A program made the translations under genes and the position numbers. Of a DNA stretch of 35,689 nucleotides, positions 1 through 35,689 are shown in pieces; the first letter of the stretch is position 1; every line of letters begins with the position of its first letter. Below the pieces are notes generated by a model. The model saw only the letters and a program-made list of their open reading frames with translations. It did not search any database and had not been told where the DNA came from. The DNA is from Sphingomonadaceae bacterium (GTDB lineage: Bacteria > Pseudomonadota > Alphaproteobacteria > Sphingomonadales > Sphingomonadaceae), in NCBI GenBank assembly GCA_020847445.1, contig JADLBY010000013.1, positions 1 through 35,689 on the forward strand, in the 5' to 3' direction.

Positions 1-108
1 GACTTGCGATGGGGAGGTGGCAGTTGCACCGCAACTGACGGAGGGGAAATTGCGCCGTCGCTGGCCCCTCCACCACCCTTCGGGCGGTCCCCCTCCCCAT
101 CGCAAGTC
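1..108. repeat. REP/MITE-like palindromic intergenic repeat
   Basis: Bases 1-17 are an exact reverse complement of bases 92-108 (17 of 17). Inside lie a second hairpin, 21-27 with 31-37 around a 3-base loop, a GAGGGG/CCCCTC pairing (about 42-47 with 65-70), and an imperfect GC-rich stem around TTCG at 73-88. This nested architecture, rich in CCCTCC tracts, resembles small non-coding repeats scattered between genes in sphingomonads (recalled, not searched). The left arm starts at the first base, so the element may extend out of the window. It lies just downstream of the sucD stop and could also end that transcript. No gene is seen in 1-127. Confidence 0.6.
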
Positions 109-127
109 GATGGGAAGGATTGAGACC

Positions 128-1012
128 TCAGCCCTTCAATACACTCATCAGCGTCGTGCCCAATTCGCTCGGCGACGCGGCGACGCGGATGCCTGCGGCT
201 TCCATCGCTGCGATCTTCGATTCGGCGTCGCCCTTGCCGCCCGAAACGATCGCACCGGCATGGCCCATGCGACGGCCCGGAGGCGCGGTGCGGCCTGCGA
301 TGAACCCGGCCATCGGTTTCTTGCGGCCGCGCTTGGCCTCGTCGATCAGGAACTGTGCCGCCTGCTCTTCGGCATCGCCGCCGATTTCGCCGATCATGAT
401 GATCGATTCGGTGGCGTCGTCGGCTAGAAACAGTTCGAGCACGTCGATGAAGTTGGTACCGTTGACCGGATCGCCGCCGATACCGACCGCCGTGGTCTGG
501 CCCAGACCTTCATTGGTGGTCTGGAATACCGCTTCATAGGTCAGCGTGCCCGAACGCGAAACGACGCCGACCGATCCCTTGGAGAAGATGTTGCCCGGCA
601 TGATGCCGATCTTGCACTCGCCGGGGGTGAGCACGCCGGGGCAGTTGGGGCCGATCAGGCGCGATTTGCTGCCTGAAAGCGCGCGCTTCACCCGCACCAT
701 ATCGAGCACCGGGATGCCTTCGGTGATGCAGACGATCAACGGCACTTCAGCGTCAATGGCTTCGAGGATCGAGTCAGCCGCAAATGGCGGCGGAACATAA
801 ACGACCGAAGCATCGGCGCCGGTGACCTGCACCGCTTCGGCAACAGTATCGAACACCGGCAGGTCGATATGCGTCGTTCCGCCCTTGCCGGGGGTAACGC
901 CGCCAACCATCTGCGTGCCATAGGCCAGCGCTGCCTGGGTGTGGAAGGTTCCGGTCTCGCCGGTCATCCCCTGGGTGATGACCTTGGTGTTCTTGTTGAC
1001 CAAAATGCTCAT
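128..1012 (-). CDS. sucD: Succinyl-CoA ligase (ADP/GDP-forming) alpha subunit
   Basis: The TCA-cycle enzyme converts succinyl-CoA to succinate with substrate-level phosphorylation, as an alpha/beta complex with SucC. The 294-aa protein has the usual family length. The N-terminal CoA-binding Rossmann fold begins at Met1 ([18 protein letters not shown]), the CoA-loop GGVTPGKGG is at about residues 37-45, and the phosphohistidine loop [14 protein letters not shown] places the catalytic His at residue 251. The frame is open 56 codons further upstream, but Met at 1012 is chosen because it matches the family N-terminus and has GGAGAGG just before it. It lies 37 bases downstream of mdh on the same strand and is probably co-transcribed. 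SucC, normally adjacent to SucD, is not next to it in this window. Confidence 0.97.
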
Positions 1013-1049
1013 GAAAATCCTCTCCGGGATATGGGTCGTAACAGGTCGC

Positions 1050-2087
<1,038 letters not shown>

Positions 2088-2180
2088 TTAGGCCGATTCG
2101 GCTATCACGGCAACCCTATAAAGCCAGGGAGACCAGGCTTTTTATGATAACAGTTCGCAATAGCGTTAAACCCGCAATGT

Positions 2181-3563
2181 CTATCCCGCCAGCCGCTTCA
2201 GCATGTCCATCCAGATCGGAATCTGATCGTGGAATCCATCGGCATAGACGCGCTCATCAAGCCCGTGGGCACCTTCGGGCTCGCCGACAATGCCCCACTG
2301 GCCGCTAAAGCCATAAACAGGAATGCCATTGGCGCGCAGAAAGGCGCCATCGGTGGCACCTGCCGACTGAAAGGGCACGACAGGCGCGCCCGGAAAGCGC
2401 GTGGCGACGGCGGCTTTATAGGCGTCGAGCACATCCTGCCGGATCGGCGTCGGCGCAGTCTCCGGGGTTTGCGATCCCTCGACCAGCGCGACGGTGACGT
2501 CAGCCCCGGCGAGCGCCTGTAGCTGCTGTCGCACATCGTCGACCTTCACCCCCGGAAAGATGCGGCAATTGACATTGGCCTCGGCCTTTTGCGGCAGCGC
2601 GTTGGGCGCATGGCCACCCGACAGCATCGTCGCGACGCAGCGCGTGCGCGTGCTGCCCGGATCGTTCGCCTCGACCAGATCGGCGGTTTCGCGGTCGGTA
2701 GGGTCGGCCAGATAGCGCTTCAGCAGCTCGCCATATTGGCCGCCATCCTTCTCCGCGAGCATGGCAATGCTTGCGCGGGTGGCATCGTTTATCATCGGCG
2801 GGAAGCGATAGGCTTCCAGCGCCGTGAGCGCGTTCGAAAGTGCATATATGGCATTGTCGGGCCGTGGCGCGCTGCTATGCCCGCCCCGGTTGACCGCAGT
2901 CAGCTTGAAATCGGCATAGGTCTTTTCGGCAATCTGCATGGCAAACAGCTCGGGGCGGCCATCCTTGTACACCGCACCGCCCCCGGCATCGCTGTTCAGC
3001 CCATATTCGGCGTCGATCAGGGCGCGCCATTCGGTCGCCGCGCGCCGCGCCCCGTTGCCCATGGTTTCCTCGTCGCCGGTGAACAGCACGATCAGGTCGC
3101 GGGTCGGCTGGAAACCCCCGGCTTTCAGATATTGCAGCGCGATCAATATCCCGGCCAGCCCGGCCTTGTTGTCATTGGCCCCGCGTCCCAGATACCAGCC
3201 GCCTTCCTCGCGGAACTTGAACGGCGGATATTTCCAGTCGCTTTCCTTCGCCGCGACCACATCCATATGCGCCATCAGGAGGATCGGCTTCCTGCCGGAG
3301 GGCTTGGCCGCTGGCCAGCGCGCGATCAGTGTCTGGGTGCCGTCATGGTCCTTTACCACGACATTGGTGATGCCAACCTTGCGGAATTCGGCGGTCAGCA
3401 ATGTCGTCAGTTTGCCGAATTCGGCCGTCCGGCCTTCGACGGTCGGAATCTCGACAATCTTTGCGAACAGGTCGCGCTCGGCCTGCCGGTTGCCTGCTGC
3501 GGATATCTGGCTGGCGGTGCAGGCCAGCAAGGCGGCGGTCAGTATCGATAACTTGTTCCTCAT
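2181..3563 (-). CDS. Exported M20 family metallopeptidase
   Basis: A dinuclear zinc peptidase or deacylase of the M20 family. The 460-aa protein begins with a hydrophobic export signal (residues 1-23). The sequence LLAC around Cys15 is a weak lipobox, so it could be a lipoprotein. Zinc ligands are visible: His99 and Asp101 in AHMDVV, bridging Asp131 in GANDNKAG, catalytic Glu166/Glu167 in TGDEET, and a late His in EGAHGLDERVY. The dimerisation domain lies between (RGGHSSAPRPDNA). Met at 3563 is chosen rather than 12 codons upstream because it has GGGAGAG before it and starts the signal peptide. It lies 22 bases after zapE on the same strand. The substrate cannot be read from sequence; carboxypeptidase- or dipeptidase-like activity is the family norm. 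Confidence 0.88.
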   Translation of the reverse strand: MRNKLSILTAALLACTASQISAAGNRQAERDLFAKIVEIPTVEGRTAEFGKLTTLLTAEFRKVGITNVVVKDHDGTQTLIARWPAAKPSGRKPILLMAHMDVVAAKESDWKYPPFKFREEGGWYLGRGANDNKAGLAGILIALQYLKAGGFQPTRDLIVLFTGDEETMGNGARRAATEWRALIDAEYGLNSDAGGGAVYKDGRPELFAMQIAEKTYADFKLTAVNRGGHSSAPRPDNAIYALSNALTALEAYRFPPMINDATRASIAMLAEKDGGQYGELLKRYLADPTDRETADLVEANDPGSTRTRCVATMLSGGHAPNALPQKAEANVNCRIFPGVKVDDVRQQLQALAGADVTVALVEGSQTPETAPTPIRQDVLDAYKAAVATRFPGAPVVPFQSAGATDGAFLRANGIPVYGFSGQWGIVGEPEGAHGLDERVYADGFHDQIPIWMDMLKRLAG

Positions 3564-3585
3564 GCGACTCTCCCTCGACGCAACC

Positions 3586-4698
3586 CTATCGCGGTCCATG
3601 GCCCTCCGCCAGATAGTCTTCGGATTGCATTTCCATCAGCCGCGACACGGTGCGGTCAAATTCGAAGCGCCCATCGCCTTCGGGATAAAGCGCATCGGGT
3701 GCCGCATCGGCAGCGGCGAGCAGCTTGACCCGATATTCGTAAAGCGCATCGATCAGCGTCACGAAGCGCGCCGCCTCGTTGCGGTTCTGCGGCCCTAGCA
3801 CGGGAATGCCGACGATGATCACGGTGTGGAATCGACGCGCAATCGCCAGATAGTCCGCCGCGCCGCGCGCCTCGGCGCACAGCCGCTTGAACGAGAATAC
3901 CGCGACCCCTTTCAGCGCCTTGGGAACATGCATCGTCCGCCCGGCGCCAACATCGATATCGGTCGACGGCACATGCGCCCTGTCTTCGGGCGGATAGTCG
4001 GTCAGGCGGAAAAAGGTTTCGGAAAGCTCCCGCGTCGCCTCCGGCCCGTTGGGCACCAGCCAGGTGCGCGCCTGCCCCAGCCGGTCGCGGCGATAATCGG
4101 TCGGCCCGTCAAGCGCCATGACGTCAAGCCGCTGCTTCACAAGCGCAATAAAGGGCAGGAAAAGCTGGCGGTTGAGGCCATCCTTGTAGAGATCGTCGGG
4201 CGGGCGGTTGGAGGTGGTGATCACCGTTACCCCGGCATCGAACAGCCCGGCAAACAGCCGCGACATGATCGCGGCGTCGGCCATATTGCCCACCACCATC
4301 TCGTCAAAGCAGAGCAGCCGCGCCTCGTCGGCAAGCGCTGCCACCACCGGCGGAATCGGATCGCCCTTTTCCTTCTCGCGCTCGACCTTCAGCCGGGCGT
4401 GGATGTCGAGCATGAATTCGTGGAAATGCGCCCGCCTCTTGCGCTTCACCTGCACATTGTCGAAAAACAGGTCCATCAGCATCGATTTGCCGCGCCCGAC
4501 CCCGCCCCACAGATACAGCCCGCGCACCGGATCGGGCTTTTTGCCCAAGAATCGCCAGAGCGTGCTGCCGCGTGGCGGCACGGCTTCGAGTTGCTGCTGG
4601 ATGTCCGCCAGCTTGGCCGCGGCCCGCGCCTGATCGGCGTCGGGCTTGAGTTCGCCGGCTGCGACGAGCGCCTGATAGGCAGCAAGCAGCCCGGTCAT
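3586..4698 (-). CDS. zapE: Cell division protein ZapE / AFG1-like ATPase
   Basis: An AFG1-family P-loop ATPase. In E. coli ZapE acts on the Z ring under low oxygen or heat, and the mitochondrial homologue AFG1/LACE1 supports respiratory-complex turnover. The 370-aa protein has the family length. Walker A is GGVGRGKS (residues 65-72) in LYLWGGVGRGKSMLMD, and Walker B is LLCFDEM (Asp132-Glu133), followed by a sensor region (TVITTSNRPPDDLY). Its start codon overlaps the stop of the upstream thioesterase gene by 4 bases (ATGA, 4695-4698), indicating translational coupling. Lying directly behind sdhB and a thioesterase, it fits a respiration-linked operon. Confidence 0.93.
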   Translation of the reverse strand: MTGLLAAYQALVAAGELKPDADQARAAAKLADIQQQLEAVPPRGSTLWRFLGKKPDPVRGLYLWGGVGRGKSMLMDLFFDNVQVKRKRRAHFHEFMLDIHARLKVEREKEKGDPIPPVVAALADEARLLCFDEMVVGNMADAAIMSRLFAGLFDAGVTVITTSNRPPDDLYKDGLNRQLFLPFIALVKQRLDVMALDGPTDYRRDRLGQARTWLVPNGPEATRELSETFFRLTDYPPEDRAHVPSTDIDVGAGRTMHVPKALKGVAVFSFKRLCAEARGAADYLAIARRFHTVIIVGIPVLGPQNRNEAARFVTLIDALYEYRVKLLAAADAAPDALYPEGDGRFEFDRTVSRLMEMQSEDYLAEGHGPR

Positions 4699-5192
4699 TT
4701 CCGGTCTGAAGATGCCTTGCGGATCGTGCCGGAAAAGGAGGCGACGATATGGTCGTCATGGGCGCCCTGCACCACCATTCCGCGCAGGAAAATCAGCCGG
4801 CCGGTTTCGCGCACCTGTTCGACGACAGCATCGAGGGGCTCGTCAACCCGGCCGCCGCCGATAAACTGGGTGCCCAGATCGAGCGTTACCGAAAAACCCG
4901 CATTGAGCGAACCGAACTGGTGCGAAGCGGCAAACAGCGCCACATCGATCAGCGCCAGCGTCACCGCGCCATGGACGTTGTTGCCCAGATTGGTGTGCTT
5001 GCGCGTCGGATGCATGCGGACGCGCGCGCGCGGTCGTCCGTCGGGCAGCGGTGCTTCGGGCCGCACGAAAAGCGGTTCGATAAAGGCGTTGAACCGGGTC
5101 TTGTCGTTCAGGTTCCAGCTGAGCCAGCCACCATCCAATGCCTCGGCATCGAAATGTTCGGCGCGCCTTGGCTCCTCTATGCCGTCGTTCAA
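4695..5192 (-). CDS. PaaI-like hotdog-fold acyl-CoA thioesterase
   Basis: A 165-aa hotdog-fold protein of the PaaI/YdiI type, which typically hydrolyses acyl-CoA thioesters. The core shows [19 protein letters not shown] (about residues 70-90), the helix-preceding HG motif of the fold, and a later strand run [20 protein letters not shown]. The only workable start is TTG at 5192, giving TTGA overlap with the sdhB stop; the next in-frame Met falls inside the domain. It overlaps zapE by 4 bases at its other end. The 60-residue N-terminal extension before the core is longer than in minimal PaaI proteins. The substrate is unknown; proximity to TCA genes hints at a CoA housekeeping role, which is inference. 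Confidence 0.82.
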
Positions 5193-5968
5193 GCCTGCCG
5201 CTCCGCCATCAGCTTCTTGGTTTCGGCAATCGCCTTGGCCGGGCTCAGCCCTTTGGGGCAGGCATTGGCGCAGTTCATGATGGTGTGGCAGCGATAGAGG
5301 CGGAACGGGTCTTCCAGATCGTCGAGCCGTTCACCGGTCATCTCGTCGCGGCTGTCGGCGAGCCAGCGATAGGCCTGCAGCAGGATGGCGGGGCCAAGGA
5401 ACCGGTCGCTGTTCCACCAGTAAGACGGGCAGCTGGTCGAGCAGCAGGCGCACAGGATGCACTCGTACAGCCCGTCGAGCTTGGCGCGGTCTTCGGGGCT
5501 TTGCAGCCGCTCCTTGCCCGAAGGCGTCGGGGTGACGGTCTGCAGCCAGGGCTTGATCGAGGCATATTGCGCGTAGAAATGCGACAGGTCGGGAACCAGA
5601 TCCTTGATCACCTCCATATGCGGCAGCGGGGTGATGGTGACATCGCCCTTGCAATCGTCGATCGCGGTGGTGCAGGCGAGGCCGTTCTTGCCGTTCATGT
5701 TCATCGCGCACGAACCGCAAATGCCTTCGCGGCAAGACCGGCGGAAGGTCAGCGAACTGTCCTGCTCCGACTTCATCTTGATCAGCGCGTCGAGCACCAT
5801 CGGGCCGCAATTGTCGGTATCGACCTCGAATGTGTCGTAACGCGGATTGTCACCGCTGTCGGGATCGTAGCGATAGACCTTGAAGGTGCGCGCGGTGCCA
5901 TCGCTGGTCGCCGCATGCGCCTTGCCCTTCTGGACCTTGCTGTTCTTCGGCAAAGTGAATTCGGCCAT
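5189..5968 (-). CDS. sdhB: Succinate dehydrogenase iron-sulfur subunit
   Basis: SdhB carries electrons from the flavoprotein SdhA to quinone at the inner membrane. The 259-aa protein holds all cluster ligands. The [2Fe-2S] cluster uses Cys79, Cys84, Cys87 and Cys99 ([13 protein letters not shown]). The [4Fe-4S] and [3Fe-4S] clusters use Cys170, Cys173, Cys176 and Cys180 ([16 protein letters not shown]) plus Cys227, Cys233 and Cys237. Met at 5968 is preferred to an open frame 16 codons further upstream, because the protein then begins [12 protein letters not shown], a typical alphaproteobacterial start. SdhA, SdhC and SdhD are not adjacent: the upstream neighbour is an ATP-grasp ligase. The stop overlaps the TTG start of the thioesterase by 4 bases. 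Confidence 0.97.
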
Positions 5969-6059
5969 GTTTCTATCCCGATACTGAAGCTGTGAACGCC
6001 CTAACCAAGCGGGCACCCCCAGGCAAATGCAAATTTTAACCGCATGCTTGAACGGCAGG

Positions 6060-7064
6060 TCACGCCCTCGGCATCAATCCGCGACGGATCAGGCTTTCGG
6101 CGACGATGGTTTCGATCAGATCTTCCTGCTTCCAGCCCATCAGCACGGCGGAGCGGCCATACACCTTTTCGGACCAGAGGTTGCACTGCAGATTGACCTC
6201 CAACAGGTTGATTTCGCCCGTCTCCTCGTTGAAACGGAATTCGAAGCGGCCGAAATCGAACGGGCGGAAAATCTCTGCCAGCGTCAGCGTCATCGCCCTG
6301 ATCCTGTCCCAGGCATCGTCGCCCTCGAACGGCACCAGCGTATATTTATGCTCGCGCGCCACCAGATCGCGCTTTTCGGCATGGGTGCGCAGATGCGCCG
6401 GATCGGCCTGTTTGAACAGCATCGGCGGCATCACGAAAGGCGCGCCGTCCTTGGTGATGACGGGCACTTCGACATCGCTGCCGTTCATGAACGGCTCGAC
6501 AATCGCGTCATGGCCTTCGGCATGAATGCGCAGCACCGCCGCCTTCACGCCCTCCCAGTCATGCGCGTCGCCGATACCCCAGCTGGCCGAACTGTTATTG
6601 GGCTTGATCACGAAGCGGTTGCCTTTGGGGCAGCGGGCTTCCTCCACCGGCGCGCCTGCGCGATAGACCGCCCAGTCGCAGGTCGGAACGCCGCGCGCCT
6701 TGCCCTCCAATTTGGTCAGATGCTTGTCGTCGGCCAGCCCGCGCAGGATCGGGTTTGCGCCCAGATAGGGCACCCCCAGCCGTTCGCAGAGCAGTGGGCA
6801 GAGCATTTCCGAATTGAAGAAGCCGCCACGGTTGAGCATCGGCCAGACAAAATCGACACCGGGATCGGTGAACAGCGATTCATAGTTGTTCGCTACGTTC
6901 AGCTTTTCGAACAGCCCGGCAAGAATGGTCTTCATCTCGTAATGATAGGGCGAATGGTTGCCGTCGGTGCCGTGCAGGCTGCCGTCGCCCAGCGCATGTT
7001 TGGCGATGAACAGGATGCGCAAATTCTTGCGGGCTTCTGCAGTGAGGCGGGTTGGTTCGGTCAT
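6060..7064 (-). CDS. ATP-grasp ligase, D-Ala-D-Ala ligase/glutathione synthetase-like
   Basis: A 334-aa ATP-grasp enzyme that should join a carboxylate to an amine or similar nucleophile via an acyl-phosphate; the substrates are unknown. The ATP-grasp elements are in order: a lysine strand [16 protein letters not shown] (about 150-165), the adenine-side strand [17 protein letters not shown] (about 187-203), and metal-ligand motif [10 protein letters not shown] (about 298-307). The N-terminal part ([11 protein letters not shown]...[15 protein letters not shown]) is a pre-ATP-grasp domain resembling D-alanine ligase. AGGACCAGGA precedes the start. It faces a PLP-dependent enzyme gene across a 140-base divergent gap. 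Similar proteins are sometimes labelled phosphoribosylglycinamide synthetase, but the purine-pathway context is absent. Confidence 0.82.
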
Positions 7065-7204
7065 ATTCCTGGTCCTTTGACGGGCTCTGCCCCTCTTCGC
7101 CGCCGCTCATAATCGCTTTGCCGAATTTCGCAATTTCCTAATTGCGGAGCGGCGGCTATAGGCTGCGGCCAATCCAAGGGAAACAAAGGGCCGGTAACGC
7201 GCTT

Positions 7205-8656
7205 ATGATACTTTCCGAACTGGCCGACTGGATGACCAGAGGCGGCGATGCGCGCATCGTGCTCGATCCGGTCACCGCGCTGAACCGCTATCACAGTGCG
7301 CCCTATCCGCGCGATGTGCTTGCCTTCGCCTCGTCGACGGCGAACGACCTCAGCGCCGATGCGATGGCCTATCTGGAGGCGGAGTTTGCGGGCGGTGCAG
7401 ACAGGCTTGAGGCGGGCGATGCCTATGCCACCTATCTTGAAAAGCTGCGCGGGCGGATAGCGGCGGCCTACAAACTGCCCGGCGGAACCGACATTTTCTT
7501 TGCCCCCTCGGGCACCGATCTGGAATATGTGGCGCTGCTCGCTGTGGCGGGGCGCAAGCCCAATGGCGTTGCCAACCTGTTGCTCGGCGCCGATGAAGTG
7601 GGTTCGGGATGCATCCACAGTGCCGCCGGACGCTATTTCGCCAATGAAACCGCGCTGGTCGACGACGTGAAGCCGGGCGTCGCCATTTCGGGCCTCCCGC
7701 CGATCGAGATGGGCGACTTTCCGGTGCGCAATGCCGGGGGCGAGGCCTATGACAGCGCGACGCTGGTCGGCCAGATGGAGGCCGCAATCGGCAAGGCGCT
7801 GGCCGAAGGGCGCTATCCGCTGGTGCATGTGGTGCATGGATCGAAGACCGGGCTGGTGCTGCCGCATCTGGACGATATTGACCGGTTGCAGCTGCGCTTT
7901 GGGGGTGACGTCGCCTTTGTCGTCGATGCCTGTCAGGCGCGGATCACCACACAGGCAATCCATGATTATCTGGCGCGCGGCATCATCGTCTTCCTGACCG
8001 GATCGAAATTCATGGGCGGCCCGCCGTTCAGCGGCTTTGCCCTGCTGCCCGCGGGAATCGCCGCCGCTGCCGCGCCGCTTGCGGGCGGCATGGCCAGCGT
8101 GTTTCGCCGGGCCGAAGTTCCGGCAGGCTGGGCGGGGGCAGAGGTGCTGCCCGACAGCGGCAATGCCGGGCTCGCGCTGCGCCTCTCGGCCTCGCTGTTC
8201 GAACTCGAACGGTTTCAGCAACTCAGCCTGATGCGCGTCGCCCGCGTCGTTTCCGCGTTCAACCAGGCGGCAGGTAAACTTGCCGAAAGGCTGCACGCGC
8301 GCAAGGTTGCGGCGGCACCCGCACAGGATGCCGCCGAGGAGCAGGAGCATCCGATCGAGATGCAGACACTGGTCACGCTCGATCTGTGCCACGACAGTTC
8401 CGGCAAGGTCAGCCGCAACCTCGATTTCGACGCAGCGGTCGCGCTCCACAAGGCGATGACGGCCGATGGTGTGCGGCTGGGCCAGCCGGTCCGCTGCGTC
8501 AGGCTGGCCGATGGTCGCTGGGGTGCTACGCTGCGCGTAGGCCTGTCGATGCCGCAGGTTGTTCGTCTCGACGGTGTCGGCGATACCGAAATGGCCGAAT
8601 GGCTGCAAAGCGCGATGGACCGGATCGCCGCCGCGCTGGAACCGGGGCTAGGCTAG
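7205..8656 (+). CDS. PLP-dependent fold-type I enzyme (aminotransferase/lyase-like)
   Basis: A 483-aa protein with the layout of fold-type I PLP enzymes. There is a phosphate-binding loop region FFAPSGTDLEY (about 98-108), the pyridine-N aspartate Asp241 in FVVDACQAR, and a likely Schiff-base lysine Lys268 in FLTGSKFMGGPPFSG. The Lys segment with neighbouring glycines recalls class V aminotransferases, cysteine desulfurases and kynureninases. The reaction is unknown. The frame opens 21 codons earlier, but Met at 7205 begins MILSELADWM and avoids an arginine-rich leader; its SD is weak. The gene is divergent from the ATP-grasp ligase and converges on the chemoreceptor gene with only 2 bases between stops. 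It may supply or process the amino substrate of that ligase (inference). Confidence 0.8.
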   Translation: MILSELADWMTRGGDARIVLDPVTALNRYHSAPYPRDVLAFASSTANDLSADAMAYLEAEFAGGADRLEAGDAYATYLEKLRGRIAAAYKLPGGTDIFFAPSGTDLEYVALLAVAGRKPNGVANLLLGADEVGSGCIHSAAGRYFANETALVDDVKPGVAISGLPPIEMGDFPVRNAGGEAYDSATLVGQMEAAIGKALAEGRYPLVHVVHGSKTGLVLPHLDDIDRLQLRFGGDVAFVVDACQARITTQAIHDYLARGIIVFLTGSKFMGGPPFSGFALLPAGIAAAAAPLAGGMASVFRRAEVPAGWAGAEVLPDSGNAGLALRLSASLFELERFQQLSLMRVARVVSAFNQAAGKLAERLHARKVAAAPAQDAAEEQEHPIEMQTLVTLDLCHDSSGKVSRNLDFDAAVALHKAMTADGVRLGQPVRCVRLADGRWGATLRVGLSMPQVVRLDGVGDTEMAEWLQSAMDRIAAALEPGLG

Positions 8657-8658
8657 GA

Positions 8659-10302
8659 TCAGCCGGCCCGCAGGCGCTGGAGGAAAGCCGCGCTCGCCTC
8701 GCGCAGCGACAATGCGCGCGATTCCATTTCGCGCACCACCTGGTGCATCTCATCGGCAACCTCGCCGACGCGCAGCGCATCCTGATTGACTTCCTGGCTC
8801 TGCGACCGGACTTCCTCGGCGTTGCGCGCGGCATGTTCGGCATTGTCGCCGATTTCGCGGGTGGCCGCCTGTTGTTGCGAAATGGCGGCAGCGATATTGC
8901 CCGCGCCCTGATGCACGCGATCGATCTTTTCGACCACCGATTCCACCGTCTCTGCGGTTGTTTCCATCTGCCCGCGGATCTTGGTCACCGTGCCTGAAAC
9001 CGATGCGATGGCCTGATGGGTCTGGCTGGCCAGCGATTTGACCTCGTGCGCGACAACGGCAAAGCCGCGGCCTGCTTCGCCCGCGCGCGCCGCCTCGATC
9101 GTGGCGTTGAGCGCGAGCAGGTTGGTGCGGCTGGCAACATCCTCGATTATCGCCGCGATCTCACCCACCTTGTCGGCATCCTGCGCCAGCGCGCCGATGG
9201 CGACGCTGCTCAGGCGGCTGCTTCCCGTGGCGGCATTGGCGGCGTCGACCTGGTCGCCGACCTGATCGGAAATCGCCTGCGTGGCATCGCCCAGCTGCCG
9301 GGCGGCACCGGCAACCATCTGGATCGCGGTGCTCATATTTTCCGCCATGATGGCCATCGCGTCGGCCCGGCTGCGGGTTTGCGCGCCAATACCGGCCAAT
9401 TGTCCGGCCGATTCGCCAACCGCCCGGATGGCGGTGGCAATCGCATCGGCTGTCAGGATTACCGATCGTTCAAATTCGTGCGCCAGTTGCTCCATTTCGG
9501 CCTGCCGCTGGTTGTCGGCCTTGGCGCGAATTTCGGCTTCGACCTGTTCGGCGCGCTTGCGCTCGGCCTCGATTTCGTCGCGCCGCTCGCGCTCATGCTC
9601 GTAAAAATCGGCGCGGGCATTGGCAAAGGCATGGGCATCGTCGATCGATTTCAGGAACGACCGCCACTGCCGCATCGCGACGCGGTGCAATGCAAAGCCG
9701 TAAATCGCGGTTGCCACGTAGAAATACCAGGGCAGCTGCTCATCGGACAACAGCGGGCCCGCAACGGCCCCGGCGGTCACGATCACCAGCCAGACGAACA
9801 TCGATCGCGGCAGGCACAGAAATGTCAGCGCCCCCACGCCGATCAGGCCAAGGGCGGTGCCACCGGCAACGACATGGTTGATGTCGCCATGAATCGTCCA
9901 CAGATCGCAAATCAGCCCTGCCCATGCGATCGAGCCGATCCCGACATATTCGACAAAGCGGTTACGCAGCTTTCTAAGCTGCCTGCCGTCCGTGTCGGCA
10001 TCGATGTCATAGGCATTGAGCGAAAGGTGCAGCCGAAAGACCAGCACCTGCGACAGGATGACAAGCGGCGCGCCGACAATCGAAAAATAGGGAATGATCA
10101 GCGTCGACATCAGCGCTGCGGCGGACAGGTAGAACAGGATCGCGGTGATCAGGATCGCGACATTGGCGCCTGCCGCAGCCTGCAGCTGGGCGAGCAGCAG
10201 CGACCGGTTCTCTCCGCTCGCGCTGCGGCGCAGCGTGGCCATTTCGTCCCCGAGATCGAGGATTATGGCGAACAGATCACGATATTTGCCGAACTTTGCC
10301 AT
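8659..10302 (-). CDS. Methyl-accepting chemotaxis-like protein, multi-TM, no HAMP
   Basis: A 547-aa receptor-type protein. The N-terminal ~200 residues contain about six hydrophobic segments (for example [56 protein letters not shown]) with short loops and no large periplasmic sensor. A charged coiled coil follows ([20 protein letters not shown]) where a HAMP domain would normally lie. The C-terminal half is an MCP signalling domain with the conserved hairpin tip ([33 protein letters not shown]). Met at 10302 is chosen because the upstream 30 codons are unlike protein and GGGAAG precedes it. No che genes are near. It may signal to a remote chemosensory array or a non-motility pathway. Confidence 0.88.
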
Positions 10303-10390
10303 CGCGCTTCCCGAACATCTTGCCGGTCGGCTATCGCAGGAAGTTCCAAAGGAAATATTAACTATGCCGTGCGGCCATTTGCCGCCGGGC

Positions 10391-10422
10391 AAATAAAAAG
10401 GGCGACCCGAAGGCCGCCCTTT
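10391..10422 (-). terminator. Rho-independent terminator of rplM-rpsI
   Basis: On the minus strand an 11-base-pair stem (AAAGGGCGGCC pairing with GGTCGCCCTTT, one G-T wobble) with a TTCG tetraloop runs straight into TTTTTATTT. It begins 24 bases after the rpsI stop, before the next minus-strand gene. Confidence 0.92.
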
Positions 10423-10445
10423 CCGGAATATCGGAACGGATCCGC

Positions 10446-10937
10446 TTAGCGCTTCGAGAACTGGAAGCTGCGGCGGGCCTTGGCCTTGCCGTACTTCTTG
10501 CGCTCGACGGTGCGGCTGTCGCGGGTCAGGAAGCCTTCGGCCTTGACCGCGCCGCGCAGCGCGGGCTCGAACTTCGACAATGCCTGGGCGATGCCATGCT
10601 TCACAGCGCCGGCCTGGCCCGAAAGGCCGCCGCCCTTGACGGTGGCGATAATGTCATACTGGCCGACCCGACCGGTGACGTCGAACGGCTGGTTGATGAC
10701 GAGGCGCAGCGTCGGGCGGGCGAAATAGACGGTCTGGTCGCGGCCGTTGACCACGATCTGGCCGGTGCCGGGCTTCAGCCATACACGGGCAACGGCGTCC
10801 TTGCGGCGGCCGGTGGCATAGGCACGACCCTGAGCGTCGACTTCCTTTTCGCGCAGCGGCGCGGCGGGCGCAGCCGGAGCCGAACCTTCGGCACCCAGCG
10901 TCTGGAGGTCAGCGAGCGATTCTACGGTGTCGGACAT
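10446..10937 (-). CDS. rpsI: 30S ribosomal protein S9
   Basis: S9 sits in the small-subunit head, with its C-terminal tail reaching the P-site tRNA. The 163-aa product has an N-terminal alanine/proline-rich extension of about 35 residues ([14 protein letters not shown]), a feature of alphaproteobacterial S9. The conserved core follows, from [20 protein letters not shown] to the basic tail [19 protein letters not shown] ending in Arg. Its ATG overlaps the rplM stop by one base (TAATG), as expected for the coupled rplM-rpsI operon, and a strong intrinsic terminator follows. Confidence 0.98.
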
Positions 10938-11416
10938 TATGCACCCACCTTGTTCTTGCGGTTCAGGGAAGCGACGTCGAGCACCTTGGGCTGCTGGCCG
11001 TCATGCGGGTGTTCGGTGCCGTTATAGAGGTGCAGTGCACGCATCTGCTGACGACCCAGCGGGCCGCGCGGAACCATGCGCTCGACAGCCTTTTCGAGCA
11101 CGCGCTCGGGGAAACGGCCTTCGAGAACCTTGGCGGCGGTAACGCCCTTGATGCCGCCGGCATAACCAGTGTGGCGATAATAGACCTTGTCGCCCAGCTT
11201 CTTGCCGGTGAACTTCACCTTGTCGGCGTTGATGACGATGACATGGTCACCGCAATCGACGTGCGGGGTAAAGCTCGGCTTGTGCTTGCCGCGCAGGATA
11301 TTGGCGATAATCGTCGCGACGCGGCCGACAACCAGACCGTCGGCATCGATGATATGCCAATCCTTCTGGACGTCCTGCGGGCGGATCGACTTCGTGACTT
11401 TGGACAGCGTTTTCAT
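10937..11416 (-). CDS. rplM: 50S ribosomal protein L13
   Basis: L13 is an early-assembly protein of the large subunit. The 159-aa product begins [20 protein letters not shown] and contains the L13 core ([49 protein letters not shown]-like [12 protein letters not shown]). The frame is open 57 codons upstream, but Met at 11416 matches the family and has CGGAGG upstream. It is first in the rplM-rpsI operon, with a candidate promoter about 70-100 bases upstream. Confidence 0.98.
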
Positions 11417-11485
11417 GGCTGCTGTTCGAACCTCCGATAGGGATTTGGTGCTGAAACAGAATCGAATCCGGTTCAGCGGACGCGC

Positions 11486-11515
11486 GCTATTGGCGCGACC
11501 AGTGTCGATAGTCAA
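11486..11515 (-). promoter_or_regulatory. Candidate rplM-rpsI promoter
   Basis: Reading the minus strand, TTGACT (11515-11510) is followed after 18 bases by AATAGC (11491-11486), giving a good -35 and a weak -10 for a housekeeping sigma factor. It lies about 70 bases upstream of the rplM start. Prediction by eye only. Confidence 0.4.
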
Positions 11516-11552
11516 GCAAATGCGCCTGTTTTCGAGCGGGTAAAATAATACC

Positions 11553-11873
11553 CTATGCGGAAACTTCGGCAGCAACCCATTGCGCATAGGCGGGATGGGC
11601 GACGTCGACCTGCCACGACATTATCGCCGGAACCTTGTGCCGGTGGAGGCGCGCAACGCGATCGATAACGTCGCCTTGCCGGGCGGTTGTCGTCTTCAGG
11701 ATGACGGGGTGTTCCTCGGCGGTTTCGACCTCGCCTTCCCAGCGATAGTGCGAAATGACCGGTGGCAGCCGGTTGGCGCAGGCGATCAACCCCTCGGCGA
11801 GCAGTGCGCGACAGCAATCGAGCGCCTCACCCGCGCTCGGGAAAACGGCATAGACTATCGCCAACTCGTTCAT
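11553..11873 (-). CDS. cutA: Divalent-cation tolerance protein CutA
   Basis: A 106-aa CutA1 family protein, a small trimeric ferredoxin-like fold associated with copper and other divalent-cation tolerance. The family signature is visible: [20 protein letters not shown] (about 31-50), the HPVILKTT strand (about 55-62), and the C-terminal HPYEVPEI-equivalent [14 protein letters not shown] (about 77-90) ending with ATW-like YAQWVAAEV. The start lies 8 bases after the ctaA stop on the same strand, so the two are probably co-transcribed. A copper-handling protein next to a cytochrome oxidase assembly enzyme is a sensible pairing, though a functional link is inference. Confidence 0.93.
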
Positions 11874-11881
11874 GACCGGCA

Positions 11882-12931
11882 CTATCCCCTGTTCATGCCC
11901 AGCCGGTGCGCACCCCACACCGTCGTGGCGACAACCAGCGCGCCGACGGCCTGGTGCAGCACCGCGAGCACGATATTCATTCCGGTCATTACGGTCGCAA
12001 TGCCTAATAAAATCTGTGTCCCGAATGCTGAATGGATGGCGATCGAAACCTGCCTTGCACCGGCGCTTTTCAGGCGACGGGCCAAGACCACAAGGGCGAC
12101 CACCACCACCCACGCCCACCAGCGATGGATGAAATGGATCAGGAAAGGATCGTGGGTCAGCGCGAACCATGCGCCCCGGCTCCAGTCCACGCCTTCGGGA
12201 TAGAATCGGCCGTTCATCAGCGGCCAGCTGTTCGATACATAGCCGGCATTCAGCCCGGCCACCCAGGCACCGAACAGCAACTGGACAAACAGGATCAGCA
12301 ATATGGTTAAGCCGGCGCCGGTCAGCCGCGCGGGTTTTGCGCCGCCATTTCGTGCCAGCGCCCTCAGGTCGAGCGCGGTCCAGACCAGTCCGCCCATGAT
12401 CAGCAGCGCCGTCAGCAGGTGCACCGCCAGGCGGAAATGGCTGACATCGGTCCGCAGGCTGAGGCCCGACGACACCATCCACCAGCCGATCGCCCCCTGC
12501 AGTCCGCCGAGCGCCAGCAACGCCAGCAATCGTGGCTTGTAGCCGCGCGGGATCCGGCGCGTCACCCAATAGAAGGCCAGCGGCAGGGCAAAGGCCAGCC
12601 CGATCAGCCGCCCGAGCAGCCGGTGCACCCATTCCCAGAAAAAGATGAACTTGAACTGGGCGAGCGTCATGCCCGCAGGCCCGTTAATCTCGACATATTC
12701 GGGGATTTGCTTGTATTTTTCGAACTCGGCCATCCACTGCGCCTCGTTCAGCGGCGGGATCGCCCCGGTCACGGGCTTCCATTCGGTAATCGACAGCCCC
12801 GATTCGGTCAGCCGCGTTATCCCCCCGACAATCACCATCAGGAAGACAAGAAAGGCGACGGCCATCAACCAGTTAGCCAGTTTGAGCGGGGCGTCGGGCG
12901 TTTGGCCTGCGAAGGCGGAGCGGTTTTGCAT
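11882..12931 (-). CDS. ctaA: Heme A synthase (COX15/CtaA)
   Basis: Oxidises the C8 methyl of heme O to give heme A for aa3-type cytochrome oxidase in the inner membrane. The 349-aa protein has eight predicted TM segments as two four-helix halves. Characteristic sequences are GGITRLTESGLSITEWKPVTGAIPP (first extracytoplasmic loop), EXXHR-type FFWEWVHRLLGR, HFRLAVHLL, HFIHRWWAW and VLHQAVGAL, which supply the heme-binding histidines. It lacks the Cys pair of Bacillus CtaA, consistent with the alphaproteobacterial/mitochondrial type. Met at 12931 (MQNRSAF) is the chosen start; Met at 12994 is also possible, and neither has a clear SD. cutA follows 8 bases later. Confidence 0.95.
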   Translation of the reverse strand: MQNRSAFAGQTPDAPLKLANWLMAVAFLVFLMVIVGGITRLTESGLSITEWKPVTGAIPPLNEAQWMAEFEKYKQIPEYVEINGPAGMTLAQFKFIFFWEWVHRLLGRLIGLAFALPLAFYWVTRRIPRGYKPRLLALLALGGLQGAIGWWMVSSGLSLRTDVSHFRLAVHLLTALLIMGGLVWTALDLRALARNGGAKPARLTGAGLTILLILFVQLLFGAWVAGLNAGYVSNSWPLMNGRFYPEGVDWSRGAWFALTHDPFLIHFIHRWWAWVVVVALVVLARRLKSAGARQVSIAIHSAFGTQILLGIATVMTGMNIVLAVLHQAVGALVVATTVWGAHRLGMNRG

Positions 12932-13159
12932 CGGCGCGATATGATTGCAGGCGGGCCGCAACGCAAGGCCGGGCTGCATATGCCCATGCGGCAAATTTTA
13001 CCGACGAAAGAACAGCAAATTAGGCCCATTCGCCAGCAATGCGGCGGCGAAAAGGTGGAAAGCCGGTATTATGTTCCCTATATGAGTAACAATGTAACGC
13101 GGCTGCAATGAATAGTTTCATTGACGCGACAGTAATTTACGCATTGTTTGGAATGATTT
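12932..13159. other. Divergent intergenic region between ctaA and a small gene
   Basis: A 228-base divergent region that should contain promoters in both directions. It is less GC-rich than its neighbours towards 13080-13159. A short perfect hairpin pairs 13107-13112 with 13117-13122 (AATGAA/TTCATT). A TTGACG at 13121-13126 could be a -35 element for the plus-strand gene, but no convincing -10 follows at the right distance. Confidence 0.35.
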
Positions 13160-13525
13160 ATGAGCGGCATGGCTGGCAGCTCGCTTTCGAGCGCGCCCAA
13201 CGGAAAGATCATCGACTTTGATCGCGCCGAATTGCGGCGCGTGCCGTTTCAGGATTCGCTGTATCTATGGGTATCGGCCCGCACAACGGGCAGCGGCACC
13301 GAATTGCAGCTGGCGCCCCGCATCTATCACGATCGCCCGGACTATTGGGGGATCGAGGTGGTTGCCATCAATCCGCCGCGCGCGGCAAATGATGCGGGGC
13401 ACCCGGATGAAGCCCGCGCAGCCGAACGCGCGGTGCCGTTGACCGGGATCACCGGAACGCACGGCATAAGGGTCATCGGTGCCAGCCATAGCCAGCTTAT
13501 CGAGATTGACGGCGGGTCCTATTAG
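13160..13525 (+). CDS. Small protein of unknown function
   Basis: A 121-aa protein not recognised as a known family. It is predicted soluble, with no signal peptide or TM segment. An N-terminal Gly/Ser-rich stretch leads into alternating hydrophobic strands (KIIDFDRAELRRVPFQ, SLYLWVSARTTGSG, YWGIEVVAINPP), suggesting a small beta-rich domain, then an Ala/Glu-rich linker and a last strand pair (IRVIGASHSQLIEIDGGSY). The start has a GGAA-like SD about 6 bases upstream. It stands alone, divergent from ctaA and convergent with dsbD. Codon use matches the surrounding chromosome. Confidence 0.7.
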   Translation: MSGMAGSSLSSAPNGKIIDFDRAELRRVPFQDSLYLWVSARTTGSGTELQLAPRIYHDRPDYWGIEVVAINPPRAANDAGHPDEARAAERAVPLTGITGTHGIRVIGASHSQLIEIDGGSY

Positions 13526-13708
13526 GGTCGCAACCCGTTGTCATGGGGCGGGGGCAGGCCGCGATGCCTTTTCGAAGGCAGCACCTCAACATCGGCCTGC
13601 CTCCAAACCCCTTTTGACCGCCGCGCGGTCGCCCATGCAGCCGGGCCAATCCTGTACAAACACGCTCCCGCCGTCCAGCCCGTTGGCCGGACGCACGATC
13701 CGCTTGCG
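13526..13708. other. Convergent intergenic region with nested hairpin
   Basis: A 183-base gap between two converging stops. Bases 13553-13561 (GGCAGGCCG) pair perfectly with 13593-13601, extended by ATG/CAT after a 2-base bulge. Inside, 13566-13580 forms GCCTT-TTCG-AAGGC. No strong T-run follows on either strand, so this could be a cruciform repeat or a weak bidirectional terminator. No gene is seen. Confidence 0.4.
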
Positions 13709-15781
13709 CTACTTCTCCAGCGCCTCGGCCAGAACCGCTGGCGTCAGCAGTTGCGGCAATATCCGCGGTTCGGCGCGGCGCGGATAATAAAGGTAAAGCG
13801 GCACGCCCGACCGCCCGTGGGTGGCGAGGAAGCGCGCGATTTCCGGGTCGCGCCGGGTGAAATCCCCGACCATCACCCTGACGCCCTTTTGCCGGAACAG
13901 CCGGATCGTCTCTTCCCGGTTGATGGCGGCCGCCTCGTTGACCTTGCAGGTCACGCACCAGTCCGCGGTGAAATAGAGAAAGACCGGATCGCCCGAAGCG
14001 CGGAGCGCGGCCAGCCGGTCGCTGTCAAAGGGCAGCGCGCCCGACAGGGTGGTCGTGCCGGACTGTGCTTCGCCATTGCTGTCGGGAAGCCGCGTTGCCC
14101 CGGCGGCGATGATGGCAACGGCACCGGTCAGCAGAAGCAGCGGGGCAAAGGCCAGGCGCGCCTGCAGCATCCTGTAACCGCATGCCAGCGCCAGCATCAG
14201 CACGGCCGCCAGAACCCCGATCAGCAGTCCGCCATCTCCCGAAAGCCGCGACAACAGCCAGAGCAAGGCAAGCGCGGTCAGCCCCATCGGTATCGCCATC
14301 GCCTTGCGAAACCATTCGAGCCAGCGCCCGGGGCGGGGCAGCATCGCGCGCAGTCGCGGGACATATGCGATCAGCAGGAAGGGCAGGGCGATGCCGAGCC
14401 CCAGACAGCCGAAAAGCAGCATCCCCTCTGCCGGAGGTAGCAGGATCGCAGCCCCCATCGCCGCCGCCATGAACGGCCCGGTGCACGGCGTCGCCACCAT
14501 TGCGGCCAGGACGCCGGTCCAGAACGAACCCGACAGCCCGGCGCGTTGCGCCAGCCGCCCGCCAACCGAAAGCCCGGGCAGTTCGAACAGCCCGGCGAGA
14601 TTGGCCGTCACGGCGACCATCAGCACCAGCAGCGCCAGCACGACCGCCGGCTCCTGCAACTGAAAGGCCCAGCCGACCTGTTCGCCTGCGGATCGCAGCG
14701 CCAGCATGATCGCGCCCAGCGCGAGGCAGCTCAGCACCAGGCCGGCGGTATAGGCCAGCGCATCCTGCCGCGCCTCGCCTTCGTCACCCCCCGCCCTTGC
14801 CAGCGCCAGCGCCTTGAGGCCAAGGATCGGAAAGACGCACGGCATCAGGTTCAGCAGCATCCCTCCGGCCAGCGCGCCGAGCAGCAGCCAGAGCATGGCG
14901 GGCCGTTCGGGCGCGGCGGGCGCCTGCTTGTCATCGGCGGCGAGCGTCGCGATCATGGCACCACCCCGGGGAATATCGCCCGCGACGGTGCGCACCAGCA
15001 GCCCCTGTCCGTCCCCGATACGCAACAGGCCCTCCACCGGTCCGGCCTCTCCCTGCATTTCGGTTTCGATTACCAGCCAGTCACCGGCGCGGCGAGCGGT
15101 CTGCGGCGCGGCATAGCGGACACGGTTGGCGGTCAGCGCGAAGAACCAGGGCCGGTCGAGCGGCGCGCTGGCGGGATAGGGTATCGCGATGCGATAGATT
15201 TTGCCGTCGATGGCATAGCGCGCGCTCTGATCGAGCGGAACCGGAATCGCCGCGCGCCATTGGTCGAAGCGCTGGCGCTGCTGTGCCGTGACCGCGCCGT
15301 CCCCGGCACGCAGCGGCAGGTCGAAACGGCCCTGCTGCGGGACGCAGATAGTGTCGGTGCAGGCGAGCCAGTTCGCCGCAACCGCGATCGGCAGGGCACC
15401 GCCTGCGGGGACCGAACCGGCAATCTGCAGATCGACCAGCACCGCGTGCGGATCTTCGTAAACATGGTTCATCAGGCCGCCGATCAACAGCGGCCGTGGC
15501 ACCGGAAAGCGCGGCTTGCCTGCGGTTATTCCGGCGGGCAATTTCCATTCGAGCTGCAATCCCAGCCCGGCATCACCGGGATTTTCCCAATAGCCATGCC
15601 AGCCGGGCCGGGGTTCGAACAGAAAGGCCAGCGTCACCGAGCCGCCGGGCGCGGGCGCCATCGTTTCGGCAACCAGCCGCCCCGGAACATCGGGCTGCTG
15701 CCCGGTCACACCCTGCGCCGCCACCACCTGCGCCGAGAGCAGCGCAAGCGACAGCAACAGCCAGCGCAGCAGCATCGCCAT
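13709..15781 (-). CDS. dsbD: DsbD/ScsB-type thiol:disulfide interchange protein
   Basis: Transfers reducing power from cytoplasmic thioredoxin across the inner membrane to periplasmic disulfide partners. The 690-aa protein has three parts. After a signal peptide (about 1-22) there is a periplasmic domain with Cys pair LACTDTIC. The central membrane domain has two redox cysteines in NLMPCVFPILGLKAL and ATPCTGPFMAAAMG. The C-terminal thioredoxin fold has CVTC (Cys609, Cys612) in TADWCVTCKVN. Met at 15781 is favoured over the Met two codons later because it gives a 1-base overlap with the divK stop (TGATG). Partners may include cytochrome c maturation proteins. The coupling to divK is unusual. 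Confidence 0.93.
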   Translation of the reverse strand: MAMLLRWLLLSLALLSAQVVAAQGVTGQQPDVPGRLVAETMAPAPGGSVTLAFLFEPRPGWHGYWENPGDAGLGLQLEWKLPAGITAGKPRFPVPRPLLIGGLMNHVYEDPHAVLVDLQIAGSVPAGGALPIAVAANWLACTDTICVPQQGRFDLPLRAGDGAVTAQQRQRFDQWRAAIPVPLDQSARYAIDGKIYRIAIPYPASAPLDRPWFFALTANRVRYAAPQTARRAGDWLVIETEMQGEAGPVEGLLRIGDGQGLLVRTVAGDIPRGGAMIATLAADDKQAPAAPERPAMLWLLLGALAGGMLLNLMPCVFPILGLKALALARAGGDEGEARQDALAYTAGLVLSCLALGAIMLALRSAGEQVGWAFQLQEPAVVLALLVLMVAVTANLAGLFELPGLSVGGRLAQRAGLSGSFWTGVLAAMVATPCTGPFMAAAMGAAILLPPAEGMLLFGCLGLGIALPFLLIAYVPRLRAMLPRPGRWLEWFRKAMAIPMGLTALALLWLLSRLSGDGGLLIGVLAAVLMLALACGYRMLQARLAFAPLLLLTGAVAIIAAGATRLPDSNGEAQSGTTTLSGALPFDSDRLAALRASGDPVFLYFTADWCVTCKVNEAAAINREETIRLFRQKGVRVMVGDFTRRDPEIARFLATHGRSGVPLYLYYPRRAEPRILPQLLTPAVLAEALEK

Positions 15782-16146
15782 CAGCCGGTAATCGCTTTCA
15801 CCGCGCCAAGGAACTGCACCATCCCCACCGGCTTTGACAGATAGGCCCGCGCGCCTGCGCCCAATATCCGTTCTTCATCGCCCTTGCCTGCATAGGCGGT
15901 CACCGCCAGCACCGGGATCGGCTTCAGATCGGCCTCGCTTTGCATCGCCTCGATCAGGTCAAGCCCGCTGACATGCGGCATCTGGATGTCCATGATGACC
16001 AGGTCCGGCGCGAAACCGCGCATCCGGGCAAAGGCCTCGCGCCCGTCACGCAACCCTTCGACCTCGAACTGGTGGGCACGCAACAGATCGGTGAACAATT
16101 TGAGGTTCAACTCATTATCCTCGACGATCAGAACCTTCTTGCCCAC
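15781..16146 (-). CDS. divK: Single-domain response regulator DivK
   Basis: DivK is a stand-alone receiver that, in Caulobacter, controls CckA-CtrA signalling and polar cell fate through DivJ and PleC. The proposed start is GTG at 16146, 5 bases after GAGG. With it the 121-aa protein has phosphoacceptor Asp53 in LVIMDIQMP, acidic pocket Glu9-Asp10, switch Thr83 and Lys105 in SKP, the same numbers as Caulobacter DivK. The sequence GKKVLIVEDNELNLKLF and the GDEERI segment are DivK-specific. GTG at 16152 is an alternative. The frame stays open into the upstream REP-like repeat, which would give a false N-terminus. Its stop overlaps the dsbD start by one base, rather than leading into pleD as in Caulobacter. 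Confidence 0.9.
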   Translation of the reverse strand: MGKKVLIVEDNELNLKLFTDLLRAHQFEVEGLRDGREAFARMRGFAPDLVIMDIQMPHVSGLDLIEAMQSEADLKPIPVLAVTAYAGKGDEERILGAGARAYLSKPVGMVQFLGAVKAITG

Positions 16147-16185
16147 TTGCACCTCATTTCGGGCCCAAAACCTCTCACGTCTTTC

Positions 16186-16269
16186 GTCATTTCCGCGACG
16201 GCGGGAATCCATCACCTGGGGAACAAATTTCAACCGCCGGTGATGGACCCCCGCCTTCGCGGGGGTGAC
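16186..16269. repeat. REP-like imperfect inverted repeat
   Basis: Two 31-base arms (16186-16216 and 16239-16269) are reverse complements with about six mismatches, separated by 22 bases. Each arm carries a CGCGAAGGCGGG-like core, the type of dispersed palindrome common between genes in sphingomonads and other proteobacteria (recalled, not searched). It fills the divergent divK/DUF3572 promoter region. Confidence 0.7.
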
Positions 16270-16304
16270 GAACTAGGGGAGAGACGGTCTAGGCATCTCT
16301 GTTT

Positions 16305-16322
16305 CTTTCGCTTAAGCGAAAG
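16305..16322. promoter_or_regulatory. 18-bp perfect palindrome over the RBS of the DUF3572 gene
   Basis: CTTTCGCTTAAGCGAAAG is a perfect 18-base palindrome ending 2 bases before the ATG at 16325, so it covers the whole ribosome-binding region. It could be a repressor operator or an RNA element. It contains one TTAA half-site but not the full CtrA TTAA-N7-TTAA motif. Confidence 0.45.
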
Positions 16323-16324
16323 CC

Positions 16325-16612
16325 ATGCTGGAAACAAATGCGAAAAGCGTTGCGCAGATTCAGGCCGACCCGGCGACGCTCGCGCTGGGCGCGCTCGGCT
16401 GGATATTGGGCGATAGCGATCGTGCCGCGCGGATGCTGGCGCTGACCGGCCTGACCCCGGACATATTGCGCACCGACATCGCGGAAAAGGCGACATTGGC
16501 CGCGATCCTTTCCTTCCTTGAAGCGCATGAGCCCGACCTGATTGCCGCTGCCGAACATATCGGCGCGAACCCGCAGGCGCTTGTCCGCGCCCGAATGGAG
16601 CTTGAAGCATGA
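16325..16612 (+). CDS. DUF3572 family protein
   Basis: A 95-aa all-helical protein matching the alphaproteobacterial DUF3572 family by recall: LALGALGWILGDSDRAARMLALTGLTP followed by a second helical repeat ILSFLEAHEPDLIAAAEHIG. The function is unknown. An in-frame stop 10 bases upstream leaves Met at 16325 as the first start, and there is no strong SD outside the palindrome. It overlaps the HAD gene by 4 bases (ATGA) and is divergent from divK. The same family is often found beside divK in other alphaproteobacteria (memory-based), so the association may be functional. Confidence 0.82.
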   Translation: MLETNAKSVAQIQADPATLALGALGWILGDSDRAARMLALTGLTPDILRTDIAEKATLAAILSFLEAHEPDLIAAAEHIGANPQALVRARMELEA

Positions 16613-17256
16613 GCCGTCCCCTGCTGATTTCCGATTGTGACGAAGTGCTGCTGCACATGGTCGTGCCGTTTCGCGACTGGCTCGACGAGGCGCATCATAT
16701 CGATTTCGATCTGGTCCATGGCGACTGGGGGGAAGCGCTGCGGCACAAGCATGACGGCACCCAGGTCGAACGCGGACATGTCTGGAATCTCCTGAACGGC
16801 TTTTTCCTGACCGAGATGCACCGGCAACAGCCGATCGACGGTGCGGTGGAAGCGATCAACAGGATCGCCGCGCATGCCGATGTCGTGATCCTCACCAATC
16901 TGATGGATCAGCACAACCAGTCGCGCGCCGAACAGTTGCGGGCGGTGGGCATCGATGCGCCGGTTTACACAAATCAGGGCGGCAAGGGCGAGGCGCTGGC
17001 CCGCATTGTCGAACGCTATAATCCCAGCGTCGCGGTGTTTGTCGACGATCTTGACCATCAGCATGAATCGGTTGCCGAAACCCTGCCCGATGTCTGGCGG
17101 CTGCAATTTGTCGGCGAACCGATATTGTGGCAGCGCGTCCAGCCATCGCGGTCGGCGCATGCCCGGATCGACCTGTGGCACCAGGCAGAACATTGGATTA
17201 CCGAAAAGCTGCTCGCCGGCAGCCCCGCTCCTCTCGTCCAGAAAGAACCCGCATGA
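16609..17256 (+). CDS. HAD-superfamily hydrolase
   Basis: A 215-aa haloacid dehalogenase-type phosphatase. Motif I is ISDCDEVLL (nucleophile Asp9, acid Asp11, with the DxDxV layout), motif II is VVILTNLMD (Thr in a hydrophobic strand), a lysine-bearing NQGGKGEAL segment supplies motif III, and motif IV is VAVFVDDLDHQ with paired aspartates. A helical cap lies between motifs I and II. The substrate is unknown. It is the middle gene of a tightly packed trio, overlapping the DUF3572 gene and the RidA gene by 4 bases each, so all three are probably translated from one message. Confidence 0.85.
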   Translation: MSRPLLISDCDEVLLHMVVPFRDWLDEAHHIDFDLVHGDWGEALRHKHDGTQVERGHVWNLLNGFFLTEMHRQQPIDGAVEAINRIAAHADVVILTNLMDQHNQSRAEQLRAVGIDAPVYTNQGGKGEALARIVERYNPSVAVFVDDLDHQHESVAETLPDVWRLQFVGEPILWQRVQPSRSAHARIDLWHQAEHWITEKLLAGSPAPLVQKEPA

Positions 17257-17711
17257 TCGAAGACCGCCTCGCCGAACTCGGCATCACCCTTCCCGAACCG
17301 GCGGCGCCGGTCGCCTCCTATGTGCCGACGGTAGAGGCTGGCGGGCTGCTCTATATTTCGGGGCAGGTGTCCTTTGTCGACGGCAAGCTGATGACCGGCA
17401 AGGTCGGGGACACGCGCAGCGACGAAGACGGAATCCTGGCCGCGCAAGGGTGCGGGCTGATGCTGATCGCCCAGATGAAAAAGGCGCTGGGATCGCTCGA
17501 CCGCGTCGAACGCATCGTCAAGCTGGGCGCCTTCATTGCCTCCACCCCCGATTTCACCGGTCAGCCCAAGGTTGCCAATGGCGCGTCCGACCTGATGGAG
17601 GCGGTGTTCGGTGATGCGGGCAAACATGCGCGCAGCGCCGTTGGCGTCCCCGTCCTGCCGCTCGATTCGACGGTTGAGATCGATGCCGTCATAAAGATCA
17701 GGGAATCCTAA
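17253..17711 (+). CDS. RidA family (YjgF/YER057c/UK114) protein
   Basis: A 152-aa RidA-family protein of the longer subgroup often annotated as an endoribonuclease L-PSP-like or deaminase homologue. Bona fide RidA hydrolyses reactive enamines/imines made by PLP enzymes. Visible features are the N-terminal strands (SYVPTVEAGGLLYISGQ), the central LMLIAQMKKALGSLDRVERIVKLGAFIAS, and the end HARSAVGVPVLPLDSTVEIDAVIKI. The catalytic Arg of classical RidA (in the C-R-V-x-x-A region) is represented by Arg in HARSAVGV, so activity is plausible but unproved. Met at 17253 overlaps the HAD stop by ATGA; the frame is open 42 codons further upstream but lies inside that gene. Confidence 0.9.
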   Translation: MIEDRLAELGITLPEPAAPVASYVPTVEAGGLLYISGQVSFVDGKLMTGKVGDTRSDEDGILAAQGCGLMLIAQMKKALGSLDRVERIVKLGAFIASTPDFTGQPKVANGASDLMEAVFGDAGKHARSAVGVPVLPLDSTVEIDAVIKIRES

Positions 17712-17724
17712 AATCGTTGCGGCC

Positions 17725-17770
17725 GCTGGTACGTTGGGTGCCATAATATTGGCTCACCCAACGCACCAGC
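17725..17770. promoter_or_regulatory. 16-bp inverted repeat between ridA and a FemAB-like gene
   Basis: Bases 17725-17740 (GCTGGTACGTTGGGTG) pair with 17755-17770 with a single mismatch, around an AT-rich 14-base loop. It starts 14 bases after the RidA stop and ends 24 bases before the next start. No T-run follows on the plus strand, so an operator or mRNA-stabilising hairpin is as likely as a terminator. Confidence 0.5.
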
Positions 17771-17794
17771 GACACGACGAGGTTCGGTTTTGAC

Positions 17795-18943
17795 ATGAGC
17801 GGCAGGGATGAGACTGATCCGATTATCGCCGAAATAGCTTCGGGCGTCGCTGCTCTGAATTCGGTGCAATGGGATTCGCTGGATCCTTCCGCCAATCCTT
17901 TTGTTGGCCATGCCTTTCTGTCCGCGCTCGAAGATTCAGGCAGCGTCGGCCCCGGCACCGGCTGGTCGCCCGCGCCGATTATCGTCCGCGACGAAGCGGG
18001 CGGTCTGGCGGGTGCGCTGCCCGCCTATCTCAAATCGCACAGCCAGGGCGAATATATATTCGATCACGCCTGGGCCGACGCCTATGAGCGGGCGGGCGGG
18101 CGCTATTATCCCAAGCTGCAGATCGCGGCACCTTTTTCGCCGGTGCCGGGCCCGCGCGTGCTGGCGCGCGATGATGCAACCGCCGTCCGGTTGCTGCGCG
18201 CCGCCGAAAACGTGGTGGTGCAGAACGGGCTGTCCTCCGCGCACGCGACCTTCGTCGAATCCGGGCAACTCGATCTGTTCCGCAGGGCCGGATGGCTGAT
18301 CCGCGCTGGCACGCAATTTCACTGGGCGAATGACGGCTATTCGGATTTCGACGATTTCCTCGCCACCCTCGCCTCGCGCAAGCGGCGCGCGATCCGCAAG
18401 GAACGGGCGGCGGCGCAGGCAGCGGTCGACATAGAGATAGTGCGTGGCGACCAGATCCAGCCCGAACATTGGGATATGTTCTGGATTTTCTATCAGGATA
18501 CCGGTGTCCGCAAATGGGGGCGGCCCTATCTGACTCGCGCCTTCTTCGATTTGATCGCGTCGCGCATGTCCGACCACATCGTGCTCGTCCTCGCGCACAA
18601 AGGCGGGCACCCGGTGGCGGGCGCGCTCAACCTGCTCGGCCCCGATTGCCTATATGGCCGCTATTGGGGCTGCACGGAGGACATCCCCTTCCTCCATTTC
18701 GAGCTATGCTATTATCAGGCGATCGATTTTGCCATCGCGCACCGATTGGTGCGGGTGGAGGCGGGCGCGCAGGGCGAGCACAAGCTGGCGCGCGGCTATC
18801 TGCCGGTCACGACATGGTCCGCCCATTACATCGCCGATCGGGGCTTTCGTGAAGCGGTAGAGGATTTCCTGATGCGTGAACGGCGCGCGGTTCAGCGCGA
18901 GCAGGAATTTCTGGGCGAATTGGGGCCGTTCAAACGCGGTTAG
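17795..18943 (+). CDS. GNAT/FemAB-like acyltransferase family protein (DUF482)
   Basis: A 382-aa protein of the peptidogalycan-biosynthesis/FemAB-like group (formerly DUF482; two GNAT-like lobes). Features are NPFVGHAFLSALEDSGSV near the N-terminus, YIFDHAWADAYERAGGRYYPKL (about 88-110), a basic helix SRKRRAIRKERAAA (about 200-213), GRYWGCTEDIPFLHFELCYYQ (about 288-308) and the C-terminal EAGAQGEHKLARGYLP, which is the typical ending of this family. The acyl donor and acceptor are unknown; FemAB relatives use aminoacyl-tRNA, others acyl-CoA. There is no signal peptide, so it is probably cytoplasmic. It converges on the amidohydrolase with a 4-base overlap of stops. Confidence 0.88.
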   Translation: MSGRDETDPIIAEIASGVAALNSVQWDSLDPSANPFVGHAFLSALEDSGSVGPGTGWSPAPIIVRDEAGGLAGALPAYLKSHSQGEYIFDHAWADAYERAGGRYYPKLQIAAPFSPVPGPRVLARDDATAVRLLRAAENVVVQNGLSSAHATFVESGQLDLFRRAGWLIRAGTQFHWANDGYSDFDDFLATLASRKRRAIRKERAAAQAAVDIEIVRGDQIQPEHWDMFWIFYQDTGVRKWGRPYLTRAFFDLIASRMSDHIVLVLAHKGGHPVAGALNLLGPDCLYGRYWGCTEDIPFLHFELCYYQAIDFAIAHRLVRVEAGAQGEHKLARGYLPVTTWSAHYIADRGFREAVEDFLMRERRAVQREQEFLGELGPFKRG

Positions 18944-20235
18944 CGGATGATCTCGCCGCCCTTCATCACATGGTCGACCGCCTCCAGCGCGGCAATATCC
19001 GCCAGCGGATCAGCCTTCACGGCGACCAGATCGGCATAATGCCCGGCGGCGATGCTGCCCAGATCCTGCTCCTTGCCCAACAGCTCTGCCGCGCGGATGG
19101 TGGCGGACTGGATCGCCTGCATCGCCGTCATCCCGTAACGCACCATATAGCGGAACTGCCGCGCGTTGAAGCCGTGCGGATACACACCGCTGTCGGTGCC
19201 ATAGGCGATCCTGACGCCCATCTTCACCGCCTTGGCAAAGCCCGCGCGCTGGACGTCGGTGGTTTCGCGGTTCTTGCGCAGATATTCCTCGGGCCAGCCC
19301 TCTCGGGTGCCGATGGCGTCGATATAAACGCCATTATAGATATCCATCACCAGCCATGTGCCTTTGGCTTTGGCGAGCTTGAGCGCTTCATCGTCGATCA
19401 GGCTGGCATGTTCGATCGATCGCACACCGGCGGCGATGGCATTTTTGATGCCTTGTGCGCCATGGGCATGCGCGGTCACATAAACCCCGCGTTTGGCGGC
19501 GGTATCGACCACGGCCTTCATTTCCGCGACGCTCAGTTCGGGCTCTCCCGGCTCTGTGCCGATGGCGAGCACCGCACCGGTGGCGATCATCTTCAGGAAA
19601 TCGGCACCTTCCTCGATGAAAAATTCGGCATTGGTCGCCGCCTGTTCGGGCCCGACGGTGACGCCATAGCGCATATCTGCGGGCAGCTTTTCATTGTCGA
19701 CCACGCCGTTCAACTCACCGCCGCCGCCCGGTCTGGTGATATAGCCACCGGCGACAAACATGCGCGGCCCCGGCACGCGGCCGGCGTTGATCGCATCTTT
19801 CAGCGCCACGTCGGTCAGCCCGCGATAGGTGCCGACATCGCGCACCGTGGTGAACCCCGCGTTCAACGTGTCGCGCGCATTTTTCGCGCCGATCAGCGCG
19901 GTGGCGGCGGGCGAGGTTTTGAGCGGCAGCGCCAGGTCGGCGCTCTGCCCGGCATCGGCAAGATGGGTGTGCAGATCCATCAGCCCGGGCAATACGGTAT
20001 AGGCCGACCAGTCGATGCGCTTCACATTTTCCGGCTGCGCGCGGCAGGGCTCGACCGTGACAATCCTGTCCGCTGTGATCGCGATGCAATGGCCGGTCAG
20101 CACTGTGCCGCTGGCCACATCGACGATGCGGCCTGCCACCACATATTGGTCGATCGCTGGCGCGGCCTGCGCGGCGACAGGAAAAGCGGGAATGGCGGTT
20201 GTGGCGGCCAGCGCCAGCAAAGCGGCGACGCGCAT
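18940..20235 (-). CDS. Exported metal-dependent amidohydrolase
   Basis: A 431-aa amidohydrolase-superfamily enzyme of the group that includes Xaa-Pro dipeptidases (prolidase-like) and imidazolonepropionase-like proteins. A signal peptide (about 1-24, ending AQA) targets it to the periplasm. The metal site is visible: HTH in GLMDLHTHLADAG, a candidate carboxylated Lys in ADFLKMIATG, His in VTAHAHGAQG and SIEHASLID, and the catalytic Asp in AYGTDSGVYPHG. Met at 20235 is preferred to the ORF start 26 codons earlier because it begins the signal peptide and overlaps the popZ stop by one base (TGATG). The substrate is unknown; dipeptides or acylated amino acids are typical. Confidence 0.9.
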   Translation of the reverse strand: MRVAALLALAATTAIPAFPVAAQAAPAIDQYVVAGRIVDVASGTVLTGHCIAITADRIVTVEPCRAQPENVKRIDWSAYTVLPGLMDLHTHLADAGQSADLALPLKTSPAATALIGAKNARDTLNAGFTTVRDVGTYRGLTDVALKDAINAGRVPGPRMFVAGGYITRPGGGGELNGVVDNEKLPADMRYGVTVGPEQAATNAEFFIEEGADFLKMIATGAVLAIGTEPGEPELSVAEMKAVVDTAAKRGVYVTAHAHGAQGIKNAIAAGVRSIEHASLIDDEALKLAKAKGTWLVMDIYNGVYIDAIGTREGWPEEYLRKNRETTDVQRAGFAKAVKMGVRIAYGTDSGVYPHGFNARQFRYMVRYGMTAMQAIQSATIRAAELLGKEQDLGSIAAGHYADLVAVKADPLADIAALEAVDHVMKGGEIIR

Positions 20236-20648
20236 CAGCCCTTCTTGGTGATGCGTTCGATTTCGCGCGCGACCATCGCCTCGACGATATCCGGCAGATT
20301 GGCGTCCAGCCATTCCTTGAGCATTGGGCGCATCAGGTCGCGGGTCAGCCCCTCGAGCGAGGTTTCGCCCGAACGGACGATCTGGGGTGCAACGCCGGGT
20401 TCGGACAGTGTCTGCAATACTGAAAAGCTCTGGCGCAGGCTTTGCGCCTTGCCGGTGTCGAGCAGCTCTTCCTCGTCGGCGGCGGCGTCGGTCAGTTCCA
20501 GAACATCCTCGTCGTCATTTTCCTCGCGACGCGATTCGCGTGGCGCACGACGCGGGCTGATCGCGCGCGAACGGTCTTCATCGGCGATGATCTTCTTGAT
20601 CGAAGACAGGATCGCTTCCATCGATGGTTCATTCCGGTCAGCTGCCAC
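20235..20648 (-). CDS. popZ: PopZ-like polar organising protein (DUF2497)
   Basis: PopZ forms polymeric pole microdomains that tether the chromosome centromere and recruit cell-cycle regulators. The 137-aa protein shows both conserved ends: the partner-binding helix EPSMEAILSSIKKIIADED near the N-terminus and the C-terminal oligomerisation helices LMRPMLKEWLDANLPDIVEAMVAREIERI. Between them is an acidic disordered stretch (REENDDEDVLELTDAAADEEE), shorter than in Caulobacter (177 aa total there). The start is GTG at 20648; the next Met (residue 10) would cut into the conserved helix. It overlaps the amidohydrolase by one base. With divK also in this window, two polarity factors lie within 5 kb. 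Confidence 0.88.
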   Translation of the reverse strand: MAADRNEPSMEAILSSIKKIIADEDRSRAISPRRAPRESRREENDDEDVLELTDAAADEEELLDTGKAQSLRQSFSVLQTLSEPGVAPQIVRSGETSLEGLTRDLMRPMLKEWLDANLPDIVEAMVAREIERITKKG

Positions 20649-20678
20649 AATATCCGCCCCGTATAAGCCCCTCTGATT

Positions 20679-20694
20679 CCCTCAATATTGAGGG
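20679..20694. repeat. 16-bp perfect palindrome at the tolC end
   Basis: CCCTCAATATTGAGGG is a perfect palindrome that covers the tolC stop codon (20682-20684) and lies 31 bases upstream of popZ. There is no T-run, so it is not a classical terminator. An operator for the popZ promoter or an mRNA-end hairpin is possible. Confidence 0.4.
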
Positions 20695-22145
20695 AGCGGC
20701 TCTATTTCTGCCTTTTGTGCGGGTGTGTCAACCGTGCGGGTGGCCCTGGCGGTCGGGTCGGGCTGCGACGCCCAGTCGTTCCAGCTGTCCTTGACCGCAT
20801 CATATTCGGCAACCGGATCATAAAGCGGGCCGCCTTCGAGGCCCAGATCGCGCGCCTCGGCGCGGCCCATCGCGGCGAGCAGCGAGAAACCGGCCACATA
20901 GGCATTGCGGCGGGCGGTAACCAGCTGGACCTTGCTGTTGAGCAATTCCTGCTCGGCGTTCAATATGTCGAGGATTGTGCGGTTTCCAACGCTATTCTCT
21001 GCGCGCGTGCCTTCCAGCGACAATTCGTTCGCCGATACCGCGCGTTCGGAAGCCACGATCACCTCCTGCGCGGCTTTCCAGCTGGCATAGGATGCACGGG
21101 TCTGGGCAATGGCTTCGCGTTCGGCGGCAATTTCCTGCTCTATCGCCTGCCCCATCCGCGCCTGCGCCTGGCGGATCTGTGCCGCAGGCTGGCCGCCCTG
21201 ATAAAGCGGCAATGTGGCGCGCACGCCGATCTGGGCCGAGGTGGAGGTTTTGTCGAACGGTGCCAGTGCCCCCGAATCGATGCTGCCCAGATTGTTCGCA
21301 TAGCTGCCCGAGCCGAATCCCGCGACTTGCGGCAGGCGGCTGGCCTCTGCGCCCTTGCGGTCGAAACGCGCGGCTTCGCGCAATTCCCTGGCGGCGATCA
21401 GATCGGGATTGTTGTCGAGCGCCACCGCAACCGCCGCATCGGGCGAATCGGGCAGGTTGGGCAGGGGCGGCGGTGCTTCCAGATTTTCCGGCGCCTTGCC
21501 GACCAGCTGGATATAGATTTCCTTCGAACGAATGAGGTTGGCCCGCGCCGCTTCCATGCTGCTCGTCGCAAGGGCAAGCCGTGCTTCGGATTGCGCCACG
21601 TCGGTGCGCGTCAGATCGCCAATCTCGAACCGGTCGCGCGTCGCCTGCAGGTTGACCTGCAGCACGCCGACCTGCGCGCGGTTGAGATCGACAATCGCCT
21701 CGTCGCGGATCACATCCATATAGGCGCCGACCACTGCGGAGAAGATCGCGCTTTCGGTGGCGCGCAATCCGGCGATGCCTGCCTCGACCCGATTCTCGGC
21801 CGCGCGCACTGCATTTTTGACAGCGCCGCCCATATAGAGCGGCACGGTCACATCAGCGCGCCCGTTCAGCGTCCGGTCGGGGGTGAAGTTGGTGCCATCG
21901 GAACGGGGAAACAGTTCGGTATAGCTGGCACTGCCAATCACATCGGGGCGGCCATTGGCCTTGGCAATCGGAACCGCCTCGTTCGCCGCTTTCTGCCCTT
22001 CGCGCGCGCCCGTCATCGTCGGGTTTGTCTGATAGGATTCCGCCAGCGCTTCGCGCAGCGTATCCGCAGCCGCAGGCGTCGTCAGCGCCAGCGCCGCGCC
22101 AGCAGCCAGCAAAAGCGACCGCATCGGCACCGCCCAACCGCTCAA
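20682..22145 (-). CDS. tolC: TolC family outer-membrane efflux/secretion channel
   Basis: A 487-aa outer-membrane factor that pairs with type I secretion or RND pumps. After a signal peptide (about 1-27, PAAADTL) come two copies of the TolC repeat, recognisable by ESYQTNPTMTGAREGQKAANEAV, YMGGAVKNAVRAAENRVEAG, FEIGDLTRTDVAQSEARLALA, then ALDNNPDLIAARELREAAR and NSVGNRTILDILNAEQELLNSKV. The C-terminus has a Pro/Asp-rich tail. Met at 22145 overlaps the pcm stop by ATGA; Met eight codons later may be the real signal-peptide start. No pump genes are adjacent; pcm upstream is the usual sphingomonad neighbour. Confidence 0.94.
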   Translation of the reverse strand: MSGWAVPMRSLLLAAGAALALTTPAAADTLREALAESYQTNPTMTGAREGQKAANEAVPIAKANGRPDVIGSASYTELFPRSDGTNFTPDRTLNGRADVTVPLYMGGAVKNAVRAAENRVEAGIAGLRATESAIFSAVVGAYMDVIRDEAIVDLNRAQVGVLQVNLQATRDRFEIGDLTRTDVAQSEARLALATSSMEAARANLIRSKEIYIQLVGKAPENLEAPPPLPNLPDSPDAAVAVALDNNPDLIAARELREAARFDRKGAEASRLPQVAGFGSGSYANNLGSIDSGALAPFDKTSTSAQIGVRATLPLYQGGQPAAQIRQAQARMGQAIEQEIAAEREAIAQTRASYASWKAAQEVIVASERAVSANELSLEGTRAENSVGNRTILDILNAEQELLNSKVQLVTARRNAYVAGFSLLAAMGRAEARDLGLEGGPLYDPVAEYDAVKDSWNDWASQPDPTARATRTVDTPAQKAEIEPLPQY

Positions 22146-22786
22146 AACACGAATTCCCGTGCGTGTTCAAAGCCGGGAAGTGCTGCCACTTCAATATCGG
22201 CAAAGGGGCGCAGCGCGACCTGGCCGCCATATTTGGTGCCGATCGCCAGGCGCCGCACCGGCCCATCGGCCAGCCCGGTCACGATCCGTCCGCGACCGGC
22301 CAGCTGTTCCTCGATAATGGCGGGCAGCTGTTCAATGGCACCATCGATGATAATCAGGCTATAGGGTGCCCCCTTTTTCGTGCCCAGGTTGAGTTCGCCT
22401 TCGACAAGGTCCAGCCCGGCAACATTGGCCCGGGCCGCCGCCGCCAGTTCCGCGTCCGATTCAACCGCGACCAGTTGCCTGACCCTGCCCGAAAGCAGCG
22501 CCGCCATATAGCCGGTGCCGGCACCGATCAGCAGAACATTGTCGTCCTCGGCCACATCGGCAGCCTGCAGCATCTCCGCGGTTGCCAGCGGCGGGTTCAG
22601 CATGCGGCCGTTGCCCAGCGGCACCGAACGATCAAGATAGGCAAAGGCTTCCTTGCCCGCAGGCAGGAAGTTTTCGCGCGGCAATTCGCCCATCGCTTTC
22701 ACGATCCACGCGGTGGTGATTCCGTTGGTTCTCAGCTGGCTGTCGACCATGTGCCGACGGGTGGTTTCCGATTGCGCTGACTGCAT
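22142..22786 (-). CDS. pcm: Protein-L-isoaspartate O-methyltransferase family protein
   Basis: Methylates isoaspartyl residues in damaged proteins using SAM, starting their repair. With the start at 22786 the product is 214 aa. It has the family N-terminus (RRHMVDSQLRTNGITTAWIV), the substrate loop (GNGRMLNPPLATAEMLQAAD), SAM motif I (VLLIGAGTGYMAALL), the post-motif acid (VAVESD) and IIIDGAIEQLP. Conserved SQP/HAxxLE of E. coli Pcm is replaced by NPPLATAEML, as in the alphaproteobacterial subfamily whose true activity is less certain. GGAAAG precedes Met at 22786 with good spacing; Met at 22807 and 22855 are upstream alternatives with poorer SDs. It overlaps tolC by 4 bases. Confidence 0.88.
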   Translation of the reverse strand: MQSAQSETTRRHMVDSQLRTNGITTAWIVKAMGELPRENFLPAGKEAFAYLDRSVPLGNGRMLNPPLATAEMLQAADVAEDDNVLLIGAGTGYMAALLSGRVRQLVAVESDAELAAAARANVAGLDLVEGELNLGTKKGAPYSLIIIDGAIEQLPAIIEEQLAGRGRIVTGLADGPVRRLAIGTKYGGQVALRPFADIEVAALPGFEHAREFVF

Positions 22787-22958
22787 AAGACTTTCCGCTG
22801 CCGCCATATTCTGGCTCAAGACTCTATTGGCACAACTGTATTGCCGATGCAACACAGCCTTTCGTTTCCCTTCTAGTCAGCGCGAACGCAAAGTCCAAGC
22901 CGCTTTCGGACAAACGGTCGAAATCGTTGGACAGCCGTTGCGATTTTGCAACCCGAAG

Positions 22959-22982
22959 TCGGGATTGGGCAGCGAATCCCGA
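22959..22982. other. 8-bp inverted repeat in the pcm/tRNA-Cys gap
   Basis: TCGGGATT (22959-22966) and AATCCCGA (22975-22982) pair perfectly around an 8-base loop. A smaller hairpin (GTTGC/GCAAC, 22937-22952) lies just before it. The 267-base gap between pcm and the tRNA otherwise shows no gene. It must contain promoters for both, but none stands out by eye. Confidence 0.4.
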
Positions 22983-23053
22983 TTGCAAAGCGCAAATCCA
23001 GCGGCTAGGGACGCGCTCCTGCACCACATGTGACGGATTTTGTCGCAGCGCGA

Positions 23054-23127
23054 GGCCCGATGGCGGAGTGGTGACGCAGAGGACTGCAAATCCTTGCACG
23101 CCGGTTCGATTCCGGCTCGGGCCTCCA
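23054..23127 (+). tRNA. tRNA-Cys (anticodon GCA)
   Basis: A complete 74-nt cloverleaf. The acceptor stem GGCCCGA pairs with TCGGGCC, the anticodon loop is CTGCAAA (anticodon GCA, Cys), and the T-arm GCCGG-TTCGATT-CCGGC is perfect. The discriminator is U73, the hallmark of cysteine tRNAs, and CCA is encoded. A tyrosine integrase gene begins 166 bases downstream in the same direction, so the 3' end of this tRNA is the likely integration site. Confidence 0.97.
23101..23127 (+). other. Inferred attachment site (left end) in the tRNA-Cys 3' end
   Basis: CP4-type integrases commonly recombine within the T-arm and acceptor 3' half of a tRNA gene, leaving the tRNA intact. The T-arm to CCA segment is the natural candidate for attL. 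No second copy of this segment was seen elsewhere in the window, so the right end should lie beyond 35689. The exact crossover cannot be set from one end. Confidence 0.45.
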
Positions 23128-23249
23128 GAATCCTGTCAGCAGAAGCGTGCTGATGGTTGAAAAAACCTTAGATTTCAGCTAGTTTATGGGCATTCGCTGA
23201 TCGTCGGCGATTGCCTCTGTTTGCCTGTAAATGTGGCTGATGGGGGCAA

Positions 23250-23295
23250 ATTTGGGGGCCTCGCAAGGCCCCCCACAGAAGCGAGGCCCCCAAAT
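23250..23295 (+). promoter_or_regulatory. Integrase leader: two mutually exclusive hairpins over the RBS
   Basis: Bases 23250-23264 are a perfect 15-base reverse complement of 23281-23295. The right arm holds GCGAGG (SD, GAGG at 23283-23286) and the first two bases of the ATG at 23294. The left arm (23254-23261) can alternatively pair with 23266-23273 as an 8-bp stem with a CGCA tetraloop, which would free the SD. This is the geometry of a translational on/off switch. A protein-binding operator or arm-type integrase site is the alternative. Confidence 0.55.
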
Positions 23296-24622
23296 GGCGC
23301 TGACCGACACCGCAGTCCGCAAAGCGAAGCCCAAGAGTAAGCCCTACAAGATCACGGACGCGCAAGGGCTTTACCTGCTGGTCAATCCGAGCGGTAGCAA
23401 ACTCTGGCGCGTCAAATATCGGATCAACGGCGTGGAGCGAAAGCTGGCGTTGGGGTCGTATCCCGAAATCACGCTGGCGGAGGCGCGTTCGGCGCGTGAT
23501 GCGGCCCGAAGGCAACTTGCCCATGCGATTGATCCTAACGCCGCCAAGCGTCAGGCGCGTATTGAGGCGAGCATCCGCGCCAACAACAGTTTCGCCAGCG
23601 TGGCCGAGGAACTGATCGAGAAGAAAACGCGGGAGGGGTTGGCAGAGCCGACGCTGAAAAAGATGCGGTGGTTCGTGAAGCTGCTCGGCAGCGATTTCGG
23701 CAAGCGCCCCATCGCGGAAATCACGCCGCAGGAACTGTTGCACGAACTGCGTAAGCATGAGCGGCGAGGCCGGTTGGAAACGGCGAATCTTCTCCGAGCT
23801 TTCGCCAGCCGAGTGTTTCGCTATGGGGTAGCGACAGCGCGGGCCGAGCGCGATCCGGCCCAACTGCTGATAGGCGCGCTGACGACAGCGAGGGTCAAGC
23901 ATTTCCCCGCAATCACCGATCCGGTGGCTTTTGGCGCGTTGCTCCGGGCGATTGAGGATTATCAGGGCGATCCCGCCGTCATGTATGCCTTGAAACTCAC
24001 GCCCCACGTTTTCCAGCGTCCCGGCGAAATTCGGCATATGGAATGGGCGGAAGTGGATTTTGAAAAGGCGGTCTGGATCATCCCGGAAGGGAAGATGAAG
24101 ATGCGCCAGCCCCATTCAGTGCCGTTATCCCGGCAGTCACTCGCTATCCTAGCCGATATGCGCTCCCTGTCCGGCTCTGGACTTTATGTGTTCCCATCGG
24201 TCAGGACACGCGAAAGGCCGCTCAGCGAGAATACGATCAACGCCGCCTTGCGCCGCATGGGCTTTCCCAAGGACCAGATGACCGCTCACGGTTTCCGCAC
24301 GTCCGCATCTTCGCTTTTGAACGAATCCGGCAAATGGAACCCCGACGCCATCGAGCGGGCGCTTGCGCATATGGTCGCGGGCAGTGTCCGGCGCATCTAC
24401 AACCAATCGGCCTATTGGCGCGAACGCGTTGCAATGGCGCAATGGTGGAGCGACTATCTGGAAGAATTGCGGGATAGCGCCAATGTTCCCCGCCAACAGG
24501 AGAAGATTGAGCGATGGAGCACGATGACGACGCCCGCTCCCTTCGGAGAATTGTCTTACGGCTTCTCAATGAGGACGAAGATGAAGCACGAAGAGAACTG
24601 GACGACGTTATCCGCGCGGTAG
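23294..24622 (+). CDS. int: Tyrosine site-specific integrase (CP4/P4 type)
   Basis: Catalyses integration and excision at a tRNA 3' end. The 442-aa protein has an N-terminal DUF4102 arm-binding domain (MALTDTAVRKAKPKSKPYKI, about 1-85), a core-binding SAM-like domain (about 98-190), and the catalytic domain. Catalytic residues are Arg242 in QRPGEIRHMEW, His332-x-x-Arg335 in AHGFRTSASS, His359 in ALAHMVAG, and nucleophile Tyr369 in RRIYNQSAYW. Met at 23294 is the family start; the frame opens 21 codons earlier through the hairpin leader. The tail after the nucleophile is 73 residues, and its last ~36 codons overlap the next gene, so it may be a recent extension. Confidence 0.95.
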   Translation: MALTDTAVRKAKPKSKPYKITDAQGLYLLVNPSGSKLWRVKYRINGVERKLALGSYPEITLAEARSARDAARRQLAHAIDPNAAKRQARIEASIRANNSFASVAEELIEKKTREGLAEPTLKKMRWFVKLLGSDFGKRPIAEITPQELLHELRKHERRGRLETANLLRAFASRVFRYGVATARAERDPAQLLIGALTTARVKHFPAITDPVAFGALLRAIEDYQGDPAVMYALKLTPHVFQRPGEIRHMEWAEVDFEKAVWIIPEGKMKMRQPHSVPLSRQSLAILADMRSLSGSGLYVFPSVRTRERPLSENTINAALRRMGFPKDQMTAHGFRTSASSLLNESGKWNPDAIERALAHMVAGSVRRIYNQSAYWRERVAMAQWWSDYLEELRDSANVPRQQEKIERWSTMTTPAPFGELSYGFSMRTKMKHEENWTTLSAR

Positions 24623-25392
24623 CGGAATATATCGGACGGGAATCTTCCCTTTATACGTGGGCTGTTCCGCTCCTCCTCACCATTCCGCCCATTCTCCTGA
24701 CAGCGTTTTTGATAACTTGGCCATTCTCGAAAACGGCTGGAAATATTCTCTTTGGAGCGGCCCAGCTATCATGTCTCATCCCGTTATACGCCATATGGAA
24801 ATGGGGTCGGTTTCAATATGGGCGCGGCTGGCTTTGGAAGCCGCGCGAAGCCGTCTATATGAATGCCAGCGACGAGACGAAGGAGGCGCTGGAGAAATTC
24901 TTCTCCTATATCCAGCGGGAGGGCGGGCCAAAGGCATATTACCGGGATCGCAGAGGCAAAAAGCATTATCTGGATCGCCGCTACTCATTTGGGAAACTGC
25001 GCGTTCTGTTGCTCTCGGAGTTTGGAGCGTTCCGGTCGCTCTGTCTCTTGCCCGGTGGCAAGCGCATTTCGGAAGCGATCAGGATCGAGGCGGACCCCGG
25101 CGAGGTTATCAAGGAGCTCGACATTAAGCCGAAGCGGGCGGGAGGACCGGGCCGGAAGGTCAAATACGCCTATATCGAAGCCGTTTTCGATTTACGCGCC
25201 GATCCAAGGTTAGAGAGGTTGGACCTGAACGATGAGGCGGCGGCGATCCATTCCATCACCGATTGGCTCGATGAATGGTTCGACAGCGCGGCCAATGTGT
25301 CCGGCGAGATACCGAAACGCAGCCTGTTGGCTCCCTATGCCAGAAAAATTTTCGGCCATTTGCAGAATCGTCCTTCAATCGACGGACGCTGA
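24514..25392 (+). CDS. Two-TM protein of unknown function
   Basis: A 292-aa protein not recognised. An acidic, helical N-terminus (about 1-45, NEDEDEARRELDDVIRAVAEY) precedes two TM segments, about residues 47-70 (LYTWAVPLLLTIPPILLTAF) and 76-96 (NILFGAAQLSCLIPLYAIW). A basic cytoplasmic region follows (YRDRRGKKHYLDRRYSFGK) and then a C-terminal acidic/helical segment (ITDWLDEWFDSAANVSGE). The start overlaps the integrase end by 109 bases; GGAG lies 11 bases before the ATG. Lower GC and varied codons compared with the backbone fit an element-borne gene. It might be a regulatory or immunity membrane protein, but nothing in the sequence settles this. Confidence 0.65.
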   Translation: MEHDDDARSLRRIVLRLLNEDEDEARRELDDVIRAVAEYIGRESSLYTWAVPLLLTIPPILLTAFLITWPFSKTAGNILFGAAQLSCLIPLYAIWKWGRFQYGRGWLWKPREAVYMNASDETKEALEKFFSYIQREGGPKAYYRDRRGKKHYLDRRYSFGKLRVLLLSEFGAFRSLCLLPGGKRISEAIRIEADPGEVIKELDIKPKRAGGPGRKVKYAYIEAVFDLRADPRLERLDLNDEAAAIHSITDWLDEWFDSAANVSGEIPKRSLLAPYARKIFGHLQNRPSIDGR

Positions 25393-25568
25393 CAGCCGTT
25401 TTCCTTTTTTGCGAATCGGCGGGGCATTTTTGCCGCGCGCCGTCTGTTTTCCGGCCACCACGCCATTGGCGGATTTCTGCGGCCTTACCATTACTGGACG
25501 GCCCACAGGCAATCATGTGCAATTTGGCATGTCTCTCGCCGCGAATCGGCATCTACGGAGACACGCCC
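25393..25568 (+). other. Intergenic region upstream of the HTH gene
   Basis: 176 bases without a convincing gene. A T-rich run (CCGTTTTCCTTTTTT, about 25396-25411) after the preceding stop could act as a weak terminator with a 4-bp stem. GCGAATCGGC occurs twice (about 25411 and 25540), a direct repeat that could be a binding site for the HTH protein encoded next. Confidence 0.35.
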
Positions 25569-25742
25569 ATGGAACCCATTGCCATTTCCATCAATGACAC
25601 CGCCAAGGCGCTCGGCGTCGGGCGGTCGTCGGTTTACGCGCTGATAAAATCCGGCGGCCTCGACGCCATCAAGATCGGCAGGCGAACCCTATTGACCACT
25701 GAGTCCATCCGACGTTTGGCGCAGTCCCGCACCACCATCTGA
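25569..25742 (+). CDS. AlpA/excisionase-like helix-turn-helix protein
   Basis: A 57-aa winged-helix DNA-binding protein of the MerR/AlpA/Xis type. SINDTAKALGVGRSSVYALIKSGGLDAIKIGRRTLLTTESIRRL is the typical excisionase motif: HTH at about 8-29 and a wing RxxL strand at 36-42. GGAG lies 7 bases before the ATG at 25569; a longer open frame upstream lacks protein-like sequence. In integrative elements such proteins bind near att sites, direct the integrase towards excision, or activate transfer genes. It sits between integrase and mobilization genes, as expected. Confidence 0.85.
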   Translation: MEPIAISINDTAKALGVGRSSVYALIKSGGLDAIKIGRRTLLTTESIRRLAQSRTTI

Positions 25743-25853
25743 CCCGCAGGCGCTCCACGGCCCCAGCCTTTTGAATTGGCGGGCCGCTCTGCGCCGCCTG
25801 CGCCACCCCCGCATCGCACCCTTGCGATCGTGAGATTCACGAAAGGATGTCCC

Positions 25854-26402
25854 ATGTCTATTTTTCACCCCGCCTTGGACTGGCTTGCCGATACCCTCTG
25901 GACCGACCGGAAGGTCACACTGCACGTCACCGCCGACTTTGACCGGGCGTGTTACGTGCTTCCGCTCATTGAAAAGCTGATCGCCGATGATGAGGACGGC
26001 GAGACCTATCGCACCGCACTGATCGACTGGCACCGGGCCGAGCGTCCGCCACTCGCACTCTATGATGGCGAAGCGAGCTTCTGTCGGATCGACGGTCCTC
26101 TTCAATGGGCTGGTGATCGCCGCTTCCCGCTCGGCGGTCTGATCCTCAGTTCCGGCGTGACCGCGCACCTCGGCCCGTTCGAGGCGAACGCGCTTCACGA
26201 CCATATGAAAGCGGCAATCGAACGAGCCATCCGGTCATGGATTACAGATTATGGACTTCGGGATTGGCGGCGCGTCCCGATCGAGTTCGATCGCCAATAT
26301 GCCGACCGTAAAGCAAAGGTAATGATCGCGGATTGGGCGGCGCGACGGGGCCGGTCGCGGCCGAACGTCGCGACCGATACGGAGGGCTCGGACCATGCCT
26401 GA
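25854..26402 (+). CDS. Element-borne protein of unknown function
   Basis: A 182-aa predicted soluble protein, not recognised. It has a hydrophobic/aromatic N-terminus (SIFHPALDWLADTLW), a mixed alpha/beta middle (KVTLHVTADFDRACYVLPLIEKLIADDE) and a basic C-terminus (YADRKAKVMIADWAARRGRSRP). Met at 25854 has AAAGGA 6 bases upstream; the 26 codons before it in the open frame are proline-rich and unlikely to be translated. The stop overlaps the next candidate ORF by 8 bases. Position upstream of the mobilization block suggests an accessory or regulatory role, without direct evidence. Confidence 0.65.
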   Translation: MSIFHPALDWLADTLWTDRKVTLHVTADFDRACYVLPLIEKLIADDEDGETYRTALIDWHRAERPPLALYDGEASFCRIDGPLQWAGDRRFPLGGLILSSGVTAHLGPFEANALHDHMKAAIERAIRSWITDYGLRDWRRVPIEFDRQYADRKAKVMIADWAARRGRSRPNVATDTEGSDHA

Positions 26403-26613
26403 TCTGGTCGCCCTTATGGCAAGGTCGCAGGGCTGCGATGCTACGCATCGAGCCAGTAATTTGGATACACACCTCACGCACGGGTGCATCCAGCTTTTCC
26501 GCCACTTTTCGAGGGGGCGATCCGACAGCGGTTCTTCCTGTGCTCTTGGAAAGCGCGGATTTCTGCGGTTGGCTGAGACAGCGGATCGCTGTCGCATGGG
26601 AGGCGGCCGATGA
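26395..26613 (+). CDS. Uncertain small ORF before the mobilization block
   Basis: A 72-aa frame with a good GGAGGG SD 8 bases before its ATG, an 8-base overlap with the gene before it and an ATGA overlap with the one after it. However, the amino-acid sequence is unconvincing (Cys, His and Arg rich, no clear secondary structure). Another frame from ATG 26438 reads more like protein (VIWIHTSRTGASSFSATF, LPVLLESADFCGWLRQRI) but runs 214 bases into the next gene. A frameshifted or decayed gene would explain both observations. Confidence 0.35.
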   Translation: MPDLVALMARSQGCDATHRASNLDTHLTHGCIQLFRHFSRGRSDSGSSCALGKRGFLRLAETADRCRMGGGR

Positions 26614-26981
26614 AACTCGTTCGCCACACCGTCCGTCTGCCTGTGTCGCTCGACAAGGCGCTTCGTGCGCTCGCCGAGCGCCGAGGCACCAGCGTCTATG
26701 CGATGCTCCAGCGCAGCGTGAAAGCGGGCGTCGCGACGCTCGCCGACCCCGCCGCGCGCGATGCCATATCGGGGGAACTGGTCTCCGAACTGGCATCGGT
26801 CAGCAACCGCATTGTCGATGTTGAACATATGCTGGACCGGGCACTGTTCACCGCCTGCGCCGCCTATTGCTACGCCCGCAGCGCAGGGCTGGGCGAGCGC
26901 ACCACCGATGAAATCGCTGTCGCCGAGATCAACGAGGCCTATGATCGTCAGCGGCGGCTCTCGCAGGGGAAGCGGCCATGA
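26610..26981 (+). CDS. Ribbon-helix-helix-like mobilization accessory protein
   Basis: A 123-aa protein. The N-terminus (MKLVRHTVRLPVSLDKALRALAERRGTS) fits a ribbon-helix-helix strand followed by two helices (CopG/MobC/TraY-like), the fold used by relaxosome accessory proteins to bind oriT. The C-terminal two thirds are helical (VSELASVSNRIVDVEHMLDRALFTACAAYCYARSAG) and could bind the coupling protein. GGAGG precedes the start. The stop overlaps the traD start by 4 bases (ATGA), which supports a role in transfer. Homology was not searched; a plain transcriptional regulator is the alternative. Confidence 0.65.
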   Translation: MKLVRHTVRLPVSLDKALRALAERRGTSVYAMLQRSVKAGVATLADPAARDAISGELVSELASVSNRIVDVEHMLDRALFTACAAYCYARSAGLGERTTDEIAVAEINEAYDRQRRLSQGKRP

Positions 26982-28825
26982 CCGTATCCAACGATCGCCG
27001 CATCCATGCCGACGCCTTGCGCCGGCATCATCGGCTGAGCCAGTGGCAGCGGTTCAAGCGACAGGTGGGCGTCATGCTCGCATCGGTCGCCCTGGGCGCG
27101 ATCGGCGCGCCCTACGCGATGCTCGACAAGGACGAGCAATGGGCAATTGGCGTCTATGCCCATGCGCGGGGAGCGGTATGGATCGCCTTCAGTTCCGATC
27201 CGGCAATCACGGTCACATATGAGGGAAGGCAATATCGCGTTCCGGCTCGCGCGGTGGTTGCTGATCGCTATTATCGCGGATCGGTATCACGCCTCTTGTC
27301 GCTATCGGTCAAAGGCGGTCTGCTCGGTTTCGTGGGCTGGCTGTCCGGGTTGTTCCTCCTGCGCGGTGTCAGGGCGCGCCGTCGCGAGCGCGCCTTGCGC
27401 GATCGCGTCATCGCCGGAACCCTCGTCACCACCGAGAAGCAGCTCGCGGCGCTGACCGCCGCCGAAGCCCGACCTCATGCACTCGCCATCGGCGCGGTGC
27501 CGATCCCGGCGCGGCTCGAGACGCGGCACATGGCGATGATCGGCACGACCGGCAGCGGCAAGACCACCGCTCTGCGTCAGATGCTCGATGGGATCGAGGC
27601 GCGCGGCGAAGCGGCGCTGGTTTATGATACCAGCGGCGAGTTCATCGCGCATTATTATGATCCCAAGCGCGGCGACATCATCTTGAACCCGTTTGATGGT
27701 CGCTGCGCTTTCTGGTCGCCCTTCGCCGAGATCGCGCACCCCGCCGACGCCGACCGCATCGCGCAGCAGCTTATCACCGAGACCGGCCAGCATGATCGCG
27801 ATGTCTGGTTGGAAACCAGCCGCATCCTCGTCGCCAACATGATCCGGGAATTGTGGAAGGAGAAGAAATGCACGCTGCCGGACCTGCTCGAAGCGCTTCA
27901 GAAGTGGGACAAGGATAAGCTTAAGAACTGGCTGAAAGACACATCTTCGGCCCGGACATTCTCCGACGATGCCGACCGCGCCACCGGCAGTGTGCTTTTC
28001 ATGCTCGCGAAGGCCGCCAACCTCATTCAGTTCCTGCGAATGCCGAAGGACGGTGAGAAAGCTTTCGCCTTCCGCGACTTCATCGCGGGCCTCGACCAGC
28101 GCAAGGGCGCGCGCCCGTGGATATTCGTGCCGCGCAAGGAGGATTATTTCGAAGCGTCGAAACCGCTGCTCGCCTGCTGGCTCGAATGCGCGGCGAGCGC
28201 CGTGCTGGGCCTGCCCCCATCGCCCGACCGGCGCATCTGGTTCGTGCTCGACGAGCTGGCCGACCTGCCACGCGTCGATAACCTCGCGCGCGTCCTCCCC
28301 GAAGGCCGCAAGTTCGGCGCGGCGGTCGTGCTGACCTTTCAGGCGCTCGGCCAGATGCGACACCGCTATGGACCGCAGATCGCGGAATCGATGCTGGGCT
28401 GCTGCAATACCAAGCTGTTCCTGCAAACCATCGACAGCGAGACTCGCGTCTGGGCCAGCCAGACGATCGGCGAATGCGAAGTCGAGATCCAGACCATGAC
28501 CGACGCGCTCGCCGAGGGCGACGATGCGGCGCGCACGACCTTGGGCCGAATGCGGAAAATGCGGCCCGCCATTCTCGAAAGCGAACTCCGCCTGCCGAAA
28601 TATGAGGGATATTTGTTGTTCCCCGATGGCTTGCCTGTCGCACGGATCAAGCTCACCGCCGATCATATCGCGCGGCGTGGCAAGGCCCGCCAGCCGGGGT
28701 TCGTCGCGGGCGATCCGAAAACCACGCTTTGGCAGCAGGCAGTGCAGACCGCGCCGTCGTCTCCGTCTCAGCCCCCATCGCCGCAGCCGTCGCCGCCGCC
28801 ACACAAAGGCCGGGGGCCGGTCTGA
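26978..28825 (+). CDS. traD: TraD-type type IV coupling protein
   Basis: The hexameric inner-membrane ATPase that delivers the relaxase-DNA complex to the mating pore. The 615-aa protein has two N-terminal TM segments (about 29-47 and 113-130) with a short periplasmic loop, then the AAA+ domain. Walker A is GTTGSGKT (189-196), an early conserved stretch is YDTSGEFIAHYYDPKRGDIILNPFD, and Walker B is IWFVLDELADLP. A TraD_N-like DUF87 organisation is evident. The last ~25 residues are a Pro/Ser/Gln tail (SSPSQPPSPQPSPPPHKGRG) that looks like translated repeat rather than a folded domain. The stop overlaps the relaxase start by one base (TGATG). Confidence 0.92.
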   Translation: MTVSNDRRIHADALRRHHRLSQWQRFKRQVGVMLASVALGAIGAPYAMLDKDEQWAIGVYAHARGAVWIAFSSDPAITVTYEGRQYRVPARAVVADRYYRGSVSRLLSLSVKGGLLGFVGWLSGLFLLRGVRARRRERALRDRVIAGTLVTTEKQLAALTAAEARPHALAIGAVPIPARLETRHMAMIGTTGSGKTTALRQMLDGIEARGEAALVYDTSGEFIAHYYDPKRGDIILNPFDGRCAFWSPFAEIAHPADADRIAQQLITETGQHDRDVWLETSRILVANMIRELWKEKKCTLPDLLEALQKWDKDKLKNWLKDTSSARTFSDDADRATGSVLFMLAKAANLIQFLRMPKDGEKAFAFRDFIAGLDQRKGARPWIFVPRKEDYFEASKPLLACWLECAASAVLGLPPSPDRRIWFVLDELADLPRVDNLARVLPEGRKFGAAVVLTFQALGQMRHRYGPQIAESMLGCCNTKLFLQTIDSETRVWASQTIGECEVEIQTMTDALAEGDDAARTTLGRMRKMRPAILESELRLPKYEGYLLFPDGLPVARIKLTADHIARRGKARQPGFVAGDPKTTLWQQAVQTAPSSPSQPPSPQPSPPPHKGRGPV

Positions 28826-31584
28826 TGGTGGCGTCGGTATCGGCGCTGACCAGTTCGGCGCAGGCCAGCAGCTATTATGAGGCCGATGATTATTATGCCG
28901 AGGGCGGGCTGTCGCCATCCGAGTGGCAGGGCGCTGGCGCGGAGGCGCTGGGCCTGTCCGGCGAGGTCGATCGCGACCAGTTTCGCGATTTGCTCGACGG
29001 CAAGATCGGCGAGCAGCAGCTTGGCACCTATCGGGACGGGCAGTTGGAGCATCGCCCAGGCTGGGACGTGACCTTGAGCGCGCCCAAGTCGGTGTCGATC
29101 ATGGCCGAGGTCGCGGGCGATCGGCGATTGATCGCCGCGCATGGCGAGGCGGTCAAAACCGCTATGGCGCACGTCGAGACCCATATGGCCGCAACGCGCA
29201 TTCGTGACGGCGGCACTGTCACTCGCGCGGCGACCGGCAATCTGGTCGTGGCCAGTTTCCAGCATGGCACCAGCCGCGCCCAAGACCCTCAGCTTCACAC
29301 TCACAATGTCATTATGAACGCGACGCGGGGCGACGACGGCGCATGGCGCAGCCTTGAACCACGCGCCATCTATCAGCTTCAAAAGCAGATCGGCGCGATT
29401 TACCGGCAGGAGCTGGCGCTGAAGGTTCGCGAACTCGGCTATGAGATCGAGGTGGGCAAGGACTCGCTGTTCGAGATCAAGGGCGTGTCCGGCGAGGTCA
29501 TCGGGGCGTTCAGCACCCGCAGCGCCGAGATCGAGGCGGCGCTGGGTGAACGCGGCACAACCCGCGACGCCGCCAGCGCCGCCGAAAAGCAGATCGTCGC
29601 GCTCGATACTCGGCAGGCGAAGGTCGCGACCGATCATGCCGCCCTTGTTGCCGATTGGCGCGAGACGGCGAGCGCAGCCGGGTTCGGCCCGGACGCGCGG
29701 CTGGCGATGGTCAGGCAGGCCGAAGCCCATGCGGCCAGCCCCGCGCACCGCGCCGACATGGCCGAGCAGGCGACAATGGCGGATCGCGCTGTCGCCCATG
29801 CCGCCGACAAGCTCGGCGAACGGCAATCGGTCTTCTCTGCTGCTGCCTTGCAGGAGGAAGCCGGACGGATCGGGCTGGGCAAGGTCAGTTATGCCGAGAT
29901 CGGAGCCGCAATCGACGTCGCCACGAAACAGGGGGAGTTGATCGACCGGACCTTTCTCGACCGGCGCGGCGCGGAGTTCGCCGGGTTCACCACCCGGCAA
30001 AATGTCGAAACCGAAGCCAAGATGCTACGCATCGAGGCTGAGGGGCGCGGTGCGCTGTCTCCGATTGCATCGCCGCTCGCCGCCGCCAAGGTCGTTGCCA
30101 GCGCAGCGACACAGGCCGAGCGCGCGGGCTTTGGCTGGAACGCCGATCAGCGCGCCGCGACCGAGCAACTGCTGACCAGCCGCAACCGCATCACAGCCGT
30201 TCAGGGTTATGCGGGCACCGCCAAGACCTCGACCGTCCTCGCGACCTTCGCGCGCGAGGCCGAGGCGCGGGGCGTGTCCGTCGTTGCGCTCGCTCCCACC
30301 GCATCAGCGGCGATGGTGCTGGGCGAGGCATTGGGTGCGCGTAGCGATACGGTAGCGCGCCATCTGTTGTCGCCCGAGCGCCCGCATCAGGGCCAGTCTG
30401 TCGCGTGGATCGTGGATGAAGCATCGCTTTTGTCGGCCCGCGACACCGCGCGGCTGTTCGACCTGGCCGACAAGCATGATGCGCGCATTATTCTCGTCGG
30501 CGACGTGAAGCAGCTTGGGTCGGTAGAGGCAGGCGCGGCGTTCGCGCAGTTGCAGGGCGCGGGCATGGAAACCGCGAAGCTCGGCGAGATTGTTCGGCAG
30601 ACCAACGCAGCGACAAAGGAAGCGGTGCTGGCGTCGGTCGAGGGCGATGCCCGCAAGGCGCTGGCCGCGCTGGATCGCGGTGGCGGGCAAATCATCGAGA
30701 ATGCCGATCGCGCCGATCGGTTCGCTGCCATCGCGGAGCGATATGCCGGACTGGACAAGGAGGCCCGCGCTCGCACCCTTGTTATCGAGCCGTCGCGCGA
30801 GGGGCGCGATGCGCTGACAGCCAACATTCGTGCTGCGCTCGCCAGATCGGGCGCGCTGACCGGCCCGGCCGTCGCGATGCAGAGTCTCGCCAAGAAGGGG
30901 CTGACCCGCGCCGAGGCACGCGACCCTTTGAGCTACGACAAGGGCGATGTGGTGCGGTTCACCCGCGACTATGCCGACAAGGGCGTGATACGCGGGAAAG
31001 CCTATCACGTCGAAAGCATCGACCCGGCGAAGGCCGCCGTTGCTCTGAGATCAGAGGATGGGCGCGAGGTGGATTGGCGGTTGCGGCAATGGGGTGCGGG
31101 CAAGGTTCAGGCGTTCGAGCCGCAGCCGATGGACCTGAAAACCGGCGACGCCATCCGGTTCACCCGCAACGACCGCGAGGCGGGCCGGGTGAACGGCGGA
31201 CGCGGCGAGGTGGTCGCCGTGCACGAGCAGACCCGCACCGCCACCATCCAGACGCCGGACGGCAGGACGGAAACCCTCAATCTCGATGCCGCCCGCGACC
31301 GGCACATTGCCCATGCGTATGTCGATACTGCCTTCGCCGCCCAAGGCCGCACCGCCGATCATGTCATCATCCATGCCGACAGCGGCGCGACCAATCTTGT
31401 CGATCAGAAATCCTTTTACGTGGGCATATCCCGCGCCAAGGAATCCGCCACTATCTTCACCAATGATTGCGGCAAGTTGGTGTCCGCCATCAGCGAGCGC
31501 GCCGGACAGGTTCAAACCGCCATCGCGCAGGCCGCCATGCCGACGCCAGTTGCCGAAAAGGCGATGGGGGCCGGAATAGGGTAA
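28825..31584 (+). CDS. traI: MobF-family relaxase/helicase TraI
   Basis: Nicks oriT, stays bound to the 5' end and unwinds the transferred strand. With Met at 28825 the product is 919 aa. Catalytic tyrosines are in SSYYEADDYYAEGG (Tyr17/18 and Tyr23/24). The metal triad is His147 in FQHGTS plus His158 and His160 in PQLHTHNV, spaced as in TrwC. A RecD-like SF1 helicase follows: motif I GYAGTAKT (461-468), motif II DEAS (531-534) and motif III LVGDVKQLGSVEAG; near the C-terminus AYVDTAFAAQGRTADHV and FYVGISRAKE are motifs V and VI. Ala466 replaces the usual Gly before the Walker Lys. At 919 aa it is about TrwC size and lacks F TraI's extra domains. Confidence 0.93.
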   Translation: MVASVSALTSSAQASSYYEADDYYAEGGLSPSEWQGAGAEALGLSGEVDRDQFRDLLDGKIGEQQLGTYRDGQLEHRPGWDVTLSAPKSVSIMAEVAGDRRLIAAHGEAVKTAMAHVETHMAATRIRDGGTVTRAATGNLVVASFQHGTSRAQDPQLHTHNVIMNATRGDDGAWRSLEPRAIYQLQKQIGAIYRQELALKVRELGYEIEVGKDSLFEIKGVSGEVIGAFSTRSAEIEAALGERGTTRDAASAAEKQIVALDTRQAKVATDHAALVADWRETASAAGFGPDARLAMVRQAEAHAASPAHRADMAEQATMADRAVAHAADKLGERQSVFSAAALQEEAGRIGLGKVSYAEIGAAIDVATKQGELIDRTFLDRRGAEFAGFTTRQNVETEAKMLRIEAEGRGALSPIASPLAAAKVVASAATQAERAGFGWNADQRAATEQLLTSRNRITAVQGYAGTAKTSTVLATFAREAEARGVSVVALAPTASAAMVLGEALGARSDTVARHLLSPERPHQGQSVAWIVDEASLLSARDTARLFDLADKHDARIILVGDVKQLGSVEAGAAFAQLQGAGMETAKLGEIVRQTNAATKEAVLASVEGDARKALAALDRGGGQIIENADRADRFAAIAERYAGLDKEARARTLVIEPSREGRDALTANIRAALARSGALTGPAVAMQSLAKKGLTRAEARDPLSYDKGDVVRFTRDYADKGVIRGKAYHVESIDPAKAAVALRSEDGREVDWRLRQWGAGKVQAFEPQPMDLKTGDAIRFTRNDREAGRVNGGRGEVVAVHEQTRTATIQTPDGRTETLNLDAARDRHIAHAYVDTAFAAQGRTADHVIIHADSGATNLVDQKSFYVGISRAKESATIFTNDCGKLVSAISERAGQVQTAIAQAAMPTPVAEKAMGAGIG

Positions 31585-31726
31585 AGCCGGGAAATATGTC
31601 ACTACCCCACATGGTTTGGGATGACATTCGTAGTTCGTCCCTCTAGTTCTCCATTAGGGGGAGCGCAGTTTGGCATTCGCCACGCGCCGCGCGCCCGCCC
31701 AAATAAAACTGGACTATGGTTGAGTA
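31585..31726 (+). other. Gap between relaxase and methyltransferase genes
   Basis: 142 bases with no gene seen. It should hold the promoter for the methyltransferase-helicase pair. A weak CCCTCTAG...AGGGGG complementarity lies at about 31640-31662. The last 30 bases before the ATG are AT-rich (AAATAAAACTGG), consistent with a ribosome-accessible leader. Confidence 0.35.
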
Positions 31727-34504
31727 ATGAACGCCGTTGAGATTGAAGAAGCTGTTTCCGCTCTGGCGGAGCGCCCGTTCGATGCGGCGGAATTTCCGTT
31801 TCAGTTCCTTGAAGCCTTTGGGAGCAAGGCGACAACAATTAAGCGCCTGCGCGCCGTCAAAGGTTCGACCAACGCCTCTGATCTTCCCGGCGCGGTCTTG
31901 CAGCGCAACAATATCCATATCGCCGTTGCCGCGCCCGGCGAGGTTTCTGCCGCCTTCGCTGCGCTCAAAGTCAGTCCCGCGACCGCCAAGGCAAAGGCCA
32001 AGTTCATCCTCTCTACGGACGGCGACACCTTTGAAGCCGAGGACACTGATTCCGGCGAAACCGTCGCCTGCACCTTCGTCGAGTTCCCCGACCATTTCGG
32101 GTTTTTCTTGCCGCTTGCTGGCATCACCACCGTCCGGCAGGTGCGCGAAAGCAGTTTCGACATCCGCGCGACCAGCCGCCTCAACCGGCTGTATGTGGAG
32201 CTGCTGAAAGACAACCCCGAATGGGGCAGCGCCGAGCGCCGCCCCGACATGAATCATTTTATGGCCCGGCTGATCTTCTGCTTTTTTGCGGAGGATACGG
32301 ACATCTTTCATCGCAGCTACCCCTTCACCGGCACCATCGAGAAGATGAGCGACCGGGATAGCTCCAACACCCATGAGGTGATCGGTGAACTGTTCCGCGC
32401 GATGAACACGCGCAAGGAGGATCACGAAGCCGCGAATATTCGCAACTGGGCGCGGCCTTTTCCCTATGTGAACGGTGGGCTGTTTTCCGGCAGCCTTGAC
32501 GTGCCGCGATTCAGTCGCATCGCGCGATCCTATCTGCTGCACATCGGCAGCCTCGATTGGACCAAGATCAATCCGGACATCTTCGGGTCGATGATTCAGG
32601 CGGTCGCTGATGACGAGGAGCGCGGTGCGCTCGGGATGCACTACACCAGCGTTCCCAACATCCTGAAAGTCCTGAACCCGCTCTTTCTGGACGACCTGCG
32701 CGCGCATCTGGCCGAGGCTGACGACAATCCGCGCAAGCTGTTGAACCTGCGCAACCGCATGGCGAAAATCCGCGTGTTTGATCCCGCGTGCGGCAGCGGC
32801 AATTTTCTTGTTATCGCCTACAAGGAAATGCGGGCCATAGAGGCCGAGATCAACCGACGGCGCGGTGAAGAAGGCCGCGCGTCCGATATTCCGCTTACCA
32901 ATTTTCGTGGGATCGAACTGCGCGACTTTCCTGCCGAAATCGCGCGCCTCGCACTTATCATAGCGGAGTTTCAGTGCGACGTGATGTATCGCGGCGAGCG
33001 GCTCGCCCTGGCCGAGTTCCTGCCGCTCAATGCACAAAATTGGATAACCTGCGGCAACGCTCTGCGGCTCGACTGGCTTTCCATCTGCCCGCCGACCGGG
33101 ACCGGCGTGAAGCTGACAGGTGATGACTTGTTTTCCACGCCGCTCGATCAGGCGCAAATCGACTTCGAGAACGAAGGCGGCGAGACGTATATTTGTGGGA
33201 ACCCGCCTTATTTGGGGAGTTCTTGGCAGTCGCCAGAGCAAAAACGGGAGATCGAGGATGTTTGCGCGGGACGTGTGAAAACGTGGAAGTCACTCGATTA
33301 CGTGGCTGCGTGGCTGATAAAAGCGTCTGATTATCTCCAGAAGACGTTTGGAGCGTTCGGGCTCGTCGCTACCAAAACGGTCTGTGAGGGCGAGCAGGTT
33401 CCTGCATTGTGGCCGGTAATTTACAATAATGGACATGATATAATATTCGCTCATACGCGATTCGATTGGTCGAACCTCGCGAGCAATCAAGCGGGTGTCA
33501 CTGTCGCCATTCTTGGCGTCGGTCCGGATAAGTCGCCGAAAAAGATATACGACCTGACGAGTGTCAAGATTGTTGAGAACATTACGCCATATCTCACACC
33601 GGGCGATCGAGTTATCGTTTCTAAAAGTCCAAGCGATCTCTTTCGGAAACCGAAAATGTTGCGCGGAAATATGCCTACGGATGGCGGGAACCTTATCCTG
33701 TCGCCAGAGGACGCGCGATCTTTCATATCGACTGGAATCATACCGGCCGAATTTGTCAGACCTTTCGTGGGGGCCGACGAATTGACATCCGGCAAGCGCC
33801 GATTCTGTCTTTGGATTGAGCGCGAAAAACTATCTCAAGCGATGGCCAATGATTTCCTGAGCGAACGCATCTCGCAAGTCGATAAATTCCGAAAATCAAG
33901 TTCTGCGCCAACGACGAGGAACACCAAAGTTCCGCCATATAGATTTATGCAAATTGAGGGAGTGTCCACATCGCATTCCATCGCTGTAGGGGCGATAACC
34001 ACGGATAGAAGGGAATTTCTTCCTGCATCACTATTCGGACCAGATGAGATATTTTCCAATAAATGCTACGTGCTTTATGACGCTGAATTATGGACGCTTG
34101 CGCTTCTGGTCTCAACATTGCACAGAGTTTGGATTGGCACTGTTTCGGCCAGAATGCGAATGGGCTTTTCATATACGAACACCCTCGGTTGGAATACCTT
34201 TCCGTTGCCTATCACTGGCCTCACCGAAAAAAACAGGGATGACCTGACCCGCTGCGCGGAGGACATTCTGGTGGCGCGGGAGGCGCATTTCCCTGCGACC
34301 ATCGCTGACCTCTACGATCCCGAGACAATGCCCGCTGATCTGCGCGAAGCGCACGAGCGCAACGACGAGGTATTGGAGCGCATCTATATCGGACGGCGAT
34401 TCAGGAACGACACCGAACGGCTCGAAAAGCTGTTCGAGCTATATACCAAAATGACCGCGGGCACGGGAGCGGCGCGGAAGCGGAGGGCGGGGGCGAGCAC
34501 GTGA
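31727..34504 (+). CDS. MmeI-like N6-adenine DNA methyltransferase, no visible nuclease motif
   Basis: A 925-aa class I SAM-dependent DNA methyltransferase with MmeI/type IIL-like architecture. An N-terminal domain (about 1-165) is followed by a helical spacer (about 170-310) with the family signature IFGSMIQAVADDEERGALGMHYTS. The catalytic domain has motif I FDPACGSGNF (351-360) and motif IV NPPY (492-495), gamma-class adenine N6. Then come a target-recognition region (about 500-830) and a C-terminal helical tail. In MmeI the N-domain carries a D...ExK nuclease; here the equivalent stretch reads SDLPGAVLQRNNIHIAVAAP and has no E-x-K. The recognition region is coded by distinctly AT-richer DNA. 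The stop overlaps the helicase GTG start (GTGA). Confidence 0.9.
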   Translation: MNAVEIEEAVSALAERPFDAAEFPFQFLEAFGSKATTIKRLRAVKGSTNASDLPGAVLQRNNIHIAVAAPGEVSAAFAALKVSPATAKAKAKFILSTDGDTFEAEDTDSGETVACTFVEFPDHFGFFLPLAGITTVRQVRESSFDIRATSRLNRLYVELLKDNPEWGSAERRPDMNHFMARLIFCFFAEDTDIFHRSYPFTGTIEKMSDRDSSNTHEVIGELFRAMNTRKEDHEAANIRNWARPFPYVNGGLFSGSLDVPRFSRIARSYLLHIGSLDWTKINPDIFGSMIQAVADDEERGALGMHYTSVPNILKVLNPLFLDDLRAHLAEADDNPRKLLNLRNRMAKIRVFDPACGSGNFLVIAYKEMRAIEAEINRRRGEEGRASDIPLTNFRGIELRDFPAEIARLALIIAEFQCDVMYRGERLALAEFLPLNAQNWITCGNALRLDWLSICPPTGTGVKLTGDDLFSTPLDQAQIDFENEGGETYICGNPPYLGSSWQSPEQKREIEDVCAGRVKTWKSLDYVAAWLIKASDYLQKTFGAFGLVATKTVCEGEQVPALWPVIYNNGHDIIFAHTRFDWSNLASNQAGVTVAILGVGPDKSPKKIYDLTSVKIVENITPYLTPGDRVIVSKSPSDLFRKPKMLRGNMPTDGGNLILSPEDARSFISTGIIPAEFVRPFVGADELTSGKRRFCLWIEREKLSQAMANDFLSERISQVDKFRKSSSAPTTRNTKVPPYRFMQIEGVSTSHSIAVGAITTDRREFLPASLFGPDEIFSNKCYVLYDAELWTLALLVSTLHRVWIGTVSARMRMGFSYTNTLGWNTFPLPITGLTEKNRDDLTRCAEDILVAREAHFPATIADLYDPETMPADLREAHERNDEVLERIYIGRRFRNDTERLEKLFELYTKMTAGTGAARKRRAGAST

Positions 34505-35689
34505 CAGACGAGACAAGACAGGTTCCTTCGGTATCGGTTTCCTATTCCCGTAACGGCAGCTCCACCAAGGCCAACGCCCTTGGCATGAGGCCAATGCAGG
34601 AACGCGCCTACGAAAAGCGCGGCGAGCAATATCTGCTCATCAAGTCGCCGCCCGCGTCCGGCAAGAGCCGCGCCCTCATGTTCATCGCACTCGACAAGCT
34701 GGCCAATCAGGGCATCAAACAGGCGCTCATCGTGGTGCCGGAAAAGACCATCGGATCATCCTTCGCGGATGAACCTCTGTCGAAGTCCGGCTTCTGGGCC
34801 GACTGGGAGGTGCAGCCGAAATGGAACCTGTGCAACGCGCCCGGTGCCGACAACGGCGGCAAGGTCAATTCCGTTGGCGCTTTTCTGGACAGCGATGACA
34901 CGGTGCTGGTCTGCACTCACGCCACGTTCCGCTTCGCCGTGGACAAGTTCGGTGTGGAGGCGTTCGATGACCGCCTGATCGCCGTGGACGAGTTCCATCA
35001 CGTTTCCGCCAACCCCGACAACAAGCTGGGCCTGCACTTGGGCCAGTTCATCGCCCGCGATAAAGTGCATATCGTCGCCATGACCGGCTCGTATTTCCGG
35101 GGTGATGCCGAGGCCGTCCTTGCCCCGCAGGACGAATCCAAATTCGATAGCGTCACCTATACCTACTATGAGCAACTCAACGGCTATCAGTATCTCAAAC
35201 AGCTCGACATCGGCTATTTCTTCTATTCCGGCGCCTATGCCGACGACATCCTTGCCGTCCTCGATCCCGCCGAAAAAACCATCATCCACATCCCCAACGT
35301 CAATTCGCGCGAAAGCACGAAGGACAAGATCAGGGAGGTGGAGCATATCATCGAGGAGCTGGGCGACTGGCAGGGCACCGACCCGGCGACCGGCTTTCAA
35401 TTGGTCAGGACCGCCGATGGGCGCACCTTGCGCATCGCCGACCTGGTGGACGACGATTCGGCCAAGCGCGACCGTGTTGCCGCCGCGCTCAAAGACCCGG
35501 CGCAGAAGAACAACCGCGATCATGTGGACATCATCATCGCCCTCGGCATGGCAAAGGAAGGTTTCGACTGGATTTGGTGCGAGCACGCGCTGACGGTCGG
35601 CTATCGTTCAAGTCTGACGGAGATTGTGCAGATTATCGGCCGCGCCACCCGCGACGCTCCCGGCAAGGCTCGCGCTCGCTTCACCAACC
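34501..35689 (+). CDS. SF2 DEAD/DEAH-like helicase (partial, runs off the window)
   Basis: The first 396 codons of a superfamily 2 helicase starting at GTG 34501, coupled to the methyltransferase by a 4-base GTGA overlap. Motifs in order: a Q-motif-like GMRPMQERAYEKR (28-40), motif I SPPASGKS (49-56), motif II DEFH (163-166), motif III MTGSY (194-198), a motif V region ALGMAKEGFDW (347-357), and motif VI QIIGRATR (377-384). No nuclease is seen in this part; one could lie in the missing C-terminus or the next gene. A helicase translationally tied to a DNA methyltransferase points to a restriction-like or methylation-guarded defence module (DISARM- or type I/III-like in logic, not in exact gene set). 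Confidence 0.9.
   Translation, partial: MTDETRQVPSVSVSYSRNGSSTKANALGMRPMQERAYEKRGEQYLLIKSPPASGKSRALMFIALDKLANQGIKQALIVVPEKTIGSSFADEPLSKSGFWADWEVQPKWNLCNAPGADNGGKVNSVGAFLDSDDTVLVCTHATFRFAVDKFGVEAFDDRLIAVDEFHHVSANPDNKLGLHLGQFIARDKVHIVAMTGSYFRGDAEAVLAPQDESKFDSVTYTYYEQLNGYQYLKQLDIGYFFYSGAYADDILAVLDPAEKTIIHIPNVNSRESTKDKIREVEHIIEELGDWQGTDPATGFQLVRTADGRTLRIADLVDDDSAKRDRVAAALKDPAQKNNRDHVDIIIALGMAKEGFDWIWCEHALTVGYRSSLTEIVQIIGRATRDAPGKARARFTN

Follow-up and report, generated by a model that had tools for sequence, protein, structure and literature searches.

The window, by which we mean the whole stretch of 35,689 nucleotides analyzed here, ends in an adenine methyltransferase gene whose reading frame overlaps that of a following helicase by GTGA. 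Both lie behind a tRNA-Cys gene, a tyrosine integrase, a coupling protein and a relaxase (Table 1), and the tRNA gene, from its place beside the integrase, is the likely integration site. Of the 20 proteins scanned farther upstream, 12 have Pfam matches and appear to be chromosomal. The window is also an entire contig (C13) of its genome, a 232-contig draft (G000), so that nothing past position 35,689 exists on this contig.

Table 1. Positions of the methyltransferase–helicase pair and of the element genes upstream of it.
Feature	Position	Strand	Remarks
tRNA-Cys(gca), likely integration site	23054..23127	+	
Tyrosine integrase	23231..24622	+	Pfam Arm-DNA-bind_3, Phage_int_M, Phage_integrase
TraD/TrwB-type coupling protein	26978..28825	+	profile matches
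MobF relaxase-helicase (TrwC/TraI)	28729..31584	+	true start may be internal to the listed ORF
DnmA/YeeA-like adenine-N6 methyltransferase, MmeI architecture, nuclease site lost	31727..34504	+	925 aa ORF
N-terminal domain, residues 1-165, PD-(D/E)XK-like fold	31727..32221	+	D52 kept, E and K of ExK replaced
Target recognition domain (TRD), variable part	33602..34210	+	Pfam MmeI_TRD and identity profile
YeeB-like SF2 helicase, first 396 of about 690 residues	34501..35688	+	GTG start; cut by contig end

The two genes in the window

Along the methyltransferase, Pfam finds in order, and all above cut-off, MmeI_N (residues 1-162), MmeI_hel (174-253) and MmeI_Mtase (329-608), followed in the C-terminal half by MmeI_TRD (626-828) and MmeI_C (834-911), and the protein matches MmeI itself (5hr4) with an E-value of 6.4e-134. 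An enzyme of the MmeI kind (Type IIL/IIG) requires an intact D...ExK nuclease site. Where five MmeI-like relatives retain FIDLFW...VEQK in the alignment, the window protein reads SDLPGAVLQRNNIHIAVAA, so that the D is kept and the E and K are gone. The pattern D-x8-12-[DE]xK occurs in one of 69 DnmA-type proteins, that of the window included, and this single match (locus L124) is taken as chance, since the stretch is unlike the aligned site.

The helicase frame matches Pfam ResIII above cut-off, with DEAD and Helicase_C both below it, and contains SPPASGKS, VDEFHH and QIIGRATR, which by eye we take to be helicase motifs; its predicted structure is poor (mean pLDDT 59.8). The original prediction, an MmeI-architecture adenine methyltransferase devoid of the D...ExK site and overlapping an SF2 helicase by GTGA on an integrative element, is thus borne out by the domains, the alignment and the genes upstream.

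PADLOC profile PDLC03598, named for a Type IIG restriction enzyme, scores 868.5 bits against the methyltransferase. Profile-based callers are therefore likely to mislabel this family as "Type IIG", although its nuclease site has been lost.

The pair as part of the dnmA-yeeB-yeeC cluster

By its domains and by gene order as published, the pair is the first two genes of the dnmA(yeeA)-yeeB-yeeC cluster and so of a known kind. The module had been put forward as uncharacterized, a description that falls, as the gene set already appears in the available parts of PMC7261158 and PMC9973331. The latter describes B. subtilis DnmA(YeeA), YeeB and YeeC as an MmeI-like methyltransferase lacking the nuclease motif, a helicase and a T5orf172/GIY-YIG protein, in that order and conserved as three genes. 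Excerpts of PMC7261158 report that DnmA methylates GACGAG. They cite Morgan et al. (2009) both for MmeI homologues that are devoid of the nuclease motif but have yeeB- and yeeC-like genes as neighbors, and for the suggestion that such a set works in the manner of Type I. The window agrees in its ExK-less methyltransferase and the SF2 helicase directly downstream, and differs in that its copy ends, within the helicase, at the contig end. B. subtilis was among our control genomes, where it matches MmeI_TRD.

To place the third gene we turned to the best 80 of at least 543 confirmed relatives of the window helicase, a sample that, by keeping the best alone, leans to close relatives. Among these 80 loci a methyltransferase lies upstream in 77 and the GIY-YIG nuclease downstream in 79, and all four misses (three methyltransferases, one nuclease) fall at contig ends; of the 77 methyltransferase matches, several cover only part of the gene, where the contig or the sequence fetched runs out. 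Record titles place these loci in phyla that include Pseudomonadota and Bacillota, with the same operon in the Bacillota loci L056, L061, L068, L080 and L091, and the best helicase segments are 76-93% identical to the L021 query. The helicase also matches 263 plasmid records; in all five examined, the methyltransferase comes first, the helicase second and an annotated GIY-YIG nuclease gene third, two of the five having extra genes between the first two.

All three YeeC proteins tried match Pfam MUG113 and T5orf172 above cut-off. Residues G260, Y263, K283, G285, R294 and E326 (L074 numbering), taken by eye to be the GIY-YIG site, have a conservation of 1.00 over the 79 sequences from the best 80 loci. 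The original prediction had looked for the cutting or inhibiting activity in the helicase partner or in a gene beyond the window; the relatives' loci point to the gene, a separate GIY-YIG nuclease, and away from the helicase. The PADLOC check that it proposed, made with profiles only, gave a match for the methyltransferase, under the Type IIG name, and gave no match for any of the three YeeC proteins.

Homologous pairs were gathered and their co-occurrence checked, as had also been proposed, in 148 related genomes (E 1e-20), where the helicase occurs in 17, the nuclease in 16 and both in 15; the genomes with a single partner are the window's own G000, G069 (a short helicase fragment) and G122 (a nuclease fragment). 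The methyltransferase query matches in 24 of the 148, more distant MmeI-like proteins included. None of the five genomes with a VEQK-keeping MmeI-like enzyme (G061, G062, G065, G097 and G103) is among those with YeeB or YeeC, and G021, whose helicase and nuclease share a contig of 4391 bases, gives no methyltransferase match. A stop falls inside 4 of the 16 nuclease matches and 6 of the methyltransferase matches listed, which may reflect a match overrunning the gene end.

Two side observations concern where the module is found. The window helicase is 89% identical, over the best segment, to those of L056 and L061 (Tumebacillus and Fictibacillus), a similarity that suggests either a recent transfer or very strong constraint. 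On the Nitrobacter plasmid L021 the module has an annotated CBASS cyclase and SAVED protein on one side and an AAA ATPase-McrC pair on the other (227-4213, 11585-14887).

State of the window copy

Read from the match start, the helicase is 671-696 residues long in 78 of the best 80 loci, the exceptions being L096 (484 aa) and L072 (661, cut by its own contig), so the window holds little over half of it. Neither the helicase C-terminal part, searched with a query that had no positive control, nor YeeC, whose query matched in 16 of the 148 relatives, gave a match in the window's own assembly, and for this reason the window copy may be a broken one. The same may hold for copies elsewhere: for L096 with its short helicase, for L066 and L077 with short methyltransferase frames, and for the matches that contain a stop. 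That the window copy is a truncated remnant capable of methylation only is the alternative that survives best, and the missing matches favor it. The helicase frame is, however, open to the very end of a contig in a 232-contig draft, so that the rest of the module may simply be unassembled, and we consider a remnant unlikely. The pair belongs to the known cluster, with its third gene, present in relatives, either beyond the contig end or lost.

Domain variation across loci

Identities and correlations were calculated for 63 of the best 80 loci, 17 having been dropped because the methyltransferase match was absent or partial, because no nuclease was present, or because the methyltransferase frame fell below 850 aa (L066, L077). 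Mean pairwise identity is 81.0% for the helicase, 75.0% for the N-terminal domain, 62.9% for the nuclease and 41.9% for the TRD, by far the most variable domain. Identity in the TRD does not follow that of the helicase: r is 0.04, a value reached in 296 of 999 permutations. Identity in the N-terminal domain (0.47), spacer (0.51) and core (0.43) does, and for each of the three none of 999 permutations came as high; for the nuclease the correlation is 0.66. The C-terminal domain of the methyltransferase is well conserved, yet its correlation with the helicase is weak (0.14; 79 of 999 permutations).

Such a pattern would be expected if the TRD alone set the specificity of both marking and cutting and the helicase touched the methyltransferase elsewhere. 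The correlations do not prove docking, as shared descent gives such correlations too, and since core and spacer follow the helicase no less closely than the N-terminal domain, no docking surface is singled out.

The interval between methyltransferase and helicase

The distance from methyltransferase to helicase is at most 150 bp, as in the window, in 34 of the 77 loci with both genes (from the best 80 of at least 543), and 427 to 3668 bp in the other 43. The gap from helicase to nuclease is -7 to 103 bp in all 79 loci concerned, none with an insertion, and this bias towards the first interval has a Fisher p of 1.5e-17, computed regardless of relatedness among loci. Our search of the literature on the cluster found no report of genes between dnmA and yeeB; the available part of PMC9973331 mentions a family of uncharacterized proteins that in some bacteria lies around dnmA, and this may belong to the same phenomenon.

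The inserted ORFs of at least 90 aa form 21 clusters, four of which are single minus-strand ORFs and may not be genes, and 2 of the 43 occupied intervals hold no such ORF on the operon strand. Ten proteins from ten clusters were scanned with Pfam, ten with PADLOC and ten with NCBIfam. Four of the ten match in Pfam (YhcG/DUF1016; RhuM; AlbA_2 with HATPase_c_4; GmrSD_N) and six do not; an AbiEii match adjoins a weak AbiEi match, and a protein of L111 weakly matches DrmC (19.7 bits against a cut-off of 133). Some of the inserted genes look nuclease- or toxin-like. Two further families gave no matches with one member each scanned (from L110 and L124). By eye, that of L110 5171-6004 (277 aa, 6 loci) has a HEPN-like R...H stretch at its end and that of L094 5588-6001 (4 loci) a D...QxK stretch as in Mrr-type nucleases.

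A parallel exists in the portions available of PMC2610378, where rlo genes are inserts in Type I loci and PrrC is held by its linked Type I enzyme and freed by a phage anti-restriction peptide. One may tentatively suppose, though we lean against it, that the dnmA-yeeB interval is a slot reserved for cargo, and that the proteins encoded there (YhcG/DUF1016, RhuM, Schlafen-AlbA_2, GmrSD, AbiE, PLD-like and several unnamed families) are second-line effectors that DnmA-YeeB-YeeC would hold in check and that would be released when a phage blocks restriction; guard logic of the PrrC type is here a guess by analogy. If so, the window pair would be the empty-slot form.

Discussion

We suggest, with a probability of roughly 70%, that the cluster is a three-protein restriction-modification system working like Type I. 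The methyltransferase would read the target and methylate an adenine; on meeting an unmethylated target it would instead recruit YeeB through its conserved N-terminal part, YeeB would translocate on the DNA with ATP, and YeeC would cut. A single TRD would then guide both marking and cutting, so that specificity could shift with helicase and nuclease untouched. Observed directly are the domains of the proteins, the order of the genes, the missing N-terminal nuclease site and, in relatives, a conserved GIY-YIG gene behind the helicase. The freely varying TRD, the co-occurrence of helicase and nuclease, and the absence of both from the genomes with a VEQK-keeping enzyme also speak for this reading. 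Our literature search found no demonstration of the cluster's mechanism, and the published results on restriction disagree between B. subtilis and V. crassostreae, as the available parts of PMC9973331 show. V. crassostreae deleted for dnmA and yeeB became more sensitive to some phage subclades (cited in its discussion), which counts for restriction. Against it counts that dnmA had no effect on B. subtilis transformation in the experiments described in the accessible part of PMC7261158. The same excerpts of PMC9973331 report that loss of yeeB or yeeC in B. subtilis had no effect on three phages, that phages do not avoid the DnmA site, and that B. subtilis YeeB and YeeC lack stretches found in V. 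crassostreae.

For B. subtilis, the conclusion in those excerpts is that DnmA is an orphan methyltransferase for gene regulation and that YeeB and YeeC are a restriction relic. Relics should decay faster than what we find: among the best 80 of at least 543 loci, with Pseudomonadota and Bacillota among them, the helicase keeps its 76-93% identity to the L021 query and, in 78, its full-length frame, while all 79 YeeC sequences share the presumed site unchanged. We therefore regard a regulatory orphan as distinctly improbable. BREX blocks replication of unmarked DNA, and we give little credence to a similar non-cutting action of this module, since 79 of the same 80 loci have, next in line, a GIY-YIG protein whose presumed site is invariant.

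The cluster is widespread, on plasmids as well as chromosomes, and its function is disputed. The free variation of the TRD beside a near-constant motor makes it testable whether this is a Type I-like restriction system, and the cargo slot makes it testable whether the module carries further defence genes.

Comparison with known systems

The prediction that the pair would fit neither Type I, BREX nor DISARM stands, in that no profile match makes it any of these. The methyltransferase shares adenine methylation and partial profile matches with DISARM DrmMI (2.4e-32, residues 482-887), MADS mad2 (1.2e-08) and BREX PglX (3.3e-06 or weaker), but falls well short of the NCBIfam cut-offs for both PglX and MAD2, scoring at most 25.6 bits for PglX against cut-offs of 400-900. 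In place of a DrmA- or DrmD-type helicase it adjoins one that, as window part and as full-length L021, matches just PbeA and SngC (E up to 0.01) and none of the DISARM and BREX profiles listed. MmeI (Type IIL), as described in the available part of PMC4833311, cuts by itself through D70...E80-x-K82, whereas here E and K are lost and helicase and nuclease are separate genes.

The likeness to Type I is one of logic: a methylase with its DNA recognition would steer a separate SF2 motor. Type I systems have HsdM, HsdS and HsdR as separate subunits, with the nuclease fused to the motor, whereas here methyltransferase and TRD form one chain and the nuclease is, in relatives, a GIY-YIG gene of its own. 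Common to both, foreign genes interrupt some loci, in Type I as rlo inserts and the prrC linkage (PMC2610378, in the part available).
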